Assembly: GCA_905479325.1 (NCBI GenBank) | Contig: CAJQLW010000048.1 | Span: 1-64,000, forward strand | Reading direction: 5' to 3' | DNA: 64,000 nucleotides | DNA from: an uncultured Flavobacteriales bacterium | Lineage (GTDB): Bacteria > Bacteroidota > Bacteroidia > Flavobacteriales_E > Vicingaceae | Shown: positions 1 through 64,000 of the stretch, piece by piece | Position numbering within the stretch: the first letter of the stretch is position 1 | How the letters are laid out: each line of letters starts with the position of its first letter | Made by a program: the position numbers and the translations under genes | The notes under the pieces: model-generated | Database searches by the model: none | What the model was told of the DNA's origin: nothing | The model's input: the letters and a program-made list of their open reading frames with translations, nothing else

Positions 1-524
1 ATTAGTGTTGCTAAATCATCTCCCTTTACACCCGCTTTAATCGCATCAATTTTTTCCTTATTCTTTCCTTTACCTAGCTCTTTTACTTTGCTCCAATTGT
101 CGCAGTTAGAAACAGAGTCGTAAGAGTATAGGTGCTTCAAGCTGCTTACTTTTGGTTTAACGGAGTTTACCTTTGTAAAAAGATCTTCATCAGACACAAA
201 GCAAACCTTAACTTCTGCATTATTCAGAATGTACTCGTAGTCTTCTTCTGTAATAGTAGGGTATATGGGAACGTTAATCATGCCCGCGATTAAAATACCA
301 AGATCAGTAATTAACCACTCTGAGCGGTTGTTTGAAATTAAACCTACTTTGTCTCCAGGTTGAAGTCCTAACTCAATCAATCCAGAAGCTAAAGCTTCGG
401 CTTGTTCTATCATCGACTGAGTACTAGTGGGTACCCACTTTCCATTAATTTTATAAGTAAGTGCGTCTTTTTTAGGAAACTGACTTAGTTGGTTGTAATG
501 GAAATCAAAAATTCGTTCTAACAT
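1..524 (-). CDS. Long-chain acyl-CoA synthetase (AMP-forming), N-terminal part only
   Basis: The minus strand is open from an ATG at 524-522 to the left edge, so about 174 N-terminal residues are visible and the rest lies outside the window. The start MLERIFDFHYNQLSQFPKKD, followed by the QPGDKVGLISNNRSEW and GMINVPIYPT blocks, is typical of the FadD15-like branch of AMP-forming acyl-CoA ligases, which activate fatty acids with ATP and CoA. The AMP-binding P-loop and catalytic motifs would be in the missing part, so activity and integrity cannot be judged. It diverges from the cupin gene at 594 across a 69-base gap. Confidence 0.85.
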   Translation of the reverse strand, partial: MLERIFDFHYNQLSQFPKKDALTYKINGKWVPTSTQSMIEQAEALASGLIELGLQPGDKVGLISNNRSEWLITDLGILIAGMINVPIYPTITEEDYEYILNNAEVKVCFVSDEDLFTKVNSVKPKVSSLKHLYSYDSVSNCDNWSKVKELGKGKNKEKIDAIKAGVKGDDLATL

Positions 525-593
525 TTTCAAAAGATTTACAGTAAATATAAAGCTAAAAATGTTTTTTTGTTTCACTTCATATAATTTAGCGTT

Positions 594-1091
594 ATGAGAA
601 ATAAAGAATATTGGATTAAAAACTTGGATTTATTGCCTCATCCCGAAGGCGGATATTACAAAGAAACCTACCGCTCTGAATTGAGCATAAACTTGGAAAC
701 CATAGAGGAAAATAGACAAGGTTTTAGAAGTTTATGCACGGGGATTTATTTTTTACTCGATAAGGGTAATTTTTCTGCTTTTCACAGAATAAAATCTGAT
801 GAGCTTTGGCATTTTTATGCTGGTGATCCGATCACAATTCACATGATTGACCAACAAGGTAATTATTTTGCTCAAGATGTTGGGAACAATATTGAAGATG
901 GACAAGTTTTGCAGTATTTGGTTCCTGCGAATACTTGGTTTGCATCAGAGATTAAAGGCGATAGAAGTTATGCATTAGTAGGTTGTACTGTTTCTTATGG
1001 ATTCGATTTTAATGACTTCGAGATGGCAAATAAATCTTTGATTGAAGAATTCGTAGAGCACAGTGAAGTTCTTAGGCGCCTAATTCGATAG
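594..1091 (+). CDS. Cupin_5 (DUF985) family protein
   Basis: A 165-residue protein with the family features: an N-terminal LLPHPEGGYYKETYRS block, a central FSAFHRIKSDELWHFYAG cupin strand with likely metal-binding His and Glu, and a C-terminal VGCTVSYGFDFNDFEMA block. The length is normal. Members are small beta-barrel proteins, often annotated as predicted sugar epimerases, but the reaction is not established. It is a single gene, divergent from the acyl-CoA synthetase, and followed by a 156-base gap before the SiaB-like kinase gene. No signal peptide, so probably cytoplasmic. Confidence 0.8.
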   Translation: MRNKEYWIKNLDLLPHPEGGYYKETYRSELSINLETIEENRQGFRSLCTGIYFLLDKGNFSAFHRIKSDELWHFYAGDPITIHMIDQQGNYFAQDVGNNIEDGQVLQYLVPANTWFASEIKGDRSYALVGCTVSYGFDFNDFEMANKSLIEEFVEHSEVLRRLIR

Positions 1092-1247
1092 AAATTTAAT
1101 AGTAGATGAAACCATAAGTGAAAAGCCATCGTATACTGTTAGTGTATAAAAGTTGTAAAGTGCAATTTATTTGACATAGAAATAGAAGATTCTTCACAAA
1201 AAAATGATAAATTCGTTTCTTCAGAGGTAAAGTATAAGCTTTTAAAT

Positions 1248-1790
1248 ATGACTGTTAGCAGTAGCATCCAGCAAAAGAAAAAAATATTTGAGTTGCCTTA
1301 TCATAAGGACCAACTTGAGTACTGGGGTCCTGTGAATCATGTTTTTGCTGATTCGTTTGTTACAATGGGGCATAGTTTTATATATCAGTATTTTAAAAAT
1401 CTAGATCATAAGCTTTTAAAGTCTGTTTTTTCCTCTTTCGTTGAAATGGTTCAGAATGTTTCAGAGTATAACGAAGAGAGTTTTAAAGAGAATTACCCTC
1501 AATCTTACCTTAGTCTGAAAGATGGAGGAGATCACATATACATAAATACAATCAATAAAATTAAAACTGAGGATAAACTATCAGTTCAATCAATTTTTGA
1601 AAAAGCATTTTCGGTTCCTGAGGAAGGGTTGCAAGCTGAGTACAAACGCTTGTTATTTGAAGGTAAGAGTCTGGGGTTAATAATGCTACGTAAACTAATA
1701 AATGCTTCAGTTGACTTCACTTTTTCTGAAAATGATGAAGGTGAAATTTGGCTAAGTGTTGATTTAAAAATAAGATATGGAAATACTTAA
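1248..1790 (+). CDS. SiaB-like protein kinase (DUF6272 type)
   Basis: A 180-residue protein resembling SiaB-family kinases, which phosphorylate the partner SiaC and so set the activity of a diguanylate cyclase (known for the SiaABCD system of Pseudomonas). Visible signatures are the helix SVFSSFVEMVQNVSEYNEES, matching the family's conserved F-x-E-x-x-Q-N-x-x-x-Y block, and the C-terminal FEGKSLGLIMLRKLINASVDFTF segment, matching the GxGLGLI-type nucleotide-binding end. The next gene, overlapping by 14 bases, is a SiaC-like gene with two stop codons, so this kinase appears to have lost its local substrate. No SiaA-type phosphatase or GGDEF gene is in the window. Assignment is from remembered family patterns. 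Confidence 0.65.
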   Translation: MTVSSSIQQKKKIFELPYHKDQLEYWGPVNHVFADSFVTMGHSFIYQYFKNLDHKLLKSVFSSFVEMVQNVSEYNEESFKENYPQSYLSLKDGGDHIYINTINKIKTEDKLSVQSIFEKAFSVPEEGLQAEYKRLLFEGKSLGLIMLRKLINASVDFTFSENDEGEIWLSVDLKIRYGNT

Positions 1791-2157
1791 TATAGAACCA
1801 TTTTTACAAACTCCTGAAATTAGTTTTAACCATGAAACAGGAATTTTGTATTTGTCAGGCAAGTCTTATCCCGCTTATGCGATAGAGTTTTATAAGCCAA
1901 TTATTGATTGGAGCAGATAGTATTGTCAAAACCCTGCAGCAAAAACTACTTTGATTTGCGAGATTGAATACCTAAACTCTGCCTCTCAAAAACAATTGGT
2001 TGAATTGATACTGGTTTTTAAGCCGTAATATGACAGTGGAAAGAACTTCGTAGTAAAATGGAAGTACGAAGAAGGAGATGACGACATATTATCTGTTGGT
2101 GAACTAGTAGAGCACGAGCTAGAAATTCCTTTCGAATATCAAGAAGTTCAGTTCTAA
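1777..2157 (+). pseudogene. SiaC-like (DUF1987) regulatory phosphoprotein, two in-frame stops
   Basis: Reading from the ATG at 1777 gives a DUF1987/SiaC-like protein of normal length (126 codons plus stop) that is interrupted twice: TAG at 1918-1920 (codon 48) and TAA at 2026-2028 (codon 84). Both sides keep the family pattern in one frame. Before the first stop come MEILNIEPFLQTPEISFNH and FYKPIIDW; after it come NPAAKTTLICEIEYLNSAS, KNFVVKWKYEEGDDD and VPFEFxS-like LEIPFEYQEVQF. There are no indels. SiaC proteins are phospho-switches acted on by SiaB kinase and SiaA phosphatase. Two nonsense mutations in an otherwise clean frame suggest recent inactivation. Recoding is unlikely, because both TAA and TAG end intact genes here. 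Confidence 0.8.
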
Positions 2158-2161
2158 CAGG

Positions 2162-3802
2162 CTACTTATTTTTATAAACAACAACTCCGTCAACATAAGT
2201 AGATAATACTTGAGTTTGTAAAATTTTTGATTCTTCTATTTTCATCAAGTCTTTGTCCAAGATAATAAAGTCGGCAACTTTATTTTTTTCTAAGCTACCT
2301 CTAAGTGTGTCTTCAAAGTTTGCCATGGCCGCCCAAATGGTCATTCCTCTCAATGCTTCTTCTCTACTCAATGCATTTTCAGTTTGAAATCCTTCTTCAG
2401 GCTCACCTGAACCATCTTTCCGAACCGTTGCCGCATAAAGTGTTTTTAAAGGATCTATATCTTCTATAGGGAAGTCTGTTCCCAAGGCAATAATGCCATT
2501 CATGGCGAGCAGCTTTTTATAAGCGTAAGCATTTTTCATTCTTTCTTCACCAAGTCTTTCGTGCGCCCATGGCATGTCAGAGGTTGCATGGGTTGGTTGA
2601 ACTGAAGGAATGATGGTATAGGCTCTAAATTTTTCAAAATCTTCGGGATTTAAAATTTGCGCATGTTCTATTCTCCAGCGTCTGTCGTTGGTTCCTTTTA
2701 GTATTTCGCCATAAGCGTTTAGCACCTCCCGATTTGCGCCATCGCCTATACAGTGGGTGTTTACTTGAAAACCTTTTTCATACATTAACCTTAAATCGGC
2801 TAAAAAATCTAATGAGTCTAGGGTAGAAAGTCCGGTGTTGTTTGCATCATCGTGATAGGGGTCTAATAGTTTTGCTCCTCTAGAGCCAAGAGCTCCGTCT
2901 GCAAAAAACTTAAACGCATGTATGTTTAACTTTTCAGTGATGTATGGCCCGACTTCTAAAAACTCTTTTCTATTAGCTTCTGAAGGAGCAAGCATGCCGT
3001 AAATGTTCATTTTTAACTCACCTGACTTTTGCATGCTGTCAATAACATGAACCATTTCGTTTTCTAAAAAAGCATCGGCCACCGAAGTCAATCCCTTAGC
3101 AAAACACATTTCTTGAGCTTTATTTAAAGCAAAAATCATTTGTTCTTTGCTCATTTTCGGAATTTTATCCGAAACAAGTGAAATAGCCTTGTCAATTAAC
3201 ACTCCAGTTGGCTCGTTCGCTTCCATGCGAATTACACCACCCTCAACGGTTGTGTTGCTATTAATGCCGGCAATTTGAAGGGCCGTTTTGCTAACTATTG
3301 CTGCATGAAAGTCAATTCTGGTTAAAAGGATGGGAGTTGTTGGAAATCGTTTGTTTAATTCTTGATTTGTCGGAAACTCTTTATCTGCCCAATCGTTCTG
3401 ATCCCAGCCTCTACCAACAATCCATTCACTTTTGTTGTTTTTTGAAAACGCTTCTACTTTATCCAGTACTTCTTCCCAGCTTTTGGTGCCAACTAAATCA
3501 ACTTCATTAAAGGTGTTCCCGTACCATAAAAAATGACAATGCGCATCAATAAAACCGGGGTAAATTGATTTTAACTGGGCATCTATAATTTCTTTCGATT
3601 CGTAGCGGTTTTTAAGTTCATTGTTCGGCCCTATGTCAATGATTTTGCCATCTTTTATAGCCATGGCTTCGAATACATCAAAATTTTCATTCACTGTGTA
3701 AATCTTGGCATTGTGAATTAGTAAGTCGGCAGTTTCGGTGTAATAACAAGAATTCATAAGCAATAGTAAAAGGCTAAAAATAATGGTGAAAAAGGTTTTC
3801 AT
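2162..3802 (-). CDS. Amidohydrolase (YtcJ/NfdA-like), predicted lipoprotein
   Basis: A 546-residue metal-dependent hydrolase of the Amidohydro_3 type. The first 19 residues form a lipoprotein signal ending in LLLMNSC, so the enzyme should be anchored in the cell envelope. The order is: N-terminal composite beta-sandwich (ADLLIHNAKIYTVNE), metal motif DAHCH around residues 87-91, VGRGWDQNDW, the mid-protein NTHCIGDGAN, RIEHAQIL, and LGTDFPIED near the C-terminus, as in N-substituted formamide deformylase relatives. Substrate unknown. It overlaps the upstream 435-residue membrane protein by four bases (3799-3802), which suggests translational coupling. Confidence 0.85.
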   Translation of the reverse strand: MKTFFTIIFSLLLLLMNSCYYTETADLLIHNAKIYTVNENFDVFEAMAIKDGKIIDIGPNNELKNRYESKEIIDAQLKSIYPGFIDAHCHFLWYGNTFNEVDLVGTKSWEEVLDKVEAFSKNNKSEWIVGRGWDQNDWADKEFPTNQELNKRFPTTPILLTRIDFHAAIVSKTALQIAGINSNTTVEGGVIRMEANEPTGVLIDKAISLVSDKIPKMSKEQMIFALNKAQEMCFAKGLTSVADAFLENEMVHVIDSMQKSGELKMNIYGMLAPSEANRKEFLEVGPYITEKLNIHAFKFFADGALGSRGAKLLDPYHDDANNTGLSTLDSLDFLADLRLMYEKGFQVNTHCIGDGANREVLNAYGEILKGTNDRRWRIEHAQILNPEDFEKFRAYTIIPSVQPTHATSDMPWAHERLGEERMKNAYAYKKLLAMNGIIALGTDFPIEDIDPLKTLYAATVRKDGSGEPEEGFQTENALSREEALRGMTIWAAMANFEDTLRGSLEKNKVADFIILDKDLMKIEESKILQTQVLSTYVDGVVVYKNK

Positions 3803-5106
3803 TTCAGTTTGGGCGTCAGTTTAGAAAAGTTGATGAAGCTAAATATAGCAATTAAGTAAAATGGAAGTAACGGCACTTTGTATCGAACAATCCCTCCAAG
3901 CACTGGAACGGTCAGGCCGATGATCAAACTACCAATAAGTACAAATGAAATACAAAATAGAGCTAATCTTTGTTCGGTTTCATTTAGTGCTTTTTTAAAA
4001 TAAAATGGGAGTAGTAGAACGCCTAAAAACAATAGGTGTTCTGCTGCTGCAAAAAGCGAAAAAACGCTCCAATTAGGAGGGTAAATGGGGCGTACTAAAA
4101 CGTTAAAAATTGCTTTCGGAAGTGTTGAAACCAAACCTAAAAACGAGTCAAAAGAGCCTATCTCTATTGCGCTATTCGCTCCACTAGTCTCAATCAACTT
4201 TTTGAATTCCTGTTGTTTTTGGCTTAACGTGTCTATTACTTGATTTGAAAATAAGCCAACAAAAAGAAGTGTGTGAACCCAAATAAATTTCAACCAAATG
4301 GCACGCTTGCTTTTTCCCTTACTTGAAACCCAGAACCAAAGCCCCGGTAGTAAGGCGAAAAGAATGTATAATTTAATGCTAATGAGAGTGAACAAACCCA
4401 AGGCGGTAAAGAAATACGATTTAGTTGACAATCTATTCCTTTCAACGTGCTGACTTCCCAACAGAAAAAGGCCTAGACCGAATATTGTTATGCTTTCTTT
4501 TAGTGGGGCTGAGGCCCAAAACAACAGAGATGGAATACAGCAGCAGCACAGAAATAAAATGAAATGAGGTAGATGCGAAAACTTTCTAAAAAATTGGAAA
4601 AGAGCAGTAGAACCTATGAACGACAGGAAAGAAAAGATGAAAAGATGAAAAAGGTAAAGTCCACCTGAGAAATGTAATAGCGCCATGTGAATTCTAATCA
4701 TGGTGCGGTTGTCGTTAAAAAGTAGCTCCGAAGAACTATCCCAAAAATTAGTGTCAGCTATAATTGCTGAAATGGTGGCGTCGTTTTGAAAACCGGTGAT
4801 GATTTTAATTCGCAACAGCCAATTATTTTGGGTTGAATCAAACAAGTGAACAGCATCATCAAAGTATTTAAAAATGTCAGAATTTATTCTGTCTGTGTAG
4901 TAATAGGTATAAATTAACCAAAGAGCAACTCCTGAACTTAGCTTTAAAAACAAAGCAAGGTAGCTGTACTTTTTAGCTAAAGTACCAAAGGTAAAAAATG
5001 AGCTTTTACTCACCCAATAGACAGCTAGTACTGCCATCATAAATAACCCAATGTAGCCCATTACCATAGAATTCAAAGGTAGCGTATTCTTTAAAACAAC
5101 ATGCAA
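3799..5106 (-). CDS. Polytopic inner-membrane protein of unknown function
   Basis: A 435-residue protein with roughly ten hydrophobic segments (for example near residues 15-33, 48-66, 155-175, 185-200, 345-380 and 400-430) and a soluble-looking stretch around residues 65-150. The overall shape recalls membrane glycosyltransferases or O-antigen-polymerase-like proteins, but I see no diagnostic motif and do not assign a function. It is the first gene of a two-gene minus-strand unit with the amidohydrolase and diverges from purL across 77 bases. The start could also be the second or third Met. Confidence 0.6.
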   Translation of the reverse strand: MHVVLKNTLPLNSMVMGYIGLFMMAVLAVYWVSKSSFFTFGTLAKKYSYLALFLKLSSGVALWLIYTYYYTDRINSDIFKYFDDAVHLFDSTQNNWLLRIKIITGFQNDATISAIIADTNFWDSSSELLFNDNRTMIRIHMALLHFSGGLYLFHLFIFSFLSFIGSTALFQFFRKFSHLPHFILFLCCCCIPSLLFWASAPLKESITIFGLGLFLLGSQHVERNRLSTKSYFFTALGLFTLISIKLYILFALLPGLWFWVSSKGKSKRAIWLKFIWVHTLLFVGLFSNQVIDTLSQKQQEFKKLIETSGANSAIEIGSFDSFLGLVSTLPKAIFNVLVRPIYPPNWSVFSLFAAAEHLLFLGVLLLPFYFKKALNETEQRLALFCISFVLIGSLIIGLTVPVLGGIVRYKVPLLPFYLIAIFSFINFSKLTPKLK

Positions 5107-5124
5107 TAAAAGTTTAATTTGACC

Positions 5125-5154
5125 TTTGAAGCAGGTTAAAAAAAGTTACTTTTG
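5125..5154 (+). promoter_or_regulatory. Bacteroidota-type promoter for purL
   Basis: TTTG at 5125-5128 and TACTTTTG at 5147-5154 match the -33 and -7 (TAnnTTTG) boxes of the primary sigma factor of Bacteroidota, with an 18-base spacer. The predicted start of transcription is near 5159, giving a leader of about 25 bases before the purL ATG. No purine riboswitch-like structure is visible in so short a leader. Confidence 0.6.
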
Positions 5155-5183
5155 CAACGTATAAAATTTCCCTAAAAAATACC

Positions 5184-7427
5184 ATGGAAACTACCGCAAA
5201 CCATTTAGCAGAAGCAAGTCTGGAAACCGCAATGGAACTAGGATTGCTAAAGGAAGAATTCGAACAAATTAAAGAGATTTTAGGCCGCACACCTAACTTT
5301 ACAGAAGTAAGTATTTACTCTGTAATGTGGTCGGAGCATTGCTCTTACAAGAACTCTATAAAATGGTTGAAAACCTTGCCAAAAGAAGGCCCACATATGT
5401 TGGCAGAGGCTGGAGAAGAAAATGCAGGTTTGGTAGATATTGGGGACGGTTTAGCTTGTGCTTTCAAAATCGAATCTCACAATCACCCATCAGCGTTAGA
5501 GCCTTATCAAGGTGCAGCTACAGGTGTTGGCGGAATTAACAGAGACATTTTTACCATGGGCGCTCGTCCAATTGCACAATTGAACTCGTTACGTTTTGGT
5601 AACATTGAATTAGACCGTACAAAGTGGTTGGTAAAAGGAGTGGTAAAAGGTATTGGCGATTATGGGAATTCATTTGGAATTCCGGTAGTGGGTGGCGAAT
5701 TATTTTTTGATGAATGCTACAATACAAACCCACTAGTAAATGCTATGTCGGCTGGTATTATGAAAACCGGCACCATGATTTCAGCTACCAGCTACGGAGT
5801 AGGAAACCCTGTTTTTATTGTGGGTTCTTCAACAGGTAAAGACGGGATTCACGGAGCAGCTTTTGCTTCTAAAGACATTACCGAAGATTCAATGGAGGAT
5901 TTGCCTGCAGTTCAAGTAGGTGATCCTTTTCAGGAAAAATTACTCCTAGAAGCTTCTTTGGAATTAGCTGAAACGGATGCAATTATTGGAATGCAAGATA
6001 TGGGAGCGGCAGGTATTACTTGTTCAACTTCGGAAATGTCAGGCAAAGAGGGTTTTGGAATGATTATCGATTTAGACAAAGTTCCGTGCAGACAAGAGGG
6101 AATGTTGCCTTTCGAGATTTTACTTTCAGAATCGCAAGAGCGAATGTTGGTGGTAGTGAAAAAAGGAAGAGAAGCAGAAGTTCAAGCAATTTTTGATAAA
6201 TGGGATTTGAATTGTGTTAAAATTGGAGAAGTTACCGAAGGTGGTCGATTAGAGTATTTTGCAAAAGGAATAAAAGTTGCCGACGTCCCAGCTGAGTCAT
6301 TAGTGCTTGGTGGCGGTGCACCGGTTTACGAAAGAGAGTATAAGGAACCTGCATACTACCAAAAGAATAAAAACTTCTCAATTGATTCAATTGAAGAGCC
6401 GAAAGACTTAAAAGCAGTAGCGAAATTTTTATGGAACCACCCAAACATTGCATCCAAAAAGTGGGTGATGGAGCAATACGATAGCATGGTAGGAACCATT
6501 AATATGAGTACAAATAAACCTACAGATGCAGGTGTTGTAAGTATAAAAGATATGGATAAAGCACTTGCTTTCACGGTTGACTGTAATTCGCGTTATGTGC
6601 ATGCAGACCCTGAAAAAGGTTGTGCTATTGCAGTTGGAGAAGCGGCAAGAAACATTGTTTGTTCAGGCGGAGAACCATCGGCAATTACCAATTGCTTAAA
6701 TTTTGGAAATCCATATAACCCTGAAGTTTACTGGCAATTTGTAGGTGCTATAAAAGGAATGAGTTCAGCTTGTACAAAATTTAAAACTCCTGTTACTGGT
6801 GGAAATGTAAGTTTCTATAACCAAAGTATGCAAGAGGGTGTTGATGTTCCTGTTTTTCCAACACCTACTATTGGTATGATGGGAATTGTGCCATCGAAAG
6901 AAAACGTCACTACATTGGCATTCCAAAATGAAGGGGATTTAATTTATTTGTTGGGAGAAGCACAAAACGACATCAACTCTTCTGAGTATTTATATGCGTT
7001 CCATAAAGAGAAGAATTCTCCAGCGCCACATTTCGATTTAGAAACTGAGTTTGCTTTGCAAGATACTTTGAAGGGAATGATTAAGTCTGGAATAATCGCA
7101 TCTGCTCATGATTGCGCAGATGGTGGATTGTTTATGACCTTAATGGAATCTTCAATGCCAAACAATTTAGGCTTTGATATTTCAACTGACTCAAACTTTA
7201 GAAAGGATGCTTACCTATTTGGTGAGGCTCAAAGTAGAGTTGTTGTTTCCATTCATCCATCAAACAAAGAAGCTTTTGAAAAAGCAGCCAACGCAAACGG
7301 ATTTACACTTTTGGGAACTATAAAAGGTGTAGATATGAAAATAGATGGGGAAAGTTTTGGAACGGTAGCTGCAGCAAAATCAGAATTCGATAGCGCATTA
7401 GAAAATTATTTAACTTCAAATAAATAG
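5184..7427 (+). CDS. purL: Phosphoribosylformylglycinamidine synthase subunit PurL
   Basis: A 747-residue PurL of the small type, which makes FGAM from FGAR with ATP and ammonia delivered by PurQ in a complex with PurS. Visible hallmarks: [12 protein letters not shown] near residue 47, the [21 protein letters not shown] block near residue 90, GVGNPVF with [17 protein letters not shown], and in the second half [31 protein letters not shown] and [11 protein letters not shown]. Length is normal for a stand-alone PurL; purQ and purS are not in the window. A good promoter lies upstream. The next gene begins at the base after the stop codon. Confidence 0.95.
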
Positions 7428-8309
7428 GTGAAAATATACATCATTCTCCTTGTTACAATTCTTTTTAGCAATACTGTAATTGGTCAAGAAAAAAATCCGG
7501 CGGAAGAGAGTACACCTTCAACTAAGAGTTTTTCTCTTTCGGAGAACAAGCACAAATTTTTCTTTTATTGGGGATACAACAGAAGTAACTACGCAAAAAG
7601 TGACATTACTTGGAAAGGCCCGGGATATAATTTCACCCTATCTGATGCTGAGGCTACAGATTTGAATCAATCCGGTTTTGGGCCTAATTACTACAACCCA
7701 TTGTTGTTTACGATTCCTCAATTTGACATTAGAATTGGGTTCTTTTTAAATGATAAGTACGCCATTGGTGCGGGTTGGGATCATATGAAATACAGAACAA
7801 AAGAAGGTTCAACCGCAGTATTTTCAGGTAGTGTTGACCCTAACGTTTCTCAAGAATACAGCGCTTATAAAGATGGAGACATTGTCACCATCGATAATTC
7901 CTACCTACGTATGGAACATTCAGATGGGTTGAATGTGTTGAATTTCAATATTGAACGACATGATTTACTGCACTCCCTATGGTCTGAAAAAGTCGGATTA
8001 AAGCTTGTTTCAGGTTTGGGGTTTGGAGTAGCCATGCCATGGACAAATTCGATAACATTTGGCGTTAGGAATGATGATCGCCCTCATTTTTCTGGAGTAG
8101 GGGCGCACATTTTTGTAGCGCCTGAGTTTGTTTTTTACAAACGATTTTTTGTTAGAACTACGCTACAAGGCGGAATGGTTAGCATGTGGGACATAGCAAT
8201 TACACCCAAATCAGATAAGTCGGATACGCATGCAGAGCAAACCATTTGGTACCTAGAAAGGTCGCTTGTGGTAGGTTACCGGTTTTACATTTTTGCGCCA
8301 AAAAGCTAA
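7428..8309 (+). CDS. Outer-membrane beta-barrel protein, unknown function
   Basis: A 293-residue protein whose GTG start directly follows the purL stop codon, so it is probably translationally coupled. Residues 1-20 form a signal peptide (MKIYIILLVTILFSNTVIGQ). The rest alternates polar and hydrophobic residues with aromatic strand ends (for example KFFFYWGYNRSNY, FDIRIGFFLNDKYAIGAGWDH) and ends in LVVGYRFYIFAPKS, consistent with a small outer-membrane barrel. No known domain recognised. It is convergent with the broken LRR gene, overlapping its end by four bases. A functional link to purine synthesis is not obvious. Confidence 0.75.
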   Translation: MKIYIILLVTILFSNTVIGQEKNPAEESTPSTKSFSLSENKHKFFFYWGYNRSNYAKSDITWKGPGYNFTLSDAEATDLNQSGFGPNYYNPLLFTIPQFDIRIGFFLNDKYAIGAGWDHMKYRTKEGSTAVFSGSVDPNVSQEYSAYKDGDIVTIDNSYLRMEHSDGLNVLNFNIERHDLLHSLWSEKVGLKLVSGLGFGVAMPWTNSITFGVRNDDRPHFSGVGAHIFVAPEFVFYKRFFVRTTLQGGMVSMWDIAITPKSDKSDTHAEQTIWYLERSLVVGYRFYIFAPKS

Positions 8310-9053
8310 TACCTCGAACGAACTATTCTAAAGTTAGGTCTTGGCATTATAGTTAAGCAAGGGGGTACCAGTTGAGTTTCGTCAACATACAAATTATCTA
8401 ATTTTTTTAACCTGCAAAAGCTGGAGGGCAGCCAAAGATCTCCACCATTTCGTGCAATGTCTAGTTCGGTTAGCCCTGTCAATTGCCCAATTTCAGGTGG
8501 AATTTTAATAAGGTTATTCCTCCCGATGATAAGAATCCTGAGGTTTGTCAACTTCCCAATTTCTGGTGGTAAACTCGTTAGGTTATTAAATTCCAAATAA
8601 AGTTCTCGCAAGTTTTCTAAGTCTCCAATTTCAGGAGGCAAGGTGTACAAGTTATTGAATTGTAATTTCAACACTTTTAAATTTTTCAGTTTGCCAATTT
8701 CTGGGGGAAGGCTTTTTATGCTGTTTGAATTTTAATGATAAAAATTCTAGGCTCTCAAGCTCACCTATGGCCGCTGGCAAAGAGTCAACATCATTATTGC
8801 TCAATACAAGTCGCTTAAGCTTTTTTAGTTCTCCAATTTCAGATGAAACAGTGGTAATTTTATTGTTAAATAAGTACAGTTTTTCTAAGTTCTCAAATTC
8901 TTCAATTCGTTGAGGTGTAGAAATAAAATTGCCGTTAGATAGCTTGAGCTTTGTAATTTTTTCAGGCTCACGCAAACTCTCTTGATAGTTTTTATAGGGA
9001 GCACAAGCAACTAGGAACACTAGAGCCCAGAGTAATTTAATGTTAACCTTCAC
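8306..9053 (-). pseudogene. Leucine-rich-repeat lipoprotein, frameshifted by one extra base
   Basis: Two overlapping minus-strand frames (9053 down to 8652, and 8674 down to 8306) encode one LRR protein. From a GTG at 9053, MKVNIKLLWALVFLVAC is a lipoprotein signal, followed by 23-residue repeats of the type LxxLYLxxNxLxxLPxEIGxL. The repeat pattern leaves the frame after LEFLSLKF and resumes in the other frame at SIKSLPPEIG. Removing one base from the run TTT at 8724-8726 (+ strand) restores a continuous frame of 248 residues with exact 23-residue spacing. The ends are otherwise complete, with C-terminal RIVRSRY. This is either a recent frameshift or a sequencing error in a short homopolymer. 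LRR proteins usually mediate binding; the partner is unknown. Confidence 0.8.
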
Positions 9054-9135
9054 GATTATAAGACGCAGTTTTTGTGAGTTTTGTTTCCCGCTAAGTTAAC
9101 TTAGAAACTACATTTTCTTATTAATTTTAGCGCAA

Positions 9136-9831
9136 ATGGCATATGAAGGTAGTTTATCGATAAAAACTTGGGCAGAAGAAGATCGGCCGAGGGAGAAGTT
9201 TGCTCTAAAAGGAAAGATGTTGTTAAGCGATGCGGAATTAATTGCCATTCTTATTGGGTCTGGAAATACAGATGAATCAGCAGTAGAGCTTTCCAAACGA
9301 ATACTTTCTTCGGTAAGCAATAATTTAAATGAGTTAGGTAAAACTGACTTGGCAGAGCTCATGAAATTCAAAGGAATTGGAGAAGCAAAGGCCATTACCA
9401 TTGCTGCCGCCTTAGAGTTGGGGCGAAGAAGAAAACTCACGGAAGTTATAAAAAATCCTAAAATTACTTCGAGCAGCAATGCATTTGAAATTATGGAACC
9501 CATTTTAGCTGATTTAAAACATGAGGAATTTTGGGTATTGATTTTAAATCAAGGAAATAAAGTGATACATAAGGCAAAGGTGAGCAGTGGTGGAGTTTCA
9601 ACCACGGTGGCCGATTCAAAAATGATTTTCAAACCAGCGATAGAGAAACTAGGTTCTAGTATTATATTATGTCACAATCATCCATCTGGGAACTTAAAGC
9701 CTAGTGCTGCGGATATTCAACTGACGAAAAAAAATGTAGAAGCTGGCAAATTGTTGGACATTCGAGTGCTTGACCATATAATTGTTGCCAACAATAAATA
9801 CTATAGCTTTGCCGACGAAGGTATGATGTAA
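9136..9831 (+). CDS. radC: RadC family (UPF0758) JAB/MPN-domain protein
   Basis: A 231-residue protein. The N-terminal part has a helix-hairpin-helix-like FKGIGEAKAITIAAALELGRR (about residues 78-98). The C-terminal JAB domain carries the metal motif LCHNHPSGNLKPSAAD followed by LDIRVLDHIIV, typical of RadC. Despite its name, a role in DNA repair is not established; the fold suggests a metalloprotease or nuclease-like activity. The ATG at 9136 gives the usual family N-terminus (SIKTWAEEDRPREKF). It is followed two bases later by the deacetylase-like gene. Confidence 0.93.
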   Translation: MAYEGSLSIKTWAEEDRPREKFALKGKMLLSDAELIAILIGSGNTDESAVELSKRILSSVSNNLNELGKTDLAELMKFKGIGEAKAITIAAALELGRRRKLTEVIKNPKITSSSNAFEIMEPILADLKHEEFWVLILNQGNKVIHKAKVSSGGVSTTVADSKMIFKPAIEKLGSSIILCHNHPSGNLKPSAADIQLTKKNVEAGKLLDIRVLDHIIVANNKYYSFADEGMM

Positions 9832-9833
9832 TT

Positions 9834-11153
9834 ATGTTGCTAGTTTATGTTCCTAAAATAACGCCGCGAAACCGGTATGTTTTTAAAACAGTTTTTAAGA
9901 ACTACCTCGGAATTTCATATGCGCTAACTTCTAACTTAGAAGAGTTTAACAGCCACAAACTGGCTAAGTTTTCTTATTCAGCAAGACCATTAGCAGAGGA
10001 ACTTCACTTTACTGCGGAAGGACTTTTAGAGCAAAATGGAATTTCTGAAAAGACCTTACAAACTACCTTGGTAAACGGTATAGCAACATTGTTTCCTGTA
10101 AGAAACTCAGCGTTAGAATTCGATGTTTTTGCCGCTATTTTTTACATGCTCAGTAGGTACGAAGAGTATTTGCCACATATGAGAGATCAGTACGATCGAT
10201 TTATGGCCAAAGATAGTTTAGCGGCCAAAGAGGGTTTTCTACAAGTAGCTGTTGTTGATCGTTGGGCATTAATGTTAAAAGATGTTTTGCAAGAAAAGTT
10301 TAAAGAGTTGGTTTTTGAAAAACGAACCTTTACGTATTTACCAACTATTGACATTGACAATGCCTACGCGTATAAACACAAAGGTCTGTTACGCTCTGTT
10401 GCCAGTATTGGCAAAAGCTTAGTAAAGTTTGATTTTGCCCGTTTTACGAATCAATTGCAGGTTATATTCGGAGGCAAGAAGGATCCGTTTGACACCTATG
10501 ACTACCAATTCGAAATTCAACGAAAATATAAGTACAAGGCAATTTATTTTATTTTAATCGGCGATTATGGATTGAATGACAAGAATTTGTCGCATGAGAA
10601 CCGCTTTTTTAAGACCTTGATTAAATCCATATCAGATTACTCGTTTTTAGGAATTCACCCCTCTTTTGGGTCGAACAATCAGCCTTCCAAGTTAAAAATT
10701 GAAATTAAGCGACTTCAAGACATTGTTAAAACCGACATAAAACGCAGCAGGCAACATTTTCTAAAATTAACCTTACCAGAAACCTATCGAAATTTGCTGG
10801 AGTCTGACATTGAGGAAGATTATACCATGGGATTTGCCTCTCAACTTGGGTTTAGAGCAGGAACCTGCACTCCTTATCCGTTTTACGATTTAGATGGAGA
10901 ACTTGAATGCAAGTTAACTGTTTTCCCTTTTCATGTGATGGAGGCAACGCTTAAATATTACTTAAACTTAGAACCCGATGTGGCAATAGCCGAAAGCAAA
11001 AAAATTATTGATGAGGTGAAAGCAGTGGAGGGAATGTTTGTAAGTCTTTGGCACAATGAGAGTTTGAGTAATCAAGACGAATGGGAAGGCTGGCGAAAGG
11101 TCTACGAGCAAGTAGTAGAATATGCCGTTTCAAAGGAAGGAATAAGCGCTTAA
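9834..11153 (+). CDS. Polysaccharide deacetylase-like protein with DUF7033-type N-terminus
   Basis: A 439-residue soluble protein matching a Bacteroidota family annotated as polysaccharide deacetylase. Its N-terminal half includes MLSRYEEYLPHMRDQYDRFMAKDS. The C-terminal half has NodB-like strands: YLPTIDIDNAYAYKHKG (an Asp pair in the place of the metal-binding motif), YFILIGDYG, SFLGIHPSFGSN, TLPETYRNLLESDIEEDYTMG and VSLWHNESLSNQDEWEGW. In known homologous folds such residues bind a metal and remove N- or O-acetyl groups from glycans. No signal peptide is seen, so the substrate may be a cytoplasmic precursor. The substrate is unknown. Confidence 0.7.
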   Translation: MLLVYVPKITPRNRYVFKTVFKNYLGISYALTSNLEEFNSHKLAKFSYSARPLAEELHFTAEGLLEQNGISEKTLQTTLVNGIATLFPVRNSALEFDVFAAIFYMLSRYEEYLPHMRDQYDRFMAKDSLAAKEGFLQVAVVDRWALMLKDVLQEKFKELVFEKRTFTYLPTIDIDNAYAYKHKGLLRSVASIGKSLVKFDFARFTNQLQVIFGGKKDPFDTYDYQFEIQRKYKYKAIYFILIGDYGLNDKNLSHENRFFKTLIKSISDYSFLGIHPSFGSNNQPSKLKIEIKRLQDIVKTDIKRSRQHFLKLTLPETYRNLLESDIEEDYTMGFASQLGFRAGTCTPYPFYDLDGELECKLTVFPFHVMEATLKYYLNLEPDVAIAESKKIIDEVKAVEGMFVSLWHNESLSNQDEWEGWRKVYEQVVEYAVSKEGISA

Positions 11154-11186
11154 AAACTTACCTTTATCTCTTCAAAACTTGATACC

Positions 11187-11843
11187 ATGCCTAAAGTTCG
11201 AATCCTAGCCGAAGAAAGTAATTCTGTTTTTAATCAGTTCTTATCTGAAATTAGAGATCAAAAAATTCAGAAAGATCGATTGCGTTTTAGAAGAAATTTA
11301 GAACGTTGTGGTGAAATTTTTGCCTACGAAATATCAAAGGAATTAGAATACAAAACGACTGAGGTTGTCACACCTCTTGGTGTTTCTGAAGATCAAGTAA
11401 TTGCTGAACAGCCAATATTGATTACAATATTGAGAGCTGGTTTACCTATGCACCAAGGTTTGTTGAATACGTTGGATAATGCAGGGAACGGTTATATTTC
11501 AGCTTACAGAAAACACAACAAAGACGGTACATTCGATATTGAATTAGAGTATTTGGCGTGCCCTTCTATTGAAGGTAAAACAATCATTTTGTCTGACCCT
11601 ATGTTGGCTACTGGCTCTTCTATGGTTTTGGCGTACAAAGCGTTATTAGAAAAAGGTAAGCCAAAGCATTGCCATATAGTGTCTTTAATTTCAAGTGCAG
11701 AAGGTATGGAGTACACCAAAAAGAACATGCCACCCAATTGCACCATTTGGTTAGGCGCAGTAGATCAAGAAATGACGGCACAATCGTACATTGTTCCAGG
11801 TTTAGGAGATGCGGGCGATCTTGCATACGGCCCGAAGGAGTAA
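11187..11843 (+). CDS. upp: Uracil phosphoribosyltransferase
   Basis: A 218-residue UPRTase, which salvages uracil to UMP with PRPP. The PRPP loop is LSDPMLATGSSM (about residues 130-141), ILRAGLPMHQGL precedes it, and the C-terminal YIVPGLGDAGDLAYG is the uracil-binding end typical of Upp. The length is normal for the family. It starts a tight run with the small membrane protein gene, which begins directly after its stop codon. Confidence 0.93.
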   Translation: MPKVRILAEESNSVFNQFLSEIRDQKIQKDRLRFRRNLERCGEIFAYEISKELEYKTTEVVTPLGVSEDQVIAEQPILITILRAGLPMHQGLLNTLDNAGNGYISAYRKHNKDGTFDIELEYLACPSIEGKTIILSDPMLATGSSMVLAYKALLEKGKPKHCHIVSLISSAEGMEYTKKNMPPNCTIWLGAVDQEMTAQSYIVPGLGDAGDLAYGPKE

Positions 11844-12278
11844 ATGCTTGAACTCACCAAAATAATCGGCTTATTAGCCTTTAGTACTGTAAAGTTTTTC
11901 TTTTCGCCAAGTGCAGCGCTTTTGGCTGGACATAGTTTTTTAGAAACCATTGCCATCACCGTAGTTGGGGGCTACACGGGTTTTGTGCTTTTCTTCTTTG
12001 CAGGAAAGGCTATCGTTGCCTGGTTTCACAAGGTATTTAAACGAAAGAAAAAGAAATTATTCAACAAAAGAAATAGACTGATTGTTAGGATTAAAACCAA
12101 GTACGGATTGCTCGGAATTGCAGTGCTTACTCCACTTATTTTGAGTATTCCAGTGGGGGCATTACTCGCTTCGTATTACTTTCCAAGAGCCAAAAGAACC
12201 TTACCCATTTTCTTTTTGTGTATCGTAATTTGGTCATTCGTATTAACCTCCTTCTGGAGTCTCTTTATTGATTCATGA
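11844..12278 (+). CDS. Small membrane protein, possibly SMR/DedA-like
   Basis: A 144-residue protein with two hydrophobic hairpins (residues ~5-55 and ~95-142) separated by a strongly basic loop (KVFKRKKKKLFNKRNRLIVRIKTK). The segment KYGLLGIAVLTPLILSIPVGALLASYYF resembles the small multidrug-export/SNARE-like membrane fold, but the match is weak and no function is assigned. Its ATG directly follows the upp stop and its end overlaps the YjjG-like gene by four bases (ATGA), so the three are likely co-translated. Confidence 0.6.
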   Translation: MLELTKIIGLLAFSTVKFFFSPSAALLAGHSFLETIAITVVGGYTGFVLFFFAGKAIVAWFHKVFKRKKKKLFNKRNRLIVRIKTKYGLLGIAVLTPLILSIPVGALLASYYFPRAKRTLPIFFLCIVIWSFVLTSFWSLFIDS

Positions 12279-12967
12279 AAAAATACAAACACCTCTTTTT
12301 TGACCTTGACCGAACGCTATGGGATTTTGATAAAAACTCCGAGGAAGCGATTCGAGATTTGTTTGATCAATACAATTTAAGCAGTAAACTAAGTGTTGAT
12401 TTTGATGAGTTTTACGAGACGTATCATCAAATTAATCATGATTTGTGGGACAATTACCGCAAAGGTGAAGTGACAAAAGATGAGTTGAGGTTAAGGCGTT
12501 TTCATCATAGCTTGCAAAATTTTGGTTTTGACGATGCCGTTTTTGCGCTTTCTTTTAACGACGATTATGTGAGCCTTTGTTCGTCTAAATCGAATCTAAT
12601 TCCACACTCAATGGAGGTGTTAGATTATTTAAAACCAAATTACAAGTTACACGTCATCACCAACGGATTTGTAGAGGCGCAGCAAGTGAAAATAACCAAC
12701 AGTGGTTTACATCATTATTTCGATAAAGTTGTAGTTTCTGACGGATTGGGATTTAGAAAACCAGACAAGCGAATATTTGATTATGCATTTCTTGAAACAG
12801 GAGCCAAACCTGAAAACAGTATAATGATTGGAGATGATTACGGCCCCGATATATTAGGTGCAAAAGCGGTTGGAATGGATCAAGTTTATTTTACCAAAGC
12901 GCTACAAAACGATGAAAAGGCAACTTTTGTTATTCATAGTTTGTTAGAATTAAAAAGTATTTTATGA
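12275..12967 (+). CDS. YjjG-type HAD nucleotidase
   Basis: A 230-residue haloacid-dehalogenase hydrolase. Motif I is FFDLDRTLWDFDKNSEEA, motif II is HVITNGF, motif III lysine lies in LGFRKPDKRIF, and motif IV is MIGDDYGPDILGA. The WDFDKNSEEAI start is characteristic of YjjG-like noncanonical pyrimidine nucleotidases, which dephosphorylate unusual pyrimidine monophosphates. This would fit the neighbouring upp. It overlaps both the preceding and the following gene by four bases. Confidence 0.85.
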   Translation: MKKYKHLFFDLDRTLWDFDKNSEEAIRDLFDQYNLSSKLSVDFDEFYETYHQINHDLWDNYRKGEVTKDELRLRRFHHSLQNFGFDDAVFALSFNDDYVSLCSSKSNLIPHSMEVLDYLKPNYKLHVITNGFVEAQQVKITNSGLHHYFDKVVVSDGLGFRKPDKRIFDYAFLETGAKPENSIMIGDDYGPDILGAKAVGMDQVYFTKALQNDEKATFVIHSLLELKSIL

Positions 12968-14040
12968 CGGCTAGGGTTTCAAATCTACAAGAAGTTTCGT
13001 GGTTAAGTGGGCAAAGACCATTTCAATTTTTTGGACCCTGCAGCGCAGAAAGTCCGGAGCAGCTTCGAAATACCGCAAGTGGAATTAAGCATCACTTTTC
13101 AGATGTGATTTTTAGGGCTGGAATTTGGAAGCCAAGAACCAGACCCAACACTTTTGAAGGAGTAGGTGAAGAGGGCTTGAAGTGGTTGATAGACATAAAA
13201 AATGAGTTCGGTTTTAAAGTAACGACAGAGGTCGCAAATGCGGCACATGTAGAAGCATGTTTGAAAGCAGGAATTGACATTTTGTGGATTGGTGCCAGAA
13301 CCACGGTGAACCCCTTTTCGGTTCAGGCCATTGCCGATGCGCTAGAAGGTGCAGATGTTCCAGTTTTTGTGAAAAATCCACTGAACCCTGATGTTTCCTT
13401 ATGGTCTGGAGCGGTTGAACGATTAGCGAAAGCAGGCATTGACAAAATTGGAGCGATTCACAGAGGGTTTCACTTGGCCGACAATAAGCCATATCGAAAT
13501 GCACCCTCTTGGGATTTAGCGGTTCAGTTTAAAACCGATCATCCTGAAATTCCGTTGATTTGCGACGTGAGCCATATTACTGGTAATCCTGAATTAATAC
13601 CCCATGTAGCTCAGCGAGCTTTTGATTTAGACATGGATGGGTTAATGATTGAAACACACATTGACCCAAAGAATGCTTTGAGCGATGCTCAGCAGCAGGT
13701 TACACCCAATCAATTGAAAAATTTGTGGGACAATTTGGTGTTTAAAAGCGCGGAAAGTAAAAACAAGGAGTTTCAAAGTCAACTTGAAATTTTACGATCT
13801 AAAATTGACAGAATTGACGAGTCGATTGTAGAGTTATTGGCACAACGAATGAATATTTCTGAAGAAATAGGGCTGTATAAAAAGAAAAATCAAGTTACTA
13901 TTTTACAGTTGCAACGCTGGCAAGAAATACTTGACAGAGCAATAAAATCTGGTAAAGCATTAGACTTAAGTGAACCCTTCATTTCAGCTATTTACAATAC
14001 CATTCACGAAGAATCAATAGACCGGCAAACCAATAGCTAA
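12964..14040 (+). CDS. Bifunctional DAHP synthase (type I-beta) / chorismate mutase
   Basis: A 358-residue fusion. Residues ~1-260 are a KDO8P-synthase-like DAHP synthase, which condenses phosphoenolpyruvate and erythrose 4-phosphate as the first step of aromatic amino acid synthesis. It shows FFGPCSAES, FRAGIWKPRTRPNTFEGVG, DILWIGARTTVNPFSVQ, VFVKNPLNPD, GAIHRGF, ICDVSHITG and DGLMIETHIDP. Residues ~275-350 are an AroQ-type chorismate mutase helix bundle (LRSKIDRIDESIVELLAQRM). This fusion is usual in Bacteroidota. The stop codon is in the same frame as the following ABM-fold gene. Confidence 0.93.
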   Translation: MTARVSNLQEVSWLSGQRPFQFFGPCSAESPEQLRNTASGIKHHFSDVIFRAGIWKPRTRPNTFEGVGEEGLKWLIDIKNEFGFKVTTEVANAAHVEACLKAGIDILWIGARTTVNPFSVQAIADALEGADVPVFVKNPLNPDVSLWSGAVERLAKAGIDKIGAIHRGFHLADNKPYRNAPSWDLAVQFKTDHPEIPLICDVSHITGNPELIPHVAQRAFDLDMDGLMIETHIDPKNALSDAQQQVTPNQLKNLWDNLVFKSAESKNKEFQSQLEILRSKIDRIDESIVELLAQRMNISEEIGLYKKKNQVTILQLQRWQEILDRAIKSGKALDLSEPFISAIYNTIHEESIDRQTNS

Positions 14041-14043
14041 AGA

Positions 14044-14367
14044 ATAAATTCAGCTGATTTTACGCCTTATTACGCTGTTATTTTTACCTCAAAATTGGCC
14101 GATACAACGGGCTACGCTCAGATGGCCGAACAGATGGAAACTTTAGCCAAACAACAAGAAGGGTTTATAGGAATTGAAAGTGCACGAGAAGAGGTTGGCA
14201 TTACCGTTTCTTATTGGAAAGATTTAAACTCCATTAAAGCTTGGAAAGAAAATGTAGACCACTTAAATGCTCAAGAATTAGGTAAAGCCAAATGGTACAA
14301 GAGTTATACAGTTAGATTTGCCAAGGTAGAGTGGGAGTATGGGTTTTCTACACAAACTCAGCAATAA
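14044..14367 (+). CDS. Antibiotic-biosynthesis-monooxygenase-fold protein, start codon unclear
   Basis: A small ABM-fold protein with family blocks YYAVIFTSKL, YAQMAEQMETLAKQQEGFIG, IESAREEVGITVSYW, IKAWKENVDHLNAQELGKAKWYKSY and VRFAKVEWEY. The first beta-strand (PYYAVIFTSKL) lies upstream of the only conventional start, TTG at 14095, so a start there would delete it. Between the in-frame TAA of the previous gene (14038-14040) and that strand there is no ATG, GTG or TTG; the likeliest initiator is ATA at 14044, one base from ATG. The function of such proteins is often heme or small-molecule oxidation, but unknown here. It overlaps the end of the convergent psd gene by 20 bases. Confidence 0.75.
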   Translation: MNSADFTPYYAVIFTSKLADTTGYAQMAEQMETLAKQQEGFIGIESAREEVGITVSYWKDLNSIKAWKENVDHLNAQELGKAKWYKSYTVRFAKVEWEYGFSTQTQQ

Positions 14368-15007
14368 CCGTTTTCCCTCCGGTTACTTTTTGCTCTAAGT
14401 TTACTTTTAACTTGGCATCTAACGGAATGAATAAATCTACTCTTGAGCCAAACTTAATAAAGCCACATTCTTCACCTTGAGTATATTCTTGACCAACCTT
14501 GCCGTAAAAAACAATTCTTCTAGCCAAAGCTCCTGCAATTTGTCGAAACAAAATGCTTCTACCCTTAGCATCTTCAATTACCGCTGTAGTTCGTTCATTT
14601 TCGGTAGATGATTTTGGGTGCCACGCAACCAAAAATTTACCAGCATGGTATTTGTAAAAACTCAACTTTCCACCAATGGGGTAAAGATTGTTGTGAACGT
14701 TCAAAGGAGACATGAAGATAGAAATCTGTCTTCTTTTTTCATTCAATACTTCATCTTCCAAAACTTCTTCCATTACTACTACTTTGCCATCGCATGGGGA
14801 AAGTATTTGGTTTTCATTAATTTCAATTGTTTTGCTTGGCTTTCTAAAAAACTGAACAACTACTATGAATAGAAAAGCAGACAACAAATACCCGAAACCT
14901 GTTACAAGGGCATACTCTCCAAAAAAGTAATATGTAATGGCGTTAATTATAGCAATTACAACGATAATGAATCCAAGTGTTGGGTAACCTTCTTTGTGAA
15001 ATGTCAT
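14348..15007 (-). CDS. psd: Phosphatidylserine decarboxylase family protein
   Basis: A 219-residue decarboxylase of the short type, which makes phosphatidylethanolamine from phosphatidylserine. Two N-terminal membrane segments (residues ~10-50) are followed by ILSPCDGKVVVMEE, ISIFMSPLNVHNN, GKFLVAWHPKSSTENER and the self-cleavage site in GFIKFGSRVDLF, where Gly-Ser is processed to form the pyruvoyl cofactor. The length matches the short family. Located near cdsA, as expected for phospholipid synthesis. Confidence 0.92.
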   Translation of the reverse strand: MTFHKEGYPTLGFIIVVIAIINAITYYFFGEYALVTGFGYLLSAFLFIVVVQFFRKPSKTIEINENQILSPCDGKVVVMEEVLEDEVLNEKRRQISIFMSPLNVHNNLYPIGGKLSFYKYHAGKFLVAWHPKSSTENERTTAVIEDAKGRSILFRQIAGALARRIVFYGKVGQEYTQGEECGFIKFGSRVDLFIPLDAKLKVNLEQKVTGGKTVIAEFV

Positions 15008-15024
15008 GGGTTATAATTTGGTTT

Positions 15025-15032
15025 CAAAAATA
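15025..15032 (-). promoter_or_regulatory. Possible -7 box for psd
   Basis: Read on the minus strand this is TATTTTTG, a full match to TAnnTTTG, ending 18 bases before the psd ATG. No convincing -33 TTG is at the expected distance, so support is limited. Confidence 0.35.
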
Positions 15033-15070
15033 GTGAAGAAAAGCAGAACATTGTTATTCTTTTATTTCCC

Positions 15071-15101
15071 TTTGTTAACGAACGAAATTGCTATACCTTA
15101 G
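15071..15101 (+). promoter_or_regulatory. Promoter candidate for the SpoIIAA-like gene
   Basis: TTTG at 15071-15074 and TACCTTAG at 15094-15101 (one mismatch to TAnnTTTG) are separated by 19 bases, the spacing usual in Bacteroidota. Predicted transcription start is near 15106, about 16 bases before the ATG at 15122. Confidence 0.45.
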
Positions 15102-15121
15102 CAGATATAATAGGTTACAAT

Positions 15122-15490
15122 ATGGAGATTAATCAATATAAAGACACAAATTTATACATTGTAGAAGTTAGGAAAAGTGACGGGCCAAAGGTATTTGCAG
15201 AGGTTTTTGAATTCTTTACTAAGAATTGGGAATCGGAAAAGGTAAAATTACTAGGTGTCTTTGAAGAGTTCGAAGATTTTGAGAGCGTAAAGTATTTTGT
15301 TGAGACTATGCAAGTAGACCATACGAAGATAAAACGACTTGAAAAATACGCAGCCTTAAGCAATGCTAGGTGGCTCGAACAGGTTTTAGAATTTGAGAGG
15401 AAATTAGTACCGAATATTCCGTTTAAGTTTTTTAAAAGCGGAAATAAAAAAAGGCTATTGATTGGTTATTGTATGATTGATTGGCCTTAA
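15122..15490 (+). CDS. SpoIIAA-like (STAS-fold) protein
   Basis: A 122-residue cytoplasmic protein resembling the SpoIIAA-like family. KVKLLGVFEEFEDFESVKYF, HTKIKRLEKYAALSNARWLEQV and PNIPFKFFKSGNKKR occupy the positions where relatives have a strand-helix-strand with a WLxW-type helix and a final Phe-rich strand. Relatives bind lipids or act in anti-sigma-like switches; the role here is unknown. It is a single gene between two minus-strand units, with its own candidate promoter. Confidence 0.55.
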   Translation: MEINQYKDTNLYIVEVRKSDGPKVFAEVFEFFTKNWESEKVKLLGVFEEFEDFESVKYFVETMQVDHTKIKRLEKYAALSNARWLEQVLEFERKLVPNIPFKFFKSGNKKRLLIGYCMIDWP

Positions 15491-15492
15491 AT

Positions 15493-15687
15493 TTATTTAA
15501 AGATAGTCAAGCTAGAATCAACACCGCCTTCGTGTGTTTTGTCGGTAGATAGAGGTTTAATTGTAATTGAATTATTCGAATCTCTTTGATTTTGAACTGA
15601 ATCCTCGACTTTTTTAATCGGCTCAGCCGCTTCGCAAGAAACAATAAGCATCGAAGTAATTACAATGACTGAAAGGACTCGTATCAT
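15493..15687 (-). CDS. Small predicted lipoprotein
   Basis: A 64-residue protein starting at the ATG at 15687-15685, which overlaps the cdsA stop codon in an ATGA arrangement; the frame also has an upstream TTG at 15693. MIRVLSVIVITSMLIVSCEAAEP is a lipoprotein signal ending in IVSC. The mature part is short, polar and rich in Ser, Asp and Lys with no recognised domain. Its tight coupling to cdsA suggests co-expression. Function unknown. Confidence 0.6.
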   Translation of the reverse strand: MIRVLSVIVITSMLIVSCEAAEPIKKVEDSVQNQRDSNNSITIKPLSTDKTHEGGVDSSLTIFK

Positions 15688-16517
15688 AACCAAATACTTA
15701 TAATTTTTAAATAAGTATACACCATAGGTGCTGATATGAAAATTCCATCGAATCGGTCCAGAACTCCTCCATGGCCCGGAAGAATTTTACCTGAATCCTT
15801 TATTCCTAAACTGCGTTTAAACAGGGATTCTACCAAATCTCCCAAGGAACCAAACAGAACTATAACGAGTGCGAGTGCCATCCAAGTGATGGTATCAAGT
15901 CCGGTAAAAATTAGTGAATTAACATAACCCAAAAGCAATCCAAAAAACAATCCCCCCAGAGAACCTTCCCATGTTTTTTTAGGTGAAATACGTTCAAAAA
16001 GTTTTGTTTTACCAAATTCCCTCCCTACTAGGTACGCCCCTGTATCATTCGCCCAAAGCACAAAAAAGTAGCCTATTAATATTTCGTAGTTGTATTCTGT
16101 TCCAAAATCACCATTGTTGAAATAAGAGATTTGATGCAATAACGAAAAAGGCACGGCAACGTAAATAATTCCCAAAATAGTGAACCCAATGTTCGCAATT
16201 GGTTGTGGTCTATTTCTGAACAATTCTAATACAAATACCACAAAAATGAGCGGTATAATAAAGAATAGTGTGTTGAAAGATAAACTTGTTTGGAAGGATA
16301 TAACAGAAGCCAAGAAGAAGCTTAAACCGCCAATTGTCCCGACATTTCTTTGAGGTTTTATGTCACTGTTTTTAAAAAAGCCATAAAACTCTCTTTGACA
16401 CAGCAAAATGATGGTGAAGAATAAAATAGACGAAGCTGTTTCACTTTGGTAAATTGAACCCAATAAGACAATTACAAAAATGATTCCTGTAAGCAGACGT
16501 TCGTTGAAATTACTCAC
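15684..16517 (-). CDS. cdsA: Phosphatidate cytidylyltransferase
   Basis: A 277-residue polytopic membrane enzyme that makes CDP-diacylglycerol, the precursor of membrane phospholipids. About eight hydrophobic segments are seen, and the C-terminal signature SLFKRSLGIKDSGKILPGHGGVLDRFDG is diagnostic of CdsA. Its start overlaps the DUF2007 gene end by four bases and its own end overlaps the small lipoprotein gene, so it is part of the rsfS-ftsH-DUF2007-cdsA unit. Confidence 0.95.
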   Translation of the reverse strand: MSNFNERLLTGIIFVIVLLGSIYQSETASSILFFTIILLCQREFYGFFKNSDIKPQRNVGTIGGLSFFLASVISFQTSLSFNTLFFIIPLIFVVFVLELFRNRPQPIANIGFTILGIIYVAVPFSLLHQISYFNNGDFGTEYNYEILIGYFFVLWANDTGAYLVGREFGKTKLFERISPKKTWEGSLGGLFFGLLLGYVNSLIFTGLDTITWMALALVIVLFGSLGDLVESLFKRSLGIKDSGKILPGHGGVLDRFDGIFISAPMVYTYLKIISIWL

Positions 16518-16726
16518 AGTTCATGTTTGGTTATTAAATGAGTTGCTCTCATAGCGTTGTCTTGTTCAGCATACACTTCAATCTCTCCCACAAACAAATG
16601 GATATGCATAGAATCCATTTTGTTCATTTGAGTAGTCTGAATGTCATGGTCTTCTAAGACTGCTTTAACAATTTCAGCTTTGTGTAATTGTGTTGTCGAA
16701 TAAATTTTTACCCAGTTCGCTGACAT
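16514..16726 (-). CDS. DUF2007 family small protein
   Basis: A 70-residue protein with the ferredoxin-like DUF2007 pattern: NWVKIYSTTQLHKAEIVKAVLEDHDI followed by a strand and EVYAEQDNAMRATHLI. The family is called a putative signal-transducing protein, but no function has been shown to my knowledge. Its place between ftsH and cdsA is common in Bacteroidota. Confidence 0.75.
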   Translation of the reverse strand: MSANWVKIYSTTQLHKAEIVKAVLEDHDIQTTQMNKMDSMHIHLFVGEIEVYAEQDNAMRATHLITKHEL

Positions 16727-16743
16727 CCCCTAAAATTAGAAAA

Positions 16744-18864
16744 TTATTCAGCTTTTTCTTCTTCCGTTGCCTTCTTTTCTTCCGTTTCAGTACTTACGTT
16801 ATCGGTAAGATCTTCAGCAGCTTTTTCTTCTGACTTAATTTTTTCTTGATCAGCCTTTTCTTTAGCCTGAGCTTCTTCGTTTTCTTCTAACAAGGTATCT
16901 ACTCTGCTTTTATCGCCAAATGATCGTTGTCCGAAAATAGCCTGTAAATCGTCTTTGTAAATTACTTCTTTCTCTAGTAATTTTTTGGCAAGAAGTGCTA
17001 ATTTGTCTTTGTTTTCAGATAGAATGTTCTTCGTGCGGATATATGCTTCTTCTACCATTTTGCTCACTTCCTCGTCAATAATTTGACTAGTTTTTTCACT
17101 ATATGGTTTGCTAAAACTGTACTCGCTTTGTCCAGAGGAATCGTAAAAACTGATGTTACCAACGCGTTCGTTTAGACCATAAACAGAAACCATGGCATAG
17201 GCTTGTTTGGTGATTTTTTCTAAATCGCTTAATGCTCCTGTAGAAACTTTTCCAAAAACAATTTCTTCGGCTGCTCTTCCGCCTAAAGCAGCGCACATTT
17301 CGTCAAGCATTTGCTCTTTGGTGGTAATTTGCCTTTCTTCGGGCAAGTACCAAGCAGCACCTAAGGATCTACCTCTTGGTACAATGGTAACTTTTACCAA
17401 TGGATTGGCATATTTTGTTAACCAGCTTACAGCCGCATGGCCAGCTTCGTGGTATGCAATTACCTCTTTCTCCTCTGAAGTAATGATTTTGTTTTTCTTC
17501 TCTAATCCACCAATTACACGGTCAATTGCATCTAGAAAGTCTTGATGACCTATTCTCTTTTTCTTTTTTCGGGCGGCAATTAACGCTGCTTCGTTACAAA
17601 TGTTTGCAATGTCAGCCCCAGAGAAGCCTGGCGTTTGTTTACCTAAAAATTTGATATCTACTGTATCGTCAGTTTTTAAGGGTTTCTCATGTACCTTAAA
17701 AATTTCGATTCTTTCATTCAAATCAGGTAAGTCTACGCTTATTTGTCTGTCAAATCTACCCGGACGTAAAAGCGCTTTATCTAAAACCTCAGCTCTGTTG
17801 GTAGCAGCCAAAAGAATTACCCCACTATTGGTACCGAAACCATCCATTTCTGTTAGTAACTGGTTTAAGGTGTTCTCTCTTTCATCGTTGCCGCCTTGAG
17901 CCATATTTTTGCCCCTAGCTCTTCCAATCGCATCAATTTCATCAATAAATACAATTGCAGGCGATTTTTCTTTTGCTTGTTTAAACAAGTCTCTAACTCT
18001 TGATGCACCAACTCCAACAAACATTTCTACAAAGTCTGAACCTGAAAGGCTGAAAAAAGGAACCTGAGCTTCTCCTGCTACTGCTTTTGCCAATAATGTT
18101 TTTCCTGTTCCAGGAGGGCCAACTAGTAAGGCTCCTTTAGGAATCTTTGCGCCGAGTTCCGTGTAACGTTTAGGGTTTTTCAAAAACTCTACAATTTCTT
18201 CAATTTCAACTTTTGCTTCAGCTAATCCTGCAACATCTTTAAACGAAACTTGCACATCTTTTGCTTTGTCGAAAAGGGTAGCTTTTGATTTGCCAATGTT
18301 GAATATTTGTCCACCAGGTCCGCCGGCTCCTCCAGTCATTCGTTTCATAATAAACAACCAGAATCCGATTAAAATTGCAATTGGCAACAACCAACTGATT
18401 AAATCTCCCGCCCAATTGGTCCGTTTATCGTAATCAACTTGCACGCGATCAGCTTCTGCTAACCCTTCCTGAACCCTATTTAAATCGTTGTTAAATTGCT
18501 CGATTGTACCTATTTCCATAAAGTACTGAGCGCTGCGTCCTGTTACATTGCTGCCGCTTTTTTCGCGAACGGCCTTGTATTTTTCTAGTTCTAACGCATC
18601 AGGCTTAATAAATATCTCAACCCGAGATTCTCCATTTGTAGTAACCACTAAAAGTCGGTCAACCTCGTTGGTTTTTAGCATTTCGTTGGCAAACTTGTTC
18701 CAAGTCGTTCGCTTTTCTCCACCACCCATTTGGAATAGCTGCAAGCCTAATAACAGGGCTCCTATAATTCCGTAGATCCAATAAAAATTAAATTGTTTTT
18801 TTGGGCCTTTTGGATTTCCTTTTTGAGGTGAAGGCGCACTTGTTTTCTTTTTATTATTCTCCAT
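16744..18864 (-). CDS. ftsH: ATP-dependent zinc metalloprotease FtsH
   Basis: A 706-residue membrane-anchored AAA+ protease that degrades misfolded membrane proteins and regulatory proteins. The order is: first transmembrane segment (~27-45), periplasmic domain, second transmembrane segment (~155-173), AAA domain with Walker A GPPGTGKT (249-256), Walker B IVFIDEID (~304-311), the arginine-finger region [10 protein letters not shown], then the protease domain with HEAGH at 472-476. The tail after ~645 is acidic, Glu/Lys-rich and probably disordered. It follows rsfS by eight bases. Confidence 0.97.
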
Positions 18865-18872
18865 GTTGTATC

Positions 18873-19250
18873 TTAATACTCCGCTCGTATTTCCTTTATT
18901 TTAGCATCAGCCCACAATTCTTCAATGTTAAAAAAATCTCTTTTGTCTGGCTGAAAAACATGAGCTACCACGTTCACATAATCTAGTAACACCCATTCTA
19001 GGTTTTCTGTTCCTTCAACATGCCAAGGTTTTTCTCCACATGCTTTTCTTACTTCGTTTTCAATAGAATCAGCAATTGCTCCAACTTGTGTTGTAGAAGT
19101 TGCTTCGCAGACAACATAATAATCGGTCACTGCACCGTCTAAACCTCTAAGGTCGAGGGTTACAATATTTTCACCTTTTTTTTCTTGAATGCCATTGACA
19201 ATTAGCGCTGTCAATTCGTCTGCATTTACTTGTTTTTTTGCTTTCGCCAT
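18873..19250 (-). CDS. rsfS: Ribosome silencing factor RsfS
   Basis: A 125-residue protein of the RsfS/Iojap family, which binds ribosomal protein uL14 and blocks subunit joining under starvation. Visible blocks: LDLRGLDGAVTDYYVVCEATSTTQVGAIAD, WHVEGTENLEWVLLDYVNVVAHVF and FFNIEELWADAK. Normal length. It is the first gene of the minus-strand unit with ftsH, DUF2007 and cdsA, and diverges from birA. Confidence 0.95.
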   Translation of the reverse strand: MAKAKKQVNADELTALIVNGIQEKKGENIVTLDLRGLDGAVTDYYVVCEATSTTQVGAIADSIENEVRKACGEKPWHVEGTENLEWVLLDYVNVVAHVFQPDKRDFFNIEELWADAKIKEIRAEY

Positions 19251-19336
19251 ATAATTTCTTCAATATCGAAGAGTAAAAGTAAGAAATTAAACCCTCAAAT
19301 TTTTGTTCCTTTGCAAGCTAAAAGCCGTTAAAATAA

Positions 19337-20080
19337 ATGGATTCGAGCGAATTTCAATTTCAATTTATTCATCTAAATTCAGTGAATTCAACCAATATCT
19401 ATGCCTTTGAACTTTTGAATGAGAAAAGTGACAAAGAAGGTGTAGTGGTTACTACTGATTTTCAAGAAAGCGGTAAAGGTCAGTTGGGCCAAGTGTGGGA
19501 GTCAGAAAGAGCTAAGAACTTGCAATTCAGCATTATTGTTTCGCCTAAACTCGCCATAGAAAGACAGTTTGAATTGAGTCAACTGGTTGCTGTAAGCTTG
19601 AAGCAATGGCTGGACACTTTGGCAGTAGGGCAAGTTAAAATAAAATGGCCGAATGACATTTTGGTTAATGACAAGAAAATTGCTGGGGTATTGATTGAAA
19701 ACTCAATTCAAGGTCAATTAATTACTAACTCAGTGATTGGTATTGGTGTAAATGTAAACCAAACGATTTTCAGTGAATTTTTGCGCCCTGCGACATCTCT
19801 TAGAATTGAAAAAAACGAGAATTTTAACAGAGAAAAAATACTTCAAAGTTTTCTTGCAATTTTTCAAACGAATTACTTCTTGCATAAAAAGAGTGCGTTA
19901 AATCTGAAACAACTTTACTTGAATTCTCTTTTTGCATTTGGTGCGCCGCATTCATTCGAAGACAAACTAGGAAAGTTTTTAGGCGTAATTATAGGCTTGT
20001 TACCCTCAGGTAAGTTGCAAGTAAACCGCAATGGGAAACTAAAAACGTACGAATTAAAGGAGATTAAATTTTTAGTCTAG
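19337..20080 (+). CDS. birA: Biotin--[acetyl-CoA-carboxylase] ligase
   Basis: A 247-residue class I biotin protein ligase without the DNA-binding domain of the Escherichia coli type, so it should attach biotin but not repress transcription. Motifs: HLNSVNSTNIYAFE, TTDFQESGKGQLGQVWES (the biotinyl-AMP loop, where GRGQ/GKGQ is usual), IKWPNDILVNDKKIAGVLIE and GIGVNVNQ, and a C-terminal SH3-like domain from ~200. Its end overlaps the convergent SRPBCC gene by four bases. Confidence 0.92.
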   Translation: MDSSEFQFQFIHLNSVNSTNIYAFELLNEKSDKEGVVVTTDFQESGKGQLGQVWESERAKNLQFSIIVSPKLAIERQFELSQLVAVSLKQWLDTLAVGQVKIKWPNDILVNDKKIAGVLIENSIQGQLITNSVIGIGVNVNQTIFSEFLRPATSLRIEKNENFNREKILQSFLAIFQTNYFLHKKSALNLKQLYLNSLFAFGAPHSFEDKLGKFLGVIIGLLPSGKLQVNRNGKLKTYELKEIKFLV

Positions 20081-20481
20081 AACTTTGTTTCGGCCGCTTT
20101 TGTAACTAAAAAGTTAAAGAAGTTTCTTAACGGCTTTTCAACCATCATTTTCATGAATGGGTTTATGTCGCCATTAAAAACCATGCTTACTTCAGTTTGA
20201 TGATCAGCTTGCTCTTTTAGATTAATGTCTAAATCAAATGTAAAAGGAACCTTTCCGAAGGAAGAGATTTTCATGTGATTCGGTGCATTGGTAGTCTCTT
20301 TTTTCAAGCCAATTCTAGCCATTCCTTTAATGGTGAACTCACATTGATCTTCAGATGACTCCCACTTTTCAATTTTACCTTCCGGCATCAACGTTTCAAA
20401 GTTGTTCATGTCGTTAAGGAAGTTGAAAATTTGTTCGGCGCTGTTTGGAGAGATTTTCTTTTCGGTTTCTATTGTTGTCAT
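20077..20481 (-). CDS. SRPBCC (START/Bet v1-like) family protein
   Basis: A 134-residue protein; the ATG at 20481 overlaps the pyrE stop in an ATGA arrangement and is preferred over an upstream TTG. The pattern is a coenzyme-Q-binding/cyclase-like helix-grip fold: EKKISPNSAEQIFNFLNDMNNFETLMPEG, a series of strands, and a long C-terminal helix (MMVEKPLRNFFNFLVTKAAE). The ligand is unknown. It is coupled to pyrE but a pathway link is not evident. Confidence 0.75.
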   Translation of the reverse strand: MTTIETEKKISPNSAEQIFNFLNDMNNFETLMPEGKIEKWESSEDQCEFTIKGMARIGLKKETTNAPNHMKISSFGKVPFTFDLDINLKEQADHQTEVSMVFNGDINPFMKMMVEKPLRNFFNFLVTKAAETKF

Positions 20482-21125
20482 ACTAGTACGTTCCAATTTG
20501 CTGGGTCTTCTCTCCAGCTTTTTAATGAATTAATGTCTTCTGGATTGATGTATTCCTTCTCAACAGCAACTTCAACCATTGAATCATAATCGCTCAGAGT
20601 ATATAAAGGACAATTATGCTGAATAAAGTTTTGTCTTGCAGTTTCAAACCCGTAGGTAAAGATAGCAACCATTCCAACAACATTGCAACCTTTTTCTCGA
20701 AGTGCCGTTACAGCCTTTAAGCTACTCATTCCGGTAGAAATTAAGTCTTCTATTACAACAACTCGCTGTCCTGCTTCTACGTTGCCTTCAATCATATTTT
20801 GCAATCCGTGTCCTTTTGATGATGACCGAACATAGATTAAGGGCAGTTCCATTTCTTGAGCAATTAATGCCGCTTGTGCAATTCCTCCGGTTGCAACACC
20901 TGCAATTACATCTACCTGTCCAAAGTGCTCTAGAATTGTTTCGACAAACTTTTGACGTATAAAGGTTCTCACTTTTGGGAAAGAAAGGGTTTTCCTATTG
21001 TCACAATATATTGGCGAATGCCAGCCTGAAGCCCATGTAAAAGGTTGATTTTTATTCAGTTCAATAGCTTTTATCTGGAGCAAAAATTCCGCTACGTTAT
21101 TCGCCGTTTCTTTGTTAATTTGCAT
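20478..21125 (-). CDS. pyrE: Orotate phosphoribosyltransferase
   Basis: A 215-residue enzyme of de novo pyrimidine synthesis (orotate plus PRPP to OMP). Visible: FTWASGWHSPIYCDNRKTLSFP, DVIAGVATGGIAQAALIAQ, YVRSSSKGHG and the PRPP loop VVVIEDLISTGMSS (about residues 120-133). The N-terminus INKETANNVAEFLLQIKAI is typical, so the ATG at 21125 is well supported. This leaves only two bases between its start and the GTG start of the divergent Nudix gene. Confidence 0.95.
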   Translation of the reverse strand: MQINKETANNVAEFLLQIKAIELNKNQPFTWASGWHSPIYCDNRKTLSFPKVRTFIRQKFVETILEHFGQVDVIAGVATGGIAQAALIAQEMELPLIYVRSSSKGHGLQNMIEGNVEAGQRVVVIEDLISTGMSSLKAVTALREKGCNVVGMVAIFTYGFETARQNFIQHNCPLYTLSDYDSMVEVAVEKEYINPEDINSLKSWREDPANWNVLV

Positions 21126-21127
21126 AC

Positions 21128-21739
21128 GTGCAAAGGTATCAAGTTTTTATTGACGAGCATTCGATTTTTATCGGAGAAAATCGGAAAAGTAATCAACAAT
21201 TCAAATCTATTTTTGAATTGAACGAACCAGACGTTGATGACGTAAATTTTGTTATACAGTGGATGTTGAAGGAAAAAGAATCCATTCAGCACGTATTTTT
21301 TAATACCCATGATGCAGAGGCCCTATGGAAACTCTTTCAAGAACAATTAGTTTTAATTGAGGCTGCAGGTGGTAGAGTTAAAAACACAAAAGACGAAGTT
21401 CTTTTTATATATCGACTTGGCAAATGGGACTTACCAAAAGGCAAAATGGAGGCAGGAGAAACGCCTGAGTTAACTGCCGTTCGTGAAGTAGAGGAAGAGT
21501 GCGGAATTACCAAACTTAAAATAATTGACCCTCTGCCAAACACGTATCATATATATGTTCAAGATCAGAAAATGTATTTGAAACGAACCTTCTGGTTTAA
21601 CATGCTGTACAGTGGCACCGAGAGTTTAATTCCCCAAAAAGAAGAGGCGATTGAAAGCGCAGTTTGGGTTAACCAAAGTGATTTGTCAGAACAGCTTGCC
21701 AATACTTATCAAAGCCTCAAAACTATTATTGGAAGTTAG
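21128..21739 (+). CDS. Nudix hydrolase
   Basis: A 203-residue protein with the complete Nudix box: GKMEAGETPELTAVREVEEECGI (about residues 104-126), which binds magnesium and hydrolyses nucleoside diphosphate-linked compounds. The substrate cannot be read from sequence. The N-terminal ~60 residues form an extra domain (QRYQVFIDEHSIFIGEN) seen in other Bacteroidota homologues, which supports the GTG start at 21128. It diverges from pyrE with a two-base gap. Confidence 0.85.
   Translation: MQRYQVFIDEHSIFIGENRKSNQQFKSIFELNEPDVDDVNFVIQWMLKEKESIQHVFFNTHDAEALWKLFQEQLVLIEAAGGRVKNTKDEVLFIYRLGKWDLPKGKMEAGETPELTAVREVEEECGITKLKIIDPLPNTYHIYVQDQKMYLKRTFWFNMLYSGTESLIPQKEEAIESAVWVNQSDLSEQLANTYQSLKTIIGS
21131..21138 (-). 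promoter_or_regulatory. -7 box for pyrE inside the Nudix coding sequence
   Basis: On the minus strand this reads TACCTTTG, a full match to TAnnTTTG, ending five bases before the pyrE ATG. Transcription would then start at or very close to the ATG, giving a leaderless or nearly leaderless message. No clear -33 TTG is at 18-20 bases upstream. The box lies in codons 2-4 of the Nudix gene. Confidence 0.45.
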
Positions 21740-21777
21740 CTGTTAAAAATTGTTACATTCTTGTTTAGGGTTTTATA

Positions 21778-21806
21778 TTGTCACTAGATCGACACTTTTA
21801 ACCTTG
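21778..21806 (+). promoter_or_regulatory. Promoter candidate for the arsenosugar-type cluster
   Basis: TTG at 21778-21780 and TAACCTTG at 21799-21806 (one mismatch to TAnnTTTG) are separated by 18 bases. Predicted start near 21811, giving a leader of about 29 bases before the DUF547 gene. The five following genes are co-directional with gaps of 25 bases or fewer, so one transcript is plausible. Confidence 0.4.
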
Positions 21807-21839
21807 TCCTTTTATTAGTTTTACACTAAATCAATAGCA

Positions 21840-22559
21840 ATGAAATCACTTCAATTATCCCTTTTGACTTTTTTTATTCTCTTGCTATCCCTAGCTGGTA
21901 AAGGTGAACAAAAGTTTGATCATTCGAAATGGAATCAATTGCTACAAAAGCATGTTTCTGCAAAAGGAAACGTGAACTATGAGGGTTTTGCAAACGACAA
22001 GGCTGAGCTTGATGCCTATTTATCGAAAATAGCTGCGGTTAAGCCAAACTCCAACTGGACTAGAAACGAAGCTATGGCTTACTGGATAAATGCCTACAAT
22101 GCATTCACCATTGAATTAATGCTGAACAATTATCCTTTAAAGTCAATAATGGATGTGAATGGCGGAAAAGCTTGGGATTTAAAATTTATTGACATTAAAG
22201 GAGAGAAATACTCCCTCAATAACATGGAACACGATATTCTACGGGAAAAGTATTTTGACCCACGAATTCACTTTGCTGTGAACTGCGCCTCTATATCTTG
22301 TCCGAAGCTTTCTAATACAGCATATTTTGCAGAAGGATTAGATGCCAAACTCGACAAAGCAGCAAAAGAATTTATAAATAATTCATCCAAAAACGACATT
22401 TCAGCGTATGTAGCTCAAATATCAAAACTATTTGATTGGTACAAAGATGATTTTACAAAAAACGGAACTGTGAAGGATTACATTAATGAGTATTCAACAA
22501 CAAAATTGACAGTCAATAATATCAGTTACAAAGAATACAATTGGAACATTAACAAGTAA
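21840..22559 (+). CDS. Secreted DUF547 protein
   Basis: A 239-residue protein with a signal peptide (residues 1-22, MKSLQLSLLTFFILLLSLAGKG) and a DUF547 domain: AMAYWINAYNAFTIELMLNNYP, YSLNNMEHDILR, FDPRIHFAVNCASISCPKLSNTAYF and DWYKDDF. The conserved His and two Cys (NCASISCP) suggest a cysteine-protease-like or metal-binding site, but no activity is established. It is the first gene of the run leading to arsS; DUF547 genes are found near arsS in other Bacteroidota, from memory. Confidence 0.8.
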   Translation: MKSLQLSLLTFFILLLSLAGKGEQKFDHSKWNQLLQKHVSAKGNVNYEGFANDKAELDAYLSKIAAVKPNSNWTRNEAMAYWINAYNAFTIELMLNNYPLKSIMDVNGGKAWDLKFIDIKGEKYSLNNMEHDILREKYFDPRIHFAVNCASISCPKLSNTAYFAEGLDAKLDKAAKEFINNSSKNDISAYVAQISKLFDWYKDDFTKNGTVKDYINEYSTTKLTVNNISYKEYNWNINK

Positions 22560-22579
22560 AGTATAAACAAGATTATTAC

Positions 22580-22915
22580 ATGGAAAAGTCTTATTACAAC
22601 CCTAAAGATTTAAAAAAATTCGGAGATATCGTTGATTTTGAGCCAAAATTGGCGGCTAAGTTTTTTGATTATTATGGAGAGGTGTTCAAAGAAGGAGCGC
22701 TAACAGCAAGAGAAAAATCTTTAATAGCATTGGCGGTGGCTCACACGGAGCAATGCCCGTACTGTATTGACGCATATACGGAAGATGCTCTAACAAGAGG
22801 AGTAAGCGAAGCTCAAATGATGGAAGCGGTCCACGTAGGTGCTGCCATTAAAAGTGGAGCAACCCTTGTTCACGGTGTTCAAATGATGAACAAGGTGAAA
22901 AAACAATCCATGTAG
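22580..22915 (+). CDS. Arsenosugar-associated peroxidase-like (CMD-fold) protein
   Basis: A 111-residue carboxymuconolactone-decarboxylase/AhpD-fold protein with the redox motif EQCPYCIDAYTEDALTRG (CxxC followed by the family helix). It matches the subfamily recorded beside radical SAM ArsS proteins. Twenty bases from the DUF547 gene and 25 from arsS. It may supply a thiol-based redox or peroxidase step. The exact reaction is unknown. Confidence 0.8.
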   Translation: MEKSYYNPKDLKKFGDIVDFEPKLAAKFFDYYGEVFKEGALTAREKSLIALAVAHTEQCPYCIDAYTEDALTRGVSEAQMMEAVHVGAAIKSGATLVHGVQMMNKVKKQSM

Positions 22916-22940
22916 TCGAATTAAAAATTCAAATTATTTT

Positions 22941-23993
22941 ATGATTAAGTCACTTAAAGCTAGTGGAAATAAGCTAGCGATGATTGAGAATCAATTAAAG
23001 TTATTGGCAGGTGAGCCTTTTCAAACAGAACTTCCAACTTTTGTCGAGAAGCTTAAACCATTGAACCAATTTCCCTTAAAGCCGAGTAAGTTAGAGGTTT
23101 TTCAAATTAACTTAGGTTACATGTGTAATCAGGTTTGTAAGCACTGCCATGTAGATGCTGGACCGGATCGCAAGGAGATAATGACGAAGGAGCATTTGGT
23201 TCGGTGCATTGAAATATTGAAAGTTAATAAAATACCAACTGTTGATCTTACAGGTGGGGCTCCTGAAATGAATCCGCTTTTTCGATGGTTTGTGGAAGAG
23301 TTATCAAAAATTGGAGTGCAAGAAATTATTGTTCGTTCGAATTTAACCATCATTCGAGCTAACAAAAAACACTACGATTTACCTGATTTTTTCAAAAAGC
23401 ATAATGTTCACGTTGTGTCCTCTTTGCCGTACTACCAAGCTGGAAAAACGGATGCTCAAAGAGGTGACGGTGTTTTTGCCAAATCAATCAAAGCATTACA
23501 AGAATTAAATGCTGTAGGATATGGCTTGGAAGGGAGTGATTTAAAATTGGATTTAGTATATAATCCAAATGGAGCATTTCTTCCAAATGATCAAGGTGAG
23601 TTAGAAGCAGAGTTCAAAAAGAACTTGAAGAAGGATTTTGACATTGATTTTCATAGCCTTTTTGCCATAACAAACATTCCCATTAGTCGATTTTTAGATT
23701 ACTTAGTTGCTAGCGATAACTATGAGGAATACATGGAAAAATTAGTGATGGCTTTTAATCCTGCAGCAGTTGATGGAGTCATGTGCAGAAATACTATCTC
23801 TGTAGATTGGGACGGATATATGTACGATTGCGACTTTAACCAAATGTTAGACATGAAAGTAGCTGATAAAAGGACTCAGCACATCGATGATTTTGACTTG
23901 AAAAATTTAGAAGCCCGAACTATTTTAGTGAACCAACATTGCTACGGTTGCACTGCTGGAGCTGGGTCAAGTTGTCAAGGTACAGTGGCATAG
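22941..23993 (+). CDS. arsS: Arsenosugar biosynthesis radical SAM protein ArsS
   Basis: A 350-residue radical SAM enzyme. The [4Fe-4S]-SAM motif is MCNQVCKHCHV with Cys 62, 66 and 69, followed by VDLTGGAPEMNP. The C-terminal DUF3641-type domain has FDIDFHSLFAITNIPISRF, VMCRNTISVDWDGYMYDCDFNQ and the terminal cysteine motif CYGCTAGAGSSCQG. Some homologues are selenoproteins; here all positions are Cys codons and no in-frame TGA occurs. ArsS enzymes convert dimethylarsenic and an adenosyl group to a dimethylarsinoyl nucleoside precursor of arsenosugars. The arsM methyltransferase is not in the window. Confidence 0.88.
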   Translation: MIKSLKASGNKLAMIENQLKLLAGEPFQTELPTFVEKLKPLNQFPLKPSKLEVFQINLGYMCNQVCKHCHVDAGPDRKEIMTKEHLVRCIEILKVNKIPTVDLTGGAPEMNPLFRWFVEELSKIGVQEIIVRSNLTIIRANKKHYDLPDFFKKHNVHVVSSLPYYQAGKTDAQRGDGVFAKSIKALQELNAVGYGLEGSDLKLDLVYNPNGAFLPNDQGELEAEFKKNLKKDFDIDFHSLFAITNIPISRFLDYLVASDNYEEYMEKLVMAFNPAAVDGVMCRNTISVDWDGYMYDCDFNQMLDMKVADKRTQHIDDFDLKNLEARTILVNQHCYGCTAGAGSSCQGTVA

Positions 23994-23994
23994 T

Positions 23995-24588
23995 ATGCAA
24001 AGGCACTTAATTATTTTTGTAAAAAATCCGGTTTTAGGAACCGTTAAAACTCGCTTGGCTTCATCAATTGGTGACGAAAAGGCGCTGGAAGTGTACAACG
24101 ACTTACTTCAAAAATGCCAAGAAGAAGCACTGAAAGTGGAGAGTAAAAGGCATTTATTTTATTCTAAAGGTATACCTGAAAATGATTCTTGGTCGAATGA
24201 GAATTTTGAGAAGAGAATTCAGGCGGAAGGAGATTTAGGAAAAAAAATTACAAGTGCTTTTGAGAACGTCTTTGAGGAAAAAGGAAAGGTTATCATTATA
24301 GGCAGTGACTGTTATGATTTAGATGCGGCAACAATTAATGAGGCTTTCGAAAAATTAGACCATTCAGATGTAGTAATTGGGCCAGCCAATGATGGGGGGT
24401 ATTACTTGTTAGGGACAAATGACTTCCGCGCTGAATTGTTTCAAAACATTACTTGGAGTACCGAAGTGGTGCTTGCTGAGACAATAGAGAGAGCAAATTC
24501 TAAGAAATTATCGGTGAGTTTGTTGAAAGAATTAATAGATTTGGACACGCTAGAAGATTTGGAAAAATCAGGATATAGTTTAAGATAA
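23995..24588 (+). CDS. TIGR04282-type arsenosugar-associated glycosyltransferase (DUF2064)
   Basis: A 197-residue nucleotide-diphospho-sugar transferase-like protein beginning HLIIFVKNPVLGTVKTRLA, with IIIGSDCYDLDAATINEAF (GSD nucleotide/metal motif), VVIGPANDGGYYLLG and ITWSTEVVLAETIERA. These are typical of the rSAM/selenodomain-associated transferase 1 family. Its start is one base after the arsS stop codon, supporting a shared pathway, probably addition of a sugar or glycerol-type group to the arsenoriboside. The exact donor and acceptor are not known. Confidence 0.85.
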   Translation: MQRHLIIFVKNPVLGTVKTRLASSIGDEKALEVYNDLLQKCQEEALKVESKRHLFYSKGIPENDSWSNENFEKRIQAEGDLGKKITSAFENVFEEKGKVIIIGSDCYDLDAATINEAFEKLDHSDVVIGPANDGGYYLLGTNDFRAELFQNITWSTEVVLAETIERANSKKLSVSLLKELIDLDTLEDLEKSGYSLR

Positions 24589-24593
24589 AGTAC

Positions 24594-25403
24594 ATGAAAA
24601 ATATAAGAGCTGCAGCAGATTACATAAAATCAAGAGGAGTTACAGAAGCGATTATTGGAATTGTTTTAGGAACAGGTTTAGGCAACCTAGCACTTCAAAT
24701 TGATGCGGAAGAAATAATTGACTATGCTGACATTCCCAACTTTCCGGTTTCAACGGTGGAATCTCATTCTGGCAAACTGATTTATGGAAATTTAAATGGC
24801 AAGAAAGTACTAGCCATGCAAGGACGATTTCATTATTACGAAGGTTATTCTGGGCAAGAGATAACGTTCCCGATTCGGGTAATGAAATTGTTGGGTATTG
24901 AAAAACTGTTAATTTCTAATGCAGCAGGAACGGTAAATCCCAATTTCAAAAAAGGCGAGTTAATGTTAATTGATGACCACATTAACATGTTGCCTGATAA
25001 TCCACTGCGAGGAAAGAATTTTGACGAGTTGGGTCCGAGGTTTCCAGACATGAGCCGGCCTTATAATAAGGAGATGAATGACTTGTTGAAAGTTATCGCA
25101 AAGGAAAAAGGCATAACGTTGCATGAGGGGGTGTACACTCCCGTTGCAGGACCAAACCTAGAAACCAGAGCAGAATATCGATATTTAAGAACTATAGGAA
25201 CCGATGCAGTAGGTATGTCCACTGTTCCTGAAGTCATTGTAGCCAATCACATGAGTATGCCTTGTGTTGCTATTTCTGTTTTAACTGATGAATGTGATCC
25301 TGATAATTTACACCCGGTTTCTATTGCCGAAATTTTAGAAATCGCCGGAAGGGCTGAGAAAGATTTAACGATGCTATATGTTGAATTGGTGGGAAGGTTT
25401 TAA
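24594..25403 (+). CDS. Purine-nucleoside phosphorylase
   Basis: A 269-residue trimeric-type PNP: GIVLGTGLGNLA, VSTVESHSGKLIYG, AMQGRFHYYEGYS, LLISNAAGTVNP, GVYTPVAGPNLETRAEYRYLR, GTDAVGMSTVPEVIVANHM and ISVLTDECDP. It cleaves the N-glycosidic bond of purine nucleosides with phosphate. PNPs are repeatedly found beside arsS, where removal of adenine from a dimethylarsinoyl adenosine intermediate would release the arsenoribose; that role is inferred from context. It could also be the general salvage enzyme. Confidence 0.9.
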   Translation: MKNIRAAADYIKSRGVTEAIIGIVLGTGLGNLALQIDAEEIIDYADIPNFPVSTVESHSGKLIYGNLNGKKVLAMQGRFHYYEGYSGQEITFPIRVMKLLGIEKLLISNAAGTVNPNFKKGELMLIDDHINMLPDNPLRGKNFDELGPRFPDMSRPYNKEMNDLLKVIAKEKGITLHEGVYTPVAGPNLETRAEYRYLRTIGTDAVGMSTVPEVIVANHMSMPCVAISVLTDECDPDNLHPVSIAEILEIAGRAEKDLTMLYVELVGRF

Positions 25404-25523
25404 AATAGGCGCGGAAAGTTAGTAATAATGGTTACTAATTTGGAAATTTAATATCATTGCATACATGAATATTTACCCATTGTGGATTTAGGGATTTGAT
25501 ATTTTTATGTTGTTCATATTCAG

Positions 25524-25556
25524 GTTATACAAGTACTGTTTGATGATTTGTATAAC
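25524..25556. repeat. Inverted repeat, 9-base arms
   Basis: GTTATACAA at 25524-25532 and its exact reverse complement TTGTATAAC at 25548-25556, with a 15-base loop. It lies just beyond the C-terminal end of the transposase remnant, so it may be part of an insertion-sequence end or a transcription-end hairpin. No matching copy was noticed on the other side of the remnant. Confidence 0.45.
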
Positions 25557-25603
25557 AGTAACGTTGCGTTTTTGTATAAAATTTTATGTATATCAGCAAT
25601 TGC

Positions 25604-25893
25604 TCATAATCCTGTAATGCTAGCGATTATAAGCCTGTCGAAGAGTTTTTCTCCAAAATATCTTCTATTCAGCTCGTAACAAAATTCATCTAAATACAAT
25701 TACAAATATTTACCTTTTATTTTGAGATAGTTAACTAGAATATCTCTTTTAGCATTGCTTATTGTTATGTGAAACCATTTAAACGTTTCTTCTGTTGTTT
25801 TTTATTCGATTTCGCTGTAATGTGCAACCCCACATAGTTAACTATATCAACTTAGGATGCACTCTTATCTGTAAACACAATTCCTTGTCTCAT
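25604..25893 (-). pseudogene. IS1595-family (ISXO2-like) transposase remnant
   Basis: Minus-strand translation gives recognisable C-terminal IS1595 transposase sequence in pieces. GIVFTDKSAS, then a TAA where Tyr is expected, then VDIVNYVGLHITAKSNKK; a frameshift in an A-run (six A, seven expected) leads into ETFKWFHITISNAKRD; then KGKYL, a TAA where Gln is expected, and LYLDEFCYELNRRYFGEKLFDRL. Family members have the core W-x-H-I-x-x-S-N-A-K-R and Y-L-D-E-F-x-Y-x-x-N-R-R. At least two nonsense changes, one frameshift and a missing N-terminus show that it is inactive. Family identified from memory of the motifs. Confidence 0.8.
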
Positions 25894-26176
25894 GAATTGG
25901 ATTGACAATGGTATTATTAATTTGATCTTTATGAACATATTAAAGATCTTTGATTTTACTAATTTGTTATAAAAGAAACTTAAAGTAATGGATATTTCAA
26001 GAGACTATGTATTTACGAAAGCAGAAAGCCTTCATAAACTTTAATTGTCTTATAATCTTTCTGGGTGCTATAAGGTAGGCATAAATAGCGAAATAAATAA
26101 TAAGAGGGATGGAACTATATAACAACTATAGAGTTTTAAAATCATATTTCTATTTGAAATTTAAAAATAGGCTCTA

Positions 26177-27031
26177 TTAGTTGTAATTGTATTCTTTTTT
26201 TGTTCCGTCTTCAATGAAAAATTCCCATTTCCCTCTTTTTCGGTTCTCAACAAATTTTCCAATCATCTTTTCCGAGCCTGACTTGTACCACTCAATGTAA
26301 TTGCCATGTGCACTCGAATTCAACAAGCCTAATTTTGACTTTAATTCGCCTGTTTTGAAATAAGCAAATTGAATGCTTAATGAATCATTAAGGGTAAATA
26401 TCTGCTTTTTTAATTCTCCCGAGCCATAATAATAAATTGAGTTTTCGCAAATGTCATTTATGAACTTCTCTTCTTTAACCAGGCTGCCAGTCTCATCATA
26501 ATGTTTCCAAGATCCTGATCTTAAGTCTAATTTAAATTTACCAATTACAACTGAATCGCCTATTTCATTATACTTTATGTATCTCCCGTCTTTCATGCCA
26601 TCCTTAAAACTTATTTCTTCAGAAAGATAACTCTTAGAGAGGAAGCCTTGATTAGCATATAGTTGTGCAATTCCATCTAAAACACCTTCTTTAAAAAAAA
26701 GCAATTGTTTCATAATACCATTGCCGAAATAATATTTTTGTTGCCCGTGTAGCTTGTTTTTGAAATAGTTGGAACTTTGTACTAGAACTTCATTTTTATC
26801 ATACACTCTCCATTCACCTGTCAGCTCCCCGTTGTTGTAGTTACCAATTTGCCACAATTTTCCCGATTCGTGAAAAATTTGATAAAGACCATTTTTAATA
26901 CTACCATCGGTTAGGTAAATTTCTTTTCGTGATTTATTATCGTAAAAGGTTATGACGGTGTCTGTCTGACTGCAGATTAGCCCCGATAGACAAAGACATG
27001 AGAGTAATAAAAAGAGAGTTACTACCTTCAT
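26177..27031 (-). CDS. Secreted MORN-repeat (YwqK-type) protein
   Basis: A 284-residue protein with a signal peptide (residues 1-21, ending CLSGLICSQ) followed by about nine MORN-type repeats of ~20-25 residues, such as GKLWQIGNYNNGELTGEWRVYD, GIMKQLLFFKEGVLDGIAQLY and GELKSKLGLLNSSAHGNYIEWY. Such repeats are often annotated as YwqK-family antitoxins, but a secreted repeat protein is more likely a structural or binding protein. It overlaps the chaperone-like gene by four bases and is therefore co-transcribed with it. A role in the same surface system is inferred. Confidence 0.7.
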   Translation of the reverse strand: MKVVTLFLLLSCLCLSGLICSQTDTVITFYDNKSRKEIYLTDGSIKNGLYQIFHESGKLWQIGNYNNGELTGEWRVYDKNEVLVQSSNYFKNKLHGQQKYYFGNGIMKQLLFFKEGVLDGIAQLYANQGFLSKSYLSEEISFKDGMKDGRYIKYNEIGDSVVIGKFKLDLRSGSWKHYDETGSLVKEEKFINDICENSIYYYGSGELKKQIFTLNDSLSIQFAYFKTGELKSKLGLLNSSAHGNYIEWYKSGSEKMIGKFVENRKRGKWEFFIEDGTKKEYNYN

Positions 27032-27819
27032 TCTATGATAACACGTTTTCTAATTGCCTTTATAGTTCCTAGCACACCTGGGTCAATCAAGAATAAACAT
27101 TCATGCGCCCCTTTACTTAAACTACTTAGGTCATATGTTATGTTTTTTATCTGATTTGGATAAAGAGTTGTCGTAGTCGGTGCAGACTGGAATTCTTTAT
27201 TTGTTGATTCAGAATAAGATGAATAGAAATATTTAAATTGTTTCACCTCACCCTCAGTTGTGTTTTTTAGTTTAAACGATAAAACATTATTTAATTTATT
27301 GAACAAGATTGTACTGTCTATAATTTCAAACGAAACGTTGGTTTCTTCGTTAAAGTTCTGTATAATTTTCACCGCAATCCGAGGAATTAGATTTATACCG
27401 GTTTGAATCGACTTTTTTTCAAAAATACCTTCAACATTATCTTTTTGAATACTTACAAATGCCGTTAGCCATTTCGTTTTGTTTGCGTCAGGGTTTCTTG
27501 GGCTCAAAGTTAAGGTAATAATCCCTGTTTGTTCTGGGCCAACTAATATTTCTTCATTATCTAAGGAAAGCCATTTATAACAACTATTTATAGTAGATCC
27601 CGCTTCAACATATTGTCTTTTACCATCTTGCCCAAAAAATTCGTCAGAGAAGCTAAGTTTGTAGGTATTTGGGGTTTCGTCGTGGTTTGTGATGTATAAG
27701 TTAATTGATTGAGGGGTTTTAGTGGTAGCAGTGAAATTTAAAACAACCGGGGCAACCTCGAAGTCTTGGGCTAAGAGAGTTAAGCAAAAGCTGCATAATA
27801 GTGTTAATATGATTTTCAT
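27028..27819 (-). CDS. PapD-like periplasmic chaperone of a putative chaperone/usher system
   Basis: A 263-residue protein from the ATG at 27819, preferred over an ATG 51 bases upstream because MKIILTLLCSFCLTLLAQ is then a clean signal peptide. The mature part looks like two immunoglobulin-type domains. The first has FEVAPVVLNF, SINLYITNHDETPNTYKLS, CYKWLSLDNEEILVGPEQTGIITLTLSP and LIPRIAVKI, which follow the order of strands and the interdomain linker in PapD-like pilus chaperones (N-terminal P-x-x-V strand, strand with P-x-x-Q/T, final I-P-R-I-x-V-K-I strand). The second spans ~150-260. It diverges from two secreted beta-rich proteins and an usher-like protein. Family match is weak in sequence and supported by context. 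Confidence 0.6.
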   Translation of the reverse strand: MKIILTLLCSFCLTLLAQDFEVAPVVLNFTATTKTPQSINLYITNHDETPNTYKLSFSDEFFGQDGKRQYVEAGSTINSCYKWLSLDNEEILVGPEQTGIITLTLSPRNPDANKTKWLTAFVSIQKDNVEGIFEKKSIQTGINLIPRIAVKIIQNFNEETNVSFEIIDSTILFNKLNNVLSFKLKNTTEGEVKQFKYFYSSYSESTNKEFQSAPTTTTLYPNQIKNITYDLSSLSKGAHECLFLIDPGVLGTIKAIRKRVIIE

Positions 27820-27832
27820 AATATTTTTTACA

Positions 27833-27840
27833 TATATTTG
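27833..27840 (+). promoter_or_regulatory. -7 box for the pilin/usher-like operon
   Basis: TATATTTG is a full match to TAnnTTTG. Transcription would begin near 27845, leaving a ~25-base leader before the ATG at 27870. A clear -33 TTG is lacking. It lies in the same 50-base gap as the divergent chaperone promoter. Confidence 0.45.
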
Positions 27841-27854
27841 CGCAATATTACTAA

Positions 27855-27887
27855 CAAATTTAACAAACAATGAAAAATATTACAAAA
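27855..27887 (-). promoter_or_regulatory. Promoter for the chaperone/MORN-repeat genes
   Basis: On the minus strand, TTTTG (27887-27883) and TAAATTTG (27862-27855) are separated by 20 bases, matching the -33 and -7 boxes. Its -33 box lies within the first codons of the divergent pilin-like gene, and its -7 box is 14 bases from that gene's own -7 box, so the two transcripts must share a control region. Confidence 0.5.
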
Positions 27888-28502
27888 GTAGTCTTAGCTG
27901 TATTCGCGGGCTTGTTTTCTTTAAATTCTTTCAGTCAGCCTGTGTCGGACAGAGCTGTAGTTCCGGTAGCCCTAACATTAAATCAAATTCTTAGACTGAA
28001 CGTCGTAGACGGAGGGAATATAGAGTTTGTATTTAATAGAATCGATGATTATGAAACAGGTATTGCAAATGCTGACATATACGATACACAAATAACTGTC
28101 GCTTCATCTACCTCTTGGCAGTTAAATATGGGAGCTGAAGATGCAAATTTTATTGGTGTTGATAATCCTGCTAATACACTTGCTCTTGGGTATGTTGGTT
28201 TTCAAATTACCACTGGCGCCGGGTTGCATACGTTTGGTGCAGAATTGACGGACATAGGAGGGTCAAATGCAGCTGTGATTGCATTACCTCAATACCCTGT
28301 TACCGTTGTTGGTAGCAGAGCTGCAGCTGCTGGAGTTACGACAAATGCAGGAGATGTATTAGATAACATTTTGGTATTTAATTGGGAGGCTAACACGGCT
28401 AATGCCGCGCTGCTTTCAGCAGTTGATCCAATTATTGATATAAATCAAGCCCCTGACCGTTACGTTACTAATGTATTACTAGATATTTCAATTGAGCCTT
28501 AA
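27870..28502 (+). CDS. Secreted beta-rich protein, putative pilin-like subunit 1
   Basis: A 210-residue protein with a signal peptide (residues 1-22, ending SLNSFSQ). The mature protein is rich in Ala, Val, Asn, Thr and has predicted beta-strands throughout, no Cys, and a last strand YVTNVLLDISIEP with alternating hydrophobics as in fibre subunits. The segment ILRLNVVDGGNIEFVFNR plus DDYETGI recurs in the next protein as ARLSVLSANNVEVVVNS plus DEISNGV (R, L, V, N, E, V, N, D, G conserved), so they look like paralogous subunits. No database family is named here with confidence. Function as a pilin is inferred from the neighbours. Confidence 0.65.
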   Translation: MKNITKVVLAVFAGLFSLNSFSQPVSDRAVVPVALTLNQILRLNVVDGGNIEFVFNRIDDYETGIANADIYDTQITVASSTSWQLNMGAEDANFIGVDNPANTLALGYVGFQITTGAGLHTFGAELTDIGGSNAAVIALPQYPVTVVGSRAAAAGVTTNAGDVLDNILVFNWEANTANAALLSAVDPIIDINQAPDRYVTNVLLDISIEP

Positions 28503-29058
28503 GGTTTTATTCAAAAACACAATACTGCTACTTCTGCATTCTGGATGGGTATGCGCTTTAACTGCGCAAGATTGGAACTCAGCAAGGCTTTCAGTTTTAT
28601 CCGCAAATAATGTAGAAGTAGTAGTAAATTCTTTTGATGAAATTTCTAATGGAGTTGAAATTCCTAGTGCTTTAACGCTTGGAGTAACTTTATCGAATGT
28701 TGTTAATGTTCCGGCTACTCCTGGTCTTACTGGATTCGATATAGTATTTAGAACTGCTAATGGCATTGCCACTTCAATGGAAGGCTCAGGAGGTAGTAAT
28801 TTGGACTTAAACACAATTGCGATAAGCCTATCCAATAATGTTGGGTTTGGTGTAAATTCATTTTTTAATGGTTTTGTCATGTTAAGTCAAACAAATCAAA
28901 CATTAATGAGTAGCAGTGTTTTTCCATGTGATTGGACTACTCACAAAATTGATGCTCAGTTTGACTTTGGGACCATAAATTGTTTGGGTAAATTAAATGA
29001 TCAACCATCGGGCTATTATACAGTCGAAATTGAATATACGTTGGAGCCAACTTTTTAG
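28492..29058 (+). CDS. Secreted beta-rich protein, putative pilin-like subunit 2 or tip
   Basis: A 188-residue protein from a TTG at 28492, overlapping the previous gene by 11 bases; no ATG gives the signal peptide (residues 1-25, ending WVCALTAQ), so the TTG start is the best choice. The mature part resembles subunit 1 at its N-terminus (VEVVVNSFDEISNGV) and C-terminus (YTVEIEYTLEPTF). It has two cysteines (CDWTT and NCLGK, ~25 residues apart) that could form a disulfide, unlike subunit 1. It may be a minor or tip subunit. No known domain recognised. Confidence 0.6.
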   Translation: MSLKVLFKNTILLLLHSGWVCALTAQDWNSARLSVLSANNVEVVVNSFDEISNGVEIPSALTLGVTLSNVVNVPATPGLTGFDIVFRTANGIATSMEGSGGSNLDLNTIAISLSNNVGFGVNSFFNGFVMLSQTNQTLMSSSVFPCDWTTHKIDAQFDFGTINCLGKLNDQPSGYYTVEIEYTLEPTF

Positions 29059-31987
29059 TTTTTTAATTTTTCTTTTTTTAATAGGTCAATCTATCTATGG
29101 ACAAGAAATCGACTCTGCGGCATACTCAATAGACAAGGACGAGTTTTTTGAAAATCTAAATAAGGGTTGGTTGCCAGATTCGGTTAATCCAAATACGAGT
29201 ATTATAACATCTAATTTCTACTTTAAAAAGAGAAAGGAAGTTATAGTTGACGAGAATATTTTGTGGAAAAGCCTGGTAATCAAAAATAATAACAACACAT
29301 ATCTCAAAGGTGAAATAAAATTTTACTCCGGAAGCTTTGTTAAGCCGTTAGGTTCTAGAGGTATATCGATTAATTTAAAGCCATATTCTGATACAACAAT
29401 AGTTATCCCATTCATTGTTGATGTCAGTAAAGTTGAAGGAGGAAAAACAACTACAATTCAAGCATCCTTCTTACCTGCGAATCTGTTTCTTAATCGAGAA
29501 TCTCAATTAGAGGCCGTGAGCTTTATAAAGGTGGAAAAAAACGGAGGTTGGTTAATTAAATCAAAATTAGATAATCCAATCTGGTTGAGCTTTGAAAATG
29601 AAAAGTACATTAAACTGTACATTAGTAACAATTCTAATTACTCAAAAAGATTTAAGGTCAATGTAAAGAATTCGAAATCAGGGAATTTGACACTTGATAG
29701 ATTCATTGAATTACAAAGGTTTAAAGATACCGTAATAGATATTTCGATTTCTAAGCCTCTTTCAAATTCATTAGATGAGAATAGGTTTCTTGTGCAGGTC
29801 AGTCACGAAAATGTTGTAAAGGAAAATAGGGTGTACACAAATCTTTATGATAATAATTATAACGCTAATAATCGATATGGTGCAACTCCTTTCAATCTTG
29901 AGGTTGGGGTATTTAATTTTGGCGGGAATGGTGCCCCCGGCTTTTCATTAAAAACGTGGGGTGATATTAACTTTACAGAGGATCAACGTTTGCGTTATTC
30001 CATGTTACTATACAACCTTAATAATAATAGTGGGGCAGAAGACATTTGGAGGTTTAGTAGAGGGGATGTGTCATACTCTAAAGGCAACTCTTTTATTAGT
30101 GTTGGAGATCAAAGTCTTGGTGGAGATTTTTACCGAGAATTTGGCAGGGGCGCGCAATTAAAGTCAGACTTATTAACGGGAAAAGACTTTAATGTTGGGA
30201 TTGGTTACGTGAAAAGTCTATTCATCGATAGATCTAGTTATTCATCTTCAGGTTCTTTTAATTTAAAAGGTATAAACATTCGTCCTGCTTTTATATATTC
30301 AATTGATAAAACCAATTTTGTTAATAAGATGGAAGGGAGTGTTTCAGGATCTACTTCTATTAAGCAACACAGCATATCCATTGGATTATCTCAATCTGTA
30401 CGGTCCAATAATTACGATTCAACAACTTTTCAAACCGCTTCTAACACATTTTTAGCTGATACTACTCTTCGCGGGCGTGGTGTTCGGGTAGCATATAGTT
30501 TTAACATAAATCGATGGAGATTTAGTGCAAGTTCTATGTCAAAATCAAGGCATCATGCCGGTTCACAAAATGCAGTTCAGCAACAAAAGTTGAACGTTTT
30601 TAGAGAAATTGGTGAGAACAGTAGTGCTTCGCTAATATTTACTAGGAGGAAAAATATACCTTCTGAGTCCTTCTATGGCCGCCTTGTGAATAATAACTAT
30701 GTAGATATAAGTCGAACTTATCTCAATTACAATTATAAAGTTTTTAGCACCAATATTACTTCAGGGGTGCATTATTATTATTCGGAGTTGACAAATGTAT
30801 TGAATCCTTCAACTGCCGCTCCAAGTGATATGATATTTTATGCTTCTCCACGTTTTTTCACTCGGGTTAGCGGAAAAATTGAAGATATTAGTTTGACGGC
30901 TTTCGTTGAATCTGGTGCTACATATTTTAACCTTCCTGAAATTAAAGGAGGAGAAGAGGAGGGCAGACTTACCCAGATTGGAATAAATGTGCAAGATGGA
31001 AACTCTATTTTTTCAGTCAGATTTAGTGATGGGGTTTTTACTCCCAGTATATTAGGGTTAAACGCATTAAATATTAGTAATTCTTCTAACTTTAATGCAA
31101 GGTATAGGGCCAATAAAAAAATACTGCAGGACAAAGTTCAGCTGGATTTAAGCGCAAATTATGTTAATTACACTACGGCTAAAGTTTCATTGTTTACTGG
31201 TAACATCGGTTCGCAACTTAATTTAAGTCAAGGGATAACCATTTCTACTTTTTTTAATATATCAACATACTCTTCAAGTGATCAAGAACGAATATCAAAG
31301 TCTATATTTACCAACGTAGGTTTTAGAATTAGAAAAGAATTCAACTTTGATCAGCCTGTTTTAAGTTATAGGGATATTAGTTTCAATTTATATTTTGATC
31401 AAAACGGCAATAGTATGCGAGATAGCAACGAAATCGTAATTTCTGATGTGTTAATCACTATTGAAGGAGATAAAAATAATCTTCAACAAATCGAAGGAAC
31501 ATCAATTACAGAAAATAATGGTGCTGCTTTCTTTCAAGACATTCCCACTGGTAATTACACAATTAAAATTAACCCTATTGGGAATACAAATTCGGGTGTC
31601 AGTGGAACAGATTTTGAACTAAATCTTTCAAAAGATATGGTAATAAATGTGCCACTAACTGAAAAGTATGTTCTAGACGGGAGGGTTATGCTAAATAAGG
31701 CGAAATATAGTAGGATCAATAATTTTGATTATTCGCTTTTGAGGATCAAAGTAATTGACCCAAGAGATGAGGTAACATTTATAAATATAGATAATAATGG
31801 ATCATTTAGGCGGCAACTTACGAAAGTCGAGGGACTTTATAAAGTTGAGTTAATGACTGATCAAATTCCTAGTTTTCTAATTCCGGAGAACAGAGTCTTT
31901 TATTTTGATATTGATGGGTTTAAGTCTTATCAAATAAATTTTAAGCTAAATGAAGCTAAGCCGGCTATTTTTATTTTAGACAAATAA
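28997..31987 (+). CDS. Large outer-membrane protein with usher-like block
   Basis: A 996-residue secreted protein overlapping the previous gene by 62 bases; an internal TTG at 29030 gives a more compact signal peptide (MNIRWSQLFSFLIFLFLIGQ) and may be the real start. Residues ~60-290 look like two beta-sandwich domains, ~300-785 like a large beta-barrel with repeated aromatic-flanked strands, and ~795-996 like Ig/SdrD-B-type domains (FDQNGNSMRDSNEIVISDV). Residues 351-391 hold W-x4-RGD, then SVGDQSLGGDFYREFGRGAQLKSD. As I recall them, FimD-type ushers have a W-x-x-x-x-D…GD…GD-x-F…FRGAQL-x-SDD block at the same relation to the barrel. The role as an outer-membrane pore for subunit export is inferred. 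Confidence 0.65.
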   Translation: MINHRAIIQSKLNIRWSQLFSFLIFLFLIGQSIYGQEIDSAAYSIDKDEFFENLNKGWLPDSVNPNTSIITSNFYFKKRKEVIVDENILWKSLVIKNNNNTYLKGEIKFYSGSFVKPLGSRGISINLKPYSDTTIVIPFIVDVSKVEGGKTTTIQASFLPANLFLNRESQLEAVSFIKVEKNGGWLIKSKLDNPIWLSFENEKYIKLYISNNSNYSKRFKVNVKNSKSGNLTLDRFIELQRFKDTVIDISISKPLSNSLDENRFLVQVSHENVVKENRVYTNLYDNNYNANNRYGATPFNLEVGVFNFGGNGAPGFSLKTWGDINFTEDQRLRYSMLLYNLNNNSGAEDIWRFSRGDVSYSKGNSFISVGDQSLGGDFYREFGRGAQLKSDLLTGKDFNVGIGYVKSLFIDRSSYSSSGSFNLKGINIRPAFIYSIDKTNFVNKMEGSVSGSTSIKQHSISIGLSQSVRSNNYDSTTFQTASNTFLADTTLRGRGVRVAYSFNINRWRFSASSMSKSRHHAGSQNAVQQQKLNVFREIGENSSASLIFTRRKNIPSESFYGRLVNNNYVDISRTYLNYNYKVFSTNITSGVHYYYSELTNVLNPSTAAPSDMIFYASPRFFTRVSGKIEDISLTAFVESGATYFNLPEIKGGEEEGRLTQIGINVQDGNSIFSVRFSDGVFTPSILGLNALNISNSSNFNARYRANKKILQDKVQLDLSANYVNYTTAKVSLFTGNIGSQLNLSQGITISTFFNISTYSSSDQERISKSIFTNVGFRIRKEFNFDQPVLSYRDISFNLYFDQNGNSMRDSNEIVISDVLITIEGDKNNLQQIEGTSITENNGAAFFQDIPTGNYTIKINPIGNTNSGVSGTDFELNLSKDMVINVPLTEKYVLDGRVMLNKAKYSRINNFDYSLLRIKVIDPRDEVTFINIDNNGSFRRQLTKVEGLYKVELMTDQIPSFLIPENRVFYFDIDGFKSYQINFKLNEAKPAIFILDK

Positions 31988-32040
31988 GTTCAGATTTGAA
32001 TTTGACCAAGTAAATTTGAATTAAGCTATAACGGGAAATG

Positions 32041-32619
32041 TTATTTAAACAAATTCATATCAGCCACATATTCAGCTACTAGAGATGGCATGTAATGCTG
32101 AACATTTCTCCCATCTATAATGGCTTTTCGTATAAACGAAGATGAAATCTTCATCACTGGAGCTTCAACATAATTTACTTTATAATGGCGTTTCAAATCT
32201 CCTCCTTCATTAGAGTCCATTCTTGGGTACACATACAATTCATGGTTTTCTAAAATAACATCGTGATTTTTCCATTTGTGAAAATGGTTTAAATTATCTG
32301 CACCCATAATTAGAGAGAACTTATTTTTTGGGAACTTCTCTCTCAAATAGACTAATGTGTCAACTGTGTAATTTGGTTGGGGCAAATCAAATTCAATGTT
32401 TGAAGCTTTTAATCTAGGATCGTCCCCTATGGCCAATTGCAACAAATGTAAACGATCGTAATCTTTCAAAATAGAGTCTTTTTGTTTGAAAGGGTTTTGA
32501 GGAGTCACCACCAACCAAACTTCATCCATATCGGTAAACTCCACCATGTAGTTCGCAATCACCATGTGCCCTACATGAACAGGGTTGTAAGTGCCAAAGA
32601 ACAAGCCTATTTTTTTCAT
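32041..32619 (-). CDS. nadD: Nicotinate-nucleotide adenylyltransferase
   Basis: A 192-residue nucleotidyltransferase of NAD synthesis (NaMN plus ATP to deamido-NAD). The motif GLFFGTYNPVHVGHMVIANYM (GTFNPxHxGH type) is at residues 4-24, with LIMGADNLNHFHKWK and the C-terminal ISSSFIRKAI (SSTxIR type). Its ATG shares one base with the gmk stop (TAATG), so the two are translationally coupled. Confidence 0.95.
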   Translation of the reverse strand: MKKIGLFFGTYNPVHVGHMVIANYMVEFTDMDEVWLVVTPQNPFKQKDSILKDYDRLHLLQLAIGDDPRLKASNIEFDLPQPNYTVDTLVYLREKFPKNKFSLIMGADNLNHFHKWKNHDVILENHELYVYPRMDSNEGGDLKRHYKVNYVEAPVMKISSSFIRKAIIDGRNVQHYMPSLVAEYVADMNLFK

Positions 32620-33179
32620 TACGCTAGAAATTTTTTCACAATTAAATTAGCAGCTCCCACTGCCTTTTCAAGCTCATCGTTAAGCACCACGTAATCGAAT
32701 TGATCAGCTGTAATGAGTTCTTGTTTGGCTTTTTCCAACCGCTTTTGAATGCGTGCGGGACTATCTGTTCCCCTACCTTTTAGCCTTTCTTCTAAGGCTT
32801 TCATGCTTGGTGGCATTACAAAAATAGAAAGGGCATTTTCTCTAAAATGTTTTTTAAGATTAATTCCTCCCACTACATCTACATCAAAAATAACAGCTTT
32901 TCCGCTATCCCAAATTCGTTCAATTTCTGATTTTAATGTGCCGTAAAAATGTTCTTCATAGACCTCCTCCCATTCAATGAATTCATCTTCGTCAATCTTC
33001 TTTTTAAAATCAGCTACGGAAAGGAAATAATAATCCTTCCCATTTTCCTCCGTTCCTCTTTTATCTCGTGTTGCAGCCGAGATGGAGAATTCTAAAGGTA
33101 AACCTTCAGTTAATAATCGCCTAACAATAGTCGTTTTACCTGCTCCGGAGGGTGCCGAGAAAATGATGCATTTGTTCAT
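32619..33179 (-). CDS. gmk: Guanylate kinase
   Basis: A 186-residue kinase converting GMP to GDP. Walker A is IFSAPSGAGKTTIVRRL (residues 5-21), followed by FSISAATRDKRGTEENGKDYYF, EWEEVYEEHFYGTLK and ILDVDVVGG-like VIFDVDVVGG. Length normal. It overlaps yicC and nadD by one base each, a common Bacteroidota arrangement. Confidence 0.96.
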   Translation of the reverse strand: MNKCIIFSAPSGAGKTTIVRRLLTEGLPLEFSISAATRDKRGTEENGKDYYFLSVADFKKKIDEDEFIEWEEVYEEHFYGTLKSEIERIWDSGKAVIFDVDVVGGINLKKHFRENALSIFVMPPSMKALEERLKGRGTDSPARIQKRLEKAKQELITADQFDYVVLNDELEKAVGAANLIVKKFLA

Positions 33180-34051
33180 TACAATACGTTTAATACCTGC
33201 TCTTTAATTTTTTCAAGTTGGTCTTTCATTTGAACAACCAATTTCTGCATTTGTGCATGATTAGATTTAGAACCTAATGTATTTACTTCTCTTCCAATTT
33301 CTTGTGAAATAAATCCTAGTTTTTTCCCTTGTCCTTGTTCCTCTGCCATTGTTTTCTTGAAATAATCGCAGTGGGCTTTCAAGCGAACTTTTTCTTCAGA
33401 GATATCATATTTTTCCATATAAAAAATCATCTCTTGCTCAAAACGATCCATATCAACATTATCCTTTTGTTGAGCGTCTTCTAAGTTGGATAAAATTCTA
33501 GTTCGAACCGTTTCTGTTCGTTCATCTTCGTATTTTAATGCCTCGGCTAATAAGCTTTCAATCTTATTAATATGGTCGGTTAAGTCCAATTCTAACGTTT
33601 TCCCTTCGTCTGCTCTGAAGCTGTTTATTTCAACTAAAGCTTCTTTTAATAGCGTTAATACTGCGTTGTCGTTGCTTTCGTTTACTGACTCTTCTCGTGC
33701 TTTTAAAATCTCGGGCATCTTTAAAATTGTTGCCGTCAAATTAGAGTTGTCTAGTTTAAACTTACCGTTTAAAAGACTTAGCTGATTATAATAGCGCTGA
33801 AAAACTACTTCATCTATTTCATAGCTGTTTTCTTTTTCGTTCGCTTCATAAGACAAATACATTTCAATTTTACCACGTTGCAGGTCCTTGGCTATTTCCT
33901 TTCTAAGAACTAACTCTTGGTCTTTGAATAAGGAGGGAACTTTAACGCTAACATCCGCTTGCTTACTGTTCAGGGATTTAAGCTGAATCGTAATTTTCTT
34001 ATTCCCTATTACTCCTTCGGCTTTTCCATAGCCGGTCATTGAATGTATCAT
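33179..34051 (-). CDS. yicC: YicC family endoribonuclease-type protein
   Basis: A 290-residue protein with the YicC N-terminal start MIHSMTGYGKAEG and the C-terminal DUF1732 block (DVDMDRFEQEMIFYMEKYDISEE, LGFISQEIGREVNTLGSKSN). YicC proteins are reported to act in RNA turnover and stress survival. It overlaps gmk by one base and lies 42 bases after aspS. Confidence 0.93.
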   Translation of the reverse strand: MIHSMTGYGKAEGVIGNKKITIQLKSLNSKQADVSVKVPSLFKDQELVLRKEIAKDLQRGKIEMYLSYEANEKENSYEIDEVVFQRYYNQLSLLNGKFKLDNSNLTATILKMPEILKAREESVNESNDNAVLTLLKEALVEINSFRADEGKTLELDLTDHINKIESLLAEALKYEDERTETVRTRILSNLEDAQQKDNVDMDRFEQEMIFYMEKYDISEEKVRLKAHCDYFKKTMAEEQGQGKKLGFISQEIGREVNTLGSKSNHAQMQKLVVQMKDQLEKIKEQVLNVL

Positions 34052-34093
34052 GCAGTAAATTTAGTTGCCAAAGGTAATTTATTCTAAAAAAGG

Positions 34094-35845
34094 CTATTTA
34101 GCAGGTTTTGTTTGCAGAAAAAGCTCGTCTAGTTGCTCTTTACTAATTGGTGCAGGTGCGTCTATCATTACATCTCTTCCACTGTTGTTTTTTGGAAAAG
34201 CAATGTAATCTCTTATAGAATCTGAGCCTCCAAATAAGGCACACATTCTGTCAAAACCTAATGCAATCCCTCCATGTGGGGGAGCTCCGTATTCAAATGC
34301 GTCCATTAAAAATCCAAACTGATCTTTTGCTTCTTCAACCGTAAATCCTAACAAGCTCAGCATTTTTTCCTGAGTTGACCTGTCGTGTATTCGAATAGAG
34401 CCTCCACCAACTTCAACACCGTTAATAACCATGTCGTAAGCGTTTGCTCGAACTTCTCCAGGAGCTGATTCTAGCTTGTCAAAATCTTCAACTTTAGGCG
34501 ATGTAAAGGGGTGATGCATGGCATGGAATCGCTTCGTTTCCTCGTCCCACTCCAACAAAGGAAAGTCTGTAACCCATACAGGAGCGAAGGTATTTTTGTC
34601 CCTTAAACCCAATTCAGCTCCTAGATGCAATCTGAGTTCACTCATCGCAGAGCGACTTTGGTTTACATTACCCGAAATAATTAAAATTAAGTCACCCTTC
34701 TCTGCGCCAAATTTCTCTGCCCAAGCTTGCTTTTGTTCTTCACTGTAAAATTTATCTACTGATGATTTAATACTACCATCTTCATTCATTTTGGCGTAGA
34801 CTAATCCTTTTGCTCCAACTTGTGGTCTCTTAACAAAGTCGGTTAAAGCATCCAGTTGTTTTCTAGTATATGTTGCGCAGCCTTTCGCACAAATACCGAC
34901 TACAAGTTCAGCTTCGTCAAACACTTTGAAGCCTAAGTTTTGCGTTACATCGTTTAATTCGTGAAATTCCATCCCAAAACGAATGTCAGGCTTATCAGAG
35001 CCATAAAGTCTCATGGCGTCGGCATAGTCCATTCTAGGAAAGTCCTTTAAATCAATGCTTTTAACAGTTTTGAAAAGGTGGCGCATCATATGCTCGAAAG
35101 TGCTCAGAATATCTTCTTGTTCCACAAAGGTCATTTCACAATCAATTTGAGTAAATTCTGGCTGCCTATCAGCTCTTAAGTCTTCATCTCTAAAGCATTT
35201 AACAATTTGAAAGTAGCGGTCGAAACCTGAAACCATTAAGAGTTGCTTAAAGGTTTGTGGCGATTGTGGTAAAGCATAAAATTGCCCCTCATTCATTCTT
35301 GAAGGAACGACAAAATCTCGAGCTCCCTCCGGGGTAGATTTAATTAATACAGGAGTTTCAACTTCAATGAATGCCGCACCATCTAGGTAATTTCTGACCT
35401 CTTTTGCTAATTTATGGCGTAAGAATAGTTTTTCTTGCACCGGATTTCTTCTTAAATCTAAATAGCGGTATTTCATTCGCAATTCTTCACCGCCATCTGT
35501 TTCATTTTCAATAGTAAAAGGCGGTGTTTTGGAAGCATTTAAAACAGTAAGCTTCGTAACAGAAATTTCAATATTACCGGTTGGCATTTTGTCATTTTTG
35601 CTGCTGCGTTCTATTACAGTTCCTTCAACTTGAATAACAAATTCTCTACCCAACTCTCTCGCTTGCGCACAGAGTTGTTGGTTTTCATCCATATTAAAGG
35701 TCAACTGTGTAATACCATACCGGTCCCTCAAATCAACAAAAGTTAATCCACCAAGATCTCTGGATTTTTGTACCCAACCTGAAAGTTTAACGGAATCATT
35801 TAAGTTTTCAATGCGCAATTCGCCGCAGTTGTGTGTTCTAAGCAT
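34094..35845 (-). CDS. aspS: Aspartate--tRNA ligase
   Basis: A 583-residue bacterial-type class II synthetase: N-terminal OB anticodon-binding domain (residues ~15-110), motif 2 [18 protein letters not shown], the bacterial insertion domain (~290-415), and motif 3 [15 protein letters not shown]. Also visible are [25 protein letters not shown] and ATTKE-type [18 protein letters not shown]. Normal length. Confidence 0.97.
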
Positions 35846-36183
35846 GCTCTAAATTTTGTGCGAAATTAACTATTCAAATGTTGAATGTTGAATGCTGAAT
35901 GTGAAATGTACAAGAAACTTAGACGAACAGCACATCTTAAGCCGAAATTGTATAAATTTCTTTAAATTTTGACTGTTTTTTCAAGTTTAATATCCTACTG
36001 TTGTCGAAATGCAATGCAAGTAGTCAAAGGCTGCGAAAAGTTTGAGGATGCTCGTTTGAACACGTATGTTAAGTAACAGCAGGAGTACGATTTTACTCGT
36101 TATAATTTTTGATCACTATTCTTTTGCGTGTTCTCCGTCATCTCTTTTCCTAATTTTACATTCAATATTCTTCATTATAAATT
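35846..36183. other. Intergenic region between aspS and tadA
   Basis: This 338-base divergent gap has no convincing ORF. It contains a short tandem repeat next to aspS (annotated separately). The middle part (35990-36080) is relatively GC-richer than its surroundings and contains short complementary words, but I cannot identify a known RNA. It should carry promoters for both flanking genes, though no strong TAnnTTTG/TTG pair at correct spacing was found. Confidence 0.4.
35881..35908. repeat. Degenerate 7-base tandem repeat, four units
   Basis: Units TTGAATG, TTGAATG, CTGAATG and TGAAATG follow one another without gaps. They lie about 36 bases upstream of the aspS start on the minus strand. 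No function is evident; tandem repeats this short arise easily by slippage. Confidence 0.5.
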
Positions 36184-36633
36184 ATGATTCAGCCTTTCGA
36201 CGATAATTACTTTATGAAGCAAGCTTTAAACGAAGCAAATTTAGCATTCGACAAAGATGAAATTCCTATTGGAGCTGTAATAGTGCACGACTTTAAGGTG
36301 ATTGCTAGGGCGCATAATTTAACAGAAACTCTAAATGACGTAACAGCTCACGCAGAAATGCAGGCTTTCACTGCTGGGGCCGATTTTTTAGGTGGGAAAT
36401 ATTTAAAGGAATGTACCTTATATGTAACATTAGAGCCATGTGTAATGTGTACAGGTGCTTCCTATTGGACGCAAATTATGCGCGTAGTTTATGGGGCTAA
36501 AGATGAACGTCCAAGGCAGCAAAGTATTGATAAACAATACTTATTTCATCCAAAAACAGAAGTGGTTGGCGGTGTACTGGCTGATGATTGTAGAGATTTA
36601 CTCAAGTTGTTTTTCGAAGAGAAGAGAGGATAG
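36184..36633 (+). CDS. tadA: tRNA-specific adenosine deaminase-type protein
   Basis: A 149-residue cytidine/deoxycytidylate-deaminase-fold protein with the zinc motifs THAEMQAF (His and catalytic Glu) and LEPCVMCTGA (Cys pair), as in TadA, which converts adenosine 34 of tRNA-Arg to inosine. The start FMKQALNEANLAFDKDEIPIGAV is typical. Some relatives are guanine deaminases, but PIGAV and length fit TadA. Convergent with the SPOR-like gene, with one base between stops. Confidence 0.88.
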   Translation: MIQPFDDNYFMKQALNEANLAFDKDEIPIGAVIVHDFKVIARAHNLTETLNDVTAHAEMQAFTAGADFLGGKYLKECTLYVTLEPCVMCTGASYWTQIMRVVYGAKDERPRQQSIDKQYLFHPKTEVVGGVLADDCRDLLKLFFEEKRG

Positions 36634-36634
36634 C

Positions 36635-37105
36635 TTACTTAATTGTTGGCTCAATTTCGCCTTTCACTAAAAATGCATTTAGAAAACTTTCTTGGATCAG
36701 AAGTAACTCTTTATTTGCTTCTAATCGGTCTAGAAAATCTCCAACTCTTACTTTATAGTTAGGGGCTTGATATACTAAGTAACTTTTTACTTCAGGAAAT
36801 TCTCTTAGAAATTCAGATTTCGCTTTTACAGCTTCAAGTCTGTTATTAGAGCTCGAAAAGATTTGAATTCTGTAACCGTTGTACTTTTTATTCGCAAGGT
36901 AGTCTTCTATCAATAGATCAATTTTTTCACTTTTTACTTCCACTAAACCTACTATGTTAGTTGTGCTATCTTTCAATGGGTTAGTGTAAATTGAATCCAA
37001 ATTAAGGGTTCGCTCACTTAAGCCTTTATTATCAATTTGGTTGGCCTCTTGCGCAGCGCTGCAAAAAGAAAGGAGTGCAATAGAAAGGGAAAAAAACAGC
37101 CTCAT
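36635..37105 (-). CDS. Secreted SPOR-domain-like protein
   Basis: A 156-residue protein from the ATG at 37105, preferred to an upstream ATG at 37183 because MRLFFSLSIALLSFCSAAQ then forms a signal peptide. The C-terminal part NGYRIQIFSSSNNRLEAVKAKSEFLREFPEV plus SYLVYQAPNYKVRVGDFLDR is a SPOR domain, which binds denuded peptidoglycan glycan strands. A role at the cell wall is expected; the target process is unknown. Confidence 0.82.
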   Translation of the reverse strand: MRLFFSLSIALLSFCSAAQEANQIDNKGLSERTLNLDSIYTNPLKDSTTNIVGLVEVKSEKIDLLIEDYLANKKYNGYRIQIFSSSNNRLEAVKAKSEFLREFPEVKSYLVYQAPNYKVRVGDFLDRLEANKELLLIQESFLNAFLVKGEIEPTIK

Positions 37106-37181
37106 TGTATTCGAATTTACGACAAAGATAGCGAACTTCATTCTAACCAAAATAGTTCCGAATTTAACAGTTGTTAAGAGC

Positions 37182-37202
37182 AATTTAGAATGATTCTAAA
37201 TT
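37182..37202. promoter_or_regulatory. Palindromic operator-like site upstream of the act operon
   Basis: Arm AATTTAGAAT at 37182-37191 and its exact reverse complement at 37193-37202 flank a single base. The inner 15 bases have the 7-1-7 form (TTAGAAT-N-ATTCTAA) known from Fur/PerR-type boxes. It covers the expected -33 region of the TAATTTTG box at 37217, which is where a repressor or proximal activator would bind. The identity of any regulator is inference. Confidence 0.55.
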
Positions 37203-37216
37203 AGCTAGAACCGATT

Positions 37217-37224
37217 TAATTTTG
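37217..37224 (+). promoter_or_regulatory. -7 box candidate for the act-cox operon
   Basis: TAATTTTG fully matches TAnnTTTG; the start would be near 37229 with a leader of ~100 bases. A second full match, TAAATTTG at 37258-37265, would give a ~60-base leader. Neither has a canonical -33 TTG at 18-20 bases, so activator dependence is possible. Confidence 0.4.
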
Positions 37225-37328
37225 TCTTAATCGAATGGCAACAATAAGACTTGTGGTTAAATTTGCAATCGGTAAAAAATGGGTTTACCTCAAAAACGGT
37301 TTACTAGATAAAACCTAATTAGCGAAAT

Positions 37329-38597
37329 ATGAACGTAATATCATTCAAAAAACCAGCCATCCACTTTCTCGGTCTGTTTTCTTTTTTGTTAGCATTTAGT
37401 GTATCATCAACTACACTACAAGCGCAAGAAGATGGAGAAAAACTATTCAAAAGCTATTGTGCGTCATGTCATAGTCCAGGTGCAAACCAACTAGTTGGTC
37501 CGGGATTGGCAGGTGTGTATGACAAGTACGAGCGCGAGTGGTTGTATAAGTGGATTAAAAACTCAGGAGAGCTAATAGCTTCTGGAGATGCTCAGGCCGT
37601 TGCTGTATTTGAGCAATACAACAAAGTCATTATGCCTGCTCAACCTGTTACTGATGTTCAGGTTGATGCAATTTTGGATTACATTAAAGTTTATAACGAG
37701 TCTGCGCCTGTTGTTGCTGATGCAGGTGCTGCAGGAGCTGCAGAAGTAGTGGAAGTTGAAGATCCAGGAATTTCAAATTATGCTATTGCGGGTTTGGTTG
37801 TTCTTTTTTTAATTGTGATTATACTGTTAAGAAAAGTTCAATACATCTTCACTGCTGCTAAGGCAAGAGAAGCTGGAGAGGAAATGCCGGAAGAGACAAC
37901 CTTGACTCAAGCGCTGGCGTTAACAGTTTCTCAGAATAAAACAATTTTTGCTTTGTTGGGAATTGTTTGTCTTGCTATGTTTGCCAAGGTTGGATGGGAT
38001 TCAGCTTTTGGTGTTGGTGTTTACCAAGGTTACGAGCCGGAACAGCCAATTAAATTTTCGCATGAATTGCATGCAGGAACAAACGGCATTGATTGTAATT
38101 ACTGTCACAACAGTGCTTCTTATTCTAAGTCCGCCGGAATCCCTTCTCCAAACTTATGTATGAACTGTCATACTTACATTCAGGAAGGCCCTCAGTACGG
38201 TAAGGAAGAAATTGGAAAAATTTACGCCGCTTTAGATTTTGATCCCGTAACTAAGACTTACGGTCCAAATCAAAAGCCAATTAAATGGGTTAAGGTTCAT
38301 AATTTGCCGGATCACGTTTATTTTAATCACTCACAGCACGTTTCTATTGGTAAAATTGCTTGTCAAAAGTGTCATGGTCCAGTTGAAACGTACACGGTAG
38401 GTAAGCAACACGCAGAACTTACTATGGGTTGGTGTATTAATTGCCACAGAGAAACAAAAGTTCAGATGGCCGATAACGGTTATTATGATGAAATTCACAA
38501 AAGACTTCCTGAAGAGTTGAAAAAACAATATTTAGAGGATGGTACGATTACCGTTTCTGAATTAGGAGGTATTGAGTGTGCAAAGTGTCATTATTAA
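37329..38597 (+). CDS. actA: Alternative complex III subunit ActA, multiheme cytochrome c
   Basis: A 422-residue protein with signal peptide (1-33) and six CxxCH heme sites: CASCH at 44-48 in an N-terminal class I cytochrome domain, then, after two membrane segments (~150-170 and ~205-225), CNYCH, CMNCH, CQKCH, CINCH and CAKCH. ActA carries the periplasmic hemes that pass electrons from quinol oxidation toward the terminal oxidase. The N-terminal monoheme domain is joined to the usual pentaheme part. First gene of actABCDEF-coxBA. Confidence 0.93.
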   Translation: MNVISFKKPAIHFLGLFSFLLAFSVSSTTLQAQEDGEKLFKSYCASCHSPGANQLVGPGLAGVYDKYEREWLYKWIKNSGELIASGDAQAVAVFEQYNKVIMPAQPVTDVQVDAILDYIKVYNESAPVVADAGAAGAAEVVEVEDPGISNYAIAGLVVLFLIVIILLRKVQYIFTAAKAREAGEEMPEETTLTQALALTVSQNKTIFALLGIVCLAMFAKVGWDSAFGVGVYQGYEPEQPIKFSHELHAGTNGIDCNYCHNSASYSKSAGIPSPNLCMNCHTYIQEGPQYGKEEIGKIYAALDFDPVTKTYGPNQKPIKWVKVHNLPDHVYFNHSQHVSIGKIACQKCHGPVETYTVGKQHAELTMGWCINCHRETKVQMADNGYYDEIHKRLPEELKKQYLEDGTITVSELGGIECAKCHY

Positions 38598-38624
38598 GAT
38601 TTAACAAGAAGCAGTATAAAGCTT

Positions 38625-41600
38625 ATGTCAAATAATAAAAAATATTGGAAAGGAGTTGAAGAGTTAAATAACTCTCCAGCTTTTCAAGAGGTAAAGTCGA
38701 AAGAGTTTAACGAATATTTGCCTGCGGAAGACTTCTTAGGAGATGAAGGGTTGTTGGCTAATTCAAATACATCGAGAAGAGACTTTTTAAAGTATCTTGG
38801 CTTTGGTGTAACTGCAGCATCATTGGCGGCATGTGAAGCTCCGGTAAATAAAGTAATCCCTCATGTAGTTAAAGGCGATAAAACAAATCCTGGTGTGGCA
38901 AATTATTTTGCTACTAATTACTCAGATGGATTTGATTATTGTGATATCGTTGTAAAAACGAGAGAAGGTCGTCCAATTAAAATCGAAGGCAATAAAAAGT
39001 CTCCGCTAACAGGTGGGGCAATTAATGCAAGAGTTAATTCTTCCGTTCTTTCATTATATGATGAAAAAAGGTATAGAGCTCCTGAAATAGGAGGTACTCC
39101 TACAACATGGTCTAAGTTTAATGGAACGGTTAAAAAACAACTTTCAGATGCATTGGCAAACGGAGGTAAAGTCCGAATTCTGACCAATTCAATTACAAGC
39201 CCTTCAACAAAAAAACTTGTTGCTGATTTCGTTGCCGCTAATCCATCAGCTGATATCAAACACGTTTCTTATGATGCAGTTTCTGCTAGTGGAATGATTG
39301 AAGCAAACAAAGAAAGTTTTGGAGTGGCAGCGCTACCAACTTATGATTTATCTAAAGCAAAATCAATTGTTAGTATTGGGGCTGATTTTATGAACAGCTT
39401 TCCGTCTTCAATTGAATTAACATCTCAATACGCTAAGGGTAGAAAACCTGAAAATGGTTGGATGTCGAAGCACTTTCAATTTGAAGCGTCGCTTTCTTTG
39501 AGTGGTTCCAATGCAGATGTTAGAATGCCAATGAAACCATCGGAGTATGGTAAAACTGTAGCTGCTATTTACAACTACCTAAATGGTAGTAAGTCCAACG
39601 TGGCGCCAAAAGTTAAAATGGCAGCTGAGCACTTGTTAGCCAATAAAGGTGAGTCTATTGTTTTGTGTGGTGTTAATGATAAAGACATTCAAAACGTTGT
39701 AATTGCCATCAATCATATGTTAGGCAATTACGGAACTACGGTTAGCATTAAAAGAGCTTCCAATCAGCGCCAAGGCGTTGATGCGGATGTAGCATCTTTA
39801 GTAAACGACTTGAAGTCGGGTTCAGTTGATGTTTTATTAATTGACGGAGTGAATCCCGTATACAGCATGCCAGCTGATATGGATTTTAAAGGGGCAATGG
39901 CAAAAGCGAAAACATCAATTGTTTTTGCTAGTAGACCAACAGAAACTTCAGTAGAAGCAAAAATGGTTGGCGCTGCGCCACATTATTTAGAGTCATGGAA
40001 CGATTCAAATCCTGTTGCAGGACATTACTCAATTACTCAACCTTCTATTAGTCCATTGTTCGACACAATGCAATTTCAAGACTGCATGATTTCTTGGATG
40101 GGACTAGATGGTAATTATTACGATTTCATTAAAGCGACGTGGCAAGCAGTAACGTTTCCAATGCAATCAGAATCGTTGTTGTTCGAAGATTTCTGGAATA
40201 CAACGTTAGAGCTAGGTTACTTTACAGGTAAAACAGCTGAAGGAGTTGAGTTAACTTTTACAGATAATGCTTCGGCAGCGTTATCTAAGATTTCAAAAAT
40301 AAAGTCTTCAGAATTAGAAATAGAGTTTTATTCTAAGGTAGGAATCGGAAACGGGAATCAGTCTCACAACCCATGGTTGCAAGAGTTGCCGGATCCAATT
40401 TCTAAAATAACTTGGGACAATTACATAGCCATGAACCCTGCAGAAGCCAAAGAAAAAGGTTTCGCAATTGAATATGGCGAGCAAAAAGATGCAGATACCA
40501 TAAACATTACCATTAACGGTGTGACGTTCGAGAACGTTCCCGTAGTTGCTCAGCCAGGGCAAGCACCGGGCACATTGTCAGTAGCGTTAGGTTATGGTCA
40601 AACCATTGGTAAGAGTAATGAAATTATCGGATTTAACGTATATCCCGCTGTAAAAGGCATGATGGGATATGCTACTGAAGTTTCTATGGAAGCTGCAGGA
40701 GAGAAATACCAAATTGCAACTACTCAAACGCACCAAACCGTTATGGGAAGAACATCAGTAGTTAGAGAAACTACGTTAGATGTTTTTAAAAACGGTTCAA
40801 AAGAAGATTACAATCCTGCTCATATGTTGGCTACTCATGAAGGGCCAATGAATGTCAATGATGTAGATTTATGGGCTGCTCATCCGGTAGCTACAGCTGG
40901 TCACCATTGGGGAATGAGTATTGACTTAAATACTTGTATTGGTTGTGGTTCATGTGTTACTTCATGTAACTCAGAAAACAACGTTCCTGTTGTAGGAAAA
41001 GACGAGGTGCGAAGATCAAGAGAAATGCATTGGATGAGAATTGATAGATATTTTAGTTCAAGTCCAGAATCTGTTGAAGACAGAAATTATGGTGAAATGG
41101 AGAGCCCTGAGGATAATCCTATGGTAGTTCATCAACCAATGATGTGTCAGCATTGTAACCACGCTCCATGTGAGACAGTTTGTCCTGTTGCGGCAACTAC
41201 TCATAGTAACGAAGGTTTAAACCAAATGACTTATAATAGATGTATCGGTACAAGATATTGTGCGAACAACTGTCCTTATAAGGTTAGACGATTTAACTGG
41301 TTTAACTACATGGGTTACGATAAATTTGCTGATTTGAATCCATCTCAAGACGATTTAGGGCGTATGGTATTAAACCCAGATGTTACAGTTCGAGCTAGAG
41401 GCGTAATGGAGAAATGCAGCCTTTGTGTGCAAAGGATACAAACTGGTAAGTTAGACGCTAAAAAGGAAAGCAGACCTGTAATGGACGGAGACATTGAAAC
41501 AGCTTGTTCTTCAGCTTGTCCTACAAATGCGATTACTTTTGGTGATTACAATGATAAATCAAGTAAAGTACTAGCTGCTTCTCAAAGTAACAGAGCATAC

Positions 41601-41681
41601 AGAGTTATTGAAGAAGTGGGAACACAATCAAACATTTATTACCAAGTTAAGGTAAGAAATACAGAATCAAATATTGCTTAA
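38625..41681 (+). CDS. actB: Alternative complex III subunit ActB (molybdopterin-oxidoreductase-like plus Fe-S domain)
   Basis: A 1018-residue protein. An N-terminal extension ends in a twin-arginine signal SRRDFLKYLGFGVTAASLAAC with a lipobox-like Cys, so it is exported folded and possibly lipidated. Residues ~80-740 are the molybdopterin-oxidoreductase-like part, which in ActB proteins lacks a bound cofactor. The C-terminal ~250 residues hold ferredoxin-type cluster motifs CIGCGSCVTSC, CQHCNHAPCETVCP, CIGTRYCANNCP and CSLCVQR, with a further CSSACP. It relays electrons within the complex. It follows actA by 27 bases. Confidence 0.95.
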   Translation: MSNNKKYWKGVEELNNSPAFQEVKSKEFNEYLPAEDFLGDEGLLANSNTSRRDFLKYLGFGVTAASLAACEAPVNKVIPHVVKGDKTNPGVANYFATNYSDGFDYCDIVVKTREGRPIKIEGNKKSPLTGGAINARVNSSVLSLYDEKRYRAPEIGGTPTTWSKFNGTVKKQLSDALANGGKVRILTNSITSPSTKKLVADFVAANPSADIKHVSYDAVSASGMIEANKESFGVAALPTYDLSKAKSIVSIGADFMNSFPSSIELTSQYAKGRKPENGWMSKHFQFEASLSLSGSNADVRMPMKPSEYGKTVAAIYNYLNGSKSNVAPKVKMAAEHLLANKGESIVLCGVNDKDIQNVVIAINHMLGNYGTTVSIKRASNQRQGVDADVASLVNDLKSGSVDVLLIDGVNPVYSMPADMDFKGAMAKAKTSIVFASRPTETSVEAKMVGAAPHYLESWNDSNPVAGHYSITQPSISPLFDTMQFQDCMISWMGLDGNYYDFIKATWQAVTFPMQSESLLFEDFWNTTLELGYFTGKTAEGVELTFTDNASAALSKISKIKSSELEIEFYSKVGIGNGNQSHNPWLQELPDPISKITWDNYIAMNPAEAKEKGFAIEYGEQKDADTINITINGVTFENVPVVAQPGQAPGTLSVALGYGQTIGKSNEIIGFNVYPAVKGMMGYATEVSMEAAGEKYQIATTQTHQTVMGRTSVVRETTLDVFKNGSKEDYNPAHMLATHEGPMNVNDVDLWAAHPVATAGHHWGMSIDLNTCIGCGSCVTSCNSENNVPVVGKDEVRRSREMHWMRIDRYFSSSPESVEDRNYGEMESPEDNPMVVHQPMMCQHCNHAPCETVCPVAATTHSNEGLNQMTYNRCIGTRYCANNCPYKVRRFNWFNYMGYDKFADLNPSQDDLGRMVLNPDVTVRARGVMEKCSLCVQRIQTGKLDAKKESRPVMDGDIETACSSACPTNAITFGDYNDKSSKVLAASQSNRAYRVIEEVGTQSNIYYQVKVRNTESNIA

Positions 41682-41692
41682 AACAAGATAGA

Positions 41693-43084
41693 ATGCATCA
41701 AGAAGCAGCGATAAGAGAACCGTTAATACTAGGAGAAAAGTCATACAGCCAAATTACTGATGATGTTTTAGCCTCAGTTGTAGGAAAAGCCAACCGTTCA
41801 TGGTGGATAGCCTTTGGAATTGCAGCCGTTATGGCAGCATGGGGTATTGGTTGTATTTTATATTTATTAGGAACAGGTATTGGTACTTGGGGTTTGAACA
41901 AAACCGTAGGTTGGGCTTGGGATATTACCAACTTCGTATGGTGGGTAGGTATCGGTCATGCAGGTACATTAATTTCTGCAGTACTTTTACTGTTTAGACA
42001 AAAATGGAGAATGGCTATTAACCGTTCAGCAGAAGCCATGACAATTTTTGCCGTAATGATGGCTGCAGTTTGGCCTGGAATTCACATGGGAAGAATTTGG
42101 TTAGCGTATTTTGTTTTTCCACTACCAAACCAGTTTGGCTCTCTTTGGGTAAACTTCAACTCACCACTTTTATGGGATGTATTTGCAATTAGTACTTACT
42201 TCTCTGTTTCTTTGGTTTTCTGGTATATCGGCTTAATTCCCGATTTTGCAACCATTAGAGATAAAGTGACTCAAGTAGTTCCGAAAAAAGTATATACTTT
42301 ACTGGCATTCGGATGGACAGGTAATGCAAAAGCATGGAATAGATTTGAAGAGATCTCATTAGTACTTGCGGGTTTAGCTACGCCGCTTGTGTTCTCCGTT
42401 CACTCTATTGTATCGATGGACTTTGCAACCTCAGTTATTCCGGGTTGGCATACAACAATTTTCCCTCCATATTTCGTATCAGGAGCGGTTTTCTCAGGAT
42501 TTGCTATGGTGCAAACACTCTTAATCATCATGAGAAAAGTGATGAATCTAGAGAATTATATTACCATCAAACACATTGAATACATGAATATTGTAATTAT
42601 TGTTACAGGTTCTATAGTTGGTGTTGCTTACTTAACTGAATTATTTATTTCTTGGTATTCCGGTGTGGAATACGAAGCATACGCTTTTATCAATAGAGCT
42701 ACCGGACCTTATTGGTGGTCATATTGGGCTATGATGACATGTAATGTTGTTTCACCTCAGGTATTTTGGTTTAAAAAACTAAGAACTAGCATTGGTTTTA
42801 CTTTCTTCATGTCTATTGTGGTTAATATAGGTATGTGGTTTGAGCGTTTTGTAATTATTGTTACATCATTACATAGAGACTATTTACCATCAAGTTGGAC
42901 AATGTTCCATCCGACGTTTGTAGATATTGGGTGTTTTATTGGAACCATTGGGATTTTCTTCGTATTGTTCCTATTGTTTTCTAGATTTTTCCCTGTATTA
43001 CCTTTGAATGAATTGAAAACGATCTTGAAGTCTTCCGGAGAGCAGTACAAGAAAATTGAAACAACAACTGCTGAGGAGCATTAA
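41693..43084 (+). CDS. actC: Alternative complex III subunit ActC (NrfD/PsrC family)
   Basis: A 463-residue integral membrane protein of the NrfD/PsrC type with about ten membrane segments. Characteristic runs include TNFVWWVGIGHAGTLISAVLLL, AVWPGIHMGRIWLAYF, FHPTFVDIG and the long loop GWHTTIFPPYFVSGAVFSG. ActC and ActF form the quinol-binding and proton-pathway membrane core. Spacing of 11 bases to actB and 12 to actD supports one operon. Confidence 0.95.
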   Translation: MHQEAAIREPLILGEKSYSQITDDVLASVVGKANRSWWIAFGIAAVMAAWGIGCILYLLGTGIGTWGLNKTVGWAWDITNFVWWVGIGHAGTLISAVLLLFRQKWRMAINRSAEAMTIFAVMMAAVWPGIHMGRIWLAYFVFPLPNQFGSLWVNFNSPLLWDVFAISTYFSVSLVFWYIGLIPDFATIRDKVTQVVPKKVYTLLAFGWTGNAKAWNRFEEISLVLAGLATPLVFSVHSIVSMDFATSVIPGWHTTIFPPYFVSGAVFSGFAMVQTLLIIMRKVMNLENYITIKHIEYMNIVIIVTGSIVGVAYLTELFISWYSGVEYEAYAFINRATGPYWWSYWAMMTCNVVSPQVFWFKKLRTSIGFTFFMSIVVNIGMWFERFVIIVTSLHRDYLPSSWTMFHPTFVDIGCFIGTIGIFFVLFLLFSRFFPVLPLNELKTILKSSGEQYKKIETTTAEEH

Positions 43085-43096
43085 AAAATTGTTAAG

Positions 43097-43624
43097 ATGA
43101 CGAACGATAAAATTATATACGCAACGTACGATGACGACATGACTCTGTTAGCAGGAGCTAAGGAGTTGGTTGCAAAAGGTGTTCACATTAGAGATGTTTT
43201 CTCTCCATTCCCTATTCATGGACTAGATCCTGTGATTGGTATAAAGCAAACCAGGCTAGCAATTTGTGCATTTATTTATGGTTTGGTTGGGCTTTCATTA
43301 GCTTTGGCAGGCATGTATTACTTTATGATTGTAGATTGGCCGATGAATATTGGTGGAAAGCCAAATAACTTTTTCTATCAAAACATTCCTGCTTTTGTGC
43401 CAATTTCTTTCGAGTTTACGGTATTACTTGCAGCTCATGGAATGGCATTAACTTATTTCATTAGGAATTGGACGTTGCCAGGTGTTACTGCTAGAAATCC
43501 ATATCCTGAAACTACAAACGACAGATTTGTAATGGAAATTCATCCATCAGATTTTGGAATGTCTGTGGAAGATTTGACTGCTGAATTGCAGAAGACAGGA
43601 ACAATATTAATTGAAGAAAGATAA
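43097..43624 (+). CDS. actD: Alternative complex III subunit ActD (DUF3341)
   Basis: A 175-residue protein with a cytoplasmic N-terminal ferredoxin-like part (YATYDDDMTLLAGAKELVAKGVHIRDVFSPFPIHGLD) and two membrane segments (~53-75 and ~95-120), as in DUF3341 ActD proteins. The C-terminal FVMEIHPSDFGMSVEDLTAELQKTG is also typical. It is a structural subunit of the membrane arm. Confidence 0.92.
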   Translation: MTNDKIIYATYDDDMTLLAGAKELVAKGVHIRDVFSPFPIHGLDPVIGIKQTRLAICAFIYGLVGLSLALAGMYYFMIVDWPMNIGGKPNNFFYQNIPAFVPISFEFTVLLAAHGMALTYFIRNWTLPGVTARNPYPETTNDRFVMEIHPSDFGMSVEDLTAELQKTGTILIEER

Positions 43625-43653
43625 GCGGAACTATTATTTTGAATAGAGACAGA

Positions 43654-44274
43654 ATGAAACGAATTATCAATACAATATTTATGGCAACCATCGGAACAAT
43701 GTTCTTTGTTGCCTGTGAAGACCCTCAAAGTCCAGGAGTAGAATACATGCCTGACATGTATCGTTCTCCGGCAATAGAAGTTTATGTAGATTATGAATTC
43801 CCGGATTCATCTACAGCCAGAAAAGCTCCTGAGAATTCAATACCTCGCGGTTATAGGCCATATGCATATCCCAATACAAATGAGGGATATGAAATGGCGG
43901 GACAACAATTGTCAAATCCTTTAATGCTAACTGAGAAGACAATTAAGGAAGGTCAGCAATTATATACTTCTTTTTGTGCTCATTGTCATGGTAAGAAAGG
44001 TTTAGGAAAGGGGTCGATTCAGAATGCTATTTATGGTGCAGTGCCATCTTATGCTGATGAGACACCAAATAGAAGAGGAAATCGTTCTATGAGTCAATTA
44101 TCAGAGGGGCATATTTATCATACCATATTGTTTGGATTAAATGCAATGGGCCCTCATTCAAGTTTAATTCGTGAGAACGATAGATGGAAAATAGTTGCTT
44201 ACGTTCAAACGCTGCAAGGGAAAGATCCTTTATCTAAAAAAGAAGAAGCACCAAAAGCAGAAACTGCAGAATAA
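43654..44274 (+). CDS. actE: Alternative complex III subunit ActE, monoheme cytochrome c lipoprotein
   Basis: A 206-residue protein from the ATG at 43654, preferred over an in-frame TTG at 43639. MKRIINTIFMATIGTMFFVAC is a lipoprotein signal with the lipidated Cys at 21. One heme site, CAHCH (108-112), lies in a class I cytochrome c domain; a distal Met probably comes from FGLNAMGPHSS. ActE is the likely exit point for electrons to the oxidase. Confidence 0.92.
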   Translation: MKRIINTIFMATIGTMFFVACEDPQSPGVEYMPDMYRSPAIEVYVDYEFPDSSTARKAPENSIPRGYRPYAYPNTNEGYEMAGQQLSNPLMLTEKTIKEGQQLYTSFCAHCHGKKGLGKGSIQNAIYGAVPSYADETPNRRGNRSMSQLSEGHIYHTILFGLNAMGPHSSLIRENDRWKIVAYVQTLQGKDPLSKKEEAPKAETAE

Positions 44275-44308
44275 AAATTCAAACTAGAAAAGACGAAAAA
44301 ACTAAAGC

Positions 44309-45571
44309 ATGGATTTTATTTTTACAAAACGAGCAAAACTTATATTCTCAGTATTGATGCTGATAGGAGTTGTTGCTATGGTAGTTGGTTATTCAACTGA
44401 CACCTCAGACCATCATAATCGCTTTTGGGCAAATATTTTTGTAAATGGATTTTTCTATTTTGCAATAAGTCTAGGGGCACTGTTCTTTTTAGCATTACAA
44501 TATGCTACAGAGGCAAGCTACATGGTAGCTTTAAAAAGAGTTATTGAAGGTATCTCTCAGTATATCTTTGTAGGCTCAGGAATTTTAATTGTATTTTTTG
44601 CTGCCGGTACCTTTCATTTACATCATGTATATCACTGGATGGATGTTTCAGTTTTGTATGAATTTGTAAAGGAGTCAACAATAGGTACTCCACATCCTGA
44701 ATATCTGCATGAGATGGTAGATGGTGCGGTGAAGAATTCACATTATGATAAAATTATTGCAGGAAAGTCAGCTTATTTGAATCAACCATTCTTCTGGATT
44801 AGAACACTAGTTTACTTAGGGGTTTGGTGCTATTTTGCAAACCTTTTTAGAAAACGTTCATTATTAGAAGATGCTCAAGGTGGAACTAAAATTCACTTTA
44901 GAAACATGACGTATGCTGCCATTTTCCTTGTTTTCTTCGCGTTTACTTCTTCTACAGCTTCATGGGATTGGATCATGTCAATAGATACGCACTGGTTTAG
45001 TACTTTATTCGGATGGTACGTATTCTCAGGAATGTGGGTAAGCTTTTTAATAGTATTTGTGTTACTTACGATTTGGTTAAAAAACAAAGGCTATTTACCA
45101 AATGTAAACAAGAGTCATATACATGATGCAGGAAAATGGATGTTCGCAATTAGTTTCTTATGGACATACCTTTGGTTTTCACAGTTTATGCTAATCTGGT
45201 ATTCCAATATTCCGGAAGAGGTAACGTATTACATTACGCGAATTGAACACTACAAATGGTTATTTTTTGGCATCTTCTTCGTTAACTTTTTGTTTCCGAT
45301 GATTATCTTGATTTCAAGAGACGCAAAGCGTCAAGTAGGATATCTCATAACTGTTGGAGTTATAATTTTTGTTGGACACTGGTTAGACGTATACATGATG
45401 ATTATGCCGGGAAGTTTAGGTTCTCATGCTCACATTGGCTTTATGGAAATTGGAATGGCATTGGGATTTTTGGGCTTGTTTTTATTTGTTGTATTCAGAG
45501 CATTATCTAAAGCTCCGATTTCAGTAGTAAACCATCCATTCTTGGATGAAAGTAATCATTTACATATCTAA
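44309..45571 (+). CDS. actF: Alternative complex III subunit ActF
   Basis: A 420-residue integral membrane protein with about ten segments, homologous in design to ActC. Visible runs: FWANIFVNGFFYFAISLGALFFLALQ, WMSIDTHWFSTLFGWYVFSGMWVSF-like stretch (SIDTHWFSTLFGWYVFSG), and MLIWYSNIPEEVTYYITR. Family proteins are annotated as quinol:cytochrome c oxidoreductase membrane subunits. Eighteen bases separate it from coxB. Confidence 0.93.
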   Translation: MDFIFTKRAKLIFSVLMLIGVVAMVVGYSTDTSDHHNRFWANIFVNGFFYFAISLGALFFLALQYATEASYMVALKRVIEGISQYIFVGSGILIVFFAAGTFHLHHVYHWMDVSVLYEFVKESTIGTPHPEYLHEMVDGAVKNSHYDKIIAGKSAYLNQPFFWIRTLVYLGVWCYFANLFRKRSLLEDAQGGTKIHFRNMTYAAIFLVFFAFTSSTASWDWIMSIDTHWFSTLFGWYVFSGMWVSFLIVFVLLTIWLKNKGYLPNVNKSHIHDAGKWMFAISFLWTYLWFSQFMLIWYSNIPEEVTYYITRIEHYKWLFFGIFFVNFLFPMIILISRDAKRQVGYLITVGVIIFVGHWLDVYMMIMPGSLGSHAHIGFMEIGMALGFLGLFLFVVFRALSKAPISVVNHPFLDESNHLHI

Positions 45572-45589
45572 AAGATTAAATAGAAGATA

Positions 45590-46657
45590 ATGACTGATTT
45601 GTTGATTTTATTAGGAGTAGTATTAGGAATTATTGCCATTAGTAAGGTAGTAAGTGTCCTAGATATGGTAGCTACAGCCAAAGGCGAAAACTCTTACATG
45701 CCAAATGCAAGGGAAAATAGATTTCAAGCTAGGTTAATGCCGGGTTTTTTAATTGCATACTTTGGTTTCATAGTATGGCAATTGGTTGCATGGGGAGATA
45801 GAATGTTACCTGTTTCGGCCTCAGAACATGGTGAGATAGTAGATGAATTAATGAACATAACATGGATTGTAATCACTCCTGTTTTTGTATTTACTCATAT
45901 TTTATTATTCTATTTCGCTTGGAAATATGCCTATGACAAGAATAGAAAGGCTGCATATATTTCGCATGATAACAAATTGGAGATATTATGGACGGCCATT
46001 CCTGCGACGGTTTTATTAATATTGGTGCTTTACGGTCTAAGTGTTTGGAATGAAATTACAACACCGTTAACTGCAGAAGACGATAAAATCGAAATAGAGC
46101 TTTATGCTAGACAGTTTGATTGGACGGCAAGATACCCCGGCGAAGATGGTAAATTTGGTAAGGCAAATGTAAGATTAATTGAGGGAGTGAACATGTTAGG
46201 GTTAGATTCTACCGATGCTAATGCTTCTGATGATAAATACGTTAAAGCTGAGTTTTATTTGCCTGTAAACAAAGATGTGCAGTTTTATTTTAGAGCACAA
46301 GATGTGATACATTCAGCTTTCATGCCTCATTTCAGAGCTCAAATGAACTGTGTGCCTGGGATGACTACACTTTTTAAATTCAAGCCGATTAAGACAACGG
46401 CTGAGATGAAAGAAATAACAGGCGATCCTGATTTCGAATACTATTTATTATGTAACAAGATATGCGGAGCAGCACACTACAACATGAAAATGGAAATTAA
46501 GGTTGTTAGTGAAGAAGATTATAATAAGTGGTTGAGTGAACAAAAGGAGTTTTTAGCAGTTGAAGTTAATGAACCAGCTGAAGTAGAGGCTACCCCTCAA
46601 ACAGATTCCACCCAAACCAAAGTAGGAGAAAGTACTCAACTTTCAATGTTAAATTAA
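45590..46657 (+). CDS. coxB: Cytochrome c oxidase subunit II
   Basis: A 355-residue protein with an extra N-terminal membrane segment, two further segments (~85-107 and ~130-152) and a periplasmic cupredoxin domain. The copper A site is visible as LLCNKICGAAHYNM (Cys, Cys, His, Met spacing) with an upstream His in QDVIHSAF. There is no CxxCH motif, so it lacks the fused cytochrome c domain of caa3 enzymes, and the oxidase is of plain aa3 layout. It presumably receives electrons directly from ActA or ActE. Confidence 0.95.
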   Translation: MTDLLILLGVVLGIIAISKVVSVLDMVATAKGENSYMPNARENRFQARLMPGFLIAYFGFIVWQLVAWGDRMLPVSASEHGEIVDELMNITWIVITPVFVFTHILLFYFAWKYAYDKNRKAAYISHDNKLEILWTAIPATVLLILVLYGLSVWNEITTPLTAEDDKIEIELYARQFDWTARYPGEDGKFGKANVRLIEGVNMLGLDSTDANASDDKYVKAEFYLPVNKDVQFYFRAQDVIHSAFMPHFRAQMNCVPGMTTLFKFKPIKTTAEMKEITGDPDFEYYLLCNKICGAAHYNMKMEIKVVSEEDYNKWLSEQKEFLAVEVNEPAEVEATPQTDSTQTKVGESTQLSMLN

Positions 46658-46678
46658 TTAAGATAAATTAATAGGAAT

Positions 46679-48439
46679 ATGGGAGCAACAGCACACCACG
46701 AGGACAACGATTTTTTATTTAAGTACATTTTTAGTACTGACCACAAGATGATTGCCAAGCAATTCTTCTTGACGGGTTCGTTAATGGGATTAATTGGTAT
46801 GATTATGTCAATGATCTTTAGGTTACAATTAGGTTATCCGGGTGAAAGTTTCGCCTTTTTAGAACCAATTTTAGGAAGTTGGGCACCCGAAGGAATCTTA
46901 GCGCCGGACAAGTACCTTGCCTTAGTTACAATTCACGGTACCATTATGGTTTTCTTTTTACTGACCGCTGGTTTAAGTGGAACGTTCAGTAACTTGCTTA
47001 TTCCACTTCAGATTGGAGCTAGAGATATGGCCTCAGGTTTCATGAATATGTTATCTTACTGGTTTTTCTTTTTGTCATCTTGTATCATGATCGCATCTCT
47101 ATTCGTTGAGGGAGGTCCTGCAGCGGGTGGATGGACAATTTATCCTCCGTTAAGCGCACTGCCTCAGGCTATGCCTGGCTCAGGAATGGGAATGACGCTT
47201 TGGATTACATCCATGTCACTTTTTATTGTGTCTTCATTGATTGGTTCCTTAAACTATATTGTAACGGTTTTCAACTTAAGAACAAAAGGTATGACTATGA
47301 CAAGATTGCCTCTAACGATTTGGGCTTTCTTAATTACAGCCGTTCTTGGTGTACTTTCATTTCCTGTCTTATTTTCTGCGGTACTTTTGTTACTCTTTGA
47401 CAGAAGCTTTGGAACTAGTTTTTATTTATCTGACATCTATATCTCAGGTGGTGCTTTAGAAGTAGCAGGTGGTTCTCCAATTTTATATGAGCATCTATTT
47501 TGGTTTTTAGGTCACCCTGAAGTATATATTATACTTTTACCTGCTTTAGGTATTACATCAGAAGTAGTTGCTACAAATTCTAGAAAGCCAATCTTTGGAT
47601 ATAGAGCAATGATTGGTTCAATTTTAGCAATCGCGTTTATATCATTTTTAGTTTGGGGACACCACATGTTTGTGACTGGAATGAATCCTTTCTTGGGAGC
47701 TGTATTCACATTCACAACCCTATTAGTAGCTATTCCATCTGCAGTGAAGGTATTTAATTACCTTACTACGCTGTGGAAAGGTAACATCAGATTCACACCC
47801 GCTATGCTTTTTGCTATCGGTTTGGTTTCAACTTTCATTACCGGTGGTTTAACGGGTATCATTTTAGGAGACTCTGCATTGGATATAAATGTACATGACA
47901 CTTATTTCGTTGTAGGACACTTTCACATTGTAATGGGTCTATCAGGGACTTTTGGAATGATTAGTGGGATATATCATTGGTTTCCGAAAATGTTTGGAAG
48001 AATGTTAGACAAGAATTTAGGTTACATACATTTCTGGGCTACCATAGTCTCTGCATACGGTGTGTTTTTTCCAATGCATTTTTTGGGTCTAGCAGGTGTT
48101 CCAAGAAGATACTACGCTAACACTGAGTTTCCAATGTTCAATGAAATGTACGATATAAACGAGTTGATTACTGTATTTGCTATGATTGCAGGTTTTGCTC
48201 AATTGTTCTTCATCTTTAATATATTCTATAGTATGTTTAAAGGGCCAAAAGCACCGCAAAATCCTTGGGAATCTACAACCCTTGAGTGGACTACTCCTGT
48301 GAAGCATCTTCACGGAAATTGGCCAGGTGACTTACCTGAAGTTCATAGATGGGCATATGATTACTCTAAGCCTGGTATGGAAGAGGACTTTATCCCACAA
48401 ACAACTCCATTAAGGGAAGGTGAAGAAGAAAGTCACTAG
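46679..48439 (+). CDS. coxA: Cytochrome c oxidase subunit I
   Basis: A 586-residue A-type heme-copper oxidase core with twelve expected membrane segments. Key features: HGTIMVFFLLTAGLSG (heme a ligand His), FWFLGHPEVYIILLPALG (copper B His and cross-linked Tyr), WGHHMFVTG (copper B His pair) and VVGHFHIVMG (heme ligands). The proton-pumping K-channel YI pair is present. Subunit III (coxC) does not follow; the operon ends with a strong hairpin. Confidence 0.96.
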   Translation: MGATAHHEDNDFLFKYIFSTDHKMIAKQFFLTGSLMGLIGMIMSMIFRLQLGYPGESFAFLEPILGSWAPEGILAPDKYLALVTIHGTIMVFFLLTAGLSGTFSNLLIPLQIGARDMASGFMNMLSYWFFFLSSCIMIASLFVEGGPAAGGWTIYPPLSALPQAMPGSGMGMTLWITSMSLFIVSSLIGSLNYIVTVFNLRTKGMTMTRLPLTIWAFLITAVLGVLSFPVLFSAVLLLLFDRSFGTSFYLSDIYISGGALEVAGGSPILYEHLFWFLGHPEVYIILLPALGITSEVVATNSRKPIFGYRAMIGSILAIAFISFLVWGHHMFVTGMNPFLGAVFTFTTLLVAIPSAVKVFNYLTTLWKGNIRFTPAMLFAIGLVSTFITGGLTGIILGDSALDINVHDTYFVVGHFHIVMGLSGTFGMISGIYHWFPKMFGRMLDKNLGYIHFWATIVSAYGVFFPMHFLGLAGVPRRYYANTEFPMFNEMYDINELITVFAMIAGFAQLFFIFNIFYSMFKGPKAPQNPWESTTLEWTTPVKHLHGNWPGDLPEVHRWAYDYSKPGMEEDFIPQTTPLREGEEESH

Positions 48440-48462
48440 ACTATTAAATATGATAATTCAAA

Positions 48463-48492
48463 TGTCCTTACTTTCGTAAGGACATTTTTTTT
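48463..48492 (+). terminator. Intrinsic terminator of the act-cox operon
   Basis: A perfect 9-base stem, TGTCCTTAC (48463-48471) with GTAAGGACA (48476-48484), a four-base loop and eight T (48485-48492). The ATG of the next gene begins at 48493, the base directly after the T-tract. Confidence 0.85.
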
Positions 48493-49125
48493 ATGCAAAA
48501 GATCAAAGTAACCTTACTAGTCTTCTTTTTATCGTTGTTTGGAATAATAGCGAAAGCTCAAAGTTTTGAACAAGAGCTGAGAGATGCTGTAAAGACAAGT
48601 CCAAAGTTCGAGTATAGAATGGACTCGCGTCATTCGTTTATCAATCAAAAAGGTGTAAAGACTGCTGGAATCAAAATGGGAGTTCAATTTGCAGATAAAC
48701 TTAGTTTCGGATTAGGTTACAACCAACTTTGGTCTCCTTTGCAAAATGAAATCAATGTAAATGGAATCGAAACTAAGGTCAGCTTAGGATTTTCCAATAT
48801 AAGTCCCTACTTAGAGTATGTTTTTTTTAGAGATAATAAGTGGGAATTGTCTATTCCTGTTCAACTTGGTTTTGGAAGATCATTTTACAAGAATGAAAGT
48901 GGGCTTGGGAAAAAACACTTAAGAGCTGAATTTGTATTGAGTTATGAACCGGCCATAACAGTGCAATATAGAGTTTTTAAATACTTTGGGGCTGGGTTAG
49001 GAATTGGTTATCGTTTCATGGTCATTTCAAATAACCAACTAGAAGAAAAGTTCACTTCTCCCGTGTATATTTTCAAAACAACGATATACTTTCAAGATAT
49101 TCTTCGTGATTTAAAGATTGATTAA
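48493..49125 (+). CDS. Outer-membrane beta-barrel protein, unknown function
   Basis: A 210-residue protein with a signal peptide (residues 1-22, ending IIAKAQ) and strand-rich sequence such as SFGLGYNQLWSPL, NISPYLEYVFFRDNKWELSIPVQLGFG and FGAGLGIGYRFMV, typical of a small outer-membrane barrel. No defined family recognised. The start codon abuts the cox terminator, so it has no leader unless transcription starts within or before the hairpin; a TACTTTCG stretch (48469-48476, one mismatch to the -7 box) lies inside the hairpin. Confidence 0.75.
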   Translation: MQKIKVTLLVFFLSLFGIIAKAQSFEQELRDAVKTSPKFEYRMDSRHSFINQKGVKTAGIKMGVQFADKLSFGLGYNQLWSPLQNEINVNGIETKVSLGFSNISPYLEYVFFRDNKWELSIPVQLGFGRSFYKNESGLGKKHLRAEFVLSYEPAITVQYRVFKYFGAGLGIGYRFMVISNNQLEEKFTSPVYIFKTTIYFQDILRDLKID

Positions 49126-49130
49126 TTGAT

Positions 49131-49138
49131 TAGTTTTG
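49131..49138 (+). promoter_or_regulatory. -7 box candidate for ruvB-queG
   Basis: TAGTTTTG fully matches TAnnTTTG and would start transcription near 49143, about 15 bases before the ruvB ATG. A -33 TTG is not at the expected position. Confidence 0.4.
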
Positions 49139-49157
49139 ATACAGAGAATTGAATGAA

Positions 49158-50183
49158 ATGAACGAAAATTTAAACCCTAATGTAGACCTAGATAGGTCAG
49201 GTGAAGTTGAAATTGAAAAGGTTTTACGACCTCTAAGTTTCGATGATTTTACTGGTCAGGGTAAGGTCGTTGAGAATTTGAAAATATTCGTATCTGCTGC
49301 ATCACAAAGAGGGGAGGCATTAGATCATGTTTTACTTCACGGGCCTCCTGGTTTAGGAAAAACTACACTAGCAAACATTATTGCCAATGAGCTTGAGGTT
49401 GGTTTTAAGGTCACATCAGGGCCTGTTTTGGAAAAGCCCGCTGATCTTGCAGGATTGCTTACGAATTTAGAAGAGGGGGATGTACTTTTTATCGATGAGA
49501 TTCATAGGCTAAGTCCGGTTGTTGAAGAATATTTGTATTCCGCTATGGAAGACTATAAAATCGATATAATGATCGATTCTGGACCGAATGCACGAAGCGT
49601 ACAGATAAAGATTAATCCGTTTACATTAATTGGTGCAACCACACGTGCGGGACTTTTAACAGCTCCTCTAAGGGCTCGTTTTGGAATTAATTCTAGATTG
49701 GAATATTACGATCGCGATTTATTGGCAACAATCGTAAATCGTTCTTCAGGTATTTTAAATATTGAAGTAAAGAATGATGCTGCTTATGAAATTGCAGGAC
49801 GAAGCAGAGGTACTCCTCGTATTGTGAACTCATTGCTGCGCAGAGTACGAGACTTTGCTCAAATAAAAGGAAACGGTATTGTTGATTTGGAGATTTCGCT
49901 CATGGCACTGGGTGCCTTAAACGTAGATAAATATGGTCTCGATGAGATGGATAATCGAATATTGATTACGATTATAGATAAATTCAAGGGGGGACCTGTT
50001 GGACTTACTACGATTGCAACTGCGGTAGGCGAACAAGCCGGAACCATTGAAGAAGTTTATGAGCCCTTTTTAATAAAGGAAGGCTTCATTACTCGGACAC
50101 CAAGAGGCAGAGAGGTTACAGATGCTGCATACAAACACCTTGGACGAAGAAATACAAGAAACGAAGGAACCTTATTCGATTAA
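49158..50183 (+). CDS. ruvB: Holliday junction branch migration ATPase RuvB
   Basis: A 341-residue AAA+ motor that drives branch migration with RuvA. The ATG at 49158 is preferred over an in-frame TTG at 49149. Visible: [22 protein letters not shown], Walker [11 protein letters not shown], Walker [33 protein letters not shown] (sensor 1 and arginine finger), and the winged-helix end [26 protein letters not shown]. ruvA is separate, about 10 kb downstream. Confidence 0.97.
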
Positions 50184-50192
50184 GGAAACAAG

Positions 50193-51113
50193 ATGCCTTT
50201 AAACAATACAGAACTTGTAAAAAAAATAGGCCATCAGTTGGGTTTTGATTTCGTAGGAATTTCAAAAGCCGGACTCTTGAAAGATGATGCTATTTGGTTG
50301 GAAGATTGGCTTGCAAACAATAGAAATGGTAAAATGGTTTACATGGAGAATCATTTTGACAAACGAGTAGACCCAACTAAATTGGTTGAGGGTTCTAAGT
50401 CTGTGGTTTCTTTATTGTACAATTACCATACAAAGCACAAGCAGAAAGATGATGAAGCACCAAAGCTTGCAAAATATGCCTATGGAGAGGATTATCATTT
50501 TGTAATTCGAGATAAATTAAATGAGTTTTTCTATTTGTTGGAAGAGCAAATTGGTAAGATAGAAGGCAGGTCTTTTGTAGATTCAGCACCTGTTTTAGAC
50601 CGAGCGTGGGCAAGAAAAAGTGGGCTAGGATGGATTGGTAAAAACAGCATGTTAATTAACAAACAGCGAGGTTCTGATTTTTTTATTGCTGAATTGATTA
50701 TTGACTTAGAGTTAGAGCCTGACGGCCCTCTAAAAGATTATTGCGGAACATGCACAAAATGCATTGATGCATGTCCAACGGAAGCAATTCTTCCCCAAAG
50801 GCAAATAGATTCAAAAAGATGTATCTCATATCTAACAATTGAGCTAAAAGACGAATTTATTCCAACAGAGTTTAAAAGCAAAATGGAAAACTGGATGTTT
50901 GGCTGTGATATTTGTCAAGACGTTTGCCCTTGGAATAGATTTGGCATTCAGAACCAAGAACAACGTTTTCAACCTAAGCTAAATTTACTTGACATGACCA
51001 AAGAAAACTGGGAGCAGCTGGAACAAGAAGACTTCTCTGCAATCTTCAAAAGGTCCGCTGTGAAGCGAACCAAATTTTCTGGTCTAAAACGAAATATTAG
51101 ATTTCTTGGATAA
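50193..51113 (+). CDS. queG: Epoxyqueuosine reductase
   Basis: A 306-residue cobalamin and iron-sulfur enzyme that makes queuosine in tRNA. Two ferredoxin-type motifs are CGTCTKCIDACPTEAI and CDICQDVCPWNRF (together two [4Fe-4S] clusters). Upstream are ARKSGLGWIGKNSMLIN and SFVDSAPVLDRAWA, typical of QueG. It follows ruvB by nine bases and is likely co-transcribed. Confidence 0.95.
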   Translation: MPLNNTELVKKIGHQLGFDFVGISKAGLLKDDAIWLEDWLANNRNGKMVYMENHFDKRVDPTKLVEGSKSVVSLLYNYHTKHKQKDDEAPKLAKYAYGEDYHFVIRDKLNEFFYLLEEQIGKIEGRSFVDSAPVLDRAWARKSGLGWIGKNSMLINKQRGSDFFIAELIIDLELEPDGPLKDYCGTCTKCIDACPTEAILPQRQIDSKRCISYLTIELKDEFIPTEFKSKMENWMFGCDICQDVCPWNRFGIQNQEQRFQPKLNLLDMTKENWEQLEQEDFSAIFKRSAVKRTKFSGLKRNIRFLG

Positions 51114-51140
51114 AAAAAGCCTCGAATTTTAATTCGAGGC
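51112..51140 (-). terminator. Intrinsic terminator for the small minus-strand gene, possibly bidirectional
   Basis: A perfect 10-base stem, GCCTCGAATT (51119-51128) with its reverse complement at 51131-51140 and a two-base loop. On the minus strand it is followed by seven T (51118-51112), so it terminates transcripts of the gene at 51173-51352. It may also slow transcripts leaving queG. Confidence 0.8.
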
Positions 51141-51172
51141 TGGGGTTAATACGTTTTTTCTTTTACAGGCTT

Positions 51173-51352
51173 TTAAGAAATAGTCTCAAAAACTTCAATA
51201 ATTACATCTCGGTATACATGACCAAAAGTGGCCAAGCACCATGCCTTTAACATGAGAGACTCCTTAGGTTTTAGCCATCTTCTGGCTTTTCTCAACTCCT
51301 TCTTAAATAGTACCCTGTCAAAACTCACTCTCGTGAGTACTTTCTTACTCAT
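51173..51352 (-). CDS. Small conserved-looking basic protein
   Basis: The preferred start is the ATG at 51352 (MSKKVLTRVSFDRVLFKKEL), giving 59 residues; the frame is open to an ATG at 51418. The protein is basic, with a helix (FDRVLFKKELRKARRWLKPKESLMLKAWCLATFG) and a C-terminal VIIEVFE. It has the look of a small conserved Flavobacteriales protein, but I know of no function. It has its own intrinsic terminator, which supports it being a real transcribed gene. Confidence 0.6.
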   Translation of the reverse strand: MSKKVLTRVSFDRVLFKKELRKARRWLKPKESLMLKAWCLATFGHVYRDVIIEVFETIS

Positions 51353-51462
51353 CTCGTACATTGTGGTAGCGGTTAAATTCTGAGTACAATTTACGAATGA
51401 TTTAATGGAATATTGCAAAGTATTACCTAAGATTTTTAAACATTTAACATTTTAAAGGTTGT

Positions 51463-52029
51463 TCATGTCTCCTCTCCCCAACGATAGCTCTGGTCTTCAA
51501 GTCCTAATAAATCTATAATTCTGTTTACAACGGTTTGCGCAAGTTCTTCTATAGTTTTTGGCTGGCTATAAAAGGATGGGATAGCAGGGCAAATAATACC
51601 ACCGGCGTTTGTTACTGTAGTCATATTTTGAAGATGAATTAAACTTAATGGAGTATCTCTTGCTACTACAATTAATTTTCTTCGCTCCTTCAAAATTACA
51701 TCTGCAGCTCTTGTAGTGAGGTCGTTTGAAACCCCAGTTGCAATTCTACCTAATGTGCCCATAGAGCACGGTACAATCACCATCGAATTGTATTTTGCAG
51801 AACCAGAGGCGAAAGGGGCCATGAAATCATTCTTGGCATAAAATGTAAACGGATAATTATTATAATCCTTATTTCCTAGTTCTAATTCCCAATTTAGTTT
51901 AGCATTGTCAGACATAACAACTCCAACTGCTTTGATTTGGCTCCCTAGTTCTGCGAGTTTGTCTAAGAGTAATTTGGCATAAATTGATCCAGATGCTCCT
52001 GATATAGCGACAACTATTTTATTTTCCAT
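51463..52029 (-). CDS. ubiX: Flavin prenyltransferase UbiX
   Basis: A 188-residue flavoprotein-like enzyme that prenylates FMN for UbiD-type decarboxylases. Visible: VVAISGASGSIYAKLLLDKL, APFASGSAKYNSMVIVPCSMGTLGRIATGVSNDLTTRAADV, VVARDTPLSLIHLQNMTTVTNAGGIICPAIPSFY. Its start overlaps the end of the porin-like gene by 11 bases. No ubiD is in the window. Confidence 0.95.
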   Translation of the reverse strand: MENKIVVAISGASGSIYAKLLLDKLAELGSQIKAVGVVMSDNAKLNWELELGNKDYNNYPFTFYAKNDFMAPFASGSAKYNSMVIVPCSMGTLGRIATGVSNDLTTRAADVILKERRKLIVVARDTPLSLIHLQNMTTVTNAGGIICPAIPSFYSQPKTIEELAQTVVNRIIDLLGLEDQSYRWGEET

Positions 52030-52642
52030 ATGATCCTAAAAATTGATATTTCATGACAAATCCGATATAATGATGATACATTCCTGCATCAAATGGAAGT
52101 TCGTTACTTCCACTATCGTATTTTCTAAATGGGAGAAACGAGGTATTGAATCTCCAATTCATAATTAAGTTATCGGTAAAGTTGAAGTTAATCCCGAGAA
52201 GAAATGCAAAGTCATTATCGCTAAATTGATTTATTTGTGGCTCTAATTCAAAGGGTCCATTTTCATTCTCCAAATAATAAGATAATAATCGGCTATAAGA
52301 AAGTCCTGCTTCGTAAGTGAATTTGTTTTTGTGATAACGAATCATAAATGGAATTTCAACATATGGCATTCTCAGTAGGAAAAAATCATTATCGTCTTCA
52401 CTTGGTTTCGCATTTTTTCGACTTCCTTTTTCAGAGTAGTTGATTTCAAATTGAAAGTCAAATTTGTCGTCTATTCGAGTAGTGGAAAATAATCCGGCAG
52501 AAATTCCTGCTTTGTCGAAACCGGCATATCCATCTCCACTTACTTGAGACGCATTCACACCGAAAGACGCACCAGCGTTGAATTGCTGAGCATAACTTGG
52601 TATACCTGAAACTAAGATGACAAGAATTAGCGTAACCCTCAT
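52019..52642 (-). CDS. PorT-like outer-membrane beta-barrel protein
   Basis: A 207-residue protein; the ATG at 52642 gives a clean signal peptide (MRVTLILVILVSGIPSYAQ), while an ATG 39 bases upstream adds 13 residues. The mature protein has the outer_beta-barrel_2 pattern: FNAGASFGVNASQVSGDGYAGFDKAG, DKFDFQFEINYSEKGS, EIPFMIRYHKN and a final HHYIGFVMKYQF. This family includes PorT-related barrels; the role is unknown. It lies seven bases or so after the Omp28-like gene, in one unit with ubiX. Confidence 0.8.
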   Translation of the reverse strand: MRVTLILVILVSGIPSYAQQFNAGASFGVNASQVSGDGYAGFDKAGISAGLFSTTRIDDKFDFQFEINYSEKGSRKNAKPSEDDNDFFLLRMPYVEIPFMIRYHKNKFTYEAGLSYSRLLSYYLENENGPFELEPQINQFSDNDFAFLLGINFNFTDNLIMNWRFNTSFLPFRKYDSGSNELPFDAGMYHHYIGFVMKYQFLGSYGK

Positions 52643-52687
52643 TGCAAAAAAACAGCTCGCATTGAAAAGGGTTCGTAGCATCAGGTA

Positions 52688-53617
52688 TTACTTAATGAAA
52701 GCGGAATTCGCTTGAATTACTTCGTATGCATTTGCATCGTTGTTAAATATAAACGCTACTACTTCAGAATTTTTTGCTTCCCACTCATTGTCTAACGAGA
52801 AAATGTATTGAATTTTCTCAGTTTCACCACTAACGGCAGGAAGAAGTTGCTTCCCAAACGTTCCATTCACCACATCCCTCAAGACATATTTGTGCTCATA
52901 ATTTTGAACATCTGTAGCTCCATCTAATTGCCAATCAATTATTTTGCCTTCAATAACGTATAATTGTAAGTGATATTGATTGGTGGAACTAGTATTCCAA
53001 TTAATTTCAACCTGTGCTCTTACTACATGATTTATAGAATCATAATAATTTCTTAGCGAAAGTGAGGCGGCAGGAGCCAAGTCTTTGGCAGCGTTTATGT
53101 CTGCTTCCCATTGTGTTTCAGCTTTTGCAATTCCAACTCTATTCACTATACCTCTTGGATTTCCGGAGACTTTAAATGCTTGAACGTAAGCAGCTCCATG
53201 TCCCCCAGGCACTCTAAAATCTCTAGTATACATGGAAGATCCTGCGGGGTTTGGTGAAGCAAAGAAACCGGTGTGAATTCCGACAGGGATTAATTGTTCT
53301 CCAAAAATTGACTTTAACCTAGTAATTTCTCTTGTCCCTCTTGGACAACTGGAGCATTTGTGGCCAGTAAACTCTTCTAAAACGATAAACCGTCTGGACG
53401 AATTATCAGCTCCTTGTGTAGTATCCCAAACATTGTTTGAAATAAAGTTTTTTAAGGATGTTGTATCATTCAATCCTAATTCAGGATCAGAGATAAATTC
53501 TACATCACCATCTAAAGATACTGAGCTTCCTAAATCTGCTGGTATAGGATCATCGATTTTATCACAGGCAAAAATTAATCCTATAAAGAGAAGAAGTATG
53601 ATATTGATTTTATTCAT
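52688..53617 (-). CDS. Omp28-related lipoprotein with thioredoxin-like motif
   Basis: A 309-residue protein with a lipoprotein signal (MNKINIILLLFIGLIFAC, lipidated Cys at 18) and an Omp28-type domain: FIVLEEFTGHKCSSCPRGTREITRL (a CxxC site, as in thioredoxin-like folds), LIPVGIHTGFFASPNPAGS, RDFRVPGGHGAAYVQAF, and a C-terminal beta-sandwich (EIQLYVIEGKI-like HLQLYVIEGKIIDWQLDG, YEHKYVLRDVVNGTFG). Omp28 proteins are outer-membrane or surface proteins of unclear role. Located between a DUF6029-like barrel and a PorT-like barrel. Confidence 0.85.
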   Translation of the reverse strand: MNKINIILLLFIGLIFACDKIDDPIPADLGSSVSLDGDVEFISDPELGLNDTTSLKNFISNNVWDTTQGADNSSRRFIVLEEFTGHKCSSCPRGTREITRLKSIFGEQLIPVGIHTGFFASPNPAGSSMYTRDFRVPGGHGAAYVQAFKVSGNPRGIVNRVGIAKAETQWEADINAAKDLAPAASLSLRNYYDSINHVVRAQVEINWNTSSTNQYHLQLYVIEGKIIDWQLDGATDVQNYEHKYVLRDVVNGTFGKQLLPAVSGETEKIQYIFSLDNEWEAKNSEVVAFIFNNDANAYEVIQANSAFIK

Positions 53618-53629
53618 GTTTTTTGATTC

Positions 53630-55333
53630 TTAAAAACTACTCGTAATTGATAAGTAAAGTCCACTTGACGCCGGAACAACTCTGCAAACACCACCTACAC
53701 AGAAAATACCTGCTCGTTGTCTTCCGTAAGTTAATGAAATTCTATTTCCACCATCGTTGTATCCTGCACTTACATTGTAATAATTATAAGCGGAATTAAA
53801 TTTGATTTTAGATACGGATTTGAAAATATTAGTGCCTTCTTGGAATGCTTTATCGCTTCCAACGTTATATTGATCTTGAACAGCGAAAAACCAATGAGGA
53901 GCAATTGAATATTCTATTAATAAAGTTCTCCAATCACCTTTATCTTGATTGGTGAATAAGGCTTGAATTTCTGTTCTAATCGAGTGTTTTTTGTTGATTT
54001 TATATGTTGTTTCAATTACTCCAACATTAGCAAATACATCTGCCTGTCCACTTTTCCCTTCAATAACGTTTTGGTTGTATTCCAAATACGCATAGGTTAA
54101 TTTACCTTTCCATTGTTTGTTTATTTTCTTTGATAAGGTTCCATTTACATCAGTGAAATATTTTTCTCCGGGAGTTAAAAATTTTGCGGTGTAACCAATT
54201 CTATCAGTAGTCTCGTCATTCAAATTTGTAGTATCCAAACCGCTTGCAAACGAAGCGTTAAGTTGAAAATCCATTCCGTATTTCCCCCCCAATGTGCTTC
54301 CTTTTTTGACTTTGTAAATTAAATCGGCTTGGAAAGCGAGTTCACCATTTAGTTGAACAGCATATGGGTATAATGTAGCTAACAAATTGTAAGTGTGTTG
54401 CTTCGTAAGTGCAGGCAAGTAATTAATTAATGCATTTTGTATTCCTTCGTTTCGATCTGACCTAAAACTCATGTTATCGTTTCGTTTGGCAGAAACGATA
54501 ATCCCAAGCCCTTTCTGAGAAAATGAACCTTGCAAAAATATGGCTTCTCCTTCGTGATAGATAAAACCATTGTCACCAGAAGGATCGTTTATTTTCTTAG
54601 CATATTCTGCCATGAAATTAACTTTACCTCGGTTGATATTAATTCTACCACCATAGTTTGCTACATTCTCAGGTAAAATAAACGATGAATTATCGTCTGT
54701 TTGATATTTGCTCACAAAACTTCCACCTATTTGAACTCTAGTTTTATTCTCTTCCAAAGAAGGGAATAACTCGTTTAGATTAATGTCTGCATCAAATGCA
54801 CGAACGATGCCTGGGGCAAAATCAAAAAACAATCTTTGTTTACCTGTTAGACCAGTTAAATTAATTCCTTTAATCGGTTCGTATTTTACTCTAATTCCCT
54901 CAAGTGCGTTATCATAACCGAGACCTCTTTCTTCATAAGTTCTTAAGGTTAATCCACTTCCAAACTGTTCATAAAAACTACCTACGGTAACTCCTAGTTT
55001 GTCTTTGGTAAATGAAACATATCGATACATAATACCAGAGTTATTGCCATATCCTTCAGGGTAACCTAATAATTGATTGAGGTAGCTTTCATATCTAATT
55101 CCTGCCGAGAATCCACCATTGGTATAAATTACATTTAAAAAAGCATTGGTTCTATATCGTTCAGGAACTTCTTCAGCCCCAATTACTGAGTCTTCTTGAT
55201 AGATTTGGCCTTCAATTTGAAAGTTTCCCCTAATTTGACCCCGATTTAAGATTTCATCCACACTCTGAGCAGTAAGCGAAAAGATGCCAAAAAGAATTAA
55301 TAAACTTAAAATCAGAAACTTTAATAAATTCAT
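53630..55333 (-). CDS. DUF6029-like outer-membrane protein
   Basis: A 567-residue secreted protein (signal peptide 1-22, ending FSLTAQ) with a barrel-type strand pattern over its length: IRGNFQIEGQIYQEDS, FSAGIRYESYLNQLLGYPEGY, TVGSFYEQFGSGLTLRTYEERGLGYDNALEGIRV and a C-terminal final strand GLYLSITSSF ending in Phe. The block GSFYEQFGSGLxLRxYEER is typical of the DUF6029 family that accompanies Omp28 proteins. A Cys pair (CVGGVC) lies near the C-terminus. Function unknown. Confidence 0.8.
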   Translation of the reverse strand: MNLLKFLILSLLILFGIFSLTAQSVDEILNRGQIRGNFQIEGQIYQEDSVIGAEEVPERYRTNAFLNVIYTNGGFSAGIRYESYLNQLLGYPEGYGNNSGIMYRYVSFTKDKLGVTVGSFYEQFGSGLTLRTYEERGLGYDNALEGIRVKYEPIKGINLTGLTGKQRLFFDFAPGIVRAFDADINLNELFPSLEENKTRVQIGGSFVSKYQTDDNSSFILPENVANYGGRININRGKVNFMAEYAKKINDPSGDNGFIYHEGEAIFLQGSFSQKGLGIIVSAKRNDNMSFRSDRNEGIQNALINYLPALTKQHTYNLLATLYPYAVQLNGELAFQADLIYKVKKGSTLGGKYGMDFQLNASFASGLDTTNLNDETTDRIGYTAKFLTPGEKYFTDVNGTLSKKINKQWKGKLTYAYLEYNQNVIEGKSGQADVFANVGVIETTYKINKKHSIRTEIQALFTNQDKGDWRTLLIEYSIAPHWFFAVQDQYNVGSDKAFQEGTNIFKSVSKIKFNSAYNYYNVSAGYNDGGNRISLTYGRQRAGIFCVGGVCRVVPASSGLYLSITSSF

Positions 55334-55370
55334 GTAACAGTAGGTTGGGAGATTTCTAGAGGCTTAAAAA

Positions 55371-55404
55371 TAAAAAAAATCTGAGTGACATGCTACTCAG
55401 ATTT
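55371..55404 (-). terminator. Intrinsic terminator of tlpA-like gene
   Basis: A 10-base stem: AAATCTGAGT (55377-55386) with ACTCAGATTT (55395-55404), loop of eight bases. On the minus strand the stem is followed by a T-rich tract (about 55378 down to 55364). It separates the thioredoxin-like gene from the DUF6029-Omp28-PorT-ubiX unit, so that unit needs its own promoter. Confidence 0.75.
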
Positions 55405-55425
55405 TATATTCAGTACAAAATGAAC

Positions 55426-55941
55426 TTATTCAATGCTTTCTCCTTTTGATAATTTTTCAACCAATTCCAATAATTCGTCCTCGTCTCCTTCTGAGTATGA
55501 GTTGTGTTGCCAAACAATTTTACCCTCTCCATCCACTAAAAATGTATGAGGGACATTGTTAACTCCTAATGCTCGTTTAAGATCTCCATTTGGATCGATA
55601 TATACATCGTATTCCCACCCTTTACCATTCACATATGGAGCTACTTTAGCCATATTTCGAGTATCATCAATTGAAATTGCAACTAATTTAACACCTGTTT
55701 CATCTACCCAATCATCATAAACTTCGGCGATGTTGTTTAATTCTCTTTTACAAGGACTGCACCATGTTGCCCAGAAATTAAGAATAATTGGTTTGCCACC
55801 ATTTTTGATGTCACCTGTATTGAAAGTGGTTCCATCCATTTTTTTGACATCGATTGAGGGAATAGTTTTGCTGCTTTGAGCAACAGATATGCTAACTAAG
55901 CAGATTAATGTAGCAGTAAAAATTGATTTTGTAATTTTCAT
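55426..55941 (-). CDS. TlpA/ResA-family thioredoxin-like protein
   Basis: A 171-residue protein from the ATG at 55941, which gives a signal peptide (MKITKSIFTATLICLVSISVAQ); an ATG at 55992 would add 17 residues. The redoxin domain has NFWATWCSPCKRELNNIAEVYDDW (CxxC) and cis-Pro NVPHTFLVDGEGKIVWQHNSYSEGDE. Such periplasmic proteins reduce disulfides, for example in cytochrome c maturation or in surface proteins. Its neighbour Omp28 also has a CxxC site. Confidence 0.9.
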   Translation of the reverse strand: MKITKSIFTATLICLVSISVAQSSKTIPSIDVKKMDGTTFNTGDIKNGGKPIILNFWATWCSPCKRELNNIAEVYDDWVDETGVKLVAISIDDTRNMAKVAPYVNGKGWEYDVYIDPNGDLKRALGVNNVPHTFLVDGEGKIVWQHNSYSEGDEDELLELVEKLSKGESIE

Positions 55942-56020
55942 AGTAAAATAGTTGGGGTTTTTATACTTCATGCAATCCAAATATGATACCAAAGTATAGA
56001 TTAGGATAATTCGAAACTCT

Positions 56021-56028
56021 TATATTTG
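56021..56028 (+). promoter_or_regulatory. -7 box for the T9SS cargo gene
   Basis: TATATTTG is a full match to TAnnTTTG, 14 bases before the ATG at 56043; transcription would start near 56033. The -33 position is poor. Confidence 0.4.
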
Positions 56029-56042
56029 TAAAAAATAAAATT

Positions 56043-56810
56043 ATGGGAAAAAAATTACTTTTTGCTTTTTTAATATCATTTGGTTTCGCAGCTAATGCTC
56101 AAACCATACTTATAAAAGATACTTCAGGAACTGTGGTTAATGGAGATACCGTTACATTCACTGAATACTATAGAGTTGGAGATCCAACAACTTGGGATCA
56201 CAAACAATTTGTTACCGTTATGAATAACAGCACAGATACTATGGTTTTAACTTTGAGTAGGTCAGAAATTCAGATTATTCCGGGATCTTATGACTTCTAT
56301 TGTTATGGTCAAACTTGTTTAGTTCCGGTGAAAGCAGGTGACCAGCCATTTAGAACTTCAACTACTGATACTGTAAGAGTTGATCCTGGAGCAATTACCG
56401 CTGGAGATTCTCCATTTACAGTTTACTTGGATTCTGCAACAAGTGGGACAGCAATCTATCAATACGAGTTTAGCGATAAGCGAAATAGATCCAATAATGC
56501 ATCATTCTTTATTCGTTGGATCATCAGAAATGTAACATCTTTGGATGAAAATGTATTGAACGGTAATTTTTCAATATATCCAAATCCGGCTAAGAGCAAT
56601 GCAACACTAAATTTTGAAGAAGCATTAAATTATAATCGTCAATCAGTTGAGATGTTCAACATCTTGGGCGAGCAAGTATTTTCCTCACCTTTGAACAAAG
56701 GAGTACGCTCTTTTGAGCTAAATGTTGAGGGTCTTTCCAAAGGTATATACTTTGTGAATGTGGTTGCAGACGGTAAAAGAATTAGCTCCAAGAAAATGAT
56801 AGTGAAATAG
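56043..56810 (+). CDS. Secreted protein with type A T9SS C-terminal sorting domain
   Basis: A 255-residue protein: signal peptide (1-20, ending FAANAQ), a beta-sandwich-like domain (~25-165) containing a Cys pair (CYGQTC), and a C-terminal sorting domain of ~75 residues with FSIYPNPAKSNATLNF, VEMFNILGEQVF and LNVEGLSKGIYFVNVVADGKRISSKKMIVK. This domain directs passage across the outer membrane by the type IX system and surface attachment. The cargo function is unknown. Divergent from the thioredoxin-like gene. Confidence 0.9.
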   Translation: MGKKLLFAFLISFGFAANAQTILIKDTSGTVVNGDTVTFTEYYRVGDPTTWDHKQFVTVMNNSTDTMVLTLSRSEIQIIPGSYDFYCYGQTCLVPVKAGDQPFRTSTTDTVRVDPGAITAGDSPFTVYLDSATSGTAIYQYEFSDKRNRSNNASFFIRWIIRNVTSLDENVLNGNFSIYPNPAKSNATLNFEEALNYNRQSVEMFNILGEQVFSSPLNKGVRSFELNVEGLSKGIYFVNVVADGKRISSKKMIVK

Positions 56811-56830
56811 AAATTTGAAAATCACTGAAA

Positions 56831-56852
56831 GGGGCTTTAAGCCCCTTTTTTT
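56831..56852 (+). terminator. Intrinsic terminator of the T9SS cargo gene
   Basis: GGGGCTT (56831-56837) pairs with AAGCCCC (56839-56845), or as GGGGC/GCCCC with a five-base loop, followed by seven T (56846-56852). The last bases of the T-tract, with 56853, form the stop codon of the convergent sirtuin gene. Confidence 0.85.
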
Positions 56853-57534
56853 ATGCAATAAGTTTTTTGATTATACTATTCATCCCTTCAATAGCTCCTC
56901 CTTCAATGATTGTAAATTTTTGATTTCCGTTAAGTGTTGGTGGATTTGGATCAATGAGGTAACAATCGCAATTTTGATTAACTGAATATGCAATGTTAGC
57001 TGCGGGGTACACATTCAAGGAAGTTCCTATTACAATTAGTATTTCAGCTTCTTGAGCAATTTGTAAAGCCCTATTCATTTCTGGAACATCTTCACCAAAC
57101 CAAACAACATGAGGTCGCAATTGTGTTCCTTTTTCACATAAGTCTCCTAGCTGTATATCTTTGTATTGCCAATCGTAAATTAAATTGTAATGTTTTTCAC
57201 TTCGGACTTTTTTCAGTTCGCCATGCAAATGCAACACATTTTCCGAACCTGCCCGCTCATGTAAATCATCAATATTTTGGGTAATAACCGTAACGTCAAA
57301 TTTATTTTCCAGCTCCGAAATGAGATAATGCGCAGAATTAGGCTCAACTTGGGATAATTGTCTTCTTCTCAGGTTGTAAAAATGTAATACCAGTTCTGGA
57401 TTTTCTTTCCATGCTTGTGGAGTTGCAACTTCTTCTACTTTGTAATTCTCCCAAAGCCCATCATTATCTCGGAAAGTCTTAAGCCCACTTTCAGCACTCA
57501 TTCCTGCACCGCTAAACACGATTAATTTTTTCAT
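56851..57534 (-). CDS. Sir2-family NAD-dependent protein deacylase
   Basis: A 227-residue class III sirtuin from the ATG at 57534; upstream codons exist but MKKLIVFSGAGMSAESGLKTFRD is the standard family N-terminus. Features: GAGMSAESG (NAD site), VTVITQNIDDLHERAGSENVLHLHGEL (catalytic His in HLHG), LRPHVVWFGEDVPEM and VIGTSLNVYPAANI. The usual zinc-binding cysteines are reduced, as in the bacterial CobB-like forms without a metal ribbon. Its role is removal of acyl groups from lysines. Confidence 0.9.
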   Translation of the reverse strand: MKKLIVFSGAGMSAESGLKTFRDNDGLWENYKVEEVATPQAWKENPELVLHFYNLRRRQLSQVEPNSAHYLISELENKFDVTVITQNIDDLHERAGSENVLHLHGELKKVRSEKHYNLIYDWQYKDIQLGDLCEKGTQLRPHVVWFGEDVPEMNRALQIAQEAEILIVIGTSLNVYPAANIAYSVNQNCDCYLIDPNPPTLNGNQKFTIIEGGAIEGMNSIIKKLIA

Positions 57535-57628
57535 TCTTAGGTTATTTGTACGACGTAAAATACGATTGAGTTTTTTCGTAGAACCAATCGACAATTCGTA
57601 CCTTTATCGGCCTTTTAAATTAGTAAAT

Positions 57629-59899
57629 ATGGCCGACTCAAGAAAGCAGATAGAAGCGTTAGATTACCATTCAGATGGAAAGCCAGGAAAGATTGAAGTT
57701 AGACCAACAAAACCATACAGCACGCAGCGTGACTTAGCGCTAGCTTATTCACCCGGAGTTGCTGAGCCTTGTAAGAAAATCGAGCAAGATAAAGACCTTG
57801 CTTATAAGTATACAGCAAAGGGTAATTTAGTTGCTGTTATATCAAACGGAACAGCAGTTTTGGGGCTTGGAGATATTGGTCCCGAGGCATCAAAACCTGT
57901 GATGGAGGGAAAGGGCCTACTTTTTAAGATTTTTGCAGATATTGATGTTTTCGACATTGAGGTGGATGCCAAGGAGGTAGACAAATTTGTAGAAACAGTA
58001 AAAGCAATTGCACCAACATTTGGTGGCATTAACTTAGAAGATTTAAAAGCTCCTGAGTGCTTTGAAATCGAAAGGCGTTTAAAGGAGGAGTTGAATATTC
58101 CTATTATGCATGATGACCAGCATGGAACTGCAATAATTTCTAGTGCTGCTTTGCTGAATGCTTTAGAACTTGCTGGAAAAAAAATTAGTGAGGTAAATAT
58201 TGTAGTAAATGGAGCTGGAGCTTCGGCTATGGCATGCATTAAACTTTATGTTTCGTTAGGTGCGAAGAAGAAGAATATTGTGATGTTGGACAGCAAAGGA
58301 GCAATACGGGCTGATCGAGGGGAGTTGAATAAGTACAAAGCTGAATTTGCTACAACAAAGAATGTAAGCACACTTGAAGATTGTATGAAAGACGCCGACG
58401 TGTTTTTGGGGCTTTCGAAAGGGAATATTGTAACACCGGCTATGATTAAGTCAATGGCTAAGAACCCTATCGTTTTTGCACTCGCAAATCCGGACCCTGA
58501 GATTCCATATAAAGAAGCATTGGCTGCACGAGAAGATATTATCATGGCAACTGGCCGATCTGATCACCCTAATCAGGTGAATAATGTATTAGGGTTTCCA
58601 TTTATTTTTCGAGGAGCGTTAGACGTTAGAGCAACATCGATAAACGAGGCGATGAAATTGGCTGCTGTAAAAGCAATTGCTAAGATAGCTAAAGAACCTG
58701 TTCCAGAAGAAGTTAATGAAGCTTATGGATCAAGAAATTTATCCTTTGGAAGGGATTTTATTATACCAAAACCGATGGATCCTAGGTTGTTAATGACCAT
58801 CGCTCCGGCTGTTGCAAAAGCAGCTATAGCGTCTGGTGTAGCTCAACAGCCTATTACAGATTGGGGTAGATACAAAATTGAGCTAAGCAGAAGATTAGGC
58901 CTAGATAATAAGCTAATCAAGAACATGACAGAAAGGGCGCAGCGAAAACCACAACGTATTGTTTTTGCTGAGGCAGACAACTACAAAGTGTTAAAAGCGG
59001 CTCAAATTGTAAAAGATGAAAGTATTGCTACTCCAATATTGTTGGGTAATCATGAACGAATTGCTCGATTGGTGAAAGAAAATAATTTGGAGTTGGATGG
59101 TGTTCAGATTATCAATCCGAAGGATGAAGAGAGAACTGCACAACGTTATGCATACGGAGATGTGTTCTTTAAAAAACGCCAAAGAAGAGGCCTCACGCAA
59201 TATGAGGCTAGACACAAAATGAAGGACAGGAACCATTTTGGCGCCATGATGGTGGAACAGGGTGATGCAGATGCACTAATTAGTGGAATTACAAGAAACT
59301 TTCCTGAAACGATTCGCCCCGCACTTCAAGTAATCGGCACTCAAAAAGGGGTGAGTAAAATTGCAGGGATGTATATTTTAATTACTAAAAGTGGCCCTGT
59401 ATTTTTTGCAGATACAACCATAAATGTGAATCCCACTGCTCAAGATTTGGCTGACATAACCTATCTTGCGGCTAAATCAGTTGAACGTCTCAAAATCAAA
59501 CCTCGAATTGCAATGTTGTCCTTCGCAAATTTTGGTTCAACTGATTTTGAAGAATCAAAAAAGGTAAGTGACGCAGTAAAGATTTTACACAGAGACCATC
59601 CTGAATTAGTTGTTGATGGAGAACTACAGGCAAACTTTGCCTTAAATAAAGAAGCCATGAGAGAAACATTCCCTTTTTCAAAGTTGGTGAATAAAAAGGT
59701 GAATGTCTTAATTTTTCCGAATTTATCTGCAGGTAATATTGCTTTTAAGCTGGTTCAAGAAATGGGCGAAATAGAAGCTATTGGTCCAATATTACTAGGC
59801 CTAGAAAAACCAGTACATATTTTACAATTGGGCAGTAGTGTGCGAGAAATAGTGAACATGGTGACAATTGCAGCAGTAGATGCCCAAACAAGAAAATAA
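57629..59899 (+). CDS. maeB: NADP-dependent malic enzyme with phosphotransacetylase-like C-terminus
   Basis: A 756-residue two-part enzyme from the ATG at 57629 (MADSRKQIEALDYHSDGKPG); an in-frame start at 57566 is unlikely. The N-terminal ~420 residues are the malic enzyme (ALAYSPGVAEPCKKI, GNLVAVISNGTAVLGLGDIGP, MHDDQHGTAIISSAALLNALEL, VVNGAGASAMACI), converting malate to pyruvate. The C-terminal ~330 residues are phosphotransacetylase-like (RIVFAEADNYKVLKAAQI, DADALISGITRNFPETIRPALQVIG) and act as a regulatory domain in MaeB. ruvA follows with no gap. Confidence 0.95.
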   Translation: MADSRKQIEALDYHSDGKPGKIEVRPTKPYSTQRDLALAYSPGVAEPCKKIEQDKDLAYKYTAKGNLVAVISNGTAVLGLGDIGPEASKPVMEGKGLLFKIFADIDVFDIEVDAKEVDKFVETVKAIAPTFGGINLEDLKAPECFEIERRLKEELNIPIMHDDQHGTAIISSAALLNALELAGKKISEVNIVVNGAGASAMACIKLYVSLGAKKKNIVMLDSKGAIRADRGELNKYKAEFATTKNVSTLEDCMKDADVFLGLSKGNIVTPAMIKSMAKNPIVFALANPDPEIPYKEALAAREDIIMATGRSDHPNQVNNVLGFPFIFRGALDVRATSINEAMKLAAVKAIAKIAKEPVPEEVNEAYGSRNLSFGRDFIIPKPMDPRLLMTIAPAVAKAAIASGVAQQPITDWGRYKIELSRRLGLDNKLIKNMTERAQRKPQRIVFAEADNYKVLKAAQIVKDESIATPILLGNHERIARLVKENNLELDGVQIINPKDEERTAQRYAYGDVFFKKRQRRGLTQYEARHKMKDRNHFGAMMVEQGDADALISGITRNFPETIRPALQVIGTQKGVSKIAGMYILITKSGPVFFADTTINVNPTAQDLADITYLAAKSVERLKIKPRIAMLSFANFGSTDFEESKKVSDAVKILHRDHPELVVDGELQANFALNKEAMRETFPFSKLVNKKVNVLIFPNLSAGNIAFKLVQEMGEIEAIGPILLGLEKPVHILQLGSSVREIVNMVTIAAVDAQTRK

Positions 59900-60481
59900 A
59901 TGATTGCACACATTAACGGTAGATTAGTTGAAAAGAGTCCAACGCACGTTGTAATTGAATGCAATGGGGTAGGCTATAAATTAAACATTTCATTAAATAC
60001 CTATTCAAATATTGGAGAGTCAGAAAGCTGCAAGCTTTTTACTGAGTTTATTGTAAGAGAAGATGCTCAACTCTTGTATGGCTTTAAAGATGTTTCTGAA
60101 CGTAGACTTTTTCAACTTTTGATTTCAGTTTCTGGTGTTGGTCCGGCAACTGCTTTGTTGGTTTTGTCATCTGCAGATGCAGAAGAAATTCAACAAGCAA
60201 TTCTAAGTGGAAATGCAGCATGGTTTAAAGGTGTTAAAGGCATTGGCCCAAAATCGGCACAAAGAATTATCATTGACTTAAAAGATAAAATCTCAAAAGA
60301 AAATATTTCTTCTGATAATTCTATTGGTTTAAACAATACTGTGAAGGAAGAATCGTTATCGGCTTTGGTAAACCTAGGTTTTAACAAAAATTTAGCCGAA
60401 AAGATGATCCAAAAAATACTAATAGCGAATCCATCTTCAGCGGTAGAAGATGTTATAAAACAAGCATTAAAAGGGTTGTAA
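59900..60481 (+). CDS. ruvA: Holliday junction DNA helicase subunit RuvA
   Basis: A 193-residue protein that binds Holliday junctions with RuvB. It has the OB N-terminus (MIAHINGRLVEKSPTHVVIECNGVGYKLNI), two helix-hairpin-helix motifs (LLISVSGVGPATALLVLS and GVKGIGPKSAQRIIIDLKDK), and the C-terminal RuvB-binding domain (LVNLGFNKNLAEKMI). Its ATG directly follows the maeB stop, and sprA begins 17 bases later; the order maeB-ruvA-sprA is common in Bacteroidota. Confidence 0.96.
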   Translation: MIAHINGRLVEKSPTHVVIECNGVGYKLNISLNTYSNIGESESCKLFTEFIVREDAQLLYGFKDVSERRLFQLLISVSGVGPATALLVLSSADAEEIQQAILSGNAAWFKGVKGIGPKSAQRIIIDLKDKISKENISSDNSIGLNNTVKEESLSALVNLGFNKNLAEKMIQKILIANPSSAVEDVIKQALKGL

Positions 60482-60497
60482 AAGTAGTAAACGAGAT

Positions 60498-63400
60498 TTG
60501 ATTCATAAAAAACGCTATATAATTAGGTTCGTCTTACCGATGACCTTGTTTGGGGCTTTTGTCAGCTCCCTTTTGGCATCAAAGCCAATTGAGCCACCTT
60601 CGCAGGGTGGCTTTGGTGTTTTATTTGCCCCTGTAGATTCTACTGAAGAAGATACCGGAAAGGTGAAGCTACTTTTTCCTTTTGATGACAAGAGCAACGA
60701 GGGATACGAAAAACAAGGAAGCCCTTTGTACATGAAGGATCCGGGTAATATTAAGAAGGAGTTTCAGTACGATCCTGAGACCGGAGAATACAAATATTAT
60801 CAGAAATTAGGTGACCGAGATTTTAGAAGTCCAAACTCCATGAGCTTGGAAGAATATCTGAAATACGATATGCAAAAAAGTCAAAAAGACTTTTGGAGGC
60901 AAAAAGCTGATGCACAAACCTTGAATGAAACAGGAGGATTTCGTCCTCAAATCAATGTAAAGGGAGAGCTGTTTGATCGAATTTTTGGAGGTAATGTCAT
61001 TGATATTCGCCCGCAAGGTTCGGCAGAATTATCGTTTGGTGTGAATGTAAATCGAAGAGAAAACCCTATTCTACCGGAACGACAAAGACGAACAAGTACG
61101 TTTGATTTTCAGCAAAAAATTCAATTGAATGTGATAGGAAACATTGGTGAGAAGTTGAAAATTCAAACCAGTTACAACACCGAAGCAACGTTTGATTTTG
61201 AGAATCAAACCAAGTTAGAATACACCGGTTACGAGGATGAAATAATTAAGAAAATTGAAGCTGGGAACGTATCGCTACCGCTGCAAAGTTCGCTCATAAC
61301 AGGTAGCCAAACCTTATTTGGATTAAAGACGGAGCTGCAGTTTGGCAGGTTAAGAGTAACAACTTTATTTTCACAAGAGAAAGGCGAGAAGAAAGAGATT
61401 AATATTTCAGGGGGGGCTCAGGTTCAAGAGTTTGAGAAATCGGCCTCTGAGTATGAAGACAATCGTCACTACTTTTTATCTCACTTATTTAGAGAAGAGT
61501 ATGAGAAAAATTTAGCATCTCCTCCACGAATAACATCTAGAATTAACGTTACAGCGGTAGAGGTTTACATTACTAACACGCAGGGTTCTTTTCAAAATAC
61601 TCGAAACATTTTAGCGTTTACCGATTTAGCAAATGATCGCAGAATTAGCAATAATCAAGTAGTTCAGTTGGCTAACCCAAGAGTCGGTAGAACGTCCAAC
61701 ACAGCGAATAACTTATATTACAATCTTACCGGGGGCTATGCCGATTTTCAGGATATTCGGGGGTTTAACAATGCTGATCAAATTCTACAGCAAAATAGAT
61801 TAAGAAGTGGTGATGACTATGAGCGATTGGAAAATGCAGTCCTTTTGTCTCCAAACGAGTACACTTTAAACCCGGAGTTAGGTTATATTTCTTTGAATAG
61901 AACCTTGAACCCACAAGATGTGTTAGCAGTTTCTTATCGGTATACCTACAACGGTCAAGTATATCAAGTTGGAGAACTTAGTACCGATGGGGTAGATGGC
62001 CAAAATGCTTTATTCTTGAAGTTATTAAAAGGAACGATTATTAACCCAAGCCTACCTTCTTGGGATTTAATGATGAAAAACGTTTATTCTTTAGACGCAT
62101 TTAACATTAGCCCCGAAAACTTTACGTTTGAAATTTGGTATTTAAACGATGAGACCGGAGTTGAAATTCCTTATTTCCCTTCCGGAAAACCTGCAAATAA
62201 ACCGCTTACAAATGTTTTGGGTTTAGACAGAATGACTGTCACAAACCAACTTCAGCCAGATGGGCTTTTTGATTTTATTCAAAACGTTACCATTAACCCA
62301 CAAAATGGTAAAGTGTATTTCCCCGTTCTAGAGCCGTTTGGAGATTATTTAAAGTCGCAGTTTAACGATCAAAACTTGGCAAATAAATTTGCATATGATT
62401 CGCTTTACACCACTACAAAAATATTAGCTCAGCAAGATGTAGATCATAACCGATACACTTTTAGAGGAAGATATCAATCTAGCTCCGGGTCCGAGATTTC
62501 GCTTAATTCTTTTAACATTCCTCAAGGTTCTGTAACGGTAACTGCCGGAGGCGCTCAATTAACGGAAAATGTAGACTATACCGTTGACTATAATCTTGGT
62601 AGAGTTCGAATTTTGAATGAAGGGATTCTGGCTTCTGGTCAGCCGATCAAAGTGTCGCTTGGAAGTAACTCTTTGTTTAATGTGCAAACAAAAACACTAA
62701 TTGGGTCCCGTTTTGATTATCGTGTATCTGATGACATTAACATTGGAGGTACCATTCTAAACTTAACCGAAAGACCTTTAACTAGGAAAATAAACATAGG
62801 TGATGAACCCATTTCAAATACGATAGTAGGGTTAGATGGATCATATACTTCAGAGGCTCCTATTTTGACAAAATTAGCAGATTTGTTGCCTTTCTATAGC
62901 ACAAAAGCCAAATCAACTTTTACTGTTGCTGGAGAGGTTGCTAAGTTATTTCCCGGAAACTCTCGAGCAATTACAAAGAACGGTATTGCTTATATTGATG
63001 ATTTTGAAGGAAGTCAAACAGTATTAGATGTTCGTTCTTTCAATGCTTGGTCGCTAGCAAGTACACCTCAAGGGCAAGATGATTTATTCCCTGAGGCAAA
63101 TTTAGCTGTTAATGACCTGGCTTACGGTTTTAATAGAGCAAAATTAGCTTGGTATACGATTGATCCACTATTCTTTAGAAATGACTCAAGGACTCCGGAC
63201 CACATTAGAGACTCAGATAGTCACTCAAATAATTATTCTAGAGAGATTTTGGAGACCGAGGTTTTTCCCAATAAAGATCCAGAGCCTGGTTTAATCAATA
63301 ACCTGCCAACATTAGATTTAGCGCTTTACCCACGAGAAAGAGGACCGTATAATTATGACGTTAATCCAACGCCTTATTCTGATGGAATTAACAGCGATGG

Positions 63401-64000
63401 TCTTTTGAACTCTCCCGAAACGAGATGGGGTGGAATTATGAGAGAAATTACTTCTAGTGATTTTGAAGCTTCGAATGTTGAGTTTATTCAATTCTGGATT
63501 ATGGACCCATTTAATGAACAAGATGGGAGTCCAAATCACAATGGAGGCCAATTGTATTTTAACATTGGTTCTGTTTCAGAAGATATATTAAAAGATTCTC
63601 GAAAAAGTTTTGAAAATGGTTTTGATATAAATGGAGCCATTGAGAATACAGATCAAACGGTATGGGGTAGAATCCCAACAATTCAATCTGTAGTTAACGC
63701 TTTTGATAATAATCCTAATTCAAGAAGATTTCAAGATATTGGTTTAGATGGATTATCTGATGATGATGAAAGAGCTTTTTATCAAGCATACTTGGATTCT
63801 TTGGCCGGAGTTATTGCCGATCAAAGGGTATTAACCTCATTTTTCAATGACCCTTCAAACGACAATTATCACTATTACAGAGGGAGTGATTATGACCAAG
63901 AAGAGTTGTCAATATTAGATCGTTACAAGAGATTTAACGGTCATCAAGGAAATTCGCCAACAGGTGATCAATCACCTGAAAGCTACCCCACCGCCTCAAC
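60498..64000 (+). CDS. sprA: SprA, type IX secretion translocon protein (N-terminal part)
   Basis: The frame is open to the right edge; about 1167 codons of a protein usually near 2400 residues are present. Start chosen at TTG 60498, since it yields a basic n-region (IHKKRYIIRF) and a signal peptide through SLLASK; an ATG at 60540 would remove the basic residues. Typical features: SMSLEEYLKYDMQKSQKDFWRQ, FDFQQKIQLNVIGNIGEKLKI, FENQTKLEYTGYEDEIIKKIEAGNVSLPLQSSLITGSQTLFGLKT and, near the edge, DQSPESYPTAS. SprA forms the outer-membrane channel of the type IX secretion and gliding machinery. Confidence 0.95.
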   Translation, partial: MIHKKRYIIRFVLPMTLFGAFVSSLLASKPIEPPSQGGFGVLFAPVDSTEEDTGKVKLLFPFDDKSNEGYEKQGSPLYMKDPGNIKKEFQYDPETGEYKYYQKLGDRDFRSPNSMSLEEYLKYDMQKSQKDFWRQKADAQTLNETGGFRPQINVKGELFDRIFGGNVIDIRPQGSAELSFGVNVNRRENPILPERQRRTSTFDFQQKIQLNVIGNIGEKLKIQTSYNTEATFDFENQTKLEYTGYEDEIIKKIEAGNVSLPLQSSLITGSQTLFGLKTELQFGRLRVTTLFSQEKGEKKEINISGGAQVQEFEKSASEYEDNRHYFLSHLFREEYEKNLASPPRITSRINVTAVEVYITNTQGSFQNTRNILAFTDLANDRRISNNQVVQLANPRVGRTSNTANNLYYNLTGGYADFQDIRGFNNADQILQQNRLRSGDDYERLENAVLLSPNEYTLNPELGYISLNRTLNPQDVLAVSYRYTYNGQVYQVGELSTDGVDGQNALFLKLLKGTIINPSLPSWDLMMKNVYSLDAFNISPENFTFEIWYLNDETGVEIPYFPSGKPANKPLTNVLGLDRMTVTNQLQPDGLFDFIQNVTINPQNGKVYFPVLEPFGDYLKSQFNDQNLANKFAYDSLYTTTKILAQQDVDHNRYTFRGRYQSSSGSEISLNSFNIPQGSVTVTAGGAQLTENVDYTVDYNLGRVRILNEGILASGQPIKVSLGSNSLFNVQTKTLIGSRFDYRVSDDINIGGTILNLTERPLTRKINIGDEPISNTIVGLDGSYTSEAPILTKLADLLPFYSTKAKSTFTVAGEVAKLFPGNSRAITKNGIAYIDDFEGSQTVLDVRSFNAWSLASTPQGQDDLFPEANLAVNDLAYGFNRAKLAWYTIDPLFFRNDSRTPDHIRDSDSHSNNYSREILETEVFPNKDPEPGLINNLPTLDLALYPRERGPYNYDVNPTPYSDGINSDGLLNSPETRWGGIMREITSSDFEASNVEFIQFWIMDPFNEQDGSPNHNGGQLYFNIGSVSEDILKDSRKSFENGFDINGAIENTDQTVWGRIPTIQSVVNAFDNNPNSRRFQDIGLDGLSDDDERAFYQAYLDSLAGVIADQRVLTSFFNDPSNDNYHYYRGSDYDQEELSILDRYKRFNGHQGNSPTGDQSPESYPTAS

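Follow-up and report, generated by a model that had tools for sequence, protein, structure and literature searches.

A siaC-like gene near the start of the window, by which we mean the whole stretch of 64,000 nt analyzed here (contig C48, positions 1 to 64000), has probably become a real pseudogene, and a recent one, so that the siaB-like gene overlapping it would be left without its cognate substrate. A second pair of the same two families is intact elsewhere in the genome (G000), which belongs to an uncultured Flavobacteriales bacterium of the family Vicingaceae and comprises 2.71 Mb in 96 contigs, with an estimated completeness of 92%. We call the window pair B-type (siaB-B and siaC-B) and the second pair A-type. 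In Pseudomonas, SiaC is the substrate of SiaB, which adds a phosphate to its Thr68, and the PP2C phosphatase SiaA takes this phosphate off again. SiaC switches on the diguanylate cyclase SiaD only while unphosphorylated (PMC7647112, PMC8457831). Our literature search found nothing on pseudogenes in Vicingaceae, nor on DUF1987 in Bacteroidetes.

Results

The siaC-B frame lies on the forward strand at positions 1777 to 2157 (126 codons), beginning with an ATG (MEILNIEPF...) and closing with a terminal TAA at 2155 to 2157. Two in-frame stops interrupt it, a TAG at codon 48 (1918 to 1920), where the four intact members of the genus have Glu or Lys, and a TAA at codon 84 (2026 to 2028), where the same four have Leu. 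Alignment to the intact relatives revealed no indels in the window gene, and the match to the Pfam SiaC profile (PF09345, DUF1987) runs across both stops with 103.4 bits against a cut-off of 24.5. The gene thus has no uninterrupted coding frame and is a pseudogene of the SiaC family. An earlier note, made from the sequence alone, had described a frame free of indels, broken at codons 48 and 84 and still family-like on either side of each stop, beside an intact overlapping kinase gene, and all of these points hold.

Apart from the stops, siaC-B is well preserved. Over the remaining 124 codons its amino acid identity to each of the intact genus copies, four in number, lies between 0.86 and 0.91. 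At the 53 columns invariant among the 11 intact B-type orthologues it deviates once, with Tyr at codon 34 (1876 to 1878) where all 11 have Asp (D34Y); the intact copies show 0 to 5 deviations in the same leave-one-out count, and there is therefore no sign of a long relaxation of siaC. Codon 68 (1978 to 1980), downstream of the first stop, encodes Ser and aligns with Thr68, the residue phosphorylated in Pseudomonas SiaC (PMC7647112); the frame thus keeps a Thr/Ser acceptor at this position. With the remaining frame ∼90% identical to its relatives, the break is probably recent.

The siaB-B gene occupies positions 1248 to 1790 of the forward strand and encodes 180 amino acids in an intact frame without a stop. 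It matches Pfam DUF6272 (PF19788) with 49.6 bits against a cut-off of 26.6, and its end overlaps the start of siaC-B by 14 nt (1777 to 1790), an arrangement also seen in the four genus members with intact pairs. A structural model of SiaB-B built from ten aligned proteins reached a pLDDT of 88.4, and a structure search with this model returned SiaB of the SiaB-SiaC complex as the top PDB match (6kko_A, TM 0.71 to 0.74), with E values of 1.6e-08 and 1.4e-07 for 6kko_A and 6kko_B, which assigns the SiaB fold to the protein. The next best structural matches (1til and 6m37) belong to the SpoIIAB/SpoIIAA and RsbW/RsbV partner switches, which have sigma factors as their targets and, unlike the window pair, come from other sequence families.

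Compared with the A-type protein, all nine aligned B-type SiaB proteins lack about seven residues of a glycine-rich segment, which we take to be the ATP lid, and a comparable gap separates SiaB-B from 6kko_A. B-type SiaB proteins thus do not have the glycine-rich lid segment of the Pseudomonas kind and, since these residues are absent, their kinase activity is plausible but not assured. We considered damage to the lid specific to the window gene and rejected it, because the short lid and a Lys found there are common to other B-type proteins. SiaB-B keeps the conserved QN of its motif and, in a comparison of ten B-type proteins, departs from the other nine at only 1 of the 23 positions where these are invariant.

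Of the two partners, SiaB changes faster: its amino acid identity between the window and the genus members with intact pairs is 0.56 to 0.68, below the range given above for SiaC. For branch dN/dS, a codon model in which the G000 branch had its own free rate was fitted to siaB, siaC, and the neighboring cupin and amidohydrolase genes of five genomes. G003, with its broken pair, was excluded, both window stop codons were removed from siaC, and the amidohydrolase alignment kept 311 of 589 columns, mainly owing to the end of the G005 contig. The branch lengths showed that synonymous sites are saturated, and hence the fits allow no claim of either selection or relaxation for siaB.

The pair sits 1.2 to 2.2 kb from the contig start, between a Cupin_5 (DUF985) gene on the forward strand (594 to 1091) and an Amidohydro_3 gene on the reverse strand (2162 to 3802), both identified by profile match and synteny as conserved neighbors. 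The loci read share the order fadD-like, cupin, siaB, siaC, amidohydrolase, membrane protein, and purL (names such as fadD and purL being assigned from translations), except that the cupin gene or siaB is absent in some and locus ends truncate others. No SpoIIE-type (PP2C) phosphatase gene stands beside the window pair. In G001 such a gene directly adjoins the B-type pair, which links a phosphatase to the pair indirectly only.

We followed the pair through 46 genomes of the family, six of which, G000 included, belong to the genus (g1). Both B-type genes are open in G001, G002, G004, and G005, and both are broken in G003. In the family as a whole a B-type siaC profile found 13 carriers, 11 of them with an open gene (G036 is counted here, as its TAA, behind codon 124, is the regular end of the gene), and the broken copies are confined to G000 and G003. 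An open siaB lies beside siaC-B in ten of the 13 carriers (G000, G001, G002, G004, G005, G019, G035, G038, G039, and G040); in G009 siaB is matched without a stop, though without an early ATG, and in G036 no siaB was found beside siaC-B. At a locus taken to be that of contig C53 in G036 (L124, positions 1043 to 2022), siaC-B is kept and a gap of ∼105 nt separates it from the cupin gene with no siaB between them, the reverse of the situation in the window, and this shows that loss can also run the opposite way. In G003, which is 84% complete, we found no intact SiaC-family or DUF6272 gene, unlike its genus mates. G005 holds the relic of a further SiaC-family gene, with in-frame stops, behind a secA-like gene (L025, positions 8570 to 8860, contig C13).

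The genome contains exactly two matches to each family, the window pair and the A-type pair on contig C2 (26724 to 27536). The other SiaC paralogue that the earlier note envisaged as a possible target of the kinase therefore exists: siaC-A (C2:26724-27077) is intact and adjoins its own intact siaB. The two pairs are alike in their families and in having siaB ahead of siaC. The A-type pair differs from the window pair in that both its frames are intact, its lid is of full glycine-rich length, its acceptor is Thr68, and its neighbors are others. Position 68 is Ser in all 11 intact B-type SiaC proteins as well as in the window frame, and the two SiaC types are only ∼34% identical (the A-type protein being compared with the B-type sequence of G002).

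We compared the window with the syntenic stretch of G004, in which 60 of the 66 ORFs of at least 100 amino acids matched the window. Among these 60, nonsense codons inside the body of a conserved gene occur in siaC alone, which argues that its stops are not due to chance. The remaining matches with stops are a gene ending five residues early (32029 to 32619), an over-extended ORF with six stops, all in its 5' extension, and a degenerate transposase-like ORF with stops and a frameshift (25607 to 25938), which resembles the end of an IS1595-type transposase. In addition, an LRR protein gene (8309 to 9053) is split by a frameshift relative to G002 and G004, of one base by count.

Five SpoIIE matches were found in G000, all away from the window pair, and two of them are broken. 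The PAS-SpoIIE gene (G000:C62:13584-14168; ∼3730 to 6169 of L105) carries a frameshift and two nonsense codons where its G004 orthologue is open. The GAF-SpoIIE gene (G000:C13:61680-62804; minus strand, 7602 to 8799 of L106) has an 11-nt deletion near its 3' end, as counted from alignments. With two of five SpoIIE-type phosphatase genes also broken, the pathway is eroding in G000, and not siaC alone.

The GAF-SpoIIE gene adjoins an lpxD-like gene, occurs once each in 43 of the 46 family genomes, and among these 43 is broken or shortened only in G000, G003, and G004, all members of genus g1. A tight co-loss with siaC-B was considered, given that both genes are broken in G000 and G003 (where the GAF-SpoIIE orthologue is frameshifted), but G004 breaks the pattern, since its GAF-SpoIIE gene is frameshifted near the start and yet its siaBC pair is intact. 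A role of the GAF-SpoIIE protein as the B-type phosphatase was likewise not established: the gene is also present in family genomes that have no B-type siaC, and although its highest scores fall in genomes with B-type siaC, phylogeny alone would yield the same distribution.

The earlier note had taken the SiaB/SiaC switch to control c-di-GMP synthesis and had called for a genome search for its partners. That search yielded the DUF1987 paralogue on C2 and the five SpoIIE genes, and a profile search for GGDEF (PF00990) returned no match in G000. GGDEF matches occur in 3 of the 46 family genomes while SiaC-family genes occur in 46 of 46; a c-di-GMP output should therefore not be assumed for G000. 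The window pair resembles the SiaABCD system of Pseudomonas aeruginosa in that a SiaB-fold kinase and a SiaC-family STAS-like protein are encoded by neighboring genes with the acceptor position aligned. It differs in lying in a genome without a GGDEF diguanylate cyclase and in having no PP2C (SpoIIE-type) phosphatase gene in an operon with it, and the B-type proteins differ in their Ser for Thr acceptor (SiaC) and shortened ATP-lid region (SiaB).

Discussion

We consider siaC-B most likely a real pseudogene. Its frame holds two separate nonsense codons, neither arising from an indel, and is otherwise close to that of its relatives; 11 of 13 carriers have the gene open while G003 has lost both partners; a second intact pair is present in the genome; and genes of the same class are decaying there (PAS-SpoIIE on C62, GAF-SpoIIE on C13). 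Against this, both substitutions rest on one assembly, at a locus close to the contig start, an error of sequencing or assembly would likewise explain why the gene is so well preserved apart from its stops, and G036 retains siaC-B without siaB, a loss in the other direction. If the pseudogene reading is right, the nonsense substitutions would end the function of siaC-B, any product being limited to 47 residues and ending ahead of the acceptor at position 68. The siaB-B gene would be undamaged so far with its cognate substrate gone, remaining SiaC signaling, if any, would pass through the A-type pair, and siaB-B may be the next to decay.

It is rather unlikely that siaB-B is instead held under selection because it has come to phosphorylate the SiaC of the A-type pair or some other STAS-like protein. 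In favor of this, that SiaC is intact and carries Thr as its acceptor, the genome has two STAS matches, and siaB-B itself is free of stops, retains its QN, and departs little from the invariant columns. However, A-type SiaC has its own intact kinase gene adjoining it and is distant from the B-type protein, and a recent break of siaC-B accounts for the open siaB-B frame without selection, on which the saturated branch dN/dS has no bearing.

We think it improbable that the stops arose as errors during sequencing, amplification, or assembly, with siaC-B intact in the cell. The preservation of the rest of siaC and the nearby contig start would fit such errors, and a G-to-T change with respect to the relatives could account for D34Y as well as for the codon 48 stop. 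Two stops nevertheless fall in one gene of 126 codons when internal nonsense codons are absent from every other conserved gene among the 60 matches, and genes of the same class in G000 have suffered lesions such as repeated nonsense codons or a deletion of 11 nt. Such lesions tip the balance toward a true pseudogene. Readthrough or recoding to a full-length SiaC, which the family-like frame around each stop would allow, has next to no likelihood, as TAG and TAA, which are distinct stop codons, would each have to be decoded, neighboring genes terminate normally at such stops, and intact relatives have sense codons at both sites.

The true pseudogene that we favor appears to be a case of ordinary decay, within a lineage that is losing parts of its SiaB/SiaC switch. 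Within genus g1 the GAF-PP2C phosphatase is broken in three of six genomes and B-type siaC in two of six. Since SiaC-family genes are universal among the family genomes studied and GGDEF is nearly absent, the output of the switch in this family would have to be something other than c-di-GMP synthesis. With its substrate lost and its kinase still open, the window locus offers a small natural experiment on the decay of a partner switch. More tentatively, these switches might operate in the family without any diguanylate cyclase target, the phosphatase-SiaC side might be collapsing stepwise in genus g1, and the short-lid SiaB could be either a passing orphan or a protein with a role independent of its own SiaC.

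Follow-up and report, generated by a model that had tools for sequence, protein, structure and literature searches.

Five adjacent open reading frames (MORN, CHAP, SUB1, SUB2 and USH) lie in the window, meaning the whole stretch of 64,000 nucleotides that was analysed, exactly where a first-pass annotation of this DNA had placed them. The features of the locus are:

26177-27031, minus strand: MORN, a secreted MORN_2-repeat protein of 284 aa (open reading frame; Pfam MORN_2, E 3.9e-11)
27028-27819, minus strand: CHAP, a secreted two-domain Ig-like protein of 263 aa from its ATG, proposed as a periplasmic pilin chaperone (open reading frame, profiles)
27820-27869, both strands: divergent promoter region of 50 bp, with one Bacteroidota-type -7 box (TAnnTTTG) per strand
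27870-28502, plus strand: SUB1, a secreted beta-protein, proposed as the major pilin (alignment, AF2, Foldseek)
28492-29058, plus strand: SUB2, a secreted beta-protein with a TTG start, proposed as the tip pilin (alignment)
28997-31987, plus strand: USH, an usher-like outer-membrane-type protein of 996 aa (AF2, Foldseek)

CHAP and SUB1 are divergently transcribed across the 50 bp, and successive overlaps join the three plus-strand genes. A 4-bp overlap joins MORN to the stop of CHAP; judged from this arrangement, MORN is predicted to be translationally coupled behind CHAP. The divergent promoter boxes are weak, since they are missing in some members of the genus.

A sample of 395 Bacteroidia genomes yielded USH relatives in 54. 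CHAP is present in 53 of these 54, with about 8 expected by chance; the linkage of the two genes is far beyond chance, and the conserved association that the annotation had proposed to survey is borne out. The gene order CHAP / SUB1 / SUB2 / USH recurs across the class Bacteroidia, with CHAP and SUB1 adjoining USH in 60 of 86 unique loci (contig ends cut many of those remaining), and the cluster is common to many Bacteroidota. Two subtypes occur, the window's divergent subtype and subtype 2. MORN, present at 40 of the 86 unique USH loci, had been taken for an accessory part of the system, which holds for the divergent subtype, the only one with which it travels.

In its AF2 model (pTM 0.53), USH has two Ig-like domains at its N-terminus (residues ~73-280), a barrel of about 26 strands with no inserted domain (residues 299-782), and two beta-sandwich domains at its C-terminus (strands at 791-986). 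Among the family members, the C-terminal sandwich region matches SdrD_B and CarboxypepD_reg in 42 and 39 of 43, and NPCBM_assoc/FixG_C-like matches occur in the N-terminal part of USH relatives. A Foldseek search with the model placed FimD/PapC at ranks 1-9 (best E 2.7e-13), but with TM-scores of at most 0.41; the first non-usher barrel in the list had an E of 2.9e-7. Ushers consist of a 24-strand beta-barrel with a plug domain inside the barrel (PMC8410936), and a barrel of this kind had been expected here. That expectation found no support: the plug is absent from the USH model and from all 83 members, in which the plug-site interval is 70-94 residues with no insertion of ~85 residues. An usher-type N-terminal recruitment domain is also absent, the Ig-like domains standing in its place.

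Sequence comparisons of USH with known ushers gave little. Pfam Usher (PF00577) matched none of 43 USH members and nothing in the window's own genome, and none of 296 Bacteroidota genomes passed its cut-off. Direct profile comparison with eight K-12 ushers was non-significant, and somewhat better with the plug excised; the barrel alone showed weak similarity to usher profiles (hhalign probability 6.6%, score 31.8, with control barrels and reversed ushers at 14-23). The FimD-like block to which the first-pass annotation had drawn attention (GD...GD-x-F...RGAQL-x-SD) is indeed present at residues 370-391, and is weak as an argument for homology. Its conserved core consists of G370, G383 and G385 (in 72, 74 and 79 of 83 members), the letters best matching FimD (GD-x-F, AQL-x-SD) are limited to the window's genus, and the motif was set aside as proof of usher homology. 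On the predicted structure, USH is usher-like without being a canonical usher.

CHAP is a secreted, two-domain, chaperone-like protein with Ig-like character, and scored above 200 of 200 shuffles in hhalign comparison with the E. coli K-12 FimC-family. Against the PapD-family the mature protein gave a modest result (probability 18%, score 29.7, shuffle maximum 23.7); a first value of 85% had been inflated by the signal peptide. Pfam matches among 35 CHAP relatives are to fn3_5 (33), WxLIP_PGBD (14) and PapD_N (4, best E 5e-4). Residues 142-152 resemble a chaperone G1 strand in their sequence pattern, with positions 142, 144, 148, 150 and 152 hydrophobic in nearly all 35 members. The proline that is invariant in the chaperone superfamily (PMC4654587) is Asn88 in the window's CHAP and Pro in 31 of 35 relatives, and the classical carboxylate-anchoring Arg and Lys are absent from CHAP, the aligned places holding Val/Leu and Gly. 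We infer that CHAP acts as a pilin chaperone.

Another Bacteroidota family carries a plug-bearing usher/chaperone pair (ushers L157-L159, chaperones L160-L162). Against a chaperone that neighbours a plug-bearing usher of this kind, CHAP scored 54.8 in hhalign (shuffle maximum 20.0). The plug-bearing ushers gave no profile match to the USH barrel, so that the pairs form a bridge for the chaperone and not for the barrel. Their presence, together with the archaic chaperone-usher systems stated for many phyla (PMC9452303), would fit a cluster that is an ordinary, though divergent, member of the archaic family. Such membership is very unlikely for a protein of ~26 predicted strands that has no plug, no Pfam Usher match and other N-terminal domains.

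The two pilin candidates do share the N-terminal motif noted earlier (R-L-x-V...N-x-E/P-F/V...N), and relatives keep it. Following the signal peptide, SUB1 has a leader of 24 residues in 70 of 72 sequences, with positions 31, 33, 35 and 37 hydrophobic in 51 of 51 members in strict alternation, whereas the leader of SUB2 has a median of 11 residues and its homologous core lacks the N-terminal extension. A segment within the leader, at about residues 24-40, is proposed from sequence and model as the donor strand of SUB1; residues 24-40 are not a strand in the AF2 model (pLDDT 86). The alternating hydrophobic leader of SUB1 and its lack in SUB2 suggest that SUB1 is likely the rod pilin and SUB2 likely the tip pilin. 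Profile comparison of SUB1 with K-12 pilins found nothing. Type V (FimA/Mfa1) fimbriae are known fibres of Bacteroidota (PMC5789003), and the possibility that the cluster makes these, or another lipoprotein-anchored fibre of the phylum, is extremely remote: none of 51 SUB1 members has a Pfam match to the FimA/Mfa family, the SUB1 and SUB2 signal peptides have no lipobox, and the partner is an outer-membrane barrel.

Foldseek matched the SUB1 model to donor-strand pilins, with 9ikk/9ikj as the best hits (E 8.8e-7, TM 0.58), followed by CfaB, CS17, TasA, FimA and CsuA/B. The 9ikj and 9ikk structures (TLP-1a/TLP-1b) are filaments solved by cryo-electron microscopy, with 16 chains each, obtained from water samples with no conclusive identification (PMC12967142); no biosynthetic genes were tied to them in the literature examined. 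The product of the subtype-2 gene in the SUB1 position is homologous over its full length to the 9ikk/9ikj proteins (E 1.6e-45 and 6e-44), with up to 50% identity, and USH is present in 30 of 30 sampled genomes carrying a TLP-1-like pilin.

The occurrence of TasA among these matches, the match of subtype-2 CHAP to WxLIP_PGBD above the Pfam cut-off (E 2e-11), and a USH with neither plug nor usher-family sequence match could be read together as a SUB1 that self-assembles outside the cell in the manner of TasA after some other export, with USH a porin-like or surface scaffold with Ig domains, CHAP a WxLIP-like structural partner, and no usher-driven assembly. This account is unlikely, given the FimD/PapC fold heading the USH matches, the near-perfect linkage of CHAP, USH and pilin, and a donor-leader subunit encoded with a leaderless one, as in tip/rod pairs.

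The missing plug and a differing predicted strand number had been named in advance as grounds for abandoning a chaperone/usher interpretation. A chaperone-usher-like machine is still favoured because of the fold, the pilin homology to a solved filament, and the linkage. Of the divergent fibre system first suggested, the conserved cluster, chaperone-like protein, donor-strand-type pilins and usher-like barrel stand, the motif argument and the plug do not, and the predicted barrel has about 26 strands in place of 24. A plug-less chaperone-usher-like pathway is given a probability of about 0.78, the cluster most likely building hair-like surface fibres with the help of a chaperone and through an outer-membrane channel that is unusual in being open. 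In such a pathway, SUB1 and SUB2 would be exported via Sec as incomplete Ig-fold pilins and kept in the periplasm by CHAP, probably through the loan of its alternating G1-like strand. The N-terminal Ig-like domains of USH would recruit the CHAP-pilin complexes, its C-terminal sandwich domains would hold the base of the growing fibre, and the fibre would exit via the wide barrel. SUB2, having no N-terminal extension, would enter first and form the tip. Copies of SUB1 would follow as the rod, the N-terminal strand of each copy being donated to a subunit that entered before it.

In TLP-1 filaments, strand donation reportedly comes from protomer n+4, and the rod would therefore consist of four exchange chains wound around one another; an usher that handles one chain cannot make such a rod in the usual way. 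A pilus class of the Bacteroidota's own, with a constitutively plug-less usher of ~26 strands, gating by something other than a plug, and multi-stranded donor-strand rods of TLP-1 type, is a tentative extension held at somewhat under even odds; if true, many aquatic Bacteroidia would possess this class, and it would explain the unidentified environmental filament.

No curated family covers the cluster, in keeping with the initial view that it is not well described in the phylum, and no earlier description in Bacteroidota was found in the literature searched, which omits most subscription papers. The locus offers a testable genetic system for orphan environmental filaments of unidentified maker (PMC12967142), and widens the range of chaperone-usher-like pilus assembly to include a group with no genome over the Pfam Usher cut-off. 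A natural plug-less usher also raises the questions of how leakage across the outer membrane is prevented and for which part of its cycle an usher really depends on the plug.

Compared with known systems, the cluster resembles chaperone-usher pathways (FimC/FimD/FimA; archaic CsuC/CsuD/CsuA-B) in its secreted two-domain Ig-like protein, its beta-sandwich pilins, extended at the N-terminus by a donor-type segment, and its large outer-membrane barrel, which has periplasmic domains at both termini and FimD/PapC as best fold matches; it differs in the USH architecture and Pfam result, and in the anchoring and proline positions of CHAP, described above. WxLIP proteins (DUF916/DUF3324) of Firmicutes are approached by the CHAP profile, which matches EfmWxLIP1 (E 4e-4), as by subtype-2 CHAP; however, CHAP has no membrane anchor at its end and sits with pilins and USH, and no WxL protein was seen near it. 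Type V fimbriae share the phylum, but have no sequence match here, and differ in the non-lipoprotein subunits and export partner of the cluster. As for TLP-1a/TLP-1b, subtype-2 SUB1 is a full-length homologue and the window's SUB1 is predicted to have the same fold, although it is a shorter, distant relative; the filament homologues polymerise, as the window's SUB1 probably would.

The five genes of the proposed fibre cluster are arranged as the first-pass annotation had it, with every ORF in place in the window:

26177-27031, minus strand: MORN, a secreted MORN_2-repeat protein, with a 4-bp overlap at the CHAP stop
27028-27819, minus strand: CHAP, a secreted two-domain Ig-like protein, the proposed pilin chaperone
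27870-28502, plus strand: SUB1, the proposed major pilin, overlapping SUB2
28492-29058, plus strand: SUB2, the proposed tip pilin, overlapping USH
28997-31987, plus strand: USH, a 996-residue usher-like outer-membrane protein

CHAP and SUB1 diverge back to back, their starts separated by 50 bp, and all five proteins have signal-peptide-like N-termini. No second copies of CHAP, SUB1 or USH were found elsewhere in the 2.7-Mb genome (Bacteroidia); among named genomes, the closest to it are MAGs from Flavobacteriales/Vicingaceae. In three genus members the cluster is flanked by a gene for purine nucleoside phosphorylase on one side and by nadD/gmk on the other (24594-25403 and 32041-34051 in the window); the neighbours differ at another fetched locus, L016, and the cluster has therefore moved. 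An ordinary alternative complex III and cytochrome oxidase operon, typical of Bacteroidota, occupies 37329-48439.

With USH as query, homologues were present in three of five same-genus genomes (51-94% identity) and remote relatives were found in other families; the full set, MORN-CHAP / SUB1-SUB2-USH, is repeated in congeners as well as in distant families. The USH alignment matched 57 of 395 class genomes, 54 after removal of three matches confined to ~65 residues in the SdrD_B-like C-terminal part, and an independent CHAP search was likewise positive in 57. Both proteins occur together in 53 genomes against ~8 expected, which, with the recurring gene set, bears out the linkage anticipated for related genomes; the sole USH genome without CHAP (G236) carries USH on an 8-kb contig. 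SUB1, CHAP and MORN neighbour 78, 65 and 40, respectively, of 86 unique USH loci, counts lowered by fragments and contig ends. Subtype 1 has MORN and, nearly always, a divergent CHAP; subtype 2 is without MORN and runs CHAP-SUB1-SUB2-USH in one direction; and a smaller set (L085-L091) has looser gene order. Scanning named genomes with SUB1 gave 57 loci, all titled Bacteroidota (MAGs labelled Flavobacteriales, Bacteroidales and Chitinophaga).

Single-sequence and family scans of USH gave no usher match. In an AlphaFold2 model built from 43 window and locus sequences (mean pLDDT 76.5, barrel ~90), two N-terminal Ig-like domains precede 26 strands spanning residues 299-782 and two C-terminal sandwich domains. 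Foldseek hits 1-9 in the PDB were all FimD and PapC (E 2.7e-13 to 5.5e-10), the best unrelated barrel reaching 2.9e-7; TM-scores were low (<=0.41), so the likeness is one of architecture rather than close superposition. Ushers have a plug domain inserted into the barrel (PMC8410936), and in FimD the GD...RGAQL-SD block stands immediately before it. The corresponding block in the USH model sits on strands 5-6, from which the chain continues directly into the next strand. Since the interval at this site is 70-94 residues in 83 of 83 aligned members, and none has room for an ~85-residue insert anywhere in the barrel, the family is plug-less; the first-pass expectation of a plug thus failed, and the model shows 26 strands where ~24 were expected. 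The profile score against ushers rose from 38.5 to 41.6 once the plug was cut from the usher alignment (40 shuffles <=18.9), and the barrel-only score was 31.8 (reversed ushers 23.2; TonB-receptor and LptD controls 14-18.5), a similarity that is suggestive only. C-terminal SPOR or OmpA domains (10 and 4 of 43 USH relatives in alignment A5) suggest that the usher-like protein may be anchored to peptidoglycan.

Among 35 CHAP relatives, Pfam assigned fn3_5 to 33, WxLIP_PGBD to 14 and PapD_N to four. A first comparison with the K-12 chaperone profile was dropped, signal peptides having inflated the score; without the signal peptide, CHAP scored 29.7 against K-12 chaperones, above all 200 shuffles (maximum 23.7) at a probability of only 18%. 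A better link to chaperones than this direct comparison runs through L160-L162, loci of another Bacteroidota family in which a chaperone-like gene adjoins an usher-like protein including the plug (hhalign 93.7%). Their chaperone hits the CHAP profile (E 2.5e-9), and its sister-genome versions hit that of the K-12 chaperones (5.6e-6); mature CHAP scored 54.8 against it (shuffles at most 20.0). CHAP residues 142-152 form a strand with alternating hydrophobics, probably at the place of the donated G1 strand of PapD-type chaperones. The proline described as invariant across the superfamily (PMC4654587) is kept in 31 of the 35 relatives and is Asn88 in the window protein; in the alignment, CHAP lacks the classical basic residues for anchoring. 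The L160-L162 loci themselves (L160 6391-11392, L161 6598-12778, L162 312-5506; family f90), with the usher-like protein below the Pfam cut-off, several small secreted subunits and a SPOR domain on one usher, look like an unannotated archaic-type chaperone-usher system.

The SUB1 leader, from signal-peptide end to GGNIEF motif, is 24 residues in 70 of 72 homologues and 25 in two; that of SUB2 has a median of 11 (13 homologues measured). In the additional SUB1 stretch, hydrophobic residues occupy positions 31, 33, 35 and 37 in all 51 sequences and almost never occupy 32 or 36. The SUB1 model (pLDDT 86) has no strand before residue 41, and its best structural matches are filament proteins 9ikk (8.8e-7) and 9ikj (1.7e-6), both at TM ~0.55, followed by CfaB and CS17 and, lower down, TasA, FimA and CsuA/B; the majority of matches are donor-strand pilins. 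By sequence the same two filaments were top but weak for the window SUB1. The decisive step was to query with a subtype-2 SUB1 from the window's own family (L021), which gave full-length matches to 9ikk (E 1.6e-45) and 9ikj (E 6e-44), beginning at the mature protein's first residues. Searched with the filament sequence, 30 of the 395 class genomes were positive (identity up to 50%) and all 30 carry USH; at fetched loci the matching gene is the one at the SUB1 position. Next to SUB1, certain subtype-2 clusters encode another TLP-like protein, larger at ~450 aa (L073:6089-7450, L078:6002-7327, L080:10408-11748), which is a candidate two-domain tip adhesin. Large TPR-repeat membrane proteins in or beside several clusters (L017:538-2424, 5394-7310, 12482-14398; L018:2499-5033; L055; L082; L096) look like protein O-glycosyltransferases, and through them pilin glycosylation is possible.

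The depositors named the 9ikj and 9ikk filaments TLP-1a and TLP-1b; we take both to belong to the CryoSeek series, TLP presumably standing for Tsinghua Lotus Pond. In the TLP-1 study, the N-terminal strand of protomer n+4 reportedly inserts into protomer n; on that reading, a relative already provides a case of donor-strand exchange through the SUB1 extension. A review (PMC12967142) states that the CryoSeek filaments from pond water "could not be conclusively identified" by proteomics or metagenomics. A link to unassigned environmental filaments makes the cluster of greater interest and opens the idea to direct testing.

Most likely, CHAP would hold SUB2 and SUB1 and hand both to USH. Having no strand to donate, SUB2 would enter first; SUB1 would follow over and over, with the rod leaving via the plug-less barrel. 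The pore might be sealed by the N-terminal Ig-like domains of USH or by a bound CHAP-SUB2 complex. MORN would be accessory, as first supposed, but in subtype 1 only. The cluster is judged to work like the chaperone-usher pathway, and to that extent the divergent chaperone/usher fibre system of the first-pass annotation stands; by the tests run, however, USH, plug-less and without an usher match, falls outside the usher family as defined, and the cluster is therefore filed as a variant of the chaperone-usher kind.
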